Below, one piece after another: positions 1-54,322 of a stretch of 54,322 nt of DNA. A program made the translations under genes and the position numbers. The notes under the pieces were generated by a model that saw nothing but the letters and a program-made list of their open reading frames with translations, searched no databases and was not told the DNA's origin. The stretch lies in contig CALWAR010000012.1 in the NCBI GenBank assembly GCA_944375765.1, positions 1-54,322 on the forward strand, in the 5' to 3' direction. How positions within the stretch are numbered: the first letter of the stretch is position 1; each line of letters opens with the position of its first letter. The stretch comes from an uncultured Mediterraneibacter sp. GTDB lineage: Bacteria > Bacillota > Clostridia > Lachnospirales > Lachnospiraceae.

Positions 1-134
1 CATATGAAGACCTTGGAGCAGAGGCTCTCAGAAAACTTTATGTAGAGGACATGCCGCTTGTTGTCATTATCGACAGCGAGGGGAATAACCTCTATGAGGA
101 TGGAAGAAAGGCGTATCTTGATTCCAAAAAATAA
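1..134 (+). CDS. 3' end of an unidentified protein
   Basis: An open frame runs in from the window edge (first full codon at position 3) and ends at TAA 132-134, giving the last 43 residues of a protein that ends in DSKK. A short hydrophobic strand (MPLVVIIDSEGN) is followed by an acidic/basic tail. A strong terminator follows 21 bases later, which supports a real gene end. The fragment is too short to assign a family, and no function is proposed. Confidence 0.6.
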   Translation, partial: YEDLGAEALRKLYVEDMPLVVIIDSEGNNLYEDGRKAYLDSKK

Positions 135-155
135 TTGACAGAAATCAAATATTTT

Positions 156-193
156 GCCGGAACCCAGAGACAGCTCAGGGGTTCCGGCTTTTT
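156..193 (+). terminator. Rho-independent terminator
   Basis: GCCGGAACCC (156-165) pairs with GGGTTCCGGC (179-188), giving a 10-bp stem with a 13-base loop, followed directly by TTTTT. It ends the transcript of the gene stopping at 134. The 85-nt repeat begins only a few bases after the T-run. Confidence 0.9.
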
Positions 194-198
194 GTGAT

Positions 199-283
199 GG
201 CGACGAGCCAAAGTCCGGGCTGGCCCGAGACCTTGGCGACCGCTTACAATCCCGGAATGTGCCTTTTGGCACTTCCGGTGATT
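199..283 (+). repeat. 85-nt structured intergenic element, copy 1
   Basis: This is an 85-base sequence that recurs at 18434-18518 with no gaps and 72 of 85 positions identical by hand alignment. It contains two potential hairpins: CGGGC-TG-GCCCG inside an outer GCCAA/TTGGC stem, and CCGGAA-T-GTGCC / GGCAC-TTCCGG with a four-base loop. The hairpin 2 stem is identical in both copies and its loop differs. Both copies lie immediately downstream of a terminator. The orientation is given as the strand on which it was recognised. It could be a small RNA, a riboswitch-like leader or a REP-type repeat; the sequence does not settle which. Confidence 0.7.
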
Positions 284-332
284 GATAACAGTTTAGTCAT
301 CTGACGTCAGGAGACGGAATTTTACTGGCGGT

Positions 333-359
333 TTGACGGTATTTGTGCTACTATATAAT
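333..359 (+). promoter_or_regulatory. Possible weak promoter
   Basis: TTGACG (333-338) and TATAAT (354-359) are good boxes, but the spacer is only 15 bases, shorter than the usual 16-18. It would serve the broken nuclease-like gene starting near 493. Apart from the repeat and this site, nothing else was recognised between 194 and 492. Confidence 0.35.
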
Positions 360-492
360 CAAAGCATTATATTTCCAGCATGTTTTATTTTCTTGCAGCT
401 CTAAGCTGTGTCACAGGTTCTATTACATTCAGGAAAATCTCGATGCTTTTGTTCCCCAATCAACAGCAGAGAGATTTCTACAGATAGCACGG

Positions 493-1364
493 ATGAAAGC
501 AGATAGAAGTACGAAAGTCTCTTTGCAGTACTATTTATCATGCTGTTTGAAGATCGTGATAATCTGCTGGAATTGTATAATGCGATGAGCGGAAAACATT
601 ATACGGATCCGGAACTTCTGGAGATCAATACACTTGAGAACGCAATTTACATGTCGATTAAAAACGATATCTCTTTTCTGATCGATGGGCGTCTCTCTCT
701 GTATGAGCACCAGTCCACCTACAGCCCAAACCTCCCACTGCGATTCCTGTTCTATATCTCTCATCTCTACTCAAGAATGACGAAAGACAGTAATCTCTAT
801 GGAACAAAAGGTGTAAAGATACCGGCGCCGGAGTTTATCATCTTTTATAATGGCAGAGATGAGATGCCGGAACGTCAGATATTAAAACTGTCGGATATGT
901 ACAGCATCACAGACCGGAAAACCAGGCTGGAGCTGGAGGCCGTCATGCTGAATATTTCCGGAGAGTATAATCAGAAGTTAAAGGCCGCCTGCAGAACACT
1001 TCGGGAATATGCCATATATACGGATAAAATCCGACAGTATGCAGATGAAATGGAACTGGACGATGCTGTGGAATATACGATCCGGGAGTGTATTGCAGAA
1101 GGAGTTTTAAAAGATTTTCTGGAGAAACACAGAGCGGAGGCGAAAGAAATGAGTATCTTTGAGTATGATCAGGAAAAACATATGCGGCAGGAAAGAGAGG
1201 CTGCCTGGGAGGACGGGCATATGGCCGGAATAGAAGATAGTTTAAAGAAGCTGATACAGATCAAACTGAGAAAGGGGCATTCGCCGGCGAGGATTGCCGA
1301 CGAGCTTGAAGAGTCAGAAGAACGCATCAGAGAACTGATCGATAAGCTGGAACTGAAATCGTAA
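493..1364 (+). pseudogene. Frameshifted Rpn/PD-(D/E)XK family nuclease-like protein
   Basis: The long frame from ATG 540 encodes 274 residues of the type annotated in Lachnospiraceae as Rpn family / PD-(D/E)XK transposase-like protein (MLFEDRDNLLELYNA at the start, ISFLIDGRLSLYEHQSTY in the core, then an acidic helical tail). The expected N-terminal residues (MKADRSTK) are present but in another frame, from ATG 493. The two frames join if one GAAA unit is restored near 513-517, which would read ADRSTKESLFAVLFIMLFED. The gene therefore looks broken by loss of a 4-base repeat unit. A shorter protein from ATG 540 remains possible, but no clear ribosome site precedes it. Family members are often scattered in many copies and associated with recombination. 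Confidence 0.7.
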
Positions 1365-1388
1365 TATAGAAACCGGAAATAAATGCAT

Positions 1389-1436
1389 CCGGGAGACACT
1401 GTGATATATTCTGGTGTCTCCCGGAAATTTTCTTCT
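1389..1436. terminator. Terminator between convergent genes
   Basis: CCGGGAGACAC (1389-1399) pairs perfectly with GTGTCTCCCGG (1414-1424), giving an 11-bp stem with a 14-base loop. On the plus strand it is followed by AAATTTTCTTC. It lies between the nuclease-like gene (+) and galT (-) and could end both transcripts, although the T-rich tail is better for the plus strand. Confidence 0.8.
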
Positions 1437-1444
1437 ATTTGATC

Positions 1445-2935
1445 TTACAGTACTTCGATAAAACGGCGGAATGCTCTCAGGCCGTCTTCCGTACATTTGT
1501 AGACGCCGGCGTCCTCGAGTACCTGGCAGAATACTTTGCCTACTTCCTGCTCCAGGATGTGTTCGATATTATCGGCATTTATATCGGAGTGAGTGGGCAG
1601 GAATCCGTCCACCCAGTCTGCATGTTTCTCGATCTGTTCATTGCTGCGGATGTTTTTCCCCGCAAGGATGTACTCACTTAACAGTTCCATCTCGCCTTTT
1701 AAGCGGGCGGGGAGGACTGCAAGCCCCATAACTTCGATCAGTCCGATGTTCTCCTTCTTGATGTGGTGCAGTTTCGCGTGCGGGTGGTATACGCCGAGGG
1801 GATGCTCCTCTGTTGTGATATTATTCCGCAGAGTCAGATCCAGTTCGTAGAGTCCGTCCCTCATTCGCGCGATCGGCGTGATCGTATTATGCGGCGTACC
1901 GTCCGTCTCGGCGAAGATGAATGCATCTTCGTCGGTATAGGCGCGCCACTTGCCCAGGATATGATCGGCAAGGTCGATAATGCGCTCCACATCTTTCCCG
2001 CGCAGACGGATAACGGAGAGGGGCCATTTTACGATACCGGCTTCCACGTCCTCATATCCGCCTACAGTAAAACTCTCGATCACGGGAGCTTTTGCCATGG
2101 CGAATGTATAATGTCCGCCCTGGAAGTGATCGTGACTTAAGATCGAACCGCCGACGATCGGAAGATCCGCGTTGGAGCCGAGGAAATAGTGCGGAAACAG
2201 TCTGATGAAGTCAAAAAGCTTCGCAAAAGCATTCCGGTCGATCTTCATCGGGATGTGCTCTCCGTTAAATACGATGCAGTGCTCGTTGTAGTACACATAA
2301 GGAGAGTACTGAAATCCCCATTTCTTTCCCTGGATCGTGATGGGGATGATGCGGTGATTCTCGCGGGCCGGATGGTTGATGCGCCCGGCATACCCCTCGT
2401 TCTCCATACAGAGCTGACATTTCGGGTAGGCAGACGACTTTGCGGCTCCTGCGGCGGCGATGGCCTTTGGATCTTTCTCCGGCTTGGAGAGGTTGATCGT
2501 GATGTCCAGGGTTCCGTACTTTGTATCCACGGTCCATTTGCGGTCGCGTTTTATGCGGTAACGGCGGATGTAATCGCTGTCCTGGCTTAACTTATAGTAA
2601 TACCGGGTGGCCGTTTCCGGTGAAACGTCATACTCTTTCCAGAACTTTTCCTGGATCTGTGCCGGTCTGGGCACAAGACAGTTCATAAGTTTTGTGTCAA
2701 AGAGATCGCGGTATGTGACGCTGTCCTCGATGATACCGCGTTTTACGGCCTCATCGAGCAGATCTTTTAAGATATCTTCCAGCACGAGATCATCCAGATC
2801 ACAGGACACGTCCTCATAATCGTCCTCTTTCATGAGATCGAGCAGCAGGTTCGTCGTATAGATGCGTTCGCTCTCAGGCGTCAGCCCTGTATCGATCCCG
2901 TACTGGACAAGTTTTTTGATCGATTCATATAACAT
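1445..2935 (-). CDS. galT: UDP-glucose-hexose-1-phosphate uridylyltransferase (class II GalT)
   Basis: This 496-residue cytoplasmic enzyme of the Leloir pathway swaps UMP between UDP-glucose and galactose-1-phosphate. Length and motifs match the Firmicutes class II GalT: GGSILSHDHFQGG contains the active-site His region, and HHIKKENIGLIEVMGLAVLP lies near the C-terminus. The start is ATG 2935 (MLYESIKK), with AGGAG seven bases upstream; an in-frame ATG 17 codons earlier lies inside galK and has no ribosome site. galK lies 16 bases upstream, so the pair is one operon. No epimerase gene (galE) is present nearby. Confidence 0.95.
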   Translation of the reverse strand: MLYESIKKLVQYGIDTGLTPESERIYTTNLLLDLMKEDDYEDVSCDLDDLVLEDILKDLLDEAVKRGIIEDSVTYRDLFDTKLMNCLVPRPAQIQEKFWKEYDVSPETATRYYYKLSQDSDYIRRYRIKRDRKWTVDTKYGTLDITINLSKPEKDPKAIAAAGAAKSSAYPKCQLCMENEGYAGRINHPARENHRIIPITIQGKKWGFQYSPYVYYNEHCIVFNGEHIPMKIDRNAFAKLFDFIRLFPHYFLGSNADLPIVGGSILSHDHFQGGHYTFAMAKAPVIESFTVGGYEDVEAGIVKWPLSVIRLRGKDVERIIDLADHILGKWRAYTDEDAFIFAETDGTPHNTITPIARMRDGLYELDLTLRNNITTEEHPLGVYHPHAKLHHIKKENIGLIEVMGLAVLPARLKGEMELLSEYILAGKNIRSNEQIEKHADWVDGFLPTHSDINADNIEHILEQEVGKVFCQVLEDAGVYKCTEDGLRAFRRFIEVL

Positions 2936-2951
2936 GTCTGATTCTCCTCTT

Positions 2952-4121
2952 TTATGCCAGTCTGGAAGCGCCGTCGCCGATATCAACGGTATAGAATTCG
3001 GCTTCGTGTCCTACCTGCTCTTTATAAGCGCTGCCTAACCCTGTGATAAACGCATCGACTGCCTCATTCTTTACGATGCTGACCGTGCATCCGCCAAAGC
3101 CGCCGCCGGTGATACGGGAGCCGACCACACCTGGCGTCTTCCAGGCGAGATCAACAAGGATATCGATCTCCCCGCAGGAGACCTCATAGTCGTCGCGAAG
3201 AGAGATGTGGGACTGATTCATCAGTTCTCCGAATTTTGCGATGTCGCCGTCCTTTAAAGCAGCCACGGCGTCGATCGTGCGCTGATTCTCATATACAGCG
3301 TGCTTTGCCCTTTTTAACTGGACAGGATCTGTGATGAGGTCCTTATTTGCCTCGAATTCCTCTGGCGTAAGGTCTCCGAGAGCGCTGATGTCAAGCTTTG
3401 TCTTAAGGGCGGCAAGAGCATCTGTGCACTCCTGACGTCTGTCATTGTAGGCGGAGTCTACGAGACTGTGCTTTACTTTACTGTTCGTGATGATGATCTT
3501 GGCGTCGTCCAGTTTGATAGGCGCATACTCATATTTCATAGTGTTTGTGTCAAGGAAGATGGCGTTGTCTTTTTTGCCCATCGCCACGGTAAACTGATCC
3601 ATAATGCCGCAGTTGCATCCATTGAAATTGTTCTCCGAATACTGTCCGATCAGCGCGAGATCCGTCATGCTCAGATCCGTGATGCCGAACAGGTCGGTCA
3701 GGATCACGCCTGTGAGCACTTCGAGAGACGCGGATGACGAGAGACCTGCCCCGTTCGGGATATTTCCCCAGATGACCATGTCGAACCCGCTCTCGAGGTG
3801 ATAGCCTCTGCCGTCAAAAGCCCACACGACTCCGAGAGGATAGTTCGCCCAGTTGTACTCCTGTTTGTTGGTAAGGTCGTCGAGAGATGCCTCGACAACG
3901 CCGAACTTATCCAGGTTCATGGAATAAAAGTGTATCTTGCGGTCGTCCCTTTTTCTGGCGGCGCCGTATGTACCCATGGTGAGAGCGCAGGGGAAGACGT
4001 GTCCTCCGTTGTAATCCGTGTGTTCGCCGATCAGGTTGACGCGCCCCGGTGAGAAGTAGAAGCGCGCTCCGTCGGAGTTTCCGAAAAGCTCTGCGAATTT
4101 GTCGAATAATTTCTGTTTCAT
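2952..4121 (-). CDS. galK: Galactokinase
   Basis: This is a 389-residue GHMP-family kinase that phosphorylates galactose at C1 with ATP. Visible motifs are the galactokinase signature GRVNLIGEHTDYNGG near residue 28, the GHMP ATP loop PNGAGLSSSAS near residue 120, and ITGGGFGGCTVS near the C-terminus. The start at 4121 (MKQKLFDK) follows AGGAGG with an eight-base spacer; an upstream in-frame ATG has no such site. It is first in the galK-galT operon and transcribed away from an AraC-type regulator, which suggests that regulator controls it. Confidence 0.96.
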   Translation of the reverse strand: MKQKLFDKFAELFGNSDGARFYFSPGRVNLIGEHTDYNGGHVFPCALTMGTYGAARKRDDRKIHFYSMNLDKFGVVEASLDDLTNKQEYNWANYPLGVVWAFDGRGYHLESGFDMVIWGNIPNGAGLSSSASLEVLTGVILTDLFGITDLSMTDLALIGQYSENNFNGCNCGIMDQFTVAMGKKDNAIFLDTNTMKYEYAPIKLDDAKIIITNSKVKHSLVDSAYNDRRQECTDALAALKTKLDISALGDLTPEEFEANKDLITDPVQLKRAKHAVYENQRTIDAVAALKDGDIAKFGELMNQSHISLRDDYEVSCGEIDILVDLAWKTPGVVGSRITGGGFGGCTVSIVKNEAVDAFITGLGSAYKEQVGHEAEFYTVDIGDGASRLA

Positions 4122-4236
4122 CTGATGATCCTCCTGAGATTTTAAAATATGAATCACGACAAGTATTCTGATTTTCAGTATATATTACACACCGGTCCGC
4201 GTCTATAAAAATTACGTGCAATTTTATGTAAAAATG

Positions 4237-4266
4237 TTGCGCAGACACTGCCGGGAATATTATAAT
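4237..4266 (+). promoter_or_regulatory. Promoter of the AraC-type regulator
   Basis: TTGCGC (4237-4242), an 18-base spacer and TATAAT (4261-4266) stand 51 bases ahead of the regulator start. The roughly 200 bases between galK and the regulator are A+T-rich and should also hold the galK promoter on the other strand, but no clear box pair was found for it. Confidence 0.55.
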
Positions 4267-4317
4267 AACATTATGTCTGTCCATAAATGCAGACGGGAAA
4301 AAGAAAGGAAGACGGAT

Positions 4318-5157
4318 ATGCCGGATTCATACAAGTATTCATATAAGATGGGAGAAGACTTTCTCAATTCACTGTCCGTATATAACGTGGGATATCAGAA
4401 ATGCGAGCCGGAGTATCAGTGGGGTCCGGGAGTAAGGGATCATTACTGCATCCATCACATCCTGTCGGGGAGCGGCCGCTACACCACGGGAAATGTGTCA
4501 GTGCGGCTTGAGGCGGGGGATACTTTTATCCTGTTTCCGGGAGTGGAGCTGCAGTACCAGGCGGACAGAGACGAGCCGTGGGAGTACTGCTGGGCGGGCT
4601 TCATGGGGGCGGACGCCGCGTCCATCATACGCAATACCGGATTCAGCAGAGAGACGCCTTACATCTTAAAAGGAAAGATACCGGAGGAAGAGATACGCAG
4701 AGGTCTGGACGAGATCTATCAGCTCAAGGGGAATACTTATGAGTCCACCGTTGCGATGACGGGCAAGCTCTACAGTCTGCTGGCCGTATTTATGCATTAC
4801 TCGGACCGGACAGAGACTGAGAAAGAGTCTCTTGTGACTTACGTGGAGAAAGCGATGGCATACATTGAAACGAACTATTCCTATCCTGTTACAGTGGAGG
4901 ATATCGCCTGGTATGTGGGGATCAGCAGGAGCCATCTCTTCCGGTCGTTCCAGAATTACATGAACAGATCTCCCAAAGATTATCTGACCGGATACAGGAT
5001 CAAGCAGGCGTGTCATCTGCTGCGGGAGACGGATCTGTCTGTCTCGGCGATCGCATACTCCGTCGGATTTGAGAACAACCTTTATTTTTCAAAAGCATTT
5101 CGCAAACAGAAAGGAGTGAGTCCTTCTGAATACAGAAGATCAAAAAAAGATTCATGA
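4318..5157 (+). CDS. AraC family transcriptional regulator
   Basis: This 279-residue protein has an N-terminal cupin-like ligand domain (residues ~25-160, with a His/Gly-rich strand HYCIHHILSGSGRY) and a C-terminal double helix-turn-helix (about 185-275, including VEDIAWYVGISRSHLFRSFQ and AIAYSVGFENNLYFSKAFR). The start ATG 4318 follows AAAGGAAG. It is divergent from galK-galT, so it probably responds to galactose or a galactoside and activates those genes; that is inferred from position only. The 3' end overlaps the likely start of tcdA by 32 bases, which implies coupled translation. Confidence 0.9.
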   Translation: MPDSYKYSYKMGEDFLNSLSVYNVGYQKCEPEYQWGPGVRDHYCIHHILSGSGRYTTGNVSVRLEAGDTFILFPGVELQYQADRDEPWEYCWAGFMGADAASIIRNTGFSRETPYILKGKIPEEEIRRGLDEIYQLKGNTYESTVAMTGKLYSLLAVFMHYSDRTETEKESLVTYVEKAMAYIETNYSYPVTVEDIAWYVGISRSHLFRSFQNYMNRSPKDYLTGYRIKQACHLLRETDLSVSAIAYSVGFENNLYFSKAFRKQKGVSPSEYRRSKKDS

Positions 5158-5902
5158 ATATTCCCGGACCGAGCTGCTCATCGGACCGGAGAGGATGCGC
5201 AGGCTGAGAGGTTCCTGCGTCATGGTGTTCGGCGTGGGAGGCGTTGGCTCCCACTGCATCGAGGCTCTTGCAAGGAGCGGAGTCGGGAGGCTTTTACTCA
5301 TCGACAATGACACAGTGTCACTGACCAATATCAACCGTCAGTCCATCGCATACCACAGTACGGTGGGAAGATTCAAGACGGAAGTGATGGCTGAGAGGAT
5401 ACGGGACATCGATCCCTCCATCGCTGTCAGGACGTATGAAACGTTCGTCCTGCCGGATAATACCGCCGGTATTCTTGATGCCGAGCCTGGCATTGACTAT
5501 ATCGTCGACGCCGTCGATACGGTGAGCGCCAAGATCGCTCTCGCGGTGGAAGCAGAGCAGAGGGGGATAAAGATCATCAGCAGTATGGGTACAGGGAATA
5601 AACTTCATGCAGAGCTGTTCACAATCGCGGATCTCTCTGAAACGAGCGTGTGCCCGCTGAGCAGAGTGATGCGAAGAGAACTTAAGAAAAGAGGGATCAC
5701 CCATCTGAAAGTGCTGTATTCCAGGGAGAAACCGGTGGATACAGACGGGCGGACGACAGGGGAGGATACGGGGGCGAGACGGTCGGTCCCCGGGAGCATC
5801 TCTTTCGTGCCGCCGGCGGCCGGACTTCTGATCGCCGGCGAAGTGATACGGGATCTTGCAGGATATGAACCAGAAAGGAAGTCAGAACATGGACCTGTTT
5901 GA
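5126..5902 (+). CDS. tcdA: tRNA threonylcarbamoyladenosine dehydratase (TcdA/CsdL, ThiF/E1 fold)
   Basis: This is an E1-like ATP-dependent enzyme that cyclises t6A at position 37 of ANN-decoding tRNAs. The nucleotide-binding loop FGVGGVGSH, the LLIDNDTVSLTNINRQ strand and KTEVMAERI are family hallmarks. The family's N-terminal EYSRTELLIGPE is coded upstream of the first ATG (5195), so translation must begin earlier. The frame opens at 5120 and the only near-cognate codon there is CTG 5126, nine bases after AAGGAG. That gives 258 residues, about the family length. The gene overlaps the regulator upstream by 32 bases and rarA downstream by 14 bases. Confidence 0.85.
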   Translation: MNTEDQKKIHEYSRTELLIGPERMRRLRGSCVMVFGVGGVGSHCIEALARSGVGRLLLIDNDTVSLTNINRQSIAYHSTVGRFKTEVMAERIRDIDPSIAVRTYETFVLPDNTAGILDAEPGIDYIVDAVDTVSAKIALAVEAEQRGIKIISSMGTGNKLHAELFTIADLSETSVCPLSRVMRRELKKRGITHLKVLYSREKPVDTDGRTTGEDTGARRSVPGSISFVPPAAGLLIAGEVIRDLAGYEPERKSEHGPV

Positions 5903-7202
5903 TTATATGAGAGAGACAGAGAAAGAAAAGGAAGCGCCGCTCGCCTCGCGTATGCGGCCGGAGACGCTCGACGAGGTGGTGGGCCAGCAGCATATCATAG
6001 GGAAAGACAGGCTCCTCTACCGCGCCATAAAAGCAGACAAACTCAGTTCCGTCATATTCTACGGCCCGCCGGGAACAGGGAAGACGACTCTGGCAAAGGT
6101 GATCGCCAATACGACAAGCGCTCAGTTCCGGCAGATCAACGCCACCGTGGCCGGAAAGAAAGATATGGAAGAGGCCGTAAAAGAGGCGAAAGATTTAAGA
6201 GGAATGTATGGAAGAAAGACGATCCTTTTTATCGACGAGATCCACAGATTTAATAAAGGACAGCAGGATTATCTCCTTCCGTATGTAGAGGACGGTACGG
6301 TGATCCTGATCGGAGCTACGACGGAGAATCCCTACTTTGAGGTGAACGGTGCTCTCATCTCCAGATCCAGTATCTTTGAACTTAAGCCTCTGGAGAAAGA
6401 GGATATACGCACGCTCCTTACCAGAGCGGCTTCGGATACAAGAAAAGGGATGGGGAGCTTCCACGTTCAGATCGATGAGGATGCGCTGGAATTTCTGGCG
6501 GATATGGCCGGCGGGGACGCGAGAAATGCGCTCAACGCCCTGGAACTTGGCGTGCTGACAACAGAGCGTGGCGAGGACGGCGTCATCCATATAACGGAAG
6601 AAGTGGCGGCGGAATGCATCCAGAAACGGACGGTGAACTACGATAAACGGGGGGACAATCATTACGATATCATTTCTGCCTTTATCAAGAGCATGAGAGG
6701 ATCAGATCCCGACGCCGCCGTCTATTACCTCGCCAGGATGCTCTATGCAGGAGAAGACGTCAAGTTTATCGCGCGGCGCATTATGATCTGCGCGTCAGAA
6801 GACGTGGGAAATGCGGATCCTATGGCGCTCACGCTGGCAGTAGCGGCCGCGCAGGCCGTGGAGCGCGTCGGCATGCCCGAATCTCAGATCATCCTCTCGC
6901 AGGCAGTGACGTATGTGGCGTGTGCGCCAAAGAGTAATTCTGCATGCAACGCCATATTTGCGGCCAATGAAGCCGTGCAGAAATACCGGACGACGGTTCC
7001 GGCGCACTTAAGAGACGCGCACTATAAAGGCGCTACGAATCTCGGGCGCGGGAACGGCTATAAATATGCCCATGACTATCCGGGACATTACGTGGAGCAG
7101 CAGTACCTTCCTGATGAAATAAAAGACGCCAGATTCTACGAACCTGGCGAACTGGGCTGTGAACAGCGGATCCGGGAGTATTTAAAGAAGATTCGACAGT
7201 AG
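5889..7202 (+). CDS. rarA: Replication-associated recombination protein RarA (MgsA)
   Basis: This 437-residue AAA+ ATPase of the RarA/Mgs1/WRNIP1 family acts at stalled replication forks with the clamp and single-strand binding protein. Visible features are Walker A GPPGTGKTT near residue 58, Walker B FIDEIHRF near 115, sensor TTENP, and the C-terminal tetramerisation domain with the motif YKGATNLGRGNGYKY. ATG 5889 (MDLFDYM) follows AGAAAGGAAG. The start overlaps tcdA by 14 bases. The end overlaps the convergent DUF4364 gene by 21 bases and no terminator lies between them. Confidence 0.95.
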   Translation: MDLFDYMRETEKEKEAPLASRMRPETLDEVVGQQHIIGKDRLLYRAIKADKLSSVIFYGPPGTGKTTLAKVIANTTSAQFRQINATVAGKKDMEEAVKEAKDLRGMYGRKTILFIDEIHRFNKGQQDYLLPYVEDGTVILIGATTENPYFEVNGALISRSSIFELKPLEKEDIRTLLTRAASDTRKGMGSFHVQIDEDALEFLADMAGGDARNALNALELGVLTTERGEDGVIHITEEVAAECIQKRTVNYDKRGDNHYDIISAFIKSMRGSDPDAAVYYLARMLYAGEDVKFIARRIMICASEDVGNADPMALTLAVAAAQAVERVGMPESQIILSQAVTYVACAPKSNSACNAIFAANEAVQKYRTTVPAHLRDAHYKGATNLGRGNGYKYAHDYPGHYVEQQYLPDEIKDARFYEPGELGCEQRIREYLKKIRQ

Positions 7203-7694
7203 GAGAGCGTAGATCTCCTGGCTTTTTGTATTCCAGTGATTTACGATGGCTTCCGCCTCTTTCTCGGTCGGAACGGTAAGTTTCAGATCAATGAGGCTGG
7301 AGCCGTTTTCAGTGATCCGACACCGGACCTCATATTCTCTGTTTGTATTCAGATAGTAATCTGATCTCACAGCCGCCTCTTCTTTAAGGTCGTACTGTTT
7401 CTCGCGGAGAAAGTCGTCGATATCCCTGCGTATGGCCGGAGATATCTTGTTGCTGAACTAAAGGATCGTCTCGGCGCCGTTTTCCGTCAGATGATACAGC
7501 GTACGGTTATGCGTTGTCTCGGGCAGTATGAGGGAAGATGCAGCGAGTTCGGAGAGAGACTCCTGCAGCTTAAAATAAGTCGTATAGCCTTTATCCAGGA
7601 TGAACTCTGAGATCTGCGAAGTAGTGAGCGGAAAATCCACTTTGTTCAGCATATACAATATGATCAGCTTATAGAGAGTGAATGATTCAGCCAT
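7182..7694 (-). pseudogene. DUF4364 family protein interrupted by an in-frame TAG
   Basis: The minus strand encodes a 170-position protein of the DUF4364 family, a winged-helix-like small protein of Clostridia (MAESFTLYKLIILYMLNK at the start, LTTSQISEFILDKGYTTYFK in the helix-turn-helix region). Codon 79 is TAG (plus-strand 7458-7460). Directly after it the same frame goes on through FSNKISPAIRRDIDDFL to LLLSNLL and TAA with no frameshift. TAG ends other genes here (rarA, rpmE), so recoding is unlikely. This is a nonsense mutation, a sequencing error or rare readthrough. The gene overlaps the radical SAM gene by eight bases and is last in its operon. Confidence 0.8.
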
Positions 7695-8601
7695 GGTATT
7701 CCTTTCCCTGCCATATATCGTTTTCTTTTAAATACTGGTGCAGACGGTTAAGCACGCTGCGCTTTGCGCCGGTCCACAGAGGCGCGATCAGAAGATCTTT
7801 CGGCCCGTCCCCGGTCAGCCTGTGTATGACGACGTCGGGACGAAGACGCAGGATGCACTGCCCGAGCATCCGGATGTACTCCTCTTTGTCAGGCAGATAA
7901 AAGGGATCGCTTCGGTAGAGACGGGCGAGATCCGTTCCTTCAAGCACATACAGAAGCTGGAGCTTTATGCCCTGTATATCGCGGCGGTTCAGATAGTCGA
8001 TCGTCTCGAGCATCATCTCCTGCGTCTCCCCGGGCAGATATAGGATGACGTGGACGATCACGTCGATCCCTGCATCGCGCAGATCACGCACGGCAGAATC
8101 AAACACTTCCGTGTCGTATCCGCGCCGGATCATCTGCACAGTCTGAGGATGGATCGTCTGAAGCCCGAGTTCCACCCACACGGGTTTGATCTGATTGAGC
8201 CGGCGTAACAGAGCGATCACAGACTCATCGAGACAGTCCGGTCTGGTGGCGATGGAAAGAACTTTTACGTCAGGATCCAGGATCGCCTCTGTAAAGATCT
8301 TTTCCAGATATCCGACCGGGCCGTAAGTGTTTGTAAACGCCTGGAAATAGGCGATGTAGGAACACACCGGACGTTTGGAGCGCAGCGAGTGTTTTCCCGC
8401 CGCAAGCTGTTCGGTAATGGAGAGAGCTGCACTGCCCGCAAAATCACCGGAACCGTCCGCGCTGCAGAAGATACAGCCGCCGACGCCGATATGACCGTCC
8501 CGGTTGGGACAGGTCATACCGCCGTTCAGCGCGATCTTGTAGACTTTTTCACCAAAAGTCTCTTTCAGATAATGGTCGAGAGAGTAGTATCTCTTACCCA
8601 T
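7687..8601 (-). CDS. TIGR01212/YhcC-type radical SAM protein
   Basis: This 304-residue radical SAM enzyme has the characteristic N-terminal cluster motif CPNRDGHIGVGGCIFC (residues ~29-44) and the motifs SIATRPDC and WVELGLQT of the Elp3-like fold. Its exact substrate is not established; family members are thought to act in tRNA or small-molecule modification. The start ATG 8601 lies 25 bases after the malic enzyme stop, and it overlaps the DUF4364 gene by eight bases, so the three form an operon. Confidence 0.88.
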   Translation of the reverse strand: MGKRYYSLDHYLKETFGEKVYKIALNGGMTCPNRDGHIGVGGCIFCSADGSGDFAGSAALSITEQLAAGKHSLRSKRPVCSYIAYFQAFTNTYGPVGYLEKIFTEAILDPDVKVLSIATRPDCLDESVIALLRRLNQIKPVWVELGLQTIHPQTVQMIRRGYDTEVFDSAVRDLRDAGIDVIVHVILYLPGETQEMMLETIDYLNRRDIQGIKLQLLYVLEGTDLARLYRSDPFYLPDKEEYIRMLGQCILRLRPDVVIHRLTGDGPKDLLIAPLWTGAKRSVLNRLHQYLKENDIWQGKEYHG

Positions 8602-8626
8602 GATACCTCTTTATTCTGTGACCAGG

Positions 8627-9778
8627 CTAGATCAGCTTCCTGATCGCTTTGCTGACTTCCTCTGCAACACGCGGATCAAACGGCTGCGGCAGGATATTGT
8701 CTTCGTTCAGCTCATCGTCGGAGATGATGCCGGCTATTGTCTCGGCAGCGGCAAGCTTCATTTCCTCTGTGATCTGTTTTGCACGTCCTTCGAGGGCGCC
8801 CTTGAAGATACCCGGGAAGGCGATCACGTTGTTGACCTGGTTCGGGAAATCAGAACGTCCGGTTCCAACCACCCTCGCCCCTGCCGCCCTGGCAAGATCA
8901 GGCATGATCTCCGGCACAGGGTTGGACAGCGCGAAGATGATGGCGTCCTTATTCATGGAAGCTACCATTTCCTCCGTCACAACGCCCGGAGCGGACACGC
9001 CGATGAAGATGTCGGTTCCGACGAGCGCGTCTGCGAGTTTGCCGGTCTTGTTCTCCAGGTTCGTCACTTCTGCGATCTCCTGCTTTACCGGAGTAAGGTT
9101 CGGCAGTGTTTTGGAGATGATGCCCTTGCTGTCGCAGAGAGTGATGTATTTGAAACCATATCTCAGAAGAAGTTTTGTGATGGCGATCCCTGCGCTTCCG
9201 GCGCCGTTCATCACGATGCGGCAGTCTTCTTTTTTCTTTCCCGTTATCTTGAGCGCGTTGATGATGCCGGCGAGAACAACGACGGCAGTACCGTGCTGAT
9301 CGTCGTGGAATACCGGTATGTCGAGGAGCTCTTTTAAGCGCGACTCGATCTCAAAGCAGCGGGGAGCGGAGATGTCCTCCAGGTTGATCCCGCCGAAAGC
9401 CGGAGCGATGTTGACGACCGTCTTTATGATCTCTTCCGTATCCTGTGTGTCAAGGCAGATCGGGAATGCGTTGACGCCTCCGAATTCTTTGAAGAGGACT
9501 GCTTTTCCCTCCATAACAGGCATAGCTGCAAGCGCGCCGATGTTGCCAAGGCCGAGGACGGCGCTTCCGTCCGATACAACGGCGATCGTATTGGACTTGA
9601 CCGTATATTTGTAAGCCGCTTCCGGATCGTCTGCGATCACTTTACACGGCTCTGCGACTCCGGGAGTGTAGGCGACTGCCAGAGCATCTCTTGTGTCCAC
9701 ATGCGCTTTCGCTGTTGTCTCAATTTTTCCGTTCCATTCTTCGTGCATCTTAAGAGCGAGTTCCTTGTTGTTTCCCAT
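8627..9778 (-). CDS. NAD(P)-dependent malic enzyme, short bacterial form
   Basis: At 383 residues it is the compact malic enzyme, decarboxylating malate to pyruvate with reduction of NAD or NADP. Motifs are VAYTPGVAEPC near residue 35, SNTIAVVSDGSAVLGLGNIG around 62-81, the metal site FHDDQHGTA near 155, and the dinucleotide loop NGAGSAGIAI. A GAGGT site precedes ATG 9778. It heads a three-gene operon and has a promoter back-to-back with the rho promoter. Confidence 0.95.
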   Translation of the reverse strand: MGNNKELALKMHEEWNGKIETTAKAHVDTRDALAVAYTPGVAEPCKVIADDPEAAYKYTVKSNTIAVVSDGSAVLGLGNIGALAAMPVMEGKAVLFKEFGGVNAFPICLDTQDTEEIIKTVVNIAPAFGGINLEDISAPRCFEIESRLKELLDIPVFHDDQHGTAVVVLAGIINALKITGKKKEDCRIVMNGAGSAGIAITKLLLRYGFKYITLCDSKGIISKTLPNLTPVKQEIAEVTNLENKTGKLADALVGTDIFIGVSAPGVVTEEMVASMNKDAIIFALSNPVPEIMPDLARAAGARVVGTGRSDFPNQVNNVIAFPGIFKGALEGRAKQITEEMKLAAAETIAGIISDDELNEDNILPQPFDPRVAEEVSKAIRKLI

Positions 9779-9805
9779 ATTCGTTACCTCACTGTATCTA
9801 GTATA

Positions 9806-9831
9806 TAAATAGTATCAGTTACCACTATTTA
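9806..9831. repeat. Inverted repeat at the malic enzyme transcription start
   Basis: TAAATAGT (9806-9813) and ACTATTTA (9824-9831) are a perfect 8-bp inverted repeat with a 10-base centre. It abuts the -10 box of the malic enzyme promoter and spans the expected start site, a typical place for a repressor operator. It could instead be an mRNA hairpin in the leader. Confidence 0.5.
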
Positions 9832-9859
9832 TCATATCACTTTGCCCGTGACTTGACAA
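9831..9859 (-). promoter_or_regulatory. Malic enzyme promoter
   Basis: Read on the minus strand: TTGTCA (plus 9854-9859), a 17-base spacer, and TATGAT (plus 9831-9836). It lies 53 bases ahead of the ATG at 9778. Its -35 box overlaps the rho -35 box almost completely. Confidence 0.7.
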
Positions 9860-9881
9860 GGGTTCCGATGAAATGTATAAT
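9853..9881 (+). promoter_or_regulatory. rho promoter
   Basis: TTGACA (9853-9858), a 17-base spacer and TATAAT (9876-9881) form a fully consensus sigma-A promoter. The transcript would carry a leader of roughly 150 bases (about 9888-10035) before rho, in which no clear terminator was seen. Confidence 0.88.
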
Positions 9882-10035
9882 AGTTGCATATTTAATGCAG
9901 TTTATCGTTTTAAGTCATTTCAGACGACAAATCCCGAAGCATTTTTTATGAAGTTGGAATATTTAAATAAACCGGCATATTTATTGATCTTATGGGTCGA
10001 AAAATATATATTCATCATCAGGAAAGGAAAGGAAC

Positions 10036-11385
10036 ATGACGAGAGAAAAGTATGAATCACTGCCGCTCGCGACACTGCGGGAACTTGCAAAAGCCAGGAA
10101 GATGAAAGGTATCTCCACGTTAAAGAAAGGCGAACTTATCGACGCTATGCTCGCGCTTGACGAACAGGAAGAACAGCAGGAAGCGGCCACAGAGGCGAAA
10201 GAAGAAGTAAAAGAGGAGATGAAGGAGAAGAAAGCCGAGACTGATATCGAGCAGCTGGACAGCGGCTATACCGCCAACGGCATCCTGGAAGTCATGCAGG
10301 ACGGGTTCGGATTCATCCGAAGCGACAACTATCTTCCGGGCGAGAACGATGTGTATGTGTCTCCGGCGCAGATCAGGAGGTTCGGACTTAAGACCGGTGA
10401 CATTCTGACGGGAAATACGAGAGTCAAGACACAGAGCGAGAAGTTCAGCGCGCTCCTCTATGTATCTACGATCAACGGGATGCGTCCGTCTGAGGCTATG
10501 AAAAGGAAGAATTTCGAGGATCTCACGCCTGTCTTTCCAAACAACAGGATACGTCTGGAGACGCCCGGGAGCAGTACGGCCATGAGGATCATGGATCTGA
10601 TATCCCCAATCGGAAAGGGACAGCGGGGCATGATCGTATCCCCTCCGAAAGCCGGCAAGACGACACTCTTAAAGGAAGTAGCGCTCTCTGTACAGCGGAC
10701 GGAGCCGCACATGCATCTTCTGATACTCCTGATCGATGAGAGACCGGAAGAGGTGACGGACATCAAGGAGGCGATCTCGGGACCGAATGTGGAAGTGATC
10801 CATTCTACCTTTGACGAGCTGCCGGAGCACCACAAGAGAGTGTCTGAGATGGTGATCTCCAGAGCGAAGCGGCTCGTAGAGCACGGACAGGACGTCATGA
10901 TACTGCTGGACAGTATTACAAGACTTTCGCGTGCGTACAACCTTATTGTCCCGCCGTCGGGAAGGACACTCTCGGGAGGTCTCGATCCCGCAGCGCTCTA
11001 CAGTCCGAAGCGTTTCTTCGGAGCTGCCCGCAACATGAGAGAGGGCGGCAGCCTTACGATCCTCGCCACAGCTCTCGTGGACACGGGAAGCAAGATGGAC
11101 GACGTTGTATATGAAGAGTTTAAAGGGACGGGCAACATGGAGCTGATCCTTGACCGGAAACTTCAGGAAAAGAGAGTGTTTCCGGCGATCGATATCGCGA
11201 AATCCGGGACAAGACGGGAAGATCTCCTCCTCAATAAGGATGAGCAGGAGGCAGTCTACATCATGCGCAGGGCATTAAACGGTATGAAAGCAGAAGAAGC
11301 GGCTGACAATCTCCTGACAATGTTCTCACGGACAAAGACAAACAGTGAGCTTGTGCATCAGGTGATCCGCCAGAAGTTTATATAA
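10036..11385 (+). CDS. rho: Transcription termination factor Rho
   Basis: This 449-residue RNA-dependent hexameric helicase ends transcription at C-rich unstructured sites. Order of parts: N-terminal Rho_N domain (residues 1-50, [20 protein letters not shown]), a charged Glu/Lys linker (50-75), a cold-shock RNA-binding fold with GFGFIRS (about 90-150), then the ATPase domain with Walker [10 protein letters not shown] near 203 and the [13 protein letters not shown] region. AAAGGAAAGGAAC precedes the ATG. It is first in a translation-related gene run. Confidence 0.97.
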
Positions 11386-11392
11386 AAAACAG

Positions 11393-11421
11393 TTGCAAAT
11401 GAAAATATCTTATGATACAAT
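11393..11421 (+). promoter_or_regulatory. rpmE promoter
   Basis: TTGCAA (11393-11398), a 17-base spacer and TACAAT (11416-11421) stand 55 bases before the L31 start. This gives rpmE its own transcription start separate from rho. Confidence 0.72.
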
Positions 11422-11476
11422 TAGAAAGCTGTTTAGAGAGTATAATCAAGTATTTTAAAATAGAGAGGTGAAAATC

Positions 11477-11677
11477 ATGCGCGAAGGAATCCATCCAGAG
11501 TATCATCAGGCTACAGTGACCTGCAACTGTGGGAATACATTTGTGACAGGTTCTACAAAGGAGAACATCCACGTTGAGATCTGTTCCAGGTGCCATCCGT
11601 TCTATACAGGACAGCAGAAAGCAGCTCAGGCACGCGGCCGTGTTGACAAGTTCAACAAGAAGTACGGTATTAAATAG
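11477..11677 (+). CDS. rpmE: Ribosomal protein bL31, zinc-binding type
   Basis: This 66-residue large-subunit protein has four zinc-ligand cysteines at 16, 18, 36 and 39 (TCNCGN and [12 protein letters not shown]), marking the C+ form. The start chosen is ATG 11477 ([10 protein letters not shown]) after AGAGAGGTG; an ATG three codons earlier overlaps that site. It is flanked by its own promoter and a strong terminator. Confidence 0.97.
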
Positions 11678-11687
11678 GAAACAGACA

Positions 11688-11727
11688 CAGCAGGCTGAGG
11701 CGGAAGCATCTCAGCCTGCTGTTTTTG
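11688..11727 (+). terminator. rpmE terminator
   Basis: CAGCAGGCTGAG (11688-11699) pairs with CTCAGCCTGCTG (11710-11721), a perfect 12-bp stem with a 10-base loop followed by TTTTTG. It lies just before the AGGAGG of the next gene, for which no separate promoter was seen, so some readthrough is expected. Confidence 0.92.
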
Positions 11728-11739
11728 ACAGGAGGAAAT

Positions 11740-12657
11740 ATGAAGTCATCGAACATAGGCGGACAGACAGTCCTTGAGGGTATCATGATGCGCAACGGCG
11801 GGAGATATTCCGTCGCGGTTCGCAAGCCGGACGGAGGGATCGCTGTCGATGTACAGGATTACCGCAGCGTCATCCCGTGGAAAGCGCCCTTAAAGATACC
11901 GTTTATCAGGGGAATCTTCAGCTTTATCGACTCCCTCGTGCTCGGGATGAAGACGCTCATGTATTCCGCCAGTTTTTTTGAGGAAGAGGAAGGGGAGGAG
12001 CTGCTGAGCGAAGAAGAGGCGGCGAAACAGGAGAGACAGGAAAAGATCTTTATGAACCTTACGGTTGTCTTCGCAGTCGTGATCGCCGTGGCCCTTTTTA
12101 TGGTCCTGCCCTATTTTCTGAGCGGCTTTGCAGAGCGGTATACATCGTCCCGGATGGCTGTGACGGTATTCGAGGGCGTGATACGTGTGGTGATCTTCCT
12201 GATCTATATCTTCTTCATATCAAGGACAAAAGATATCAAACGCACATTCATGTATCACGGAGCGGAGCACAAATGCATCAACTGCATTGAACACGGGCTG
12301 GAGCTCAATGTGGAAAATGTCAGGAAGAGTTCAAAGCAGCATAAGCGCTGCGGGACGAGTTTCCTGTTTTTCGTTATGATCGTGAGCATTATTTTCTGCT
12401 TTTTTATCACAGCGGAATCCCAGGCGGCGCGGGTGCTGATCCGTATCGCTCTGTTTCCTTTTATCGCAGGGGTGTCCTATGAGATCATCCGTCTGGCGGG
12501 AAACAGTGACAACGTGATCGTCAATCTGCTGAGCAGGCCGGGGATGTGGGTGCAGAACATGACGACAAAGGAGCCGGACGACAGTATGATCGAAGTCGGT
12601 ATCCGGGCGGTCGAGGAAGTTTTTGACTGGCGGACATGGCAGAGGGAGAACCTATGA
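11740..12657 (+). CDS. DUF1385 family membrane protein (YqhQ-like)
   Basis: This 305-residue protein has the family N-terminus IGGQTVLEGIMMRNGGRYSV, the motif YHGAEHKCINCIEHG near the middle and four hydrophobic segments (about residues 105-130, 140-165, 205-225, 230-250). The His/Cys motif suggests metal binding. The function is not established, although Firmicutes keep it beside rpmE, prmC and prfA. ATG 11740 follows AGGAGG. The stop overlaps the prmC start as ATGA. Confidence 0.88.
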   Translation: MKSSNIGGQTVLEGIMMRNGGRYSVAVRKPDGGIAVDVQDYRSVIPWKAPLKIPFIRGIFSFIDSLVLGMKTLMYSASFFEEEEGEELLSEEEAAKQERQEKIFMNLTVVFAVVIAVALFMVLPYFLSGFAERYTSSRMAVTVFEGVIRVVIFLIYIFFISRTKDIKRTFMYHGAEHKCINCIEHGLELNVENVRKSSKQHKRCGTSFLFFVMIVSIIFCFFITAESQAARVLIRIALFPFIAGVSYEIIRLAGNSDNVIVNLLSRPGMWVQNMTTKEPDDSMIEVGIRAVEEVFDWRTWQRENL

Positions 12658-13607
12658 GTCTGAAGAGCGAATATCTGCAGGCTGAAGAACGGCTGCGCGC
12701 ATCGGGGGTGCCTGATCCCGGTCTGGACGCCTGGTATCTTCTCGAATACGTCACGGGGATCAGCCGCGCGTTATACTATGCGGATCCAGACAAAGAGATG
12801 ACCGGGGCGCAGAGGGATGCTTACAACAGATATGTCGGGCAGCGTTCCAGGCGCATTCCGCTGCAGCATATCACGGGAGTCCAGGAATTTATGGGGCTTG
12901 AATTTAAAGTGAATGAAGACGTGCTCATTCCCCGGCAGGATACAGAGATCCTTGTGGAAGAAGCGCTGGGGATTCTCTCAGAGGGAACGCTTCCGCGGAC
13001 AGACAGACAGGCGGAGATCCTGGATATGTGTACCGGATCCGGCTGTATCATACTGAGCGTACTCAGTCATGCAAAAAAGAGAGGGGGAGGCTCCCTGAAA
13101 GGGACGGGGAGCGACATTTCAGCGGGCGCGCTCCGCGTCGCCCGGGAGAATGCCAGACGTCTGGGCATTGACGCGGAGTTTGTCCAGAGTGATCTTTTTG
13201 CCGGGATACAGGGGAGATATTCTTTGATCCTGTCGAATCCGCCGTATATCAGGAGCGGGGAGATCGATTCCCTCCAGGATGAGGTAAGGCTCCATGATCC
13301 GAGGCTTGCGCTGGACGGGAGAGAAGACGGCCTGCATTTCTACCGGGAGATCATACGGAATAGTCCGGACTATCTTGAAGACGGCGGATATCTGATGTTG
13401 GAGGTCGGGTGCAGTCAGGCATATGAAGTGTCGGAGATGATGCGCGGCCGTGGCTTTCAGGATATCACGGTGAAAAAGGATCTGGCGGGACTTGACCGTG
13501 TCGTGTGTGGAAGATATCATAATATAATGGATGGCGGTCTGTCGCTTTGGAGAGCGGGAGGCCAGAGTACAGAGATTTACAGAAAAGGATGTATAGAAAA
13601 TGTTTGA
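12654..13607 (+). CDS. prmC: Release factor glutamine methyltransferase PrmC
   Basis: This 317-residue SAM-dependent enzyme methylates the Gln of the GGQ loop in release factors. It has an N-terminal helical domain (1-85), the methyltransferase motif [15 protein letters not shown] near 122, and the catalytic NPPY motif ([12 protein letters not shown]) near 195. ATG 12654 overlaps the DUF1385 stop by four bases. It overlaps the start of prfA, its own substrate gene, by eight bases. Confidence 0.94.
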
Positions 13608-14670
13608 CAGATTAGAGGACCTGCTCATCCGGTACGAGGAAGTGATGGGCGAACTGCAGGAGCCGGGCGTAGCGGACGATCAGGCGCGGTTCCGCAGCCT
13701 GATGAAAGAGCAGAGCGATCTTGCTCCGATCGTAGAGGCATATCAGAAGTATAAAGACTGTAAACAGAATATCGATGACAGTCTCGCCATGCTCGAGGAA
13801 GAGTCGGACGAAGAGATGCGCGAGCTGGCGAAAGAGGAGCTGAACGAGTCGAGGAAACGCATAGAGGAGCTTGAACAGGAACTGAAGATCCTGCTTCTAC
13901 CGAAAGACCCGAATGACGACAAGAATGTCATCGTAGAGATCCGCGCAGGCGCCGGCGGAGACGAGGCGGCTCTCTTTGCCGCGGAGGTGTATCGTATGTA
14001 TGTACATTACGCGGACGGGCGCGGCTGGCGCACGGAGATGATCTCGTTAAATGAGAACGGCATCGGCGGTTTCAAGGAGTGTGTGTTCATGATAAACGGG
14101 CAGGGAGCGTACTCCAGACTGAAATATGAGAGCGGCGTCCACCGTGTCCAGAGAGTGCCTGAGACAGAGAGCGGCGGCAGGATCCATACTTCGACGATCA
14201 CTGTAGCCATCATGCCCGAGGCCGAGGAGGTGGATGTGGTGATCGACGAGAAAGATATCCGTATCGACGTCATGCGCGCATCCGGAAACGGCGGCCAGTG
14301 TGTCAACACGACCGACTCCGCAGTGCGCCTGACACATTTCCCGACAGGCATCGTGATTTACAGCCAGACCGAGAAGTCTCAGCTTCAGAATAAAGAGAAA
14401 GCATTCCGGCTGCTCCGCTCCAAACTGTACGATCTTGAACTCGAGAAACAGCAGGCGTCCGAGGCCGAGGCGAGAAGAAGCCAGATCGGGACAGGGGACC
14501 GCTCGGAGAAGATCCGCACATATAATTTCCCTCAGGGGCGTGTGACGGATCACAGGATCAAGCTGACGCTGCACAAGCTGGATACGGTTCTGAACGGAGA
14601 TCTGGACGAGATCATCGACGCGCTCATCGCGGCGGATCAGACGGCAAAACTTACAAAAATGGAGGAGTGA
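13600..14670 (+). CDS. prfA: Peptide chain release factor 1
   Basis: This 356-residue RF1 terminates translation at UAA and UAG. The GGQ catalytic loop [11 protein letters not shown] lies near residue 227, preceded by the [14 protein letters not shown] segment. The recognition domain falls in the [18 protein letters not shown] region near 190. The start ATG follows an AAAGGA site and overlaps prmC by eight bases. Confidence 0.96.
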
Positions 14671-14676
14671 TCTTAT

Positions 14677-15576
14677 ATGACAGAACCAGATTTTAAAAGG
14701 CCGGAACTGGAGGATAAGGATATTATCACCTCGTATTTTGCCAAGTCTCCCAGCCGGAGCTGCGAGCGGACGTTTGTCAACGTCTATCTCTGGTCAAGGC
14801 ATTACAAAGTGAAATACGCTGTGATCGAGGATGCGCTTGTCTTCCGAAGTGACGACAGAGGTCTGGCGTTCACATATCCGGCCGGAGAACCGGACAATAT
14901 CAGGAGAGCTCTCGAATACATCATGGGCTACTGCCGGGAGAATGAATGTCCGGTCATGCTATACAATGTGACGCCGGAGATGTTCGAGCAGTTGGAGGCC
15001 TGGTATCCCGGCAGATTTACAGTTGAGTACAACAGGGATCTCGCAGACTATATCTATGAGACGGAGAAGCTTGCGACGCTCTCGGGCAAGAAGCTCCACG
15101 GCAAGCGCAATCATATCAATAAGTTTAAGGCGCTGTACCCGGACTGGTCGTATGAACCTCTGTCCGACGACAATGTGGAAAACTGTTTCCAGATGGCGCT
15201 CAAATGGCGGAACCAGAACGGATGCGAAGAAGACCCTGAAAAAAATGCAGAGATGTGCGTAACGCTCAACTCTCTGCGTCTCTATAAGGAGCTGGGATTG
15301 AAAGGCGGAGTGCTGAAAGCAGAGGGAAGGATCGTTGCTTTTACGGTAGGCGAGCCTCTGTGCGACGACACATTCGTGGTGCACATCGAGAAAGCTTTCC
15401 CCGACGTAGAGGGTGCGTATCCGATGATAAACCAGCAGTTCGTCCAGCACGAATGCATGGATTATCAGTATGTGAACAGAGAGGAAGATACCGGGGCAGA
15501 GGGACTCAGAAAGGCCAAGCTGTCCTACCGTCCGGTATTTCTCGAGGATAAAGGAATCGTAAAAGAAATGGAGTGA
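14677..15576 (+). CDS. DUF2156 domain protein (phosphatidylglycerol lysyltransferase-like C-terminal fold)
   Basis: This 299-residue soluble protein is of the two-GNAT-lobe DUF2156 type. Signature segments are KLHGKRNHINKFKALYPDW (near 140) and MINQQFVQHECMDYQYVNREED (near 250). It lacks membrane segments, so it is not a full MprF. It may use an aminoacyl-tRNA or acyl-CoA donor, but its substrate is unknown. It sits seven bases after prfA behind a GGAGGAG site, and its stop lies next to the aminotransferase start. Confidence 0.82.
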   Translation: MTEPDFKRPELEDKDIITSYFAKSPSRSCERTFVNVYLWSRHYKVKYAVIEDALVFRSDDRGLAFTYPAGEPDNIRRALEYIMGYCRENECPVMLYNVTPEMFEQLEAWYPGRFTVEYNRDLADYIYETEKLATLSGKKLHGKRNHINKFKALYPDWSYEPLSDDNVENCFQMALKWRNQNGCEEDPEKNAEMCVTLNSLRLYKELGLKGGVLKAEGRIVAFTVGEPLCDDTFVVHIEKAFPDVEGAYPMINQQFVQHECMDYQYVNREEDTGAEGLRKAKLSYRPVFLEDKGIVKEME

Positions 15577-15581
15577 CAGCA

Positions 15582-16769
15582 ATGATATCAAAGAAGATGG
15601 AAAACATGGTGGCAAACAGTTCGGCGATCCGTGCGATGTTCGAGGAGGGAAACAGACTGGCGAAGATCTACGGCGCTGAGAATGTATTTGACTTCAGTCT
15701 CGGCAATCCGAATGTTCCTGCTCCGGACGCAGTGAAAAAGGCGATCATCGAGCTGCTTGACGAAGAGGATCCGGTTGTCCTGCACGGATATACCAGTAGC
15801 AACGCCGGATACGAAGACGTCCGCCAGGCAGTGGCCGGGTCCTTAAACGAGAGATTCGGGACGGCGTTTTCCGCGGAGAATATCACGATGACAGTAGGAG
15901 CCGCGGGCGGGCTCAACGTGATCTTAAAAGCGCTGATCAACCCCGGAGATGAGGTGATCGTATTTGCGCCTTATTTCGGCGAGTACAGAAGCTATGTGAA
16001 CAACTACGACGGAGTCCTTGTAGAGATTTCTCCGAATACAGAGAACTTCCAGCCAAAGCTTAATGAGTTTGAGGAGAAGATCACCCCCAGGACACGGGCG
16101 GTCATCGTGAACACTCCGAACAATCCGACGGGTGTCGTGTACCCGGAAGAGACGATCCGGAAAATGGCGGCCATAATGGAAAAGAAGCAGAACGAATACG
16201 GGACGGACATCTATCTGATATCGGACGAGCCTTATCGCGAGCTTGCTTATGACGGGATCGAGGTGCCGTATCTGACGAAATACTATGCAAATACGATCGT
16301 CGGATATTCCTACAGCAAATCACTTTCACTCCCGGGTGAGCGTATCGGCTATCTCGTGATCCCCGACGAGGCGGCGGACAGTGAGAACGTGATCGCGGCG
16401 GCGAATGTAGCGACACGTATCCTTGGATTTGTGAACGCGCCGACGCTCCAGCAGAAAGTCGTCAAAGCGTGCCTGAATGAGAAGACGGACATCTCTTTCT
16501 ATGACAGGAACCGTGAGACGCTCTATAATGGACTCAAAGACCTGGGCTTTGAGTGTATCAAGCCGGAGGGCGCTTTCTATCTGTTTGTGAAATCGCCTGT
16601 CGAAGATGAGAAAGAGTTCTGCGCCGCAGCGAAAAAGTATAATATCCTTCTCGTACCCGGAAGCTCTTTCGGATGCCCGGGATATGTGCGCATCGCATAC
16701 TGCGTCGCATATGATACGATCGTAAACTCTCTGCCGAGATTCGCAGAGCTGGCGGCAGAATACAAATAG
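15582..16769 (+). CDS. Class I/II pyridoxal-phosphate aminotransferase
   Basis: This 395-residue fold-type I enzyme is of the aspartate aminotransferase kind. The substrate/cofactor motifs NTPNNPTG (near 180) and SDEPYRELAYD (near 218), and the PLP lysine in SYSKSLSLPGERIGY (near 248) are intact. The exact amino acid used cannot be told. ATG 15582 has GGAG eight bases upstream; a GTG three codons earlier is the alternative start. It is followed by a hairpin-bearing gap and hisC. Confidence 0.9.
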   Translation: MISKKMENMVANSSAIRAMFEEGNRLAKIYGAENVFDFSLGNPNVPAPDAVKKAIIELLDEEDPVVLHGYTSSNAGYEDVRQAVAGSLNERFGTAFSAENITMTVGAAGGLNVILKALINPGDEVIVFAPYFGEYRSYVNNYDGVLVEISPNTENFQPKLNEFEEKITPRTRAVIVNTPNNPTGVVYPEETIRKMAAIMEKKQNEYGTDIYLISDEPYRELAYDGIEVPYLTKYYANTIVGYSYSKSLSLPGERIGYLVIPDEAADSENVIAAANVATRILGFVNAPTLQQKVVKACLNEKTDISFYDRNRETLYNGLKDLGFECIKPEGAFYLFVKSPVEDEKEFCAAAKKYNILLVPGSSFGCPGYVRIAYCVAYDTIVNSLPRFAELAAEYK

Positions 16770-16783
16770 GCAGTCCTTCATGT

Positions 16784-16828
16784 ATACAGGCGGACAAGAT
16801 CTTGATCTTAGGTCCGCCGTCTGTATTA
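16784..16828 (+). other. Stem-loop between aminotransferase and hisC
   Basis: ATACAGGCGGAC (16784-16795) can pair with GTCCGC and, after a CGT bulge, CTGTAT (16812-16828). The loop is about 16 bases and no T-run follows, so a classical terminator is unlikely. It may act as an RNA processing or stability element ahead of hisC. Confidence 0.45.
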
Positions 16829-16858
16829 TGGAGGCAGAATCAAAAGGAGAAGAGACAG

Positions 16859-17923
16859 ATGATCCGTGACGAACTTCTGAAGAATATCCGCAAAGTGGAA
16901 CCATACGTGCCGGGAGAACAGCCGCAGAAAAAAGCGGTCAAACTGAACACAAACGAGAATCCCTATCCCCCTTCCCCGGAAGTGAGAAAGGCTTTTGACG
17001 CCCTTGATACAGATGCTTTCCGTTTATATCCCGATCCGACGGCCGGCGAGCTTGTGAAAGCGCTTGCCGGGAACTTCCATGTAGGAGAGGACCAGATATT
17101 TGTGGGAGTGGGATCTGACGACGTGCTCTCCCTGTGCTTTCTGACGTTTTTTAATTCGGACAGGCCGATCCTGTTCCCGGATATCACCTACTCTTTTTAC
17201 AAAGTGTGGGCTGATCTGTACAGGATTCCTTATGAGCGTCCGAAACTAAATGACGACTTCCGTATGATAAAAGAGGATTACTACCGGGAAAACGGAGGGA
17301 TTATCTTTCCTAATCCGAATGCGCCGACCGCGATCTATGAAGAACTGGATTTTATTGAGGACATCCTGTCGCACAACCGCAGTTCTATTGTCATCGTGGA
17401 CGAGGCTTACGTGGACTTTGCCGGACGTTCCGCTCTGGAACTGATCGACAGATATGACAACCTTATCGTGACACAGACATTTTCAAAATCAAGGAGCATG
17501 GCGGGAATGCGTATCGGATACGCTGTCTCAAATCCCGGGCTGATCCGGTGTCTGAACGATGTGAAATATTCGTTCAACTCCTATACGATGAGCAAGGCCG
17601 CTCTTGCCTGCGGAGCCGCCGCGGTGAAAGACAGAGAATATTTTGAGCAAAATATCCGTAAGATAATAGAGACGAGAGAATGGGCTGCCGGGGAACTGAG
17701 AAAGCTCGGATTCGTCATGACAGAATCAAGGGCAAACTTCCTCTTTGTCAGACACCCCAAGTACGATGCCGGCAGACTCTTTTCAGAACTCAGAGAGGAG
17801 AAGATCTATGTCAGACACTGGGCAGATGAAAGAATCGGTCAGTATCTGCGGATCACAGTAGGGACCAAAGAGGAGATGCGCATACTCATCGACTTTATGA
17901 AAAGAAACACCGCCATGTCATGA
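16859..17923 (+). CDS. hisC: Histidinol-phosphate aminotransferase
   Basis: This 354-residue PLP enzyme transaminates imidazole-acetol phosphate in histidine synthesis. It opens with VKLNTNENPYPPSPEVRKAF, carries YPDP near 55, IVDEAYVDFAG near 178 and the PLP lysine in TFSKSRSMAGMRIGYA near 207. ATG 16859 follows AAAGGAGA. No other his genes lie nearby, so assignment to histidine rather than a related aromatic or cobalamin-type aminotransferase rests on similarity alone. Confidence 0.85.
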   Translation: MIRDELLKNIRKVEPYVPGEQPQKKAVKLNTNENPYPPSPEVRKAFDALDTDAFRLYPDPTAGELVKALAGNFHVGEDQIFVGVGSDDVLSLCFLTFFNSDRPILFPDITYSFYKVWADLYRIPYERPKLNDDFRMIKEDYYRENGGIIFPNPNAPTAIYEELDFIEDILSHNRSSIVIVDEAYVDFAGRSALELIDRYDNLIVTQTFSKSRSMAGMRIGYAVSNPGLIRCLNDVKYSFNSYTMSKAALACGAAAVKDREYFEQNIRKIIETREWAAGELRKLGFVMTESRANFLFVRHPKYDAGRLFSELREEKIYVRHWADERIGQYLRITVGTKEEMRILIDFMKRNTAMS

Positions 17924-17943
17924 CATGCGGCAGGGATGAGGCG

Positions 17944-17972
17944 TTGACATCGGAGGGCGGATTCCGTATAAT
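17944..17972 (+). promoter_or_regulatory. Promoter of the small membrane protein
   Basis: TTGACA (17944-17949), a 17-base spacer and TATAAT (17967-17972) make a full consensus promoter 29 bases before the ATG at 18002. Confidence 0.88.
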
Positions 17973-18001
17973 GAAAGACAGGAAAAGAAGGGAAATGTCT
18001 T

Positions 18002-18388
18002 ATGATCTTAAAGAATAACGAAGAAAAGAGAAGCGCCCTCTGGAGGACCGTCCTTACGGTATCTTCCGTCCTTATCATCATTATAGCCGTGTTTTTTATC
18101 GTAAAGCTCTTTACAGGAAACCCTCTTGAGGGAAGCTGGGTGAGTGAGGATACGGGAGAGACGGTGGTGATGCGGGATAACGGGGAACTTACTGTTACAT
18201 CTGCAGACGGAGAGGAGTTCACGGCGCATTACAGCGTGGATACGAAAACAAAGATCCTGACCGTGCAGACGGAAAATGAATATTCCGAGGGCGTCCTGTC
18301 CGGAACATACAGCTACAATGTGGAGCAGGATACACTGACACTGATGGAGCGCGAATACGGAGATCAGCTTGTGTTTGTGCGAGAATGA
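18002..18388 (+). CDS. Small membrane-anchored protein with a DUF5640-like beta domain
   Basis: The 128-residue protein has a basic N-terminus, one transmembrane segment (about residues 15-38, ending FFIVKLF) and an extracellular domain of short beta strands with the pattern LEGSWVSEDTGETVVM, NGELTV and LSGTYSYNVEQDTLTL. That pattern resembles small lipocalin-like domains found in Firmicutes lipoproteins. The function is unknown. It is a single-gene unit with its own consensus promoter and terminator. Confidence 0.75.
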   Translation: MILKNNEEKRSALWRTVLTVSSVLIIIIAVFFIVKLFTGNPLEGSWVSEDTGETVVMRDNGELTVTSADGEEFTAHYSVDTKTKILTVQTENEYSEGVLSGTYSYNVEQDTLTLMEREYGDQLVFVRE

Positions 18389-18398
18389 GAGAAACAGG

Positions 18399-18428
18399 AG
18401 AGTCCTGCATGCGCGGGACTCTTATTTT
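18399..18428 (+). terminator. Terminator after the small membrane protein
   Basis: AGAGTCC (18399-18405) pairs with GGACTCT (18416-18422), followed by TATTTT. As with the first repeat copy, the 85-nt element begins within about ten bases of this terminator. Confidence 0.8.
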
Positions 18429-18433
18429 GTATC

Positions 18434-18518
18434 GGCGGCGGGCCAAAGTCCGGGCCTGCCCTAAACCCTGACGGCCGCATACGATCCCGGAATGTGCCGT
18501 CTGGCACTTCCGGTGATT
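18434..18518 (+). repeat. 85-nt structured intergenic element, copy 2 (ispG leader)
   Basis: This is a gap-free relative of 199-283 with 13 differences in 85 positions. Here the first hairpin is GGGC-CT-GCCC and an outer GCGGC/GCCGC pairing is possible. The second hairpin stem is unchanged while its loop reads GTCT instead of TTTT. It ends 32 bases before the ispG start and may be in its 5' leader, although no promoter for ispG was found upstream of it after the terminator. Confidence 0.7.
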
Positions 18519-18550
18519 TAGTAAATTAAGAGGAAAGGTGCATGTGAGAT

Positions 18551-19603
18551 ATGTTCAGAGATCAGACGAAAGAAGTCCGCATCGGCAGCGTCCGCATCGG
18601 CGGAGGGAATCCGGTCGCGATCCAGTCCATGACAAACACGAAGACTGAGGATACAGAGGCCACAGTGGCGCAGATCTTAAGACTTGAGTCTGCCGGGTGC
18701 GATATCGTCCGGTGCGCAGTGCCCACACAGAAGGCGGCGGAGGCGTTAAAAGAGATCAAAAAGCGGATCCATATCCCGCTCGTGGCGGACATCCATTTTG
18801 ACCACCGGCTCGCCATAGCAGCTATAGAAAACGGCGCGGACAAGATCAGGATCAATCCGGGGAATATCGGATCGGAAGATAAGGTGAGAGCGGTCGTCGA
18901 TAAGGCGAAAGAGTACCACGTGCCGATCCGTGTGGGCGTGAACAGCGGTTCACTGGAGAAACCGCTTCTTGAGAAATACGGCGGAGTCACTGCGGAGGGG
19001 ATTGTGGAGAGCGCGCTCGACAAGGTACACATGATCGAGCGGATGGGATATGACAATCTTGTCGTGAGTATCAAGTCTTCCGATGTGATGATGTGTGTGA
19101 AAGCGCATGAACTGATCGCGCGGGAATGTCCGTATCCTCTTCATGTAGGCATCACAGAGTCCGGCACAGTATATTCGGGGAACGTCAAATCTTCTGTGGG
19201 ACTCGGGATCATCCTGTATGAGGGGATAGGAGATACGATCCGCGTGTCGCTGACGGGAGATCCGACAGAGGAGATACGCACCGCGAAACTGATACTTAAG
19301 ACTCTGGGCCTGAAAAAAGGCGGTATCGAAGTAGTATCCTGCCCGACCTGCGGCAGAACCAAGATCGATCTGATCGGACTGGCGAATGAGGTGGAGAAGA
19401 TGGTCGCAGATATCCCGCTTGATATCAGGGTGGCTGTCATGGGCTGCGCAGTCAACGGCCCCGGGGAGGCCAGAGAGGCGGACATAGGCATCGCCGGCGG
19501 GATCGGAGAAGGCCTCCTGATCAAAAAAGGAGAGATTATCAGAAAGGTGAAAGAAGAGGCGCTGCTCGAGACACTGCGTGAGGAACTGCTGAACTGGAAA
19601 TAA
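18551..19603 (+). CDS. ispG: 4-hydroxy-3-methylbut-2-en-1-yl diphosphate synthase (flavodoxin type)
   Basis: This 350-residue iron-sulfur enzyme of the methylerythritol phosphate isoprenoid pathway has the N-terminal TIM-barrel motif [17 protein letters not shown] and [13 protein letters not shown]. The C-terminal cluster cysteines lie in [11 protein letters not shown] and [11 protein letters not shown]. Length fits the bacterial form. AGGAAAGG lies 13 bases upstream of ATG 18551. It runs straight into polC 30 bases later; a protease gene often found between them in relatives is absent. Confidence 0.96.
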
Positions 19604-19633
19604 CAGACAGGAAATAGACAGGAGTGTTCGGAT

Positions 19634-22600
19634 TTGGAACAGACGAAAGACAGGAAAGTATTTTTCAATGTATTTCCCACACTGAAAGTGGAAGAGGAGA
19701 TCAAGATCCTCTTTTCTGACGTGGAGGTAAAGAAGATCACGACGAATACGCGGCGTGATTTTCTTCATGTGCATACTCTGAGCCGGCATCTGATCCAGAA
19801 GAGACAGATCAGACTGATGGAGAGCAGGATCAAAGACCAGCTCTTCGGGAACGTTCCGGTGGATGTAAGCATCAGGGAAGAGTATGCCCTTTCCGGGCAG
19901 TACACCCCCGAGGCGCTCATGAACGAATACAGGGACAGCATTCTTTTTGAGCTGAAAGAAAAGAGCGTGCTCGCATCCAGTATGTTCGCGCAGGCGGACG
20001 TCCGCTATGAGGAGGGCGGTATCGTCTGTCTGGAGCTCCTGGACACTATCGTGTCGGAGGGAAGAAAAGAAGAGATACTGAACTATCTGGAACATATCTT
20101 TTCACAGCGTTTTCATATTAAAGCAGATATCCGGGCGAGCTACCGGAAACGTGAGGGAGCCGGGACACGCGAGTATGACGAGCAGAGAGTACAGCAGGAG
20201 ATCAACGCGATCTTTGAGCGCCGTGCAAGACAGCAGGGGGAAAGTCCTGCTCCGTCTGTGTCCGGACAGAAAAAAGAGGCGTCCGGCGGGCATAAGGAAA
20301 GAAAAAGAAAACCATCCGAGAAGAGAGCGCCGGCCGGAGAGAAATCCGGCGGAAAGCATACATACCGCCCGGTTAAGACCGGGGATGATCCAAACCTTAT
20401 ATATGGAAAAAGTTTTGACGACGAACCTGTCTCTCTGGACCAGGTAGTATCCGAGATGGGCGAGATCACCATACACGGGAAGATCATCAGCTTCGATACG
20501 AGGGAGATACGAAACGAAAAGACGATCGTGATATTTGCTGTGACGGACTTTACCGACACGATTTCCGTGAAGATGTTCACGCGCAACGACCAGCTCCCGG
20601 AGATACTGGGAGACTTGAAAAAAGGTGCGTTTGTGAAGATCAAGGGCGTCACAACGATAGATAAATTCGACGGGGAACTGACGATCGGCTCAGTTACCGG
20701 CATCAAAAAGATCGGGGATTTTACTGTCTCGAGAGAGGATTTAAGCCCGGTCAAACGAGTGGAGCTTCACTGCCATACGAAGATGAGCGATATGGACGGC
20801 GTATCCGAGGTCAGGGATATCGTAAAGCGCGCCCATGACTGGGGCCATCCGGCGATCGCCATCACAGACCACGGGGTGGCGCAGGCATTCCCGGACGCCA
20901 ATCACTATATCGAAAGCCTGGACAAGGACGATCCCTTTAAAGTCATCTACGGAGTAGAGGGATATGTGGTAGACGACCTGACTGACATTGCGGTAAACGC
21001 AGGGGACGAGTCACTGGACGATACATATATTGTATTTGACATTGAGACGACGGGATTCAGCTCGATCCGTGACCGGATCATCGAGATCGGGGCAGTGAAA
21101 GTGTCAGACGGGAAAGTCGTGGATCGGTTCAGTACATTCGTAGATCCAAAGCGCCCCATCCCTTTTGAGATCACGAAGCTGACGGGCATCACGGATGAGA
21201 TGGTCATGGGATCTCCGGGGATCGAGAAAGCGCTCCCCCAGTTCCTTGAATTTGCCGGCGACGGAGTGCTTGTTGCGCACAACGCGGGATTCGACGTGGG
21301 ATTTATCGAGCAGAACTGCAGGGAGCTGGGGCTTGGCGGCCACTTTGTCTATGTGGATACTGTGGCGCTTGCAAGAGTGCTCCTGCCCACGCTCTCGAAA
21401 TATAAGCTCAACATTGTTGCGAAAGCGCTGAACATCTCTCTTGAAAACCACCACAGGGCGGTAGACGACGCCGGTGCGACCGCAGAGATATTTATAAAAT
21501 TCACAGAAATGCTGAAAAAAGACAATATCACAACGCTCAGGGAAGTCAACCGCTGCGGGGACCGCAATGTCAACGCGATACGGAAGATGCCGACTCACCA
21601 CATCATCATCCTGGCGAAAAATGATATCGGCAGGTACAATCTGTATCAGCTCATCACGGAGTCTCATCTTACATACTATGCGAGGCGGCCCAGGATACCA
21701 AAAAGTCTCCTGAACGAACACCGCGAAGGCCTTCTGGTGGGAAGCGCCTGCGAGGCGGGCGAGCTGTATCAGGCTGTGCTTGAGAAGCGTTCGGCCCAGC
21801 AGATCGCCCGGCTGGCGGACTTCTACGATTACTATGAGATCCAGCCCCTGGGAAACAACCGGTTTATGATCGAGAGCGACAGAATACCGGACGTCAGTTC
21901 AGAGGAAGATCTTAAAAATATCAACCGGGAGATCGTGGCGCTTGGAGAGAAATTCGGGAAGCCCGTGGTGGCTACGTGCGACGTCCATTTCCTGAATCCC
22001 GACGACGAGGTGTACCGCCGTATCATCATGGCAGGAAAAGGATTCGACGATGCGGACAAACAGGCCCCTCTGTTTCTGCGCACGACGGAAGAGATGCTGG
22101 AGGAGTTCGCTTATCTTGGAGCGGCAAAGGCGCGGGAGGTCATTGTGGATAATCCGGTGAAGATCGCGGGGATGATCGAGAAAATCTCGCCGGTAAATCC
22201 GAACAAGTGCCCGCCTGTCATCGAAAACTCAGATCAGGAACTCAGGGATATCTGCTATCGGAAAGCTCATGAGATGTACGGCGAGGATCTTCCGGTCCAG
22301 GTGTCTGAACGACTGGAGAAAGAGCTGAACTCGATCATATCCAACGGATATGCCGTCATGTATATCATCGCCCAGAAACTTGTGTGGAAGTCCAATGCGG
22401 ACGGATATCTGGTAGGTTCCCGCGGCTCTGTGGGATCGTCTTTTGTGGCTACCATGGCGGGGATCACGGAGGTGAACCCCTTAAGCCCGCACTACTATTG
22501 TAAAAACTGCCACTACAGTGATTTTGAGTCCGACGAGGTAAGGGCATATGCGGGCGGATGCGGATTCGACATGCCGGACAGGGCGTGTCCTGTGTGCGGG

Positions 22601-24139
22601 GAGCCGCTTGTAAAAGCAGGGTTCGACATTCCATTCGAGACATTCCTCGGATTCAAGGGAGACAAAGAGCCGGATATCGATCTGAACTTCTCGGGAGATT
22701 ATCAGGCAAAGGCCCATAAATATACCGAAGTCCTCTTTGGGGAGGGGCACACGTTCAAGGCCGGGACGATCGGAACGCTCGCAGATAAAACAGCCTACGG
22801 GTTCGTGAAAAACTATTATGAAGAGCGGGAGCAGAGAAAGCGCCGGTGCGAGATCGAGCGGATCACAGAGGGGTGCACCGGGATCAGGAGGAGCACCGGG
22901 CAGCATCCGGGCGGTATCGTCGTGCTGCCGCACGGACACGACATCAACGAGTTCACGCCGGTACAGCACCCGGCAAACGATATGGACTGCGGTATCATAA
23001 CGACACATTTTGACTACCACTCCATCGACCACAATCTGTTAAAACTGGATATACTCGGACACGACGATCCGACGATGATCCGTACGCTTGAGGACTATAT
23101 CACCTCCGACGCCATGGAGAATGAGTACAATGAAGACAATCCGTTTATCGCTACCAGGATCCCGCTGGACGACGAAAAAGTGATCGAACTGTTTCACGGG
23201 ACGGAAGTGCTCGGTATCAAACCGGAGGACATTGACGGCTGCAGGCTTGGATGTCTGGGTATCCCGGAGTTCGGGACAGACTTTGTCATACAGATGGTAG
23301 AGGATACAAAACCGCAGACACTGTCTGATCTGATCCGTATCTCCGGACTGTCCCACGGAACCAACGTGTGGCTGGGAAACGCCCAGGAACTGGTGAAGTC
23401 GGGAAAGGCGACGATCTCCACCGCCATATGTACCCGCGACGATATTATGATCTATCTGATCAATAAAGGGGTGGAGAGCGCTCTCGCATTTACGATCATG
23501 GAGAGCGTGCGAAAGGGAAAAGGGCTCAAACCCGAATGGGAAGAAGCGATGAAAGCACAGGGGGTGCCGGACTGGTATATCTGGTCGTGCAAAAAGATCA
23601 GCTATATGTTTCCAAAAGCGCACGCCGCAGCCTATGTCATGATGGCTTACCGGATCGCTTACTGCAAGATCAATTATCCGCTCGCCTACTATGCGGCTTA
23701 TTTCGGCATCCGCGCCGACGCGTTCTCCTATGAGATTATGTGTCAGGGCAGGGACAAGCTGGAGTATTATATGAAAGACTACAAGAAGAGGAGCGATTCT
23801 CTCAGCAAGAAAGAACAGGACGTCATGAAAGACATGAAGATCTTACAGGAAATGTATGCGAGAGGATTCGAGTTCATGCCGATCGATATCTATCGGGCGA
23901 AAGCGAAGATGTTCCAGATCATCGACGGGAAACTTATGCCGTCGCTTGCCAGTATCGAGGGGATGGGGGATAAAGCGGCGGAAGCGGTGGAAGAGGCTTC
24001 CAGGGATGGAACATATCTGTCTCTCGATGACTTCCGCCAGAGGACGAAAGTCAGCAAGACAGTCATCGATCTGATGCAGGAACTCGGGCTTTTCGGCGAC
24101 CTGCCCCAGAGCAACCAGTTGTCGCTGTTCGACCTTTGA
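19634..24139 (+). CDS. polC: DNA polymerase III alpha subunit, Gram-positive PolC type
   Basis: This 1501-residue replicative polymerase has, in order, an N-terminal domain (1-220) with a Lys/Arg-rich linker near 210-240, an OB fold (about 270-350), a PHP domain starting VELHCHTKMSDMDG near 376, and a DEDDh proofreading exonuclease inserted in PHP (VFDIETTGFSS near 465). A zinc-type cluster CKNCHYSDF...CPVCGEP near 955-990 and the catalytic palm (DKEPDIDLNFSGDYQ near 1015) follow. The start is TTG 19634, after AGGAG; the next ATG would remove conserved sequence. Confidence 0.97.
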   Translation: MEQTKDRKVFFNVFPTLKVEEEIKILFSDVEVKKITTNTRRDFLHVHTLSRHLIQKRQIRLMESRIKDQLFGNVPVDVSIREEYALSGQYTPEALMNEYRDSILFELKEKSVLASSMFAQADVRYEEGGIVCLELLDTIVSEGRKEEILNYLEHIFSQRFHIKADIRASYRKREGAGTREYDEQRVQQEINAIFERRARQQGESPAPSVSGQKKEASGGHKERKRKPSEKRAPAGEKSGGKHTYRPVKTGDDPNLIYGKSFDDEPVSLDQVVSEMGEITIHGKIISFDTREIRNEKTIVIFAVTDFTDTISVKMFTRNDQLPEILGDLKKGAFVKIKGVTTIDKFDGELTIGSVTGIKKIGDFTVSREDLSPVKRVELHCHTKMSDMDGVSEVRDIVKRAHDWGHPAIAITDHGVAQAFPDANHYIESLDKDDPFKVIYGVEGYVVDDLTDIAVNAGDESLDDTYIVFDIETTGFSSIRDRIIEIGAVKVSDGKVVDRFSTFVDPKRPIPFEITKLTGITDEMVMGSPGIEKALPQFLEFAGDGVLVAHNAGFDVGFIEQNCRELGLGGHFVYVDTVALARVLLPTLSKYKLNIVAKALNISLENHHRAVDDAGATAEIFIKFTEMLKKDNITTLREVNRCGDRNVNAIRKMPTHHIIILAKNDIGRYNLYQLITESHLTYYARRPRIPKSLLNEHREGLLVGSACEAGELYQAVLEKRSAQQIARLADFYDYYEIQPLGNNRFMIESDRIPDVSSEEDLKNINREIVALGEKFGKPVVATCDVHFLNPDDEVYRRIIMAGKGFDDADKQAPLFLRTTEEMLEEFAYLGAAKAREVIVDNPVKIAGMIEKISPVNPNKCPPVIENSDQELRDICYRKAHEMYGEDLPVQVSERLEKELNSIISNGYAVMYIIAQKLVWKSNADGYLVGSRGSVGSSFVATMAGITEVNPLSPHYYCKNCHYSDFESDEVRAYAGGCGFDMPDRACPVCGEPLVKAGFDIPFETFLGFKGDKEPDIDLNFSGDYQAKAHKYTEVLFGEGHTFKAGTIGTLADKTAYGFVKNYYEEREQRKRRCEIERITEGCTGIRRSTGQHPGGIVVLPHGHDINEFTPVQHPANDMDCGIITTHFDYHSIDHNLLKLDILGHDDPTMIRTLEDYITSDAMENEYNEDNPFIATRIPLDDEKVIELFHGTEVLGIKPEDIDGCRLGCLGIPEFGTDFVIQMVEDTKPQTLSDLIRISGLSHGTNVWLGNAQELVKSGKATISTAICTRDDIMIYLINKGVESALAFTIMESVRKGKGLKPEWEEAMKAQGVPDWYIWSCKKISYMFPKAHAAAYVMMAYRIAYCKINYPLAYYAAYFGIRADAFSYEIMCQGRDKLEYYMKDYKKRSDSLSKKEQDVMKDMKILQEMYARGFEFMPIDIYRAKAKMFQIIDGKLMPSLASIEGMGDKAAEAVEEASRDGTYLSLDDFRQRTKVSKTVIDLMQELGLFGDLPQSNQLSLFDL

Positions 24140-24217
24140 TACATGAACAATCTTGTTGCTGCCGGTATAACTTATATGCAATCATCCGATTAGCCCAAAG
24201 GTAGATAATTATTCTAA

Positions 24218-24247
24218 TTGACATTAGCATAAATAATCGGTTATAAT
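24218..24247 (+). promoter_or_regulatory. Promoter of the polysaccharide locus
   Basis: TTGACA (24218-24223), an 18-base spacer and TATAAT (24242-24247) stand 93 bases before the first glycosyltransferase. CCGATTA (24186-24192) and TAATCGG (24234-24240) form an inverted repeat around the -35 box, a possible operator. No terminator was recognised for polC in this 200-base gap. Confidence 0.78.
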
Positions 24248-24339
24248 TATCCTCGCAATGACTAGGGCATTAAAACTAACTGAGGGGATGACTGAGATTG
24301 TTAAGTGTGGATATACAATAGATCAGTTCGGCTTATACA

Positions 24340-25542
24340 ATGGATAAACAGATATTGATTTTGACAACGACCAGGGATTTCCTTGGGAAGTTTGAAACAG
24401 GAAATGTAAAAATACTCAAAGAGATGGGTTATTCGGTTCACTATGCCGCCAATATGGAAGATCAGAGGGACCTGTTCTATGAAAAAGATATGGAAGAGCT
24501 GGGGATATACGTCCACCACATTGACATTGAAAGATCCCCGTATATGGTCAGGAATAATAAGAGAGCGTTTCATCAGCTGACGGAGATTGTCAGGAAATAC
24601 AGGATCAGTGTTGTGCACTGCCATACTCCGGTCGGGGGCGTTCTCGGCAGACTGCTGGGAAGATATTTTGCAGGAGACGGAGTTAAGATCATTTATACGG
24701 CGCATGGTTTCCATTTTTACAAAGGCGCTCCGCTGATCAACAATTCCGTCTATTATTGCGCGGAAAGACTGCTTGCGCATTACACGGATATTCTCGTCGT
24801 CATCAACGAAGAGGATTATACAAGCGCAACAAGGTTCAGGCTGAGGAAAGGCGGCAGGGTATACCGGGTGCCGGGCGTGGGACTTGATACAGACAGATAT
24901 CACATCTTTACCGATGAGGAACGCCTGAGAGGGAGAAAAGCGCTCGGTATAAAAGAGGATCAGTTGTTCATCGTTTCCCTGGGGGAGATCAACGAAAATA
25001 AAAATCAGATCGCCGTCCTCAGGGCGCTGGCCTTTATGCGGGAAAGCGGGCAGGATATCTCCGGCGTGGTCTATGGGATATGCGGAGACGGCTTTTTCAG
25101 AGAGTATATAGAAAAGCAGATCAGGAACATGAGACTGGAAGATCAGGCAAAGGTATTTGGCTACCGCAGAGATGTACAGGAGATCCTCGGCTGTGCGGAC
25201 GCGTCTGTGTTTCCCTCAAAAAGAGAAGGGCTTGGGATGGCGGCGCTGGAATCACTGGCAATGGGAGTTCCGGTCATCGCCTCCGACAACCGGGGGACCA
25301 GGGAGTACATGAAAGACGGACAGAACGGGTATGTATGCGGAGCACAGGATATAAAAGGATTTGCCGGAGGGATCAATAAGATCTGGTTCATGAACGAAGA
25401 TGAAAAGAAGAAAATGAAAGTCAGATGCAGAGAGACGGCAGAACGTTTTGAAAAGCGATATACGGAGAAGATCATGCGTGAAGTGTACATAACGGCAGAT
25501 AAAATGGCGGTGGAGGCAAAGCGGCATGGAAAGACAGGTTAA
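24340..25542 (+). CDS. Glycosyltransferase family 4 protein
   Basis: This 400-residue retaining GT-B enzyme resembles EpsD/CapM-type transferases. The N-lobe carries VVHCHTPVGGVLGRLLGR and IYTAHGFHFYKGAP. The C-lobe has the donor motif PSKREGLGMAALESLAMGVP near 290. It probably adds a sugar to a lipid-linked intermediate on the inner membrane face; donor and acceptor are unknown. It is first in the locus and overlaps the next gene by 17 bases. No clear ribosome site was seen before ATG 24340. Confidence 0.92.
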   Translation: MDKQILILTTTRDFLGKFETGNVKILKEMGYSVHYAANMEDQRDLFYEKDMEELGIYVHHIDIERSPYMVRNNKRAFHQLTEIVRKYRISVVHCHTPVGGVLGRLLGRYFAGDGVKIIYTAHGFHFYKGAPLINNSVYYCAERLLAHYTDILVVINEEDYTSATRFRLRKGGRVYRVPGVGLDTDRYHIFTDEERLRGRKALGIKEDQLFIVSLGEINENKNQIAVLRALAFMRESGQDISGVVYGICGDGFFREYIEKQIRNMRLEDQAKVFGYRRDVQEILGCADASVFPSKREGLGMAALESLAMGVPVIASDNRGTREYMKDGQNGYVCGAQDIKGFAGGINKIWFMNEDEKKKMKVRCRETAERFEKRYTEKIMREVYITADKMAVEAKRHGKTG

Positions 25543-26416
25543 GATCAGTGTGATCATGGGAGTATATAATCCTGTGAGAGAACGGCTCATAAGAGCGGTA
25601 GAGTCTGTGATCGGGCAGACGATGACAGAGTGGGAGATGCTTATCTGTGACGACGGCTCGGATCTTCCGGGGCGGGAGATCATCCGGGAGACGGCAGACA
25701 TGGACGGGCGGATACGCTGTATAGAAAATGATAAAAACATGGGCCTGGCATACGCCCTTAACCAGTGCCTGAAACATTCAAAAGGAAAGTATATCGCAAG
25801 GCTGGACGACGACGATGAGTCAATGCCGGACCGGTTCCGGAGGCAGTATGAATTCCTGGAAACACATCCCGAATACGGGTGGACCGGATCCGGCGCACAG
25901 CTTTTTGACGATAATGGAGTGTGGGGCAGCCGCAGCATGCCGGAAACGCCGGACAGGGAAGATTTTCTGAAGTCATCGCCCTATATCCATCCGTCCGTTA
26001 TGTTCCGGCGTGAAGTCCTGGGAAAAAGCCGGGGATATCTGCCAATGGAAATTACGAGACGGTGTGAGGACTATGAGCTGTTCATGCGCCTCCATATGAT
26101 GGGATACAAAGGATATAACATGCGGGAAAACCTGATCCGCTACCGGGAGGATGAAAATGCCTACCGAAAACGGACTCTTCACTTCCGCATGAACGAGATG
26201 AAGATAAGATACAGAGGATTCCAGAGAATGAAAATCCTAAGACCGGCGACGGCGATGTGCGTACTGCGCCCTCTGGCGGGGGCAGTCGTCCCGGTGACGA
26301 TACTAAAGCATATGAAAAAGCGGGAAAAAGGAGTCAGCACAGAGCAATATGGGGGAAACAGAGAAAGAGTGGACAGAGGATTACAGAAGATCCAGGCAGA
26401 ACGGGGCAGAAGTTAG
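25526..26416 (+). CDS. Glycosyltransferase family 2 protein
   Basis: This 296-residue GT-A enzyme has N-terminal ISVIMGVYN, then LICDDGSD and the metal-binding motif ARLDDDDESMPDRF near 92. The acceptor region includes YIHPSVMFRR and RCEDYELFMRL. GGAGG precedes ATG 25526. The Arg/Lys-rich C-terminal tail overlaps the next gene by 68 bases in another frame, which is unusually long. Confidence 0.92.
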   Translation: MERQVKISVIMGVYNPVRERLIRAVESVIGQTMTEWEMLICDDGSDLPGREIIRETADMDGRIRCIENDKNMGLAYALNQCLKHSKGKYIARLDDDDESMPDRFRRQYEFLETHPEYGWTGSGAQLFDDNGVWGSRSMPETPDREDFLKSSPYIHPSVMFRREVLGKSRGYLPMEITRRCEDYELFMRLHMMGYKGYNMRENLIRYREDENAYRKRTLHFRMNEMKIRYRGFQRMKILRPATAMCVLRPLAGAVVPVTILKHMKKREKGVSTEQYGGNRERVDRGLQKIQAERGRS

Positions 26417-27755
26417 GGATTCAACGGACTTTGAAGAAAAACACAATACAGAGAGCAGAGTATATGAGAGCACGGGGAACTGTGTGCTTGGGCCTGCTCT
26501 GAACAGTTTCGTTACATGGGTGCTGGAAAGCGCCATGAAGACCGGCAAGAAACGGCTCTACTTCCTGGCCCGGGACGGATACCTTATGTACCACGCCGCA
26601 AAAATATATGTGGAGAGGCTGTCCCTGCCCATTGATTGCAGATATGTGAGCTGTTCGCGGTATTCGCTCCGCCTGCCACTGTTCCATCTCGACCTTGATG
26701 AAGCTATGGAATATATATGCAGAGGAGGCATCGGCGTCAGTCTGAAGAGAATCATGAACCGGGCCGGACTTGAAGAAAAAGATCAGGAAAAAGTGCTGGA
26801 TGAGACAGGAGAGACAGGGCGGGAAAATGAAGAGATCCCCTACTGCGAACTGAAACAAGTAAAAGAAAAGCTGAAAAACTCCCGCTGCTTTGTGGAAGCG
26901 CTGAACTGGTATTCAAAAGAAGCGATACCGACAGCTACAGGATACCTCGCCCAGTCCGGATTTCTGGACGGGACGCCGGACGCTCTGGTAGACAGCGGAT
27001 GGACAGGCTCTATGCAGAAATCGATGAAACGTCTTCTTGAGTATATGGGACGCACGGAGCCTTTAGAGGGGTATTACTGGGGACTTTACGAACTGCCCCG
27101 GGGAGTCAGGCGGGAGGAGTACCACTGTTATTACTTCAGTCCGGAGGGACAGCTCCGTGAAAAAGTCTACTTTAACAACAATCTGTTTGAAACCGTTTTC
27201 AGCGCCCCTCACGGCATGACGATGGGCTACCGGAAAGCAGGTGAAAGGTACGAGCCCGTGTACGCGCCTGTATCTGAAGAACGGGTGCGCCAGATGAAGA
27301 AGCTGGAAGACGTGCTGCTAAAGTATATCGTCCGGGCGGCGGAAATGACGGCGGACACTGAAAACGGCCTGACAGGAAAAGAAGACTGCCGCGACGAGAG
27401 AAAAGCGGTCGGAAAACTTCTGAGGATGTTCATGACAGAGCCGACAAAAGAAGAGGCGGACGTCTACGGCAGCATGGCTTTCTGCGACGACGTACTGGAG
27501 TACGGCGGGCGACGGCTCGCAGAAGTGATGGATGAGCAGGAACTAAAGAGCAACCATGTCATAAACAAGATTCTTGTTATGACGGGATTTCGCAGGCAGA
27601 CAGTGAAAGAAAGCGCCTGGTATGAGGGGAGCGCCGTGCGTTCTTCGGAAAAGCCGGGAGTTCATCTGTTCCAGTACAGACTGTATAAATACCTGCTTTG
27701 CATAAGGCAGATGTATATGTGGAGAAAAGATAATGTCCAGAACCGACAAGGATAA
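26349..27755 (+). CDS. LARDG-motif protein related to the C-terminal half of COG5610-type HAD proteins
   Basis: The 468-residue protein has KRLYFLARDGYLMYHAAKIY near residue 70, SCSRYSLRLPL near 103 and ALVDSGWTGSMQKS near 215. Those three motifs recur in the same order in the second half of the protein at 29582-31615, so the two share a domain. This copy lacks the HAD phosphatase domain. The domain is common in capsule and teichoic-type loci, but no reaction is established to my knowledge. The start at 26349 has only a distant AAAAGGAG; the first ~45 residues are charged and poorly conserved in appearance, so the start may lie later. Confidence 0.7.
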   Translation: MGETEKEWTEDYRRSRQNGAEVRDSTDFEEKHNTESRVYESTGNCVLGPALNSFVTWVLESAMKTGKKRLYFLARDGYLMYHAAKIYVERLSLPIDCRYVSCSRYSLRLPLFHLDLDEAMEYICRGGIGVSLKRIMNRAGLEEKDQEKVLDETGETGRENEEIPYCELKQVKEKLKNSRCFVEALNWYSKEAIPTATGYLAQSGFLDGTPDALVDSGWTGSMQKSMKRLLEYMGRTEPLEGYYWGLYELPRGVRREEYHCYYFSPEGQLREKVYFNNNLFETVFSAPHGMTMGYRKAGERYEPVYAPVSEERVRQMKKLEDVLLKYIVRAAEMTADTENGLTGKEDCRDERKAVGKLLRMFMTEPTKEEADVYGSMAFCDDVLEYGGRRLAEVMDEQELKSNHVINKILVMTGFRRQTVKESAWYEGSAVRSSEKPGVHLFQYRLYKYLLCIRQMYMWRKDNVQNRQG

Positions 27756-28509
27756 AAGACAATATATTTTTGTGATCCGGGAGCTTACTGCGCGGGAGAT
27801 CAAGAGGAAATACTCCAGATCCTATCTCGGGATCCTGTGGAGCGTGCTGAACCCGCTGCTCTCTATGGGCGTACTTTCCCTGATCTTCTCCCAACTGTTC
27901 AGCCGGTCGATCGAAAACTTTCCGATCTATTATCTGACAGGGTATATTCTCTGGCAGTTGTTTACCGGAGCGACAAACTCCGCAATGACAGCTCTTGTTG
28001 ACAATAAGACGATGCTGATCAAAGTAAAACTTCCCATGGAGATCTTCGTCCTGGCAAGAGTGTATACCGAGCTTGTAAATCTCGGCTATTCTCTGGTGGC
28101 GTATGCAGTGATGCTGGCAGTATTTCGTGTCGTGCCCGGCTGGACGATCGTGCTGTCACCGGTGATCATACTGCTGATGCTTATTTTTGCGCTTGGCGTC
28201 TCGTTCATCCTGTCATCGGCGTATGTGTTCTTTGGAGATGTGAAGCATCTGTACTCGGTTCTTCTGACCTTATGGATGTACTGCTCGGCTATCTTCTATC
28301 CGGCCGATCAGCTCGGGGGCATTATCCGGAGTGTGATAGAGATCAATCCGATCTATAACTATATCGACGCTCTCAGGAATGTCGTCATGTACGGAACAAT
28401 ACCTCCCGGCTGGGAGATCGTGCGCATGGTCGTCTGGGCGGCCGCTGTATATGCAGCGGGGTATTACATCTTCCGCAGGAATAAAAACAAGGTCATGCAG
28501 AAGATATAG
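27733..28509 (+). CDS. ABC-2 type polysaccharide export permease (Wzm/TagG-like)
   Basis: This 258-residue membrane subunit has six hydrophobic segments, an N-terminal amphipathic stretch with TAREIKRKYSRSYLGILWSV, and the family motif SAIFYPADQLGG before the last helices. It would move a lipid-linked polysaccharide across the membrane with the ATPase encoded 15 bases downstream. It overlaps the previous gene by 23 bases. The presence of an exporter and the lack of Wzx or Wzy in the window point to ABC-dependent export. Confidence 0.93.
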   Translation: MSRTDKDKRQYIFVIRELTAREIKRKYSRSYLGILWSVLNPLLSMGVLSLIFSQLFSRSIENFPIYYLTGYILWQLFTGATNSAMTALVDNKTMLIKVKLPMEIFVLARVYTELVNLGYSLVAYAVMLAVFRVVPGWTIVLSPVIILLMLIFALGVSFILSSAYVFFGDVKHLYSVLLTLWMYCSAIFYPADQLGGIIRSVIEINPIYNYIDALRNVVMYGTIPPGWEIVRMVVWAAAVYAAGYYIFRRNKNKVMQKI

Positions 28510-28524
28510 AGGGGAGAATCCAAA

Positions 28525-29547
28525 GTGAATGCAACATTGATTCTGCTGTTTGCAGCGCTTGTGATTATCTTTGCGTTTCTTGCAGCAGCGTTCGTCCTGA
28601 AAGGAGATAAAAAAAAGGCGCGGAGACGCCGCGGAAGACGGCGCAGAGAAAATCGCGGCAAAACAGGGCGCAGAGTATCCTCAAAGCGAACAGGGAAGAG
28701 GAGAAAGAGAAGAGCAAAAAAAATAGCCTCAGCATCCCGTTCCGGTATCCAGGAGAAAAGACCTGAAGTAAACCGGCGTATCGTATCGGAAACCGGCGAT
28801 GAAAAAGAAGTCGAGATTGAAGTGCAGAACGTAACGATGGAATTTAAACGGGAAAAGGATGAGGCGACCAGTATAAAGGAACATATGATCCGCACACTGA
28901 AAGGACAGAGGAGTTATGAGATGTTCCGGGCGCTGGATAACGTCAGCTTTACCGTGTATAAAGGCGAAGTGGTGGGGATCATCGGAACGAACGGCTCCGG
29001 GAAGAGTACGATCCTGAAGATCATATCCGGGGTGCTCACACCGACGAAAGGAAAAGTCATCGTCGATAAGAACAAGATACAGCTTCTTACTCTGGGCACC
29101 GGATTCGACTTTGAGCTGACCGGCAGGGAAAACGTATATCTGAACGGCGCGATCATCGGCTATACAAAGGAATTCATAGATGAAAAGTATGATGAGATCG
29201 TCAGGTTCGCGGAACTCGAGGGGTTCATGGAAGAGAAAGTGCGAAACTATTCTTCCGGTATGGTATCCCGTCTGGGATTTGCCATCGCGACGATCGGAAC
29301 CACTCCTGAGATCCTCATTCTCGACGAGGTGTTAAGCGTCGGAGATATGTTTTTCCGGAAGAAGAGCGAAGCGCGCATCAGAGAGATGATGCACGGCGGC
29401 TCTACTGTGCTCATTGTCTCGCACTCAACCTCTGTAATCCAGCAAAACTGCACGAAAGCGGTGTGGATCGAAAGAGGCAGGCTGCGCGCCGTGGGGCCAC
29501 CTCAGGAGGTCTGCGCGGCATATGAGAAGATGAACCAGCCGGGATGA
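28525..29547 (+). CDS. Polysaccharide export ABC ATPase with membrane/basic N-terminal extension
   Basis: The 340-residue protein contains a normal Wzt/TagH-type ATPase from about residue 92: Walker A GTNGSGKST near 157, signature NYSSGMVSRLGFA near 245, Walker B EILILDEVLSVGD near 265 and the His switch VSHS. Before this lies an unusual extension: a hydrophobic helix (residues 5-25) and then a strongly basic stretch (about 29-67, mostly Lys and Arg). No C-terminal carbohydrate-binding domain follows. Start is GTG 28525 with GGGGAG eight bases upstream. Confidence 0.92.
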   Translation: MNATLILLFAALVIIFAFLAAAFVLKGDKKKARRRRGRRRRENRGKTGRRVSSKRTGKRRKRRAKKIASASRSGIQEKRPEVNRRIVSETGDEKEVEIEVQNVTMEFKREKDEATSIKEHMIRTLKGQRSYEMFRALDNVSFTVYKGEVVGIIGTNGSGKSTILKIISGVLTPTKGKVIVDKNKIQLLTLGTGFDFELTGRENVYLNGAIIGYTKEFIDEKYDEIVRFAELEGFMEEKVRNYSSGMVSRLGFAIATIGTTPEILILDEVLSVGDMFFRKKSEARIREMMHGGSTVLIVSHSTSVIQQNCTKAVWIERGRLRAVGPPQEVCAAYEKMNQPG

Positions 29548-29581
29548 GAAAACGACAGAAACAAAAAGGACTGCAAAAAAC

Positions 29582-31615
29582 ATGGAACTAAAACCGATGA
29601 TGGACCGGATATACGCCCGTCTCGTCAATCAGGCGCCGGGCATCCGCACACGATATCAGAGAAAAAGAAGTCAGGTGAAAGGGGCCGGAAAGGCAGCGGC
29701 CTGGCTGTATCTTCTGGCTCTGAACGCAGGATATCATATCTTCCGTATCAGGCGGCTGGGGCAGATGGAGAAGTATCCATATTATGAGAGCAGGGTTCTT
29801 TACACAGCGGGAAGTGAATCCTCACTGTCTGACAGAGAGCCGCCGGAGAAACTGGCAGAACGTCTTCTGGCGTATGACGTGATCTCGTTCGACGTATTTG
29901 ACACACTGATCTTCCGTCCGTTCTCCGAGCCTGCAGACCTGTTCTTCCTTGTGGGAGACAGGCTGAAATATATGGATTTCAAACGGATTCGCATGGAGAT
30001 GGAGTGGCGGGCAAGAGAGAAAAAATATAAAGAAGCCGGACACTATGAAGTGACACTGGAAGAGATCTACGATCTGCTGTCTGAGGAGACGGGGATCGAC
30101 AGTCAGACGGGAACAGATCTGGAGACAGAGACAGAACTGACTTACTGCTTTGCCAATCCGTATATGCTGCCTGTCATACAGAGACTGAGAGAAAGCGGGA
30201 AGCGGATTATCATCACATCAGATATGTATCTGGGCGGGAGTCGGATCGAAGAGATCCTGTCACGAAGCGGATGCGGAGAGTTCGACGCTTATTATGTCTC
30301 CTGCGATTACGGCAGTTCCAAGAGCAGAGGAGACCTCTATGATCTGGTAAAGGAGAAAGAGGAAGCAGAAACGAACGGCCGTCTCCGGTTCGTCCATGTG
30401 GGAGACAATGAAATCTCGGACATAAAAAATGCAGCGGAGCATGGATTTGACACCGTTTATTATCCAAATGTAAATGCAGCGGGGAAGCAATACCGGCCGG
30501 AGGACATGTCCCCGATCACGGGAAGCGTATACCGGGGACTTGTAAATACGCATATCCACAACGGCCTGAACGTGTACTCCCGGGAATACGAGTACGGCTA
30601 TATATATGGAGGGCTGTTCGTGACAGGGTACTGTCAGTTCATCCACCGGTACGCCGCGCAGCACAGACCGGACAGGATCCTCTTCCTTGCACGGGACGGA
30701 GATGTGCTCCTCAAAGCATACAGCCTGCTTTACCCGGAAGAGACAAAGATGTGCCGGTATGTATACTGGTCCAGGCTGGCGGCGACAAAGATGGCGGCAG
30801 GGTATTTCAAATACGACTACTTCAGGAGATTCCTCTACCACAAGGTAAATCAGGGATATACGCTTCGGGATATCCTGACCTCGATGGAACTGGAGGATAT
30901 GCTCCCCAAACTGTGCGCAGCGACAGGATACCGGCAGGATACAAAGCTGACAGACAGAAACGCAGACGAGATAAAACAGTTTCTCATGCAGCGCTGGGAC
31001 CGGGTTCTTGAACACTACAGAGAACAACTAAACGCTGGAAGACAGTACTTTTCCGGGATCCTTGCAGGATGCCGGAATGCCGTGGCAGTTGACATCGGCT
31101 GGGCGGGGAGCGGGGCCATTACACTTGACCATATCGTAAATGAAGTGTGGGAGATGGGCTGTGATATCACCGGTATTATCGCCGGAACAAATACCTGCCA
31201 TAACGCTGAGCCGGACGCAAGCGAGACATTTCTCCAGAGCGGAAAGCTGGCGAGTTACCTGTATTCTCAGAGGGAGAACCGTGATCTGTGGAAACTGCAT
31301 GATCCGGGAAAGAAGCATAATCTGTACTGGGAGATGCTGCTGGATGCGCCGCACGGGAGCCTGAAAGGGTTCTATCCGGATGAGGACGGAGGCTGGATGT
31401 GCAGGTTCAAAGATCCTCCGGTGGATACCGGGAAAGTAGAAGAGGTGCAGAGAGGGATCCTGGATTATGTCCGGGCACATATCAGACATGCGGGCGATGA
31501 GGGCATGTTCGGGGTGACGGCAGGACGGGACGCATATGCGCCGATGGTGAGTCTGATGGATAAAGAGAACATAAAGTTCTTTACCGGCTGGAAAGTTGAC
31601 GACATTGGAATATAG
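29582..31615 (+). CDS. HAD-like hydrolase fused to a LARDG-motif domain (COG5610 type)
   Basis: This 677-residue two-domain protein begins with a basic N-terminus, then a HAD domain with motif I FDVFDTL at 103-109, motif II IITSDMYLGG near 215 and acidic motif HVGDNEISD near 271. The second domain (about 320-620) has FLARDGDVLLKAY near 366, YVYWSRLAATK and VAVDIGWAGSGAI, matching the protein at 26349-27755. Such proteins occur in surface-polysaccharide loci. A phosphatase step or a glycosyl/phosphoryl transfer are both possible; none is proven. Confidence 0.82.
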   Translation: MELKPMMDRIYARLVNQAPGIRTRYQRKRSQVKGAGKAAAWLYLLALNAGYHIFRIRRLGQMEKYPYYESRVLYTAGSESSLSDREPPEKLAERLLAYDVISFDVFDTLIFRPFSEPADLFFLVGDRLKYMDFKRIRMEMEWRAREKKYKEAGHYEVTLEEIYDLLSEETGIDSQTGTDLETETELTYCFANPYMLPVIQRLRESGKRIIITSDMYLGGSRIEEILSRSGCGEFDAYYVSCDYGSSKSRGDLYDLVKEKEEAETNGRLRFVHVGDNEISDIKNAAEHGFDTVYYPNVNAAGKQYRPEDMSPITGSVYRGLVNTHIHNGLNVYSREYEYGYIYGGLFVTGYCQFIHRYAAQHRPDRILFLARDGDVLLKAYSLLYPEETKMCRYVYWSRLAATKMAAGYFKYDYFRRFLYHKVNQGYTLRDILTSMELEDMLPKLCAATGYRQDTKLTDRNADEIKQFLMQRWDRVLEHYREQLNAGRQYFSGILAGCRNAVAVDIGWAGSGAITLDHIVNEVWEMGCDITGIIAGTNTCHNAEPDASETFLQSGKLASYLYSQRENRDLWKLHDPGKKHNLYWEMLLDAPHGSLKGFYPDEDGGWMCRFKDPPVDTGKVEEVQRGILDYVRAHIRHAGDEGMFGVTAGRDAYAPMVSLMDKENIKFFTGWKVDDIGI

Positions 31616-31627
31616 AGAGGAATGAAG

Positions 31628-32095
31628 ATGATAACTGACTCAATACAAAATTTAGATAAATATCTTCCTGCTAATTATAGAACAAAAATACGAAAATGGC
31701 TTGACTCTGTTAACTATAATACGCCCATTGGCGAATATGAAATTATAAAAGACTTTATATTCGCAAGAATATTATCCTATCATACAAAGCCTGAAAATCA
31801 GTGCAGAATAGAAGCACATAATCAATATATAGATATTCAGTCGACTATTACAGGAGAAGAAGGTATACAGGTGTATGACAGAAAAAAATTAGCTGTCGAA
31901 GAACCTTATATAGCAGATAAAGATATTGAATTTTATCAACAGACGGATATGCCATATGCAAGAGTTGCTGTAAAAGAAAAGTATTTTATCATGCTCTTTC
32001 CATATGAGGCCCATCAGCCTGAAATCAGCTTTGATGGGAAGTGCCCACAAATTAAAAAGCTGGTAATAAAGATAAGGGAGGATCTTTATGAATAA
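31628..32095 (+). CDS. YhcH/YjgK/YiaL family protein (DUF386, cupin fold)
   Basis: At 155 residues it matches the YhcH/EbgC/NanQ family, with MITDSIQNLDKYLP at the start, the metal-site stretch EAHNQYIDIQ near 63 and MLFPYEAHQPEI near 126. Members include a sialic-acid anomerase, which fits the CMP-sugar synthetase-type gene that follows (8-base overlap). ATG 31628 has GAGAGGA seven bases upstream; an ATG two codons earlier is too close to it. The gene is much richer in A+T than its upstream neighbour. Confidence 0.88.
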   Translation: MITDSIQNLDKYLPANYRTKIRKWLDSVNYNTPIGEYEIIKDFIFARILSYHTKPENQCRIEAHNQYIDIQSTITGEEGIQVYDRKKLAVEEPYIADKDIEFYQQTDMPYARVAVKEKYFIMLFPYEAHQPEISFDGKCPQIKKLVIKIREDLYE

Positions 32096-32795
32096 GAAAT
32101 TAGTTGCAATGATCCCGGCAAGACTTGGATCGAAACGCATCCCGAAGAAAAATATCCGCTATATGGGAGAAAAACCACTGATCCAGTATCCGATTGATCT
32201 TGCCTTAAAAAGCAAAATGTTTGAGAGCATCTGGATCAACACGGAAAGTGAAGAACTCGGATGTGCTGCCAAAAAGCTTGGCGTGAAGTTCCACAAACGT
32301 CCTGCTGAACTGGCAAATGACCAGGCTACTAACCGGGAGTTTACATATGAATTTATGCAAAAGCATGAATGTGACTATGTAATTATGATAAACCCGACGT
32401 CGCCGATGCTTCGGGAGAACACAATGAACCGGTTTATCGATTATGTAAAGAACAATGATTTTGACACAGTTTTGTCTGTAATCTCTGAAAAGGAAGAAAC
32501 CTTTTTCCAGGGAGAGCCACTGAACTTCTCGCTGAAAGAGAAAGTGAACAGCCAGATGCTGGAACCGATTGAAAAGATCGTGTGGGCTTTGACTGCATGG
32601 AAGAGGAAGACATTCATGGAATTGCAGGAGCAGGGGATAAACCCTGTTTTCGGCGGGAAGATCGGGAGGTTTCCGATACCAAAAGACGAGTCCTGCGATC
32701 TTGACACACCAGAGGACTGGCGTATAGCAGAAGGGATACTGATGTCAAGAAATGAAAAATATAAAATGAAAGAAAGGTATATGGATCTATCATGA
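32088..32795 (+). CDS. Acylneuraminate cytidylyltransferase family protein
   Basis: This 235-residue nucleotidyltransferase of the CMP-NeuAc/CMP-Kdo synthetase family has the nucleotide loop MIPARLGSKRIPKKN, the motif IMINPTSPMLRENT near 102 and DTPEDWRIAE at the C-terminus. It would activate an acidic or other sugar as a CMP (or other NDP) derivative. No NeuB-type synthase is present, so the sugar is probably not ordinary sialic acid. It overlaps YhcH by eight and the SIS gene by four bases. Confidence 0.88.
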   Translation: MNKKLVAMIPARLGSKRIPKKNIRYMGEKPLIQYPIDLALKSKMFESIWINTESEELGCAAKKLGVKFHKRPAELANDQATNREFTYEFMQKHECDYVIMINPTSPMLRENTMNRFIDYVKNNDFDTVLSVISEKEETFFQGEPLNFSLKEKVNSQMLEPIEKIVWALTAWKRKTFMELQEQGINPVFGGKIGRFPIPKDESCDLDTPEDWRIAEGILMSRNEKYKMKERYMDLS

Positions 32796-33379
32796 ACAAT
32801 TATTCAAGAGACTATTTTATTACGGTAAAAAACGGACTGGACCATATGGTAGTAACGGACAGAAACGGAAAGGTATTGTCACATGACGACGGACTGGAAA
32901 CGTGGGCGGATAAAAGCGAAGAACTGAAAAATAAAAGAGGGATCTTCTTTTTCTGTGGAAATGGGGCGAGCGCTACGATGGCAGAACATCTCTCACATGA
33001 CTGCTTCCAAAATGCAGACTTCCTTACAGAGACCTGTTCTGAGACATCGCATATTACAGCGATCAGCAATGATATATCATACGAAGATGTTTTTTCATAT
33101 CGGATCGGTAAGATGCTCGGGGAGAAAGATATGCTGATCACCATTTCATCCTCTGGAAATTCACCAAATATCATTAAGGCGATCCATACAGCCAGAGAGC
33201 TGGGAGTATTTATCGTTACTCTGAGCGGAAAAAAAGAGGATAATCAGTCCCGGCGCCTGGGAGATGTGAACTTCTATGTGCCTTTGGACACATATGGCCT
33301 GGTCGAATCAGCCCATGCTGTTCTTCTGCACTGCTGGCTGGATATGTATCTCGATAAATATAAAGGGGGACGGCATTGA
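32792..33379 (+). CDS. SIS-domain sugar phosphate isomerase (GmhA-like)
   Basis: This 195-residue single SIS-domain protein has FFFCGNGASATMAEHLSHD near 50, the phosphate loop TISSSGNSPNIIKAI near 109 and ESAHAVLLHCWLD at the end, the arrangement seen in phosphoheptose isomerases. It may turn a ketose phosphate into an aldose phosphate for nucleotide activation. Four-base overlap upstream and a one-base overlap downstream tie it to its neighbours. Confidence 0.85.
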   Translation: MNNYSRDYFITVKNGLDHMVVTDRNGKVLSHDDGLETWADKSEELKNKRGIFFFCGNGASATMAEHLSHDCFQNADFLTETCSETSHITAISNDISYEDVFSYRIGKMLGEKDMLITISSSGNSPNIIKAIHTARELGVFIVTLSGKKEDNQSRRLGDVNFYVPLDTYGLVESAHAVLLHCWLDMYLDKYKGGRH

Positions 33380-34275
33380 TGAAAGTTGTGGTTGGAGCAT
33401 CGTCATTTGCAGGGAACAGCGATAAAGCGATCAATATGCTGCTGGAAAAAGGGATCGAAGTCATAAAAAATCCATATGGCCGAAAAATGACAGAGGACGA
33501 GATCATCGAACATCTAAAAGGGGCAGACGGCCTGCTTGCCGGACTTGAGCCACTGACAGAAAGAGTGTTTCAAAATGCGCCTCAGTTAAAAGCCGTCGCG
33601 AGAATCGGGATCGGTATGGACAATGTAGATATCGAGGCCGCAAAAAAACATAACGTCAAAGTTTCCAATACTCCGGACGCTCCCACTGAGGCCGTGGCAG
33701 AGATGGCGCTGGCTGCCCTGCTTACGATCGGGCATGAGATCATCCCAAGTAATGAAGATGTCCATAACGGCGTGTGGAAAAAAAGGATCGGGTTCTCTCT
33801 GAAAGGTCTTAACGTACTTTTTGTTGGTTATGGACGTATCGGGAGACGGTTTGGAGAGCATTTGGGATACTTCGGAAGCAATATCATCGTTTATGATCCC
33901 TTTTTGCCGGAGATATCAGAAAAAAGCCTGGAACATGCACTGGCAAAAGCGGATGTTATTACAGTACATGCTTCGGGAAATGAGGAAATATTAAGTCCTG
34001 ACATGTTTTCATACATGAAAGACGGCGTAGTGATCCTGAACTGCTCGCGGGGACCGCTGATCAATGAAGATGCACTGTTTGAGAATTTAAAAAGTAATAA
34101 GGTATCAAAATTCTGGGGAGATGTATTCTGGCAGGAACCATATACGGGTAAACTTCTCGGCTGTGAAAACGCGGTCCTGACGCCGCACATATCTACTTAT
34201 AACAGCTTATGCAGAGAGTCTATGGAGACAGAAGCAGTGAAAAATATATTGGAGGACCTGTACAGTGTGGGCTAA
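33379..34275 (+). CDS. D-isomer 2-hydroxyacid dehydrogenase (phosphoglycerate dehydrogenase-like)
   Basis: This 298-residue enzyme has catalytic Arg in AVARIGIGMDNVD, the NAD loop VGYGRIGRRFG near 152, the glutamate in GDVFWQEPY and the His in LTPHIST. It lacks the ACT regulatory domain of SerA. In this cluster it may interconvert a keto and a hydroxy acid of the sugar product. ATG 33379 is preceded by GGGGG at nine bases; a TTG one codon upstream is an alternative. Confidence 0.88.
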   Translation: MKVVVGASSFAGNSDKAINMLLEKGIEVIKNPYGRKMTEDEIIEHLKGADGLLAGLEPLTERVFQNAPQLKAVARIGIGMDNVDIEAAKKHNVKVSNTPDAPTEAVAEMALAALLTIGHEIIPSNEDVHNGVWKKRIGFSLKGLNVLFVGYGRIGRRFGEHLGYFGSNIIVYDPFLPEISEKSLEHALAKADVITVHASGNEEILSPDMFSYMKDGVVILNCSRGPLINEDALFENLKSNKVSKFWGDVFWQEPYTGKLLGCENAVLTPHISTYNSLCRESMETEAVKNILEDLYSVG

Positions 34276-35017
34276 AGAACTGGAACTTGCGAAGCAGGCG
34301 GCAAAACAGGCAGGCGATTTTCTGAGAAAAAGAGAGGATATCCATGTGGATATGCTTGAAGGAAAAGATATGAAACTTTCGTCAGATAAAATGAGTGAAA
34401 AAATTATAATGGATGTGCTCTCAGAAAGTGACTTTCCCATACTGTCCGAAGAATATGGGTTTAAAGGCGAAAAAAGCGACTGCTGCTGGATCATAGATCC
34501 CCTGGACGGGACGATCAACTATTTTAAGGGCCTGGATGATCTTGCCTGTGTATCGGTAGCGCTATGGGAAAAAGACAGGCCGGTCCTTGGCGTTGTGTAC
34601 CGGTTCATGAAAGATGAGATGTTTTATGGAGCAAAGGGTACAGGAGCCTTTTTGAACGGTCATGTGATCCATCCTTCAGGGATCAAAGAAACAGGACAGG
34701 CCGTGATGGCGACCGGATTTCCCGTAAAGCGGTCTTACAGCAGCGACAGCCTCGATAAATTTATCAGGCAGGTGCAGGTGTTTAAAAAGGTAAGGATGCT
34801 GGGCGCCGCCGCTGTTATGGGAACATTTGTTGCCTGTGGAAGATTAGACGCGTATTTTGAAGATGAGATCATGCTCTGGGATATAGCCGCTGCTTCGGCG
34901 ATCGTAGAAGCGGCGGGAGGAACGGTATCGATAGAGCTCTTAGATCATAATAAATGTTTGTGCAAATGTTTTGCCACAAAGGATTTGTTGGAGGATTATT
35001 ATGCTAAAAGCCTATGA
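34265..35017 (+). CDS. Inositol monophosphatase family phosphatase
   Basis: This 250-residue metal-dependent phosphatase has the motifs WIIDPLDGTINYFKG near 76-90 and WDIAAASAIVEAAGG near 201, with EE (LSEEYG) supplying further metal ligands. It likely removes phosphate from a sugar phosphate made by the SIS/dehydrogenase steps. It starts with GTG 34265, inside the previous gene (11-base overlap), and overlaps the next gene by 17 bases. Confidence 0.88.
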   Translation: MWAKELELAKQAAKQAGDFLRKREDIHVDMLEGKDMKLSSDKMSEKIIMDVLSESDFPILSEEYGFKGEKSDCCWIIDPLDGTINYFKGLDDLACVSVALWEKDRPVLGVVYRFMKDEMFYGAKGTGAFLNGHVIHPSGIKETGQAVMATGFPVKRSYSSDSLDKFIRQVQVFKKVRMLGAAAVMGTFVACGRLDAYFEDEIMLWDIAAASAIVEAAGGTVSIELLDHNKCLCKCFATKDLLEDYYAKSL

Positions 35018-35960
35018 TTATGGAGAGCCGGATCAGCAGACAGGAGAAATACAGGATGCAGGCCTTTTCCGGAAAGAGAAAGGGATTGCTCTGCAATATG
35101 TATTAGATAATCCGAATCACATCAAAGAAAGAAAGTGCCCGGTCTGCGGAACTGCACATACCAAATTCATTTTTTCGCGATGGGATATCGACTATCTGTT
35201 TTGTGACGAATGCTGCAGTATTTTTGTTCCTGCTGATAAGAAAACGATCAAAGATTATCTGAATATCGAAAAGATGCGGGAACTGAGGATTTCCGATGAA
35301 TATCAACAGCAGGCGGAAGAGCGCAGGGCAGACATATGGGACGGACAGGTGATGTGGGCCCAGTTCAGGATATACAGATATCTGGGAAGAAATACGAATC
35401 TGGATATCATTGACTATGGAAACCGTTATAACGGTTCTGTAAACCGGTTCAGAGGATCCGGGATGTGCAGCCGTTACGAATTAAGGGACTCTATCCTCCC
35501 GATCGATACAGAAAAAGTCAGCAGGGCAGATGTGATCTTGTACATTAACCAGTTACAGCATGAGTCAGATCCGGTCGCAACTTTGGGCAGCCTGAAAAAG
35601 GATCTGAAAAAAGGAGGGATACTTATCCTGAATACAAGGCTGGGAAGCGGATTTGACATCCTGACGCTGAAAGGAAGTATGGACAGTATCTTTCCCTATG
35701 AACATATTATGCTGCCGTCAAGACGGGGGCTGGAGATGATCCTGGATAAAGCGGGATATGAACTTTTGGAAATCACGACGCCCGGTACCAGAGACATGGA
35801 GTCCGTTCTCAAAAATAAAGAAAGAGTGGAAGAGAGCAACTTTTTTATCAAATATCTCCTGAAGACAGCAGACAGGTCTACACTGGCTGATTTTCAGAAA
35901 TTTCTGCAAAAAAGCGGCATGAGTTCGTTTGCACAGGTAGTAGCTAAGGTGAGGATGTAA
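35001..35960 (+). CDS. Methyltransferase-like protein with zinc ribbon
   Basis: The 319-residue protein begins with a CPVCG / FCDEC zinc ribbon (about residues 43-72), followed by a Rossmann domain with the late SAM-methyltransferase features LKKDLKKGGILILNT near 205 and HIMLPSRRGLEMILDKAGYE. The usual glycine-rich SAM loop is replaced by DIIDYGNRYNGSV, so SAM binding may be weak or lost. It resembles sugar C- or O-methyltransferases such as those with N-terminal zinc sites. ATG 35001 follows GGAGG. Confidence 0.72.
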   Translation: MLKAYDYGEPDQQTGEIQDAGLFRKEKGIALQYVLDNPNHIKERKCPVCGTAHTKFIFSRWDIDYLFCDECCSIFVPADKKTIKDYLNIEKMRELRISDEYQQQAEERRADIWDGQVMWAQFRIYRYLGRNTNLDIIDYGNRYNGSVNRFRGSGMCSRYELRDSILPIDTEKVSRADVILYINQLQHESDPVATLGSLKKDLKKGGILILNTRLGSGFDILTLKGSMDSIFPYEHIMLPSRRGLEMILDKAGYELLEITTPGTRDMESVLKNKERVEESNFFIKYLLKTADRSTLADFQKFLQKSGMSSFAQVVAKVRM

Positions 35961-35962
35961 AA

Positions 35963-36964
35963 ATGGAAAAGATAAAAACTGTAATCATCGGTATGGGGCG
36001 GATGGGAAAAACCCGCTATGAGGCGATGAAACGCCATGGCGGTTTTGAGATCACGGCTATCTGTGATACTGCTGCACATAATATGGACGGGTACAAGGAG
36101 AAAAAATACGAGAGATGGCAGGAGTGCATTGACGAGACGGAACCAAAAGCCGTGATCGTATGCACATATAATGCAGCGATACCCGAGATTGTCTGCTATG
36201 CCCTGGAAAAAGGGATTGCCGTATTCTCAGAAAAACCGCCGGGCAGAAATCTTGAAGACGCTTTGAAAATGAAAGAAGCGTATGAAAGGGCAGAAGATCC
36301 GGTATTGAAGTTCGGATTTAACCACAGGTACCATAATTCGGTCATGGAAGCCAGAGCGCTGATCGATTCAAAAATACTGGGAGAGGTAATCTGTGCCCGT
36401 GGCGTATACGGCAAAGCCGGAAGTCCGAATTTTGAAACAGAATGGCGCAATGACACATCGATATCCGGCGGGGGCATCATGCTGGATCAGGGAATCCATA
36501 TGCTGGATCTCATGTATTATTTTCTCGGTGAATTTACAGAGATCCAAAGTTCTGTGGATCAGCTTGTGTGGAAAGACATGCCGACAGAGGATTCAGCGTT
36601 TTCGATCTTGCGGACTGGTGACGGGAAAGTAGCGTCACTGCATTCCAGCGCGATCCAGTGGAGGCATAAGTTCAGCCTGGACTTAATCTGTACCAAGGGA
36701 TTTATTTCACTGAACGGACTGCTGACATCGACAAAGAGTTACGGGGAAGAGAGAATCAGTTATTACAGAAAAGACCTGGAACAGAAGACAGGCGGACTGG
36801 GGAAGCCGATGGAACACACGATGTGCTTCAATGAGGATCAGTCATGGGACTATGAGATGGAAGAGTTCTATGAAGCAGTAAGAGGGAAGAAAGCTGTTGT
36901 ACAGGGAAAGATTGAGGATGCTGTGAATCTGATGAAGATGTTGGATAACATTTACAGCGTTTAA
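35963..36964 (+). CDS. Gfo/Idh/MocA family oxidoreductase
   Basis: This 333-residue NAD(P)-dependent sugar dehydrogenase has the N-terminal loop [16 protein letters not shown], the catalytic-region motif EKPPGRN near 92 and a C-terminal alpha/beta domain with [18 protein letters not shown] near 170. It may oxidise or reduce a nucleotide sugar or free sugar in this module. It is the last gene of the second block; a 32-base gap precedes rfbA. Confidence 0.9.
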
Positions 36965-36996
36965 TCAAAAGATATAAAGATAGGAGTGTCTGCCGA

Positions 36997-37911
36997 ATGA
37001 AAGGGATAATTTTAGCGGGAGGGGCCGGTACAAGATTGTATCCTCTTACCCTGGTTACATCCAAACAGTTATTACCCATCTATGATAAACCAATGATTTA
37101 TTACCCTCTGTCAACTTTAATGCTTGCAGGTATAAGAGATATTTTAATAATATCTACACCCGAAGATTTACCTAAATTCCGGATGCTTTTGGGAGATGGA
37201 GGGGATCTGGGAATCCATTTGGAATATAAAGAACAGTTTTCCCCTGACGGGCTGGCACAGGCCTTTCTGATTGGTCAGGAATTTATAGGGGATGAAGCAT
37301 GCGCAATGGTTTTGGGGGATAATATTTTTTATGGAAATGACTTTTCAAGTTATTTGAGAATTGCGGTTAAAAATGCGGAGGAGAAGTCCGTAGCGACTAT
37401 ATTTGGATACTATGTACAAGATCCGGAAAGATTTGGAATCGTAGAATTTAATGATAACGGAAAAGTATTAAGCCTTGAGGAAAAGCCTCAAAAACCGAAA
37501 TCTAATTATGCAGTGACAGGACTATATTTTTATCCGCCAGGAGTCTACGAACTGGCAAAACAGATCAAGCCTTCTGAAAGAGGCGAATTAGAAATAACTT
37601 CTTTGAACGAGAAATATTTATGTGAAAATAACTTGGAAGTGATGATACTGGGGCGTGGGTATGCATGGCTGGATACAGGTACAATGGATAGCCTGCTGGA
37701 AGCGGCAGAATTTGTACATATGATTGAAAAACGGCAAGGTATAAAAATCTCTGCTCCGGAAGAAATTGCTTATAGGCGACATTGGATTAGTAATAAAGAA
37801 TTATTAGAGGCCGCTGAGAAATATGGCAGAAGTTCATATGGAAAACATCTGAAAGCTGTGGCCAATGGAAAAGTTTTTAGTGCATATGATCTGAATTTGG
37901 ATAACGAGTGA
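36997..37911 (+). CDS. rfbA: Glucose-1-phosphate thymidylyltransferase
   Basis: This 304-residue enzyme makes dTDP-glucose. It carries the nucleotidyl loop [13 protein letters not shown], the catalytic/activator site [29 protein letters not shown] near 107 and the product-site EEKPQKP. Length and motifs are typical of RfbA/RmlA. An AGGAG site precedes the ATG. Composition shifts to clearly more A+T here. rfbC and rfbD are absent, so the product is unlikely to be dTDP-rhamnose. Confidence 0.95.
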
Positions 37912-37920
37912 GGTAGGTAA

Positions 37921-38901
37921 ATGAACATACTTATAACAGGTGGAGCGGGATTTATAGGAAGTAATTTCATATATTATATATTTGAAAAGTATCCAGACTA
38001 TCACGTTATTTGTGTAGATGCCCTGACATATGCGGGGAATCTGGCTACTTTAGAAAAAGTCAGAAAATCAAAGAGATTTAAGTTCTATAAAGAGGATATC
38101 AGCAATAGAAAAGGGATTTATAAGATTTTTGAAGAGACCAGGCCGAATATCGTTGTAAATTTTGCTGCAGAAAGCCATGTGGATCGTTCAATTGAAGATC
38201 CTGATGTTTTTTTACAGACAAATGTAATCGGCACAGAAGTACTCTTAGATGCATGTAAAAAATATGGAAATATAAGATACCATCAGGTTTCAACAGATGA
38301 AGTCTACGGAGATCTGCCTTTAGACAGGCCTGATCTGCTTTTTACAGAACAGTCTAATGTAAAAGCAAGCAGTCCCTATTCTGCATCCAAAGCAGGCGCG
38401 GATTTACTTGTACAGGCATATTGCAGGACATATGGACTGCCCAGCACAATATCAAGGTGTTCTAATAATTATGGCCCTTACCAGTTTCCGGAAAAATTAA
38501 TTCCACTTACTATCTTAAAAGCCTTGAATAATGAGAAGATACCAGTATATGGAGATGGGAAGAACATACGTGACTGGCTGTATGTTGACGATCACTGCAA
38601 AGCGATAGATAAAATAATCCATCATGGTAAAATAGGCGAAGTCTATAATATAGGCGGAAATAATGAAAAAGAAAATATTGAGATTGTTCGATTGATTTGT
38701 AAAGAACTTAATAAACCTGAATCCCTTATTACATTCGTCGAAGATCGGAAAGGACATGATAAACGCTATGCAATTGATGCTTCCAAAATGTCTTCTGAAT
38801 TAAAATGGATTCCGGAAATGTCATTTGAAAAGGGAATAAAAAGTACTGTGTCATGGTACTTAAATCATATAGACTGGTGCAATACCGTATTGAATAAATA
38901 A
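37921..38901 (+). CDS. rfbB: dTDP-glucose 4,6-dehydratase
   Basis: This 326-residue extended SDR makes dTDP-4-keto-6-deoxyglucose. It has the NAD loop TGGAGFIGSNF, NFAAESHVDRSIEDP near 79, the catalytic region STDEVYGDLP near 122 and the YSASK pair near 155. Nine bases separate it from rfbA. Its product is the substrate expected for the aminotransferase at 42740. Confidence 0.96.
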   Translation: MNILITGGAGFIGSNFIYYIFEKYPDYHVICVDALTYAGNLATLEKVRKSKRFKFYKEDISNRKGIYKIFEETRPNIVVNFAAESHVDRSIEDPDVFLQTNVIGTEVLLDACKKYGNIRYHQVSTDEVYGDLPLDRPDLLFTEQSNVKASSPYSASKAGADLLVQAYCRTYGLPSTISRCSNNYGPYQFPEKLIPLTILKALNNEKIPVYGDGKNIRDWLYVDDHCKAIDKIIHHGKIGEVYNIGGNNEKENIEIVRLICKELNKPESLITFVEDRKGHDKRYAIDASKMSSELKWIPEMSFEKGIKSTVSWYLNHIDWCNTVLNK

Positions 38902-38926
38902 AAGATGCAATTAAGGAGATAAAGCA

Positions 38927-41900
38927 GTGGATAACACGATGAAACGACTTATGGATACAGTAAATCCGGCAAATGCTAAGGAAATTTTTGACTATCTTTA
39001 TGCAAAATTTCCAGATGTGATTTCAGGAAAAAACTTTACAGCACTGAAGTATTACAGCGGGGTTTTTGGAGGTGTGAGCCATCGTGACAGTTTTCACCCA
39101 TTGGGGATATATATATCTGGCTGGTTTTTGCCTGTCAATAACTATGACAGGATTGAGGTGTATTGCGGAGAAATATTTTTAGGGAATGCTAATTTGGGCG
39201 TCAGGCGGACTGATGTATACAAAAATTTTCCTTTCTATAATGAAAAAAACCCTGGTTTCGATATTTTTATAGGGCACCATTTACAAGAAATAAAATCAGG
39301 ACAGCCACTGGCAATTGTTGTTAAAAAGGGAAATCAAACTATTCGTAAAGAAATTATTTCGGTAGATGTTTACTCTCCTGATGATTCTATAAGCGAAATA
39401 AAACAGGGGATATCCAATCGAAAGAGAATTCTGGCGCCTACATTAACAAACAGACTTCCCATGATTTTAAAATTTGCTGATAAAATGCCAGAATATCAGT
39501 TTATCACATTGATTGAGGGGATGGAGAATAATCTGGAGGAAGTATACAGAACCTGTCAGCAAAAATATAGTCTTTTAAGTTCAGATTTAAATAGATTATC
39601 CATATTTATGATGGCAAAACTATTTTTAAGAAATCACTTTCCGGAAAATAGTGACGTGGATTTGAACAAAGATGAAAGATTACTCTTTGAGCAAGAGCCT
39701 TTTTTAAAGAATTCTGCTGAAATCATTGCAGAAAAATATAATGTAGCAGAAGAGTATTCCCAAAAATATGTTTGCACTGCTTATAAATATGTAACAAAAC
39801 TTCTTTTGACAATAAGACCAGAGGTAGTATTGCTATGGAATAAATTTGGCTATTTTCATCTCATATTTGACGGTTTGTGCAAAAAGTATGGCATTCCTGT
39901 TATTTATATGGAATCAGGACTGTTACCAGGAACGTTGATTTTTGAAACGTTTGGCCAAATGGGGGAGAGTTATCCCGCATTAAATTCCGGGGAATTTTCC
40001 AGTCTTCCGGTTACGGACGAAGAACTGCTTAAGGCCGCTGAACTCAGAGAAAGACTGTATGAAAATAAATTGAATCGGTGGACAAGTTCAGATCCCTCTG
40101 TTTATAAGAAAGATGAAGCATCTTTGGTTTTGGAACAACTTGATAAAGAGAAACCCACTCTTTTATACGCAGGGCAAAATGATTTTGAATCGGGACTTTT
40201 TCCCTATACAGAACACACGAAAAAATTTCATTCCCCTGTTTTTGGATCAAGCGATGAGGCTGCTGTTTTTTTAGGAAAGCTTGCTGCTGATAAAGGGTGG
40301 AACCTGATCTACAAACGTCATCCAATGATGCAGGGACGTTTGGCAATGGAACTCCCTGAAAATATAATTATAAGTGATAAAATTGATATCCATGATGCAA
40401 TTGATATAGCAGATGTAACAATTACTATTTTATCACAGACAAGTTATGTATCGTTAATCAGAAATAAGCCTGCTGTAATGCTTGGATATCATCAGTTAGC
40501 ACATAAAGGAATTATCTATGAAGCCTGGGATAAAAAGCAAATAGAAGAGAGTATTTCCAATGCTATAAAAGACGGATTTACTGACAGACAAAAAGCAAAT
40601 TTTATTAAACATATCGCTCAATTGTGTAAATATTATTTATACACAGACTTTGAAGATGATTCGGTCCAATATGGGAAAACCATGGAAGATCTTCTTGTAT
40701 TTATAGACCATGTAGTAGCGGATAATCAATCTGTAAATTATGACATATTATGCAAAATGAACGAGGATACAGTTCTTGTAGAAAAGGGGACTTTAAAAAA
40801 GTCTTCCCTTTCAGAATTTACACTGGATTTAAATTTAAAAGAAAAATTAAAGCGCAGAAATATAAAATATATTATAACGAACAGAGACTTCTGGCATATA
40901 GGGAAAAAGAGAGGCAGCATAGCTGAATTTCTGTCTGCTGACTGCACAGAAGAAACATTCTATAGGAATATGATGTATATTTCGCAGATTGAAACTAAAG
41001 ATCTGGAAGCAGGGAATTGGAAAGAGCAGTTTAAAAAAGTGCTCTTAACAGCTTTAAAACGCGGACCATATCATTTTGGACAGTTCCTCTACAGATGTGA
41101 AAATCTGCATGATGAGATTAAAAATCGGTTATTCATTGATGATGAAATTCAAAATGGGTTTGCAGAAGCATTAGAGATCATGCCCAAACAGATAATCGAA
41201 ATATGTGCCAAAGAGGATAAGAATGATTTGGTGAATGTGTGTTTCCTCATGATGAAAAACGCATTGAACAACCGGGATATGGAGAAAGAGAACCTGGTTA
41301 AGTGCATTGAAGAGATATTTGATGATGCAGCGGTCAGCGACAGGAGGAAAAGCAGTTTTTATGAGCTGATGTTCCAATGCGGTATGTTTACAGGAGAATA
41401 CCTGCGTCAATGGACACGTCTGCTGATGGATTCTACCGATAAAGATGTACTCAATTACTATGGCGGAATGGAGATGGGATGGATAGCATTTCTTCTTCCA
41501 GAATGTATATATCCAGAATATTATATTGAAAAGCGCAAACTTCTCGCTCATATTTCGGCTGTTATGGGCGGAACATACGAAAAAAAACAAGACAACGATG
41601 AAAACCGAAGAATTGCGCTTATGGTGACGGGGCTGCATGGAAAAAATAACGCATCAACTCAGTTGGAAATAGGTCTGGCAAACGAACTTTCCAGAAGAGG
41701 ATACGATGTTACTATTTTTGTGGCTGATACTCAATTTATAAACTCGGATAATTTGTTTCCGGTTATGCCTGTGGCAAAAAGAACAAACTTTTCTACGATA
41801 TTTAGGAATCAACATTTTCTTATGAAAGATAATTATGTTGAAATTAAATATTTTGACGAGACTGCTTCTGCTGAAGACCGGTATCATGCATATGTAAAAG

Positions 41901-42703
41901 CTATTTATGAGTATAATCCGCTGGCCATACTGGATATAACGAATGATAACGCCATTTATAATCCGCAGCTTTTGAATGATTTTCCGGTATTTTCTATTCC
42001 GTTAAACGGATATAGCAGCAGTGCCTCATATACATGCTATATTGCAAGAAATATTGATCTGGTAAAACAGTGTAATGAGATATATCACTCTGTAGACCTG
42101 GATAAATGCTATGAAGCAAATTTGTATATACCATGGGTAATTGGAGAAGAAAAATACGGGCGTGAAAAATACAGAATCAAAAGGGACGATTTTGTGATGA
42201 TTACTGTCGGAAACAGGCTTGAGTTTGAACTTACGGAAGAAGTCCAGCAGGGGATGAGGGAACTTCTTGACTGCAATAGAGACATGAAATGGATACTGGT
42301 AGGCAATATAAATAATAAATTTGAGTATTTACAGGATCTGGAAAATAGAAAACAGCTTATCTACTGGGGATATGAGAATAACCTGACTGCTTTGTACAAA
42401 ATGTGTGACATATACCTTGATCCGCCAAGAAGCGGAGGGGGAGGAAGCGTAGCCGGCGCTGTGCAGACAGGACTTCCCGCAGTAGTGTCAAAAGTGCCGT
42501 CAGATATTCTTCCATTCATAGGAGCAGAAAACGCTGCAGACGACTGGAATGGAGAACTTAAACTGGTTCTTGAACTTTATCACAGTAAAGTCAAACGAAA
42601 AAAATTAGCTAAAAGTCAGCAAGCTTCTTTAAGATCGGACAGATTCAAAATAGAAAACTTTGGCGGCGTACTGGAAAGAGCAATAAAAGATTTGAAATTC
42701 TAG
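38927..42703 (+). CDS. 1258-residue multidomain polysaccharide transferase
   Basis: Three regions are visible. Residues ~55-155 form a beta-rich 'GW' domain (ISGWFLPVNNYDRIEVY, GVRRTDVYKNFP) shared with the gene at 45650. Residues ~270-600 match the protein at 50998-52389 (WNKFGYFHLIFDGLC, IYMESGLLPGT, GQNDFESGLFPYTEHT, RHPMM), a capsule-synthesis/phosphoribosyl-like transferase type. Residues ~880-1255 are a GT-B-like domain (LMVTGLHGKNNASTQLEIGL; YLDPPRSGGGGSVAGAVQTG). It probably adds two sugars or one sugar plus a modification. GTG 38927 is preceded by AAGGAG. Confidence 0.8.
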   Translation: MDNTMKRLMDTVNPANAKEIFDYLYAKFPDVISGKNFTALKYYSGVFGGVSHRDSFHPLGIYISGWFLPVNNYDRIEVYCGEIFLGNANLGVRRTDVYKNFPFYNEKNPGFDIFIGHHLQEIKSGQPLAIVVKKGNQTIRKEIISVDVYSPDDSISEIKQGISNRKRILAPTLTNRLPMILKFADKMPEYQFITLIEGMENNLEEVYRTCQQKYSLLSSDLNRLSIFMMAKLFLRNHFPENSDVDLNKDERLLFEQEPFLKNSAEIIAEKYNVAEEYSQKYVCTAYKYVTKLLLTIRPEVVLLWNKFGYFHLIFDGLCKKYGIPVIYMESGLLPGTLIFETFGQMGESYPALNSGEFSSLPVTDEELLKAAELRERLYENKLNRWTSSDPSVYKKDEASLVLEQLDKEKPTLLYAGQNDFESGLFPYTEHTKKFHSPVFGSSDEAAVFLGKLAADKGWNLIYKRHPMMQGRLAMELPENIIISDKIDIHDAIDIADVTITILSQTSYVSLIRNKPAVMLGYHQLAHKGIIYEAWDKKQIEESISNAIKDGFTDRQKANFIKHIAQLCKYYLYTDFEDDSVQYGKTMEDLLVFIDHVVADNQSVNYDILCKMNEDTVLVEKGTLKKSSLSEFTLDLNLKEKLKRRNIKYIITNRDFWHIGKKRGSIAEFLSADCTEETFYRNMMYISQIETKDLEAGNWKEQFKKVLLTALKRGPYHFGQFLYRCENLHDEIKNRLFIDDEIQNGFAEALEIMPKQIIEICAKEDKNDLVNVCFLMMKNALNNRDMEKENLVKCIEEIFDDAAVSDRRKSSFYELMFQCGMFTGEYLRQWTRLLMDSTDKDVLNYYGGMEMGWIAFLLPECIYPEYYIEKRKLLAHISAVMGGTYEKKQDNDENRRIALMVTGLHGKNNASTQLEIGLANELSRRGYDVTIFVADTQFINSDNLFPVMPVAKRTNFSTIFRNQHFLMKDNYVEIKYFDETASAEDRYHAYVKAIYEYNPLAILDITNDNAIYNPQLLNDFPVFSIPLNGYSSSASYTCYIARNIDLVKQCNEIYHSVDLDKCYEANLYIPWVIGEEKYGREKYRIKRDDFVMITVGNRLEFELTEEVQQGMRELLDCNRDMKWILVGNINNKFEYLQDLENRKQLIYWGYENNLTALYKMCDIYLDPPRSGGGGSVAGAVQTGLPAVVSKVPSDILPFIGAENAADDWNGELKLVLELYHSKVKRKKLAKSQQASLRSDRFKIENFGGVLERAIKDLKF

Positions 42704-42739
42704 GGTATGCTGACAAAATATCGCAAAAGGAGAATGTCT

Positions 42740-43858
42740 ATGGACGAGAAAATTATACATGTGGTAAGTCCTTCAATGCCTCCCTTTGAAGAATTTACAA
42801 AAGAGATTTATTCTATCTGGGAGACAAAACAGTTAACAAATTCAGGGCCTAAACATGCTTTATTCCAAAGAAAATTAGAGGAATTTCTTAATGTAAAACA
42901 TGTTTCTCTTTTTGCTAACGGGCATTTGGCGCTTGAAGCAGGAATACAGGCATTAGATTTGAAAGGCGAGGTGATTACTACACCATTTACCTTTGTTTCC
43001 ACAACCCAGGCGATTTTAAGATGCGGACTGACTCCGGTTTTTTGCGATATTTCAACAGATGATTATACGATAGATGCTTCTAAAATAGAGGCTCTGATCA
43101 CTGAGAACACAAGTGCAATTCTGCCGGTTCATGTATATGGGAATATCTGCAATGACGAAATGATAGAAAAAATTGCTAAAAAGCATAATCTTAAAGTGAT
43201 ATATGATGCGGCGCACGCGTTTGGCGAAACTTACAAAGGCAGGAATGTGGCTGAACTGGGAGATATGTCCATGTTTAGTTTTCATGCAACAAAAGTCTTT
43301 AATTCAGTAGAGGGCGGATGCCTTGCCTTTTCTGACGATACAAAAGAAGATGTATTAAACAGCCTGAAACAGTTCGGGCAAATGGCGCATACGGACAGCG
43401 TGCCTTATGTGGGCACTAATGCTAAAATGTCAGAACTTCATGCAGCTATGGGACTGTTAAATCTTAAATACCTCAGTACCTATATTGAAAAAAGGAAAAA
43501 AGTTGTTTCGCTTTATCGAGACAGACTTTCACAAGCACAAGGGATCCGTCTATGCAAAGAAAAGGCAGAAGTGATCTATAATTATTCATATTTTCCGGTT
43601 TTGATAGATGCTGATGCATCAGGAACTACACGAGATATCGTGTGTCAAAAGTTACAACAGAATAATATATATGCCAGAAAATATTTTTATCCTCTTACCA
43701 GTGATCTTGAGTGCTGCAGAAAAAGGAATATTGATGCGTACGTGCCAGTTGCAAAATATGTCTCTGACAGTATTCTGACATTGCCTTGTTACTCAGATCT
43801 GGAACTTGATGATGTGGATAAAATATGTGATATCATTTTGCAGGAAATTCAAGGTTAA
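42740..43858 (+). CDS. DegT/DnrJ/EryC1/StrS sugar aminotransferase (VioA-like)
   Basis: This 372-residue PLP enzyme has TTPFTFVSTTQAI near 81, YDAAHAFGETYKG with the cofactor Asp near 156, and the PLP lysine 185 in MFSFHATKVFNSVEGG. With rfbA and rfbB nearby it should aminate dTDP-4-keto-6-deoxyglucose to a 4-amino-4,6-dideoxyhexose (Qui4N or Fuc4N); the stereochemistry cannot be read from sequence. ATG 42740 has AAAGGAG seven bases upstream; an ATG two codons before is too close. Confidence 0.88.
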   Translation: MDEKIIHVVSPSMPPFEEFTKEIYSIWETKQLTNSGPKHALFQRKLEEFLNVKHVSLFANGHLALEAGIQALDLKGEVITTPFTFVSTTQAILRCGLTPVFCDISTDDYTIDASKIEALITENTSAILPVHVYGNICNDEMIEKIAKKHNLKVIYDAAHAFGETYKGRNVAELGDMSMFSFHATKVFNSVEGGCLAFSDDTKEDVLNSLKQFGQMAHTDSVPYVGTNAKMSELHAAMGLLNLKYLSTYIEKRKKVVSLYRDRLSQAQGIRLCKEKAEVIYNYSYFPVLIDADASGTTRDIVCQKLQQNNIYARKYFYPLTSDLECCRKRNIDAYVPVAKYVSDSILTLPCYSDLELDDVDKICDIILQEIQG

Positions 43859-43918
43859 GTAAAGACGTTATAATCTATACACATCCATAAATTCAAAGAT
43901 GTCTATTGGAGGAAAGTA

Positions 43919-44623
43919 ATGAAATTAGGAATTATGCAGCCATATTTTGTCCCGTATATCGGCTATTGGCAGCTAATGAATGTAGTAGATAAATATGTTA
44001 TATATGATGATGTTAATTTTATAAAAGGCGGATGGATTAACAGAAACCGTATTTTAGTTAATGGAGAGACGAAATACTACAATATACCAATGTTAGGAGC
44101 CAGTCCACATAAATTGATTAATGAGGTAAAAGTAAATCTTGATGATAGACTTGTTTCTAAAAATTTAAGAATAATTGAAGGAGCATACAAGAAAGCTCCT
44201 TATTACAATAATGTTCTTCCACTAATTGAGCAAGTGTTAAGATGTAAAAAAAGCAATATCGCAGAGTTTATTGAAGAATCTTTCTATATTATAAATGAGT
44301 ATCTGGGAATAGAAACACAACTTATTATGTCTTCGTCTTTGGATAAAGACAATAGTTTAAAAGGCCAGGATAAAGTACTCTCGATATGCAAATTACTAAA
44401 TGCATCTGAATATTATAATTCATCTGGCGGACAAGAACTATATTCTTTTTCAGATTTTAAAAGTCAGGGAATTATACTGAAGTTTTTAAAATCAAAAGAG
44501 GTTATATATAAACAATTTGACAATGAATTTAAGGACAATTTATCGATATTGGATGTAATGATGTTCAACAGTCAAGAACAAGTCAGGGAATTCTTGAATA
44601 AATTTGACATTGTGACAGAGTAG
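43919..44623 (+). CDS. WbqC family protein
   Basis: This 234-residue protein has the diagnostic opening KLGIMQPYFVPYIGYWQLM, the strand YVIYDDVNFIKGGWINRN near 39, and SGGQELYSFSDF near 163. WbqC-type proteins occur with amino-sugar and acyl-transfer genes in O-antigen loci. Their activity is not well established; a role in joining an acyl or amino acid group to an amino sugar is suspected. GGAGGAAAG precedes ATG 43919. Confidence 0.9.
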   Translation: MKLGIMQPYFVPYIGYWQLMNVVDKYVIYDDVNFIKGGWINRNRILVNGETKYYNIPMLGASPHKLINEVKVNLDDRLVSKNLRIIEGAYKKAPYYNNVLPLIEQVLRCKKSNIAEFIEESFYIINEYLGIETQLIMSSSLDKDNSLKGQDKVLSICKLLNASEYYNSSGGQELYSFSDFKSQGIILKFLKSKEVIYKQFDNEFKDNLSILDVMMFNSQEQVREFLNKFDIVTE

Positions 44624-44666
44624 TTTAATTATTGCTAAAAAGGATTAAAGGCAAGGGGGGAGTCTC

Positions 44667-45629
44667 ATGAAAGAATTTGGAGGATATTTAGAGCTGGACC
44701 AATATCATGGAAAAGAATATTATCCACATTTTATTTCACTTAATTGTGGGAGAAACTGTCTTGCATTTTTAATTGAATCAAGAAAGATTGAAAAGGTTTA
44801 TTTGCCGTATTTCCTTTGTGATTCCGTGAAGCATATATGCCAAAAATACGGTGTGATGTCTGAGCATTATCATATTGACGCAGCGTTTAAGCCTGTATTT
44901 AAGAAAATACTTAAAGAATCTGAGTTTTTATATGTCGTAAATTATTACGGACAACTGAATGATGACTATTTAAAGCATCTAAAAGCCAGATATTCTAATT
45001 TGATTTTAGATTATACACAGGCGTTTTTTCAAAAGCCGATAGAAAATATCGACACTATATTTACTTGCAGAAAATATTTTGGACTAGCTGACGGAGCTTA
45101 TCTGTCAACAGATTGCATGCCGGTTAGAGAATATCCTGTGGATGTGTCATATGACCGTATGAGTTTTATTTTGGGAAGATATGAACATCCTGCTTCAGAA
45201 TTCTATGAGGAATATGTAAAAAATAATGATTATTTTAATTCACAGCCTATCAAATATACTTCAAGATTGACAAAGAATTTACTGAAAGGAATTGATTATG
45301 ATTTTGTTAAAAAAAGGAGAGAGGAGAATTTTGACTATCTCCATTATCGATTAGGCGGTAAAAATCAACTAAGTATTAAACGGCCAGAAGGCCCGTTTTC
45401 ATATCCTTTTCTTACAGAAAACGGATATACAATCCGAAAGTATCTTCAAGATCGGAATATATATGTTGCTATGTTATGGCCGGAGGTACGAGAAATATGT
45501 AACGAAAAAATGACAGAATATAGATTGGCATCTGATATTTTGCCGCTTCCAATTGACCAGAGATATGATCAGAACGATATGAGGATAATTGCAGATACAG
45601 TGTTAGAATTAGTAAGCATTTATAACTAA
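44667..45629 (+). CDS. PLP-transferase-fold protein, DegT-related, unknown substrate
   Basis: The 320-residue protein has the reduced aminotransferase-like pattern FISLNCGRNCLAFLIES, VYLPYFLCDSV, LILDYTQAFF near 112 and CRKYFGLADGAYL near 133, in which the Lys of RKYFG stands where PLP would bind. It is shorter than normal sugar aminotransferases. It may be a second aminotransferase, or a carrier-bound substrate enzyme related to the nearby FkbH set. AAGGGGGGAG lies upstream. The gene is A+T-rich. Confidence 0.65.
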   Translation: MKEFGGYLELDQYHGKEYYPHFISLNCGRNCLAFLIESRKIEKVYLPYFLCDSVKHICQKYGVMSEHYHIDAAFKPVFKKILKESEFLYVVNYYGQLNDDYLKHLKARYSNLILDYTQAFFQKPIENIDTIFTCRKYFGLADGAYLSTDCMPVREYPVDVSYDRMSFILGRYEHPASEFYEEYVKNNDYFNSQPIKYTSRLTKNLLKGIDYDFVKKRREENFDYLHYRLGGKNQLSIKRPEGPFSYPFLTENGYTIRKYLQDRNIYVAMLWPEVREICNEKMTEYRLASDILPLPIDQRYDQNDMRIIADTVLELVSIYN

Positions 45630-45649
45630 ATTTTGTTGGAGGAACAACT

Positions 45650-46387
45650 ATGAAAAAACTTCAAGGCGGGATTAGCCAAAATGGAAGTATATATTACAAG
45701 AATGAGAACTGCCTGGCGATATATGGATGGCTTTATCCCAGATCATCATATGACCAGATATCTGTTTATTATAATAATAAGCATATAGGAAATGATTCAC
45801 TGGGCATTGACAGACCCGATGTTTTTCAGCATTATCCGACAGAAGAGGGGATGAAATCAGGGTTTAAATTTAGTGTTAAATTAGATGACTTTGACACACA
45901 GGATCCTGTAGTTTTTCTTGTAGTTAAAAAAGGGACAGAAGTAATTACAAGTTTGATAGAAAACGTTACAGTCTATAAATATTGTAATAAATTTACAGAA
46001 TGTATAGAAAAGTATAAGCTTTTGCCAAACGAAAGAACGGACAGTTTTTTATTTACAAGATGGATCGATTCGGATGATGACGCTGAATATTATAGAACTG
46101 GTATATATGAGGGATTATTTAAACGTTTAGAAAATACAGAGAAAAACGGACACAAAATAGTTGTTTCAGGGGAAAACTGGTACAGTTTATGCGCTGAACT
46201 GGAAGAAAAGGGATATATTCCATTAAAGGATTTTATACCGATATGGTATTACTTTTTTATAAAAGATTCAAGAATAAGATTTGATGTAATAGTGAACGAA
46301 CTTGACGATCAAAAAGCGCTGGAATATATAGATTTTTTGAAAAAATTAGGGGGGGGGTTGTATTCTTATATGGAAATTGTCAAGTGA
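45650..46387 (+). CDS. N-terminal part of a frame-split GW-domain/WcbI protein
   Basis: This 245-residue frame begins with a beta-rich domain (LAIYGWLYPRSSYDQISVY, GIDRPDVFQHYP, SGFKFSV) shared with the 1258-residue transferase, then a Rossmann-like region (KIVVSGENWYSLCAELEEKG). It crosses nine G residues at 46349-46357 and stops soon after. In the next frame the sequence continues at once as VVFLYGNCQVKKLGEIL, the start of a WcbI domain. With ten or seven G residues the two frames join into one ~515- or ~514-residue protein. GGAGGAAC precedes ATG 45650. Confidence 0.8.
   Translation: MKKLQGGISQNGSIYYKNENCLAIYGWLYPRSSYDQISVYYNNKHIGNDSLGIDRPDVFQHYPTEEGMKSGFKFSVKLDDFDTQDPVVFLVVKKGTEVITSLIENVTVYKYCNKFTECIEKYKLLPNERTDSFLFTRWIDSDDDAEYYRTGIYEGLFKRLENTEKNGHKIVVSGENWYSLCAELEEKGYIPLKDFIPIWYYFFIKDSRIRFDVIVNELDDQKALEYIDFLKKLGGGLYSYMEIVK
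46349..46357 (+). repeat. Nine-G homopolymer inside a coding frame
   Basis: TTA is followed by GGGGGGGGG and then TTG. In this A+T-rich gene such a tract is conspicuous. It sits exactly at the point where the coding frame of the GW/WcbI protein breaks, so slipped-strand change of one base would switch the full-length protein on or off. Confidence 0.9.
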
Positions 46388-47196
46388 AAAAACTGGGCGA
46401 AATTCTTGCTAAAGACAGCGGATTTGCAAAAGATTACATTGTTGTAGATCTGCCGACTATATTTTCAATTAACGGGAAATGGCTTCCGCTTATCAGGAAG
46501 ATGATAAAGAAAGCAGACATTTTGATTTATCAAAATATCGATGTAAATAACAGGTTTTCGGCAGTTCTTTCTACGCAGTATCTTCTGTCTGCATGTAAGG
46601 AAGACTGTAAACTGGTTTGTATTCCAAACATGTATTTTAGAGGATATTGGCCACAATATTGTAAAAATAAGTATGCATATCTTACCAGAGGTTATGATGT
46701 GTGTCCCTATGGAGACTCAAATCTAAATTCGGCATATGAAAAAGGAGAGAGTTTAGAAAACGTATTAAAAAATATAGAGAATGAGCAGTATTATTCTGAA
46801 GAAACCTGTGAGAAAAATGTAGCTGATAGCCTGTTGGAGCTAAAAAACAGAGAAGACAGGTGTGATATAAAAATATCAGATTATATAGCAAAATACTACA
46901 AGAAAGACAGGTTGTTTTACGCTGTCAATCATCCAACTTTACAGTTATATTATGAAATGGTAAAAAGGATACTGTACTATCTGGATTATAAAAATCCAGA
47001 GTTTTCGTCTAAAACAAATGAGCAGGACGGGATTGAGGTTCCTATATATCCCTCTGTTGCAAAAGGACTGGGATTAGAATTTGAAATCAAACCAGGATAT
47101 TTTTATAAACACTTTTTCCCCCAGAAACTTTCAATGTATGACTGGATGAAAAAATATATAAACTATTGTTTTGAACAACGACCATCCAATATTTGA
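46384..47196 (+). CDS. WcbI-type polysaccharide biosynthesis domain, C-terminal part of the frame-split protein
   Basis: The frame is open upstream through the G tract and includes the family motif YGNCQ (just before GTG 46384), then ILIYQNIDVNNRFSAVLSTQ, CIPNMYFRGYWPQ and CPYGDSNLNSAYEKG. This matches the WcbI family, proposed acetyl- or acyl-modifying enzymes of capsule synthesis. GTG 46384 has no ribosome site and would cut off GNCQ, so independent translation is unlikely. It is best read as the second half of the protein starting at 45650. Confidence 0.78.
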   Translation: MKKLGEILAKDSGFAKDYIVVDLPTIFSINGKWLPLIRKMIKKADILIYQNIDVNNRFSAVLSTQYLLSACKEDCKLVCIPNMYFRGYWPQYCKNKYAYLTRGYDVCPYGDSNLNSAYEKGESLENVLKNIENEQYYSEETCEKNVADSLLELKNREDRCDIKISDYIAKYYKKDRLFYAVNHPTLQLYYEMVKRILYYLDYKNPEFSSKTNEQDGIEVPIYPSVAKGLGLEFEIKPGYFYKHFFPQKLSMYDWMKKYINYCFEQRPSNI

Positions 47197-47225
47197 AGTG
47201 ATTTTAGGAAAGGAAATATCAGGCT

Positions 47226-47798
47226 ATGATAATAAAAAATGGCTGCGCGACACTCAGAGCGATCGAGAAAACAGATTTTGAGCTGCTTTTATATCTGATT
47301 AATGCCCCGGAGATAGAAGAAATGATCGGCGGATGGGCTCTGCCTGTCAGCAGGACAGCGCAGGAAAAATGGATAGAAAGTTATTCAAACACAGAAAAGA
47401 ATATAAAACTTATGATTGAACTGACAAATGGAAAAACAATAGGCATGATGATGCTGTCCAATATTGACTGGAAAAACAGGACAGCTTTGCTGGAATATAA
47501 GACCGGTGCGCCAGTGGAAGACCGAATACGGGGAGATATGCTTGATGCCATTAACGGAATGTTAGATTATGCATTCGGAGAGCTGGGTATGAACTGTGTG
47601 ACCGCTACAATTCAGGAGGAAAACAAATTTTCACTTAAGCTCTGTAAAAGAGCCGGCTTTGTAGAAGAAGGAATCTTGAGGCAGAGGATTTATAAAAGAG
47701 GCGCTTATAGAAATCAGATAGAGCTGTCAATTTTGCGAAATGAATTTTTTAAAATCTGCGGAAAGGAATCAAAAGCTAATGAAAATGCAGGAACATGA
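47226..47798 (+). CDS. GNAT family acyltransferase (RimL-like)
   Basis: This 190-residue GNAT protein has the N-terminal strand CATLRAIEKTDFELLLYLIN, the acyl-CoA-binding motif A region APVEDRIRGDMLDAINGML near 98 and the typical ending FSLKLCKRAGFVEEGILRQRIYKRGAYRN. Beside the VioA-like aminotransferase it is a good candidate to N-acylate the 4-amino sugar, using CoA or the adjacent carrier protein as donor. The end overlaps the FkbH gene. Confidence 0.88.
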   Translation: MIIKNGCATLRAIEKTDFELLLYLINAPEIEEMIGGWALPVSRTAQEKWIESYSNTEKNIKLMIELTNGKTIGMMMLSNIDWKNRTALLEYKTGAPVEDRIRGDMLDAINGMLDYAFGELGMNCVTATIQEENKFSLKLCKRAGFVEEGILRQRIYKRGAYRNQIELSILRNEFFKICGKESKANENAGT

Positions 47799-49572
47799 AA
47801 TAGAAAAAAAAATCAGGTCGATTTCTGCTGATCAATACATGGAAATAATCAAACTGGCGAGAGCAGCAAAAAAGAATAGTGCGAAAAAAGCAGATATAAA
47901 AGTTGCTGTGATTGGGACATGCAGTCTTCAGTATTTTGTAATGGTCTTAAAAGTGATTTTACTTAAATACGGTATATCGGCAGAAATTTATGAAGGCCAG
48001 TATGATGGTATCAATATGGAAGTGTTCGACAGGGCCTCTGCTCTTTATTGTTTTCAGCCGGATGTAGTGATCGTACTTAGTGACTACAGGGATATCAAAG
48101 AGTTTCCATCACTCTTTGATACGAATGATGCCGTGGATTCTTACATAAAGAAAAACGGGGAATATTATTCGGAAATGTGGGACAGACTGTCTGAAATTAA
48201 AGGATGCCACATATTGCAGGCGAATTTGGTGACTCCTGTAGAAAGAGTACTGGGGAATCTGGAATCCGGAGTCTATTATTCAAGAAGAATTTTTTACCAA
48301 CTTCTTAATATTGAGATGACAAAAAGAAAGCGAAAAAATGTAACAATAATTGACATGGAATACCTGGCTTCAATTGCAGGAAAAGATAAATGGTTTGACC
48401 GTAAATCATATTTTATGAATAAACTGCCATTTTCTTTGGAACAGATAGGGATAGTCTGTGATGTGTTTGCACAGCAGATCGCAGAACTGAAAGGAAAAAT
48501 CAAAAAGTGTCTTGTTTTAGATTTAGACAATACTTTGTGGGGCGGGGTAGTTGCTGATGAAGGGCCATTAGGAATACAAACAGATCCTAATCAGGCGGAA
48601 GGGGAAGCGTATCTCGAATTCCAAAAATATATTTTAGAATTAAAGAATAGAGGCGTTATTCTTGGTGTGATCAGTAAAAATGACTATGAGACTGCAAAAG
48701 AACCCTTTGATAAAAATGAAAATATGATTTTAAAATATGATGACTTTTCAGCATTTATAGCAAACTGGGAAAACAAGGCTAAAAATATAGAGGCAATGGC
48801 AAATGAGCTGAACATCGGTACTGACAGTTTCGTGTTTTTTGACGATAATCCTGCTGAACGGGAAATTGTTAAAATGTATCACCCTGAGGTGACAGTGATC
48901 GAAGTGCCCGAAAATATTGCTGAATACGTTACTGCACTCGAAAGAGCACACCCTTTTGACTGGTTAAATATAACAAAGGAGGATATCAGCAGAACTGAAT
49001 CTTATGTGAGCAATAGTGCAAGAAAAACTTTACAAATTCAATTTAAAGATTATCAGGAGTATCTGAAAGCCTTGGAAATGGAAAGTGAAGTTGGGCCGTT
49101 AGACAAAAACAATTTGGAACGATTCACACAATTGATTAACAAGTCTAATCAATTTAATTTGAGGACCCAACGTTATTCTGAGGGAACTATCAGCCAGATG
49201 ACGAGTAGTCCGGATTACAGGCTTCTTACAGTGAAGCTGTCCGATAAATTCAGCAAATTTGGAATAATATCATGCATTATACTAAAGAAAGAAGAGTCTG
49301 AATGTTTCATTGACACATGGGTAATGAGTTGCAGGGTATTAAAAAGAGATGTAGAGAAGCTGGTATTTAATCATATTGTAAAAGAGGCTGTGAACTGGAA
49401 ATGCGAAAGAATTACGGGAGAGTATATTCCCACAGTAAAAAACAAACTAGTTAAAAATCTCCTGCCTGAGTTGGGATTTGAATTAATTGAAACGGACGAT
49501 ACAGGTAAAGAGAGGTATTCATGTAGCGTAGAACTTGCAAAATATAATAAAACAATGATAAAGGAGAGATAA
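47779..49572 (+). CDS. FkbH-like protein (HAD-type glyceryl/acyl carrier-protein loading enzyme)
   Basis: At about 597 residues it matches FkbH-like proteins: N-terminal region with VAVIGTCSLQYFVMVLK, HAD motif VLDLDNTLWGGVV near 245, VISKNDYETAKEPF near 298, FFDDNPAERE near 353, and a GNAT-like C-terminus with NKSNQFNLRTQRYSE. Characterised FkbH proteins dephosphorylate 1,3-bisphosphoglycerate and load glyceryl onto an acyl carrier protein. The carrier gene follows by two bases. Start chosen at ATG 47779 with AAAGGAA upstream; the frame is open to 47740. Confidence 0.92.
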   Translation: MKMQEHEIEKKIRSISADQYMEIIKLARAAKKNSAKKADIKVAVIGTCSLQYFVMVLKVILLKYGISAEIYEGQYDGINMEVFDRASALYCFQPDVVIVLSDYRDIKEFPSLFDTNDAVDSYIKKNGEYYSEMWDRLSEIKGCHILQANLVTPVERVLGNLESGVYYSRRIFYQLLNIEMTKRKRKNVTIIDMEYLASIAGKDKWFDRKSYFMNKLPFSLEQIGIVCDVFAQQIAELKGKIKKCLVLDLDNTLWGGVVADEGPLGIQTDPNQAEGEAYLEFQKYILELKNRGVILGVISKNDYETAKEPFDKNENMILKYDDFSAFIANWENKAKNIEAMANELNIGTDSFVFFDDNPAEREIVKMYHPEVTVIEVPENIAEYVTALERAHPFDWLNITKEDISRTESYVSNSARKTLQIQFKDYQEYLKALEMESEVGPLDKNNLERFTQLINKSNQFNLRTQRYSEGTISQMTSSPDYRLLTVKLSDKFSKFGIISCIILKKEESECFIDTWVMSCRVLKRDVEKLVFNHIVKEAVNWKCERITGEYIPTVKNKLVKNLLPELGFELIETDDTGKERYSCSVELAKYNKTMIKER

Positions 49573-49574
49573 AA

Positions 49575-49811
49575 ATGAATATTAAAGAAACGTTGGAGAA
49601 AATTTTCAGAGATGTATTTGAAGATGAGGATATTATTTTGACAGAATCAACAACAGCAGAAGATATTGAAGATTGGGATTCGCTGACGCATATTCAGTTA
49701 ATAGAAGAAATTGAACAGGAGTTTAAGATCAAATTTACTTTACAAGAGATAACGGGCCTTAAGAATGTGGGCGAATTTATCACTCTGGTAGAAAGAAAGC
49801 TGAGTAATTAG
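49575..49811 (+). CDS. Acyl carrier protein
   Basis: This 78-residue acidic four-helix carrier has the phosphopantetheine site EDWDSLTHIQL; Ser36 is the attachment residue. It lies two bases after the FkbH gene and four before the dehydratase, so it is the dedicated carrier of this module rather than the fatty acid synthase ACP. AAGGAGAG precedes the ATG. Confidence 0.95.
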   Translation: MNIKETLEKIFRDVFEDEDIILTESTTAEDIEDWDSLTHIQLIEEIEQEFKIKFTLQEITGLKNVGEFITLVERKLSN

Positions 49812-49815
49812 GAAG

Positions 49816-50232
49816 ATGAATGAGTATAGATTTGAAGATATTATTGAAGGAACAAATGCTGAATTTCAAGTTGCTGTCTCTGAGGAAATGTTAGAAGATT
49901 TTCAAAGATTAAGCGGAGACACTAACCCCATGCATACAGATAGAGAATATGCCCGGGAAAAGGGAATGGATGACAGAATCTGCTATGGAATGTTAACAGC
50001 CTCTTTTTATTCCAGGCTGGTCGGAATGTATCTTCCCGGGAAATTTTGTATTCTGCAAGAAATATCAGTAGCGTTCCATAAACCTGTTTATATTAACGAT
50101 ATACTTAAAGTGTCAGGAAAGGTAATAAAAAAGAATGAACTTTTTAAGCGGCTTGAGATTGATGCCAAAATAATAAATACAAATGGAGAACGGGTGAGCA
50201 AAGCCAGAATCAAAGTGGGGTGTTTGGAATGA
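49816..50232 (+). CDS. MaoC-like hotdog hydratase/dehydratase
   Basis: This 138-residue single hotdog domain carries the hydratase-2 motif LSGDTNPMHTD with the catalytic Asp35 and His40, plus YGMLTASFYSRLVG. The family hydrates or dehydrates (R)-3-hydroxyacyl thioesters. Next to a carrier protein and an SDR it may shape the carrier-bound acyl group. It overlaps the SDR start as ATGA. Confidence 0.92.
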   Translation: MNEYRFEDIIEGTNAEFQVAVSEEMLEDFQRLSGDTNPMHTDREYAREKGMDDRICYGMLTASFYSRLVGMYLPGKFCILQEISVAFHKPVYINDILKVSGKVIKKNELFKRLEIDAKIINTNGERVSKARIKVGCLE

Positions 50233-50978
50233 ATGAGAAAAAAATATACCTTATTTTGGGCGCTTCTTCTGATATCGGGAGTGAATTGGTTAAAGACCTG
50301 AATGATACAGAAAAAGAAGCGGTAATGATTTGCCATTACAGGAGTCAGTGTGAGAAATTAGCTGAAATAAACTTAAAAAATGGTAATCAAATTGATTTTA
50401 TACAGGCTGATCTTAGTCTTCAGGATGAAGTCCATGCTTTAATTGACTATGTTAAGAGGCAATATAATTCTCCTGTATATATTGTACATCTCCCGGCAAA
50501 CAAATTTGAATACACTAAGCTAAAAACATTCTCATGGGAAACTTTGCAACGTGATATGGAGATTCAAGTCCATGCTTTGATTGAAATAATGAAAGCTTTT
50601 TTGCCACACATGTTGAAAAGAGATTGTATGACCAAAGTGGTTATCATGTTGTCTGCATATACAATGGGAAATCCTCCTAAATATATGATGAATTATATTG
50701 TCACAAAGTATGCGCTTCTTGGATTAATGAAGTCTTTGGCAATAGATTATGCCGGAAAAAATATACGGATTAATGGAATATCTCCATCTATGATGGAAAC
50801 AAAATTCCTGGATAATGTCGATGAAAGAATTGTGCAACTTAATGCTTATAACAGTGTTGGCAAAAGAAATGCACAGGTTTCAGATATAGTGCCTGCTATT
50901 AGATTTCTTTTGTCTGATGCAAGTAACTATTTGCATGGAACTAATTTGAACGTGACAAATGGAAATATCATCAGTTAG
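50229..50978 (+). CDS. Short-chain dehydrogenase/reductase (FabG-like)
   Basis: This 249-residue classical SDR has the cofactor loop LILGASSDIGSEL (residues 8-20), catalytic Ser132, and Tyr146/Lys150 in YIVTK, followed by NGISPSMMET. It probably reduces a 3-keto or other carbonyl on the carrier-bound acyl chain. ATG 50229 overlaps the upstream stop by four bases; a GTG three codons earlier is an alternative start. Confidence 0.9.
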   Translation: MNEKKIYLILGASSDIGSELVKDLNDTEKEAVMICHYRSQCEKLAEINLKNGNQIDFIQADLSLQDEVHALIDYVKRQYNSPVYIVHLPANKFEYTKLKTFSWETLQRDMEIQVHALIEIMKAFLPHMLKRDCMTKVVIMLSAYTMGNPPKYMMNYIVTKYALLGLMKSLAIDYAGKNIRINGISPSMMETKFLDNVDERIVQLNAYNSVGKRNAQVSDIVPAIRFLLSDASNYLHGTNLNVTNGNIIS

Positions 50979-50997
50979 GTCTGTACAGGAAAACAAT

Positions 50998-52389
50998 ATG
51001 GAAGAATATACTCCTACAGAAAGTGAAAAACAGGAATATCTGGCATATGATTCAAAAGAAGCCTTTTTTGATAATCTTGAAAAGGGACTGCAGAGTATCA
51101 CGGAATATCAATTAAAAAAAACGAAAGAAAAAGTTGTATTAATTGCCGGAGCCATGGCGGTTTTTGACAAAGGGACAATAGATTTCCTTAATAAAATGGC
51201 CAGGGTTGATTCCCGTGCCCAATATATCCTGCTGTCAGAAGTGACTGCGGAATTCAGAAGAAAGACAAAAGACCGGTTTGAGTTTGAGTCAATATGTACG
51301 CCGCATCTTCTTGCCAAGGAGATACTGGTCCCGTATATGGATGTTCCTGTTCTGGCTCATGTCGGGAAATATCTTGACGCGCACAGTTATTTGATGAAAG
51401 CTATTGATAATTTGAAAGGACGCCATTATAATATTGGCTGTGGGTACGCAGAAAACCTGATCTATTATGCGGACAGATATTTGAAAACAGTACTGGACAG
51501 GATCCGTCCGGATTATGTGATCCTGTGGAATGAATTTTATGCATTTCACATGGTATTCCAATCTATATGCCATATGAGAGGAATTCCGGTCTTTTATATG
51601 GAGTTCGGATGCATTCCGGGTACTTTTGTTATAGAAAAATACGGTCAGCAGGGAGAGAGCTATCCATCGCGCCATCCTTTTAAATTTCGGCGCCTGTGCG
51701 TCGAACAAAGCGAAGAAATCCAAACGGAGCATATCCTGGCGTACTTGTCTGATACAGGTATGAACAGAAATCGGCAGCCTCTTCCGGGGAATATGGGACC
51801 ATATCTGAAACGCTGTCGTACAGGGAGGCCTGTAATAACTTATATGGGACAGAATGATTATGAATCGGGGATATATCCTTATACGTGTATGACGAGGAAA
51901 TATCATTCCCCCGTTTTTCGCAGTACTTTAGAGGCTTTGGAGTTCTTACGGCTGCTTTCTGTAAAAAATGACTGGAATCTGTTGTTCAAACCACACCCGA
52001 TCATGGAATTATTTTCAATGCAGAAAGACGGCATATATGGGTATGAGCCTCTAAAAGATGTTAATATTAATGAAGTGATAGACTGTTCAGACGTTATTGT
52101 TACCATTCTGTCACAGAGCGCATATCTCTCGCTGATACGAAATACCCCTGTAGTCATGCTCGGATATATCCAGTTGAAAGGAGCCGGCTGTGCTTATGAA
52201 GCATACTCCAGATGGAAGATTGAGCACATGATCAGGCGTGCTCTGAAGTATGGCTGTACAAACAGACAGAAAAAGCGGTTTCTCGAGCATACTGCCAGAT
52301 TACTGAAGTACTGTCTGTATGATGATGAATCGCATCCAGAACTGCCTTTTGGACAGAAGATCAGCAATTTTAAGGGGATTGAATTATAA
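50998..52389 (+). CDS. Capsule-type polysaccharide transferase, paralogue of the 1258-residue protein's middle domain
   Basis: The 463-residue protein shares order and wording of motifs with residues ~270-600 of the large transferase: YVILWNEFYAFHMVFQSIC, FYMEFGCIPGTF, GQQGESYP, MGQNDYESGIYPYTCMTRKY, FKPHPIM and ILSQSAYLSLIRNTPVVML. The last part resembles capsule synthesis/export (KpsC/KpsS-like) donor lobes. ATG 50998 has AGGA eight bases upstream, leaving a 19-base gap to the SDR; an ATG 13 codons earlier lies inside the SDR. Its composition is less A+T-rich than the preceding block. Confidence 0.8.
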   Translation: MEEYTPTESEKQEYLAYDSKEAFFDNLEKGLQSITEYQLKKTKEKVVLIAGAMAVFDKGTIDFLNKMARVDSRAQYILLSEVTAEFRRKTKDRFEFESICTPHLLAKEILVPYMDVPVLAHVGKYLDAHSYLMKAIDNLKGRHYNIGCGYAENLIYYADRYLKTVLDRIRPDYVILWNEFYAFHMVFQSICHMRGIPVFYMEFGCIPGTFVIEKYGQQGESYPSRHPFKFRRLCVEQSEEIQTEHILAYLSDTGMNRNRQPLPGNMGPYLKRCRTGRPVITYMGQNDYESGIYPYTCMTRKYHSPVFRSTLEALEFLRLLSVKNDWNLLFKPHPIMELFSMQKDGIYGYEPLKDVNINEVIDCSDVIVTILSQSAYLSLIRNTPVVMLGYIQLKGAGCAYEAYSRWKIEHMIRRALKYGCTNRQKKRFLEHTARLLKYCLYDDESHPELPFGQKISNFKGIEL

Positions 52390-52406
52390 AGAAAGGCTTG
52401 GAAGTT

Positions 52407-53885
52407 ATGACAAAAAGACGCAAGAAAAGACTGAAACCATCCGCCATCGTCGGCTATTCATTCCTTGGCCTGTACGCTGTGGCGGCTATCGCATTTCTTA
52501 TGTTCTGCCTGGATCTGAACATGCTTCCGGTCATGTACATTATCATAGAAGTAGTTGTACTGGCTGTTCTGGGCGTGCTGTTCGCGATCATGCAGCGTAA
52601 GTTCTCACTGTCTGTCATATCCGATATGCTTTGTTTCATATTCAGTATCGGACTTTTTGCCGGATGCTACTTTATATATCAGACAGGTTCCACTATATCC
52701 AATGTGGCAAGCACAGAAGCCCAGACGAATGTCATATCTGTCTATGTGATGGATGACGATCCGGCGCAGTCTCTGCAGGATATTGCCGATTATCAGTTCG
52801 GTATCAGCGCGACCGTGGACAGGGAGAACACGGACAATGCGATCAGCAGCCTCAGGGATCAGCTTGGATCGGAACTTTCTGTCAGCGAGTATGAGGATCT
52901 TTTTACAATGGTAGATGATCTGAGATCAGGGAGAACAGGGGCTGTCATTATCAACAGTGCATATCTTGGGATCGTTTCAGATGTAGAAGGCTACTCATGG
53001 GTGTTGACAGATCTCAGGGAGGTCAGTTCTGTGGCGCTTGAAGTTGCAGATGCAGGCAGGAACGATGTTCCCGACGATGTGCCGGAGACTTTTGTCATGT
53101 ATCTGAGCGGCATCGATACTTACGGGGGGATATCTGCACGCTCCAGAAGCGACGTGAACATTCTTGCAGTCGTGAACACAAGGACGAAGAACATCCTTCT
53201 GCTTTCAACGCCGAGAGACTACTATGTAGATTATTCTGTGACCGGTGGGGCAAAAGATAAGCTGACGCATGCCGGCATCTACGGCATCGACGCTTCAATG
53301 GATGCCCTGGAAAGGCTGTATGATATCGATATTGATTATTATCTGAGGGTAAACTTTACCGGATTTATAGATATTATCGATGCTCTTGGCGGTGTCGACG
53401 TGTATTCCGAGTATGATTTCTCTGTGGAGAATATCAGGAGTTATCAGCAAGGATACAACCATCTGACAGGACTTGAAGCGCTTGCCTTTGCAAGAGAGCG
53501 GTACAGTTTTGCAGAAGGCGATTATCAGAGAGCGGACAATCAGATGGAGGTAATACGTGCTGTCATTGCCAAATGTGCCTCGTCTTCGCTCCTGACAAAC
53601 TATACTTCTGTTATGCGAGCAGTCGCAGGCAGTTTTGATACAAATATGCCGGAAGATCAGATCGCTTCTCTGGTAAGAATGCAGCTTGCCGATATGTCAT
53701 CGTGGGATATCAATTCCTATACAGTGAGTGGAGAGAGCGCGTCGGCCGAGACATATTCCATGCCGGGGCAGAATCTTTATGTGATCATTCCGGACGAGAG
53801 CGACGTGAATAATGCAAAAGAAATGATAAGCGAGGTGTATGGTACAAATGATGAATCCAGCGGCAGTAATGAAACTGCTCAATGA
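52407..53885 (+). CDS. LytR-CpsA-Psr (LCP) family cell wall polymer ligase
   Basis: This 492-residue membrane protein has three N-terminal hydrophobic helices (about 15-35, 41-62, 70-90), an extracellular accessory region (95-210) and the LCP domain from about residue 225: SRSDVNILAVVN, LLSTPRDYYVD, FTGFIDIIDALGGVDVY and ALAFARERYSFAEGDYQRADNQ, which hold the acidic and Arg residues that bind diphosphate lipid. LCP proteins transfer polymers from undecaprenyl diphosphate to peptidoglycan. Its place at the end of the locus fits that job. ATG 52407 is chosen; a TTG at 52398 is an alternative. Confidence 0.94.
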   Translation: MTKRRKKRLKPSAIVGYSFLGLYAVAAIAFLMFCLDLNMLPVMYIIIEVVVLAVLGVLFAIMQRKFSLSVISDMLCFIFSIGLFAGCYFIYQTGSTISNVASTEAQTNVISVYVMDDDPAQSLQDIADYQFGISATVDRENTDNAISSLRDQLGSELSVSEYEDLFTMVDDLRSGRTGAVIINSAYLGIVSDVEGYSWVLTDLREVSSVALEVADAGRNDVPDDVPETFVMYLSGIDTYGGISARSRSDVNILAVVNTRTKNILLLSTPRDYYVDYSVTGGAKDKLTHAGIYGIDASMDALERLYDIDIDYYLRVNFTGFIDIIDALGGVDVYSEYDFSVENIRSYQQGYNHLTGLEALAFARERYSFAEGDYQRADNQMEVIRAVIAKCASSSLLTNYTSVMRAVAGSFDTNMPEDQIASLVRMQLADMSSWDINSYTVSGESASAETYSMPGQNLYVIIPDESDVNNAKEMISEVYGTNDESSGSNETAQ

Positions 53886-54081
53886 GAGAAAAGAATTTCT
53901 GGAAAATAATCCGGATCTTTATCCCTTTTTAAAAAAGTGGTTTGGCAGCGACATAGAAAAAGGGACAATACTGGAAATGCGTATAATATCGCCCTCTGGT
54001 GAGTGCGCGGATTCGGTAAAAATAGAAGTTACAGATTCTGAGTCCGGTTTTTTTGAGGCTGTAAACCAGTTGCTGAGATAA
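53848..54081 (+). CDS. Small protein of unknown function
   Basis: This acidic soluble protein of about 77 residues (MMNPAAVMKLLNERKEFLEN at the start, then WFGSDIEKGTILEMRI and EVTDSESGFFEAVNQLL) has two predicted helices around a short strand pair. It overlaps the LCP gene by 38 bases in another frame, with GAGGTG 11 bases before ATG 53848; ATG codons at 53839 and 53851 are alternatives. Similar small proteins sit beside LCP genes in relatives as far as I recall, but no function is known to me. Confidence 0.6.
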   Translation: MMNPAAVMKLLNERKEFLENNPDLYPFLKKWFGSDIEKGTILEMRIISPSGECADSVKIEVTDSESGFFEAVNQLLR

Positions 54082-54159
54082 AATCCCGCAGCAGAAAAAA
54101 GGCGTTTTGCAGGATCATACAACAAACTGGGGCTGTCGGGAAATAGATAGTTCCAAACA

Positions 54160-54195
54160 GGGGCAGGCGTGACTCGCATGAGTCACGCCTGCCCC
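54160..54195. repeat. Perfect 15-bp inverted repeat
   Basis: GGGGCAGGCGTGACT (54160-54174) and AGTCACGCCTGCCCC (54181-54195) are exact complements around CGCATG. No T-run follows. The nearby strings GGGGCTGTCGGGAAA (54129-54143) and CTGTAGACAAAG recall the ends of insertion sequences, so this may be part of a mobile-element remnant; no transposase is visible. Confidence 0.7.
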
Positions 54196-54207
54196 TCAGA
54201 CTGTAGA

Positions 54208-54238
54208 CAAAGTCCCCGGTTTACGCCGGGGCTTTTCT
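54208..54238 (+). terminator. Rho-independent terminator
   Basis: AAAG-CCCCGG pairs with CCGGGG-CTTTT around TTTACG, followed by CTTC. It lies 127 bases after the last gene and would end the polysaccharide/LCP transcript. Apart from the inverted repeat, nothing else is recognised in 54082-54322. Confidence 0.75.
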
Positions 54239-54322
54239 TCTGTAGTTATCAACATTTCAATTATCTTCCCTCTTTTTATCAAGAAAAAATTCCCTTTATC
54301 AACTCGAAAATTAAGCGGTACA

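Follow-up and report, generated by a model that had tools for sequence, protein, structure and literature searches.

A tightly packed five-gene cassette

In the window (the whole stretch of 54,322 nucleotides that was analysed) we observed a run of five genes, all on the forward strand. The first encodes a GNAT N-acyltransferase (47226..47798; Pfam Acetyltransf_3, 59.9 bits) and is followed by genes for a predicted FkbH-type glyceryl transferase/phosphatase (47740..49572; FkbH_N, 64 bits; TIGR01686, 304.5 bits against a cut-off of 146.65), a free-standing acyl carrier protein (ACP) with a DSL motif and Ser36 (49575..49811; PF00550, 27.7 bits), a MaoC-type (R)-hydratase/dehydratase with the motif GDTNPMH (49816..50232; PF01575, 72.1 bits) and an SDR ketoreductase with a YxxxK motif (50220..50978; PF13561, 112.6 bits). 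The close packing and the family assignments given in the initial annotation were thus confirmed, every open reading frame being found where it had been placed. With the listed starts the GNAT and FkbH genes share 59 nt; the overlap shrinks to about 20 nt if the in-frame ATG at 47779, which is preceded by GGAAAGGA, is taken as the FkbH start. FkbH and ACP are separated by 2 nt and ACP and MaoC by 4 nt, while the overlap between MaoC and SDR is 13 nt, or 4 nt with the SDR start at ATG 50229. The five genes are therefore real, intact and tightly packed.

The catalytic residues are conserved throughout. The FkbH protein, whose closest PDB entry is 3slr (E 8.3e-64), has the HAD DxDxT motif and a Cys in an MSCRV motif (C531), for which a functional role is presumed; D261, D263, T265, K313, D368, D369 and C531 are identical in 68/68 aligned rows, duplicates included. 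Ser36 of the carrier is kept in 40/40 aligned carriers, and Y159 and K163 of the SDR are present in 15/15 aligned sequences. The sequence GDxNPxH is the Asp/His motif of MaoC (R)-hydratases; its D35 and H40 are invariant in 16/16 sequences, and the nearest PDB entry to the window MaoC is 5cpg, an (R)-specific enoyl-CoA hydratase.

The surrounding locus and the proposed pathway

The cassette lies in a polysaccharide export locus. Genes at 27733-29547 for an ABC-2 permease and an ABC ATPase support its exporter-type character. Upstream of the cassette, again on the forward strand, RmlA/RfbA glucose-1-phosphate thymidylyltransferase (36997..37911; TIGR01207, 458.8 bits, cut-off 360.65), RmlB/RfbB dTDP-glucose 4,6-dehydratase (37921..38901; TIGR01181, 485.7 bits, cut-off 365.1), a WbqC-like protein (43919..44623; PF08889, 223.8 bits) and a WcbI-family protein (46384..47196; PF18588, 120.5 bits) all exceed their curated or Pfam cut-offs, as expected from their first annotation. 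The protein encoded at 44667..45629 (+) has no Pfam or NCBIfam hit; its relatives (19 to 140 bits, some weak) are found near the GNAT in loci L113-L117. The DegT/DesI-like sugar 4-aminotransferase (42707..43858, +; PF01041, 312.6 bits) had been called VioA-like, a label that is fair on chemistry, but the closest model is that of DesI (TIGR04427), whose score of 283.8 bits falls below the equivalog cut-off of 650. Its best PDB match is 2po3, listed as a 4-dehydrase, which we take to be DesI. Searching the host genome (92.8% complete) for RmlC gave no hit, so dTDP-4-keto-6-deoxyglucose probably does not go into rhamnose. Of the putative pathway to dTDP-4-amino-4,6-dideoxyglucose, the proposed product of the aminotransferase, two enzymes are over cut-off and the third is nearest to DesI but under it.

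On this basis we tentatively favour, with somewhat less than even confidence, a cassette that acts as a carrier-protein-based acyl donor for a surface amino sugar, supplying lactyl via ACP to dTDP-4-amino-4,6-dideoxyglucose. As known for its family, FkbH would load a glyceryl unit from 1,3-bisphosphoglycerate onto the adjacent carrier protein. MaoC would eliminate the 3-hydroxyl of glyceryl-ACP to give 2-hydroxyacryloyl-ACP, which would tautomerise to pyruvyl-ACP, and the SDR would reduce the 2-keto group of the latter to give lactyl-ACP. The GNAT would then take lactyl off the carrier and attach it to the 4-amino group of the sugar nucleotide that RmlA, RmlB and the DesI-like aminotransferase supply, and the acylated sugar would be built into the exported polysaccharide. 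The initial annotation had already suggested glycerate loading by FkbH, a dehydratase and a reductase, and transfer by the GNAT to a 4-amino-4,6-dideoxysugar. This remains the best-supported outline, considering the kinship of the GNAT described below and the lack of RmlC, although the cassette does not belong to one sugar locus; the refinement put forward here is that the product may be lactyl and the donor an acyl-ACP. The acceptance of glyceryl-ACP by MaoC is putative, and the sequence itself gives no sign of it. For tetronates, acetylation of the hydroxyl is proposed to come before its elimination, which counts against a direct elimination by MaoC.

If the proposal is true, a glycolytic intermediate feeds straight into the decoration of a surface sugar, amino sugars with an N-lactyl (or N-glyceryl) group have a defined enzymatic source, and FkbH-ACP chemistry, mainly known from polyketide antibiotics, reaches the surface glycans of Gram-positive bacteria.

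Occurrence of the cassette and of its parts in the family

The family sample comprised 397 genomes, about a fifth of which (79/397) contain FkbH. The set of loci compared consisted of 65 FkbH loci, three duplicates having been dropped. No TIGR01686 protein was found in the 14 control genomes. When the five-gene order was sought in relatives, GNAT-FkbH-ACP-MaoC-SDR with the same GNAT type occurred in one other family genome only (G357, locus L038). MaoC and SDR together accompany FkbH in 13/65 loci, which is more than chance, since 13 of the 15 loci with SDR also have MaoC (Fisher p 3e-9). In none of the 65 loci are MaoC and SDR found together with a VOC protein; the two are alternative additions to the FkbH-ACP core. 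Further partners of the FkbH-ACP core are MBOAT, GNAT or AAC(3)-like proteins, which likely act as the transferases. In locus L108, a GNAT from a different subfamily comes after FkbH-ACP-MaoC-SDR, and in L111 a fused MaoC-SDR protein has FkbH, ACP and a KS-DH-KR polyketide synthase as neighbours. It is common in the family for FkbH-ACP to be combined with tailoring enzymes and transferases that can be exchanged.

The MaoC type of the window was defined by hits of at least 155 bits, which gave 27 hits in 25 family genomes. All 25 contain FkbH (vs. 79/397 overall), while genomes holding only weaker MaoC relatives contain it in 8/32 cases. FkbH lies within 5 kb of 20 of the 27 hits, and 4 of these 20 loci have no SDR neighbour, including L077, which has its GNAT. 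Four of the seven FkbH-distant MaoC genes (L098, L099, L101 and L103) adjoin DUF2172/DUF4910 proteins, AAC(3)-like domains occur in L098 and L101, and in six of the seven loci no SDR hit reaches 100 bits. The occurrence of this MaoC apart from FkbH or from an SDR counts against the favoured reading. Mapped on a quick FkbH tree, the presence or absence of MaoC requires 12 changes, at least 8 of them forced by starred branches, which makes MaoC an exchangeable tailoring part; it is slightly clustered, the shuffled mean being 14.4 changes and 23/500 shuffles giving a value as low. In the phylum, only the window's own genome matched this MaoC type (1/329 genomes), and we therefore make no claim of a wide spread beyond the family, except for L002-L008, which are loci of named records outside it.

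These distributions bear on the identity of the acyl group. The same system may transfer glyceryl or another glycerate-derived unit, with MaoC and SDR acting otherwise on the carrier-bound group; we regard this as unlikely, though less so than the other alternatives. MaoC is absent from 49/65 FkbH loci, so unmodified glyceryl can presumably serve as a product, Campylobacter jejuni uses a dimethylglyceryl group, and L077 has the GNAT without the SDR. However, the strong co-occurrence of MaoC and SDR speaks for lactyl, which would be the most direct outcome of a dehydratase followed by a ketoreductase. A different possibility is that MaoC and SDR make (R)-3-hydroxybutyryl from crotonyl or acetoacetyl thioesters and that FkbH serves something else, as the resemblance of MaoC to (R)-specific enoyl-CoA hydratases and the seven hits away from FkbH could indicate. 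There is also a precedent, 3-hydroxybutanoyl Fuc3N and Qui3N being known with dedicated transferases, according to the part of the source consulted (PMC4869667). Nevertheless, we consider this quite improbable, because FkbH and the carrier form one packed run with MaoC and SDR, FkbH is found in every genome with this MaoC, and no ketosynthase or thiolase over cut-off was found among the 30 window proteins scanned.

The lactyl reading is in turn consistent with the make-up of L111, considering that FkbH, ACP and MaoC-SDR with a polyketide synthase is the arrangement of lactyl-starting loading modules. More broadly, FkbH-ACP might be the core of an unrecognised modular, carrier-based glycan acylation machinery in the family, a view that we hold just as tentatively. 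Glycolytic glycerate would be placed on a carrier, optionally converted to lactyl (MaoC and SDR) or epimerised (VOC protein), and delivered by CoA-less GNATs to cytoplasmic sugar-nucleotide amines or by MBOAT across the membrane in a Dlt-like manner.

Kinship of the GNAT and loss of the CoA loop

The window GNAT scored 40.9 bits with the PseH model TIGR03585, below the equivalog cut-off of 93.1. Its kinship is to proteins of 4-aminosugar-type loci: the five next-nearest family relatives adjoin PglC-like sugar transferases, four of them together with a PglE/LegC-type aminotransferase, the fifth being on a 3-kb contig.

The canonical phosphate-binding loop of CoA-dependent GNATs is [RQ]xxGx[GA]. 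In the window GNAT it is replaced by RIRGDM, and the strict motif is found in 0/8 FkbH-linked GNATs vs. 11/14 unlinked ones; the GNAT of L079, which is 2 kb from FkbH and not adjacent, was left out of this count and also has no strict motif. With the relaxed pattern G-x-[GA] the numbers are 2/8 (both off position by eye) and 13/14. The loop is absent from the GNAT of L108 as well, whereas GNATs of the L115 type have the canonical form. This loss suggests that FkbH-linked GNATs may take the acyl group from ACP and not from CoA. It is no proof, considering that FdhC (PDB 5kta), also a GNAT, has no strict loop in the alignment and yet works with acyl-CoA. Modelled by itself, the window GNAT reached a mean pLDDT of only 35.6. 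We suggest as a simple sequence rule that a lost CoA loop beside a carrier gene may mark GNATs fed by a carrier protein.

The initial annotation had tied the module to the sugar locus, which does not agree with its surroundings elsewhere: of the three cassettes that contain this GNAT type, two (L038, the closest copy, and L077) have neighbours that, named by eye, are unlike glycan genes, which also counts against the favoured reading. The cassette may accordingly have another target, such as a small amine, a protein or some other metabolite, and be placed in a polysaccharide locus by chance, and the window GNAT does resemble AAC(6') and spermidine acetyltransferases. We consider this distinctly unlikely, since the clade relatives of the GNAT are in 4-aminosugar-type loci and PseH over cut-off is found near FkbH in L046 and L051. 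Moreover, genomes G357 and G167 each hold a PglE/FemX-type locus, which occurs in 24/397 genomes, a count that is post hoc and whose profile was partly built from these two genomes. The idea that the GNAT of the cassette was displaced from such a sugar locus was rejected, because an in-locus GNAT is missing in most of them anyway: among the best 22 of 30 such places it is present in 5 and absent in 17, G357 and G167 being without it.

Comparison with known systems

The preferred reading, acylation of a sugar amine from a carrier, shares parts with several known systems. FkbH with a free ACP is the hallmark of methoxymalonyl-ACP and tetronate operons (FK520, RK-682, tetromadurin), and a polyketide version is seen in L111. 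These operons go on with either a pair of dehydrogenases plus an O-methyltransferase or a FabH-like protein, whereas the cassette adds GNAT, MaoC and a single SDR. A natural product pathway of this kind is very improbable here, considering that no ketosynthase or FabH-like protein was found among the 30 window proteins scanned, that the only methyltransferase found among them (34971-35960) is 12 kb upstream, and that the surrounding locus is one of polysaccharide export.

In the bryostatin-type polyketide loading module, FkbH, DH, KR and ACP give lactyl. The cassette has the same four activities on one carrier, and L111 is a version with fused MaoC-SDR by a polyketide synthase; the bryostatin-type acyl group starts a polyketide, whereas that of the cassette would end up on the amine of a sugar. 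D-Alanylation by the Dlt system involves DltA, DltC and DltB, and the FkbH-ACP-MBOAT loci of the family resemble it, with FkbH in the place of DltA. No MBOAT was found among the 30 window proteins scanned and, unlike in Dlt, the transfer proposed for the cassette would be cytoplasmic and to nitrogen.

PseH (4xpk) and FdhC (5kta), the latter described as a 3-hydroxybutanoyl transferase in the portion of PMC4869667 consulted, are likewise GNAT proteins for amino-dideoxysugars. Unlike them, the window GNAT, below the PseH cut-off, adjoins its own carrier and the enzymes that would make the donor.

The closest precedent is, by analogy, dimethylglyceryl-pseudaminic acid in Campylobacter. Together with the swapped partners of FkbH-ACP, which are common in the family, it speaks against a wholly undescribed system, which the initial annotation had thought possible. 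As far as the consulted parts of the sources go, the C. jejuni locus for di-O-methylglyceryl pseudaminic acid holds the fkbH-domain gene cj1302 (PMC7099621), whose part in the modification would be putative, and Cj1295 is required for the modification (PMC3068675). Common to both systems are an fkbH-domain gene in the locus and, on the reading favoured here, a surface sugar that bears an acyl group of glycerate type. In C. jejuni, however, the glyceryl is methylated and the pseudaminic acid is on flagellin, and those parts make no mention of MaoC or SDR. Between the C. jejuni ions given there, 317 and 391, the difference is 74; by our arithmetic this fits the replacement of acetyl by dimethylglyceryl.

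A predicted acyl-supply cassette and its surroundings

The five genes named in the initial annotation, encoding GNAT, FkbH, a free-standing acyl carrier protein (ACP), MaoC and SDR proteins, were found at 47226-50978 on a single strand, with gaps or overlaps of a few bases, and their family names proved to be correct. The parts of the cassette are intact: in FkbH, D261, D263, T265, K313, D368, D369 and Cys531 are each invariant in all 68 aligned rows (duplicates included), and Ser36 of the carrier (40/40 rows), Tyr159 and Lys163 of the SDR (15/15) and Asp35 and His40 of MaoC (16/16) are all kept. The cassette is real, recurs and is modular, and is predicted to supply an acyl group. From the sequences, it is best read as a putative system for glyceryl- or lactyl-type N-acylation of a 4-amino-4,6-dideoxysugar, with lactyl as the most likely single product. 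In the open-access literature searched, we found no report of FkbH, MaoC and SDR feeding a sugar acyltransferase.

An ABC-2 permease with an ABC ATPase (27733-29547) and a LytR-CpsA-Psr protein (52398-53885) were located in the same locus, which is therefore a Gram-positive polysaccharide export locus. On the 5' side of the cassette lie genes for WcbI, two unassigned proteins, WbqC, a DesI-like aminotransferase, a large glycosyltransferase-like protein, RmlB and RmlA. On the 3' side, a 476-aa protein (50959-52389), which gave no match in a Pfam scan, shares a sequence stretch with part of this large protein (1258 aa, 38927-42703), which has weak GT1 matches toward its C-terminus. The G+C content, about 50% over the first 30 kb, falls to 42-45% between 32 and 38 kb and to 32-38% between 38 and 52 kb. 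Since this last value contrasts with that further upstream, and a search of 58 genomes from the genus found FkbH only in that of the window (E 1e-20), the region 38000-52000 was likely acquired horizontally. Consecutive genes at 32088-34275 for a PseF/KdsB-like cytidylyltransferase, a GmhA-like isomerase and a phosphoglycerate-dehydrogenase-like protein, all scoring under curated cut-offs, are a candidate for a further unusual sugar or acid pathway.

FkbH and its exchangeable neighbours

FkbH occurs in 79 of the 397 Lachnospiraceae genomes, at 91 places (E 1e-40). Its neighbours were called by profiles at 60 of the 90 places outside the window, nearly all top-ranked, and in seven loci from named records; 65 loci were counted once L003, L004 and L006 had been removed as duplicates. 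In 53 loci, FkbH has a carrier gene no more than 400 bases away; 16 loci contain MaoC and 15 contain SDR, with 13 containing the two together (Fisher p 3e-9). When the presence of MaoC was mapped onto a quick FkbH tree, it required 12 changes, of which starred branches imposed at least eight; shuffled labels gave a mean of 14.4, with 23 of 500 shuffles as low as 12, and MaoC is therefore slightly clustered. These neighbour counts and tree changes indicate that FkbH-ACP is a stable core, into and out of which MaoC, mostly together with SDR, is plugged. At L109:1278-2995, FkbH is in two adjoining pieces next to ACP, MaoC and SDR.

A VOC gene, assigned from one member identified as Glyoxalase_4, is present in 13 loci and never together with MaoC (0/65, p 0.016). 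Examples near FkbH-ACP are L008:12050-12445, L051:8500-8913, L068, L072 and L084. By analogy with methylmalonyl-CoA epimerase, it could, as an idea only, epimerise C2 of glyceryl-ACP. An MBOAT gene, assigned from two identified members, lies within 6.5 kb of FkbH in 37 loci. The FkbH-ACP-MBOAT arrangement (L043, L044, L052, L070, L071, L083, L097 and others) looks like a Dlt-type system with FkbH standing in for the D-alanine ligase, and these loci often encode another conserved protein, about 380 aa long, of which the one member tested had no Pfam match.

The MaoC protein probably belongs to the FkbH-carrier chemistry. A profile built from 16 MaoC proteins gave 27 matches of at least 155 bits in 25 of the 397 genomes, the next score being 121 bits after a gap. 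All 25 genomes carry FkbH, as compared to 79/397 overall, while genomes with only weaker MaoC relatives are near background (8/32), one of these eight (G401) having a fused MaoC-SDR protein beside FkbH. Twenty of the 27 matches lie within 5 kb of FkbH; SDR adjoins 15 of them, a contig edge ends one and four are without SDR. The remaining seven, which lie away from FkbH, speak against this link. A carrier gene is near all seven (on the opposite strand in L103). Four (L098, L099, L101, L103) have an identified DUF2172/DUF4910 protein as neighbour, two (L098, L101) show AAC(3)-like domains and three (L098, L100, L103) have Sir2 proteins. Six (L098-L103) gave no SDR match of at least 100 bits; the seventh, the 3.3-kb contig L104, holds SDR and MBOAT. 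The genomes of L098-L103 all carry FkbH elsewhere. Both MaoC settings are united in L066, with a weakly AAC(3)-like protein (21.7 bits), DUF2172/DUF4910, FkbH, ACP and MaoC. Cj1295 of C. jejuni is a DUF2172 protein.

The acyl group and its acceptor

We infer a glyceryl to pyruvyl to lactyl route on the carrier: MaoC, as a dehydratase, would convert glyceryl-ACP to the enol form of pyruvyl-ACP, which the SDR would then reduce to lactyl-ACP. This route is favoured because MaoC is coupled with SDR and because the two are fused in the G401 locus (L111:6145-14000), where the one-protein MaoC-SDR has FkbH, a carrier and a KS-DH-KR polyketide synthase as neighbours. This arrangement presumably agrees with lactyl-starting loading modules, and the locus is a candidate for a lactyl-starting polyketide.

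A GNAT profile run on the 397 genomes gave three strong matches above 350 bits (genomes G000, G357 and G167), the rest being at most 167 bits. PglC-like sugar transferases adjoin all of the next five (L113-L117). Four have a PglE/LegC-type aminotransferase (for the one tested, LegC was the best model, under its cut-off), and in three of these the stretch also contains a CapD-like dehydratase; the fifth is on a 3-kb contig. Because of these neighbours, the GNAT clade belongs to 4-amino-4,6-dideoxysugar loci, and the matching acceptor in the window would be dTDP-4-amino-4,6-dideoxyglucose. No RmlC match was found in the host genome (92.8% complete), whereas 11 of 14 control genomes have one.

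The five-gene order recurs in G357 (L038), but there its setting appears by eye unlike glycan genes, two neighbours being M20 and M23 peptidases. The G167 cassette (L077, FkbH-ACP-MaoC-GNAT) also lies among non-glycan-looking genes (by eye); both settings argue against a sugar acceptor. In G357 and G167 alike, a PglE/FemX-type sugar locus is present without an in-locus GNAT; this is weak support for such an acceptor, because 17 of 22 such loci examined, of 30, are also without that GNAT. The FemX-like protein occurs in 24/397 genomes, a post hoc count with a profile partly built from G357 and G167.

The acyl donor and related systems

The GNAT loop [RQ]xxGx[GA] holds the phosphates of CoA. It is present in none of eight FkbH-ACP-linked GNATs, as compared to 11 of 14 unlinked relatives (Fisher p 5e-4, rows not independent). 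The eight form three subfamilies: window, L038 and L077; PseH type (L046, L051); and, by eye, FdhC-like (L008, L047 and L108, whose GNAT follows FkbH-ACP-MaoC-SDR). Solved PseH has KGVG at the position where the L051 GNAT is without the loop. The loss suggests, short of proof since FdhC (5kta) is likewise without the strict loop, that the acyl group is donated by the carrier.

Among O-antigens, 3-hydroxybutanoyl Fuc3N and Qui3N with dedicated transferases are known (PMC4869667). In C. jejuni, a di-O-methylglyceryl group on pseudaminic acid requires Cj1295 (PMC3068675), and the locus for that modification holds the fkbH-domain gene cj1302 (PMC7099621). PseH scored 109.3 bits in L046 and 111.2 bits in L051 (cut-off 93.1). 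In both loci it lies no more than about 2 kb from FkbH-ACP, and in L051 PseG likewise exceeded its cut-off. L046:9081-12553 and L051:8500-13467, in both of which the GNAT has lost the CoA loop, are candidates for a glyceryl-pseudaminic acid pathway.
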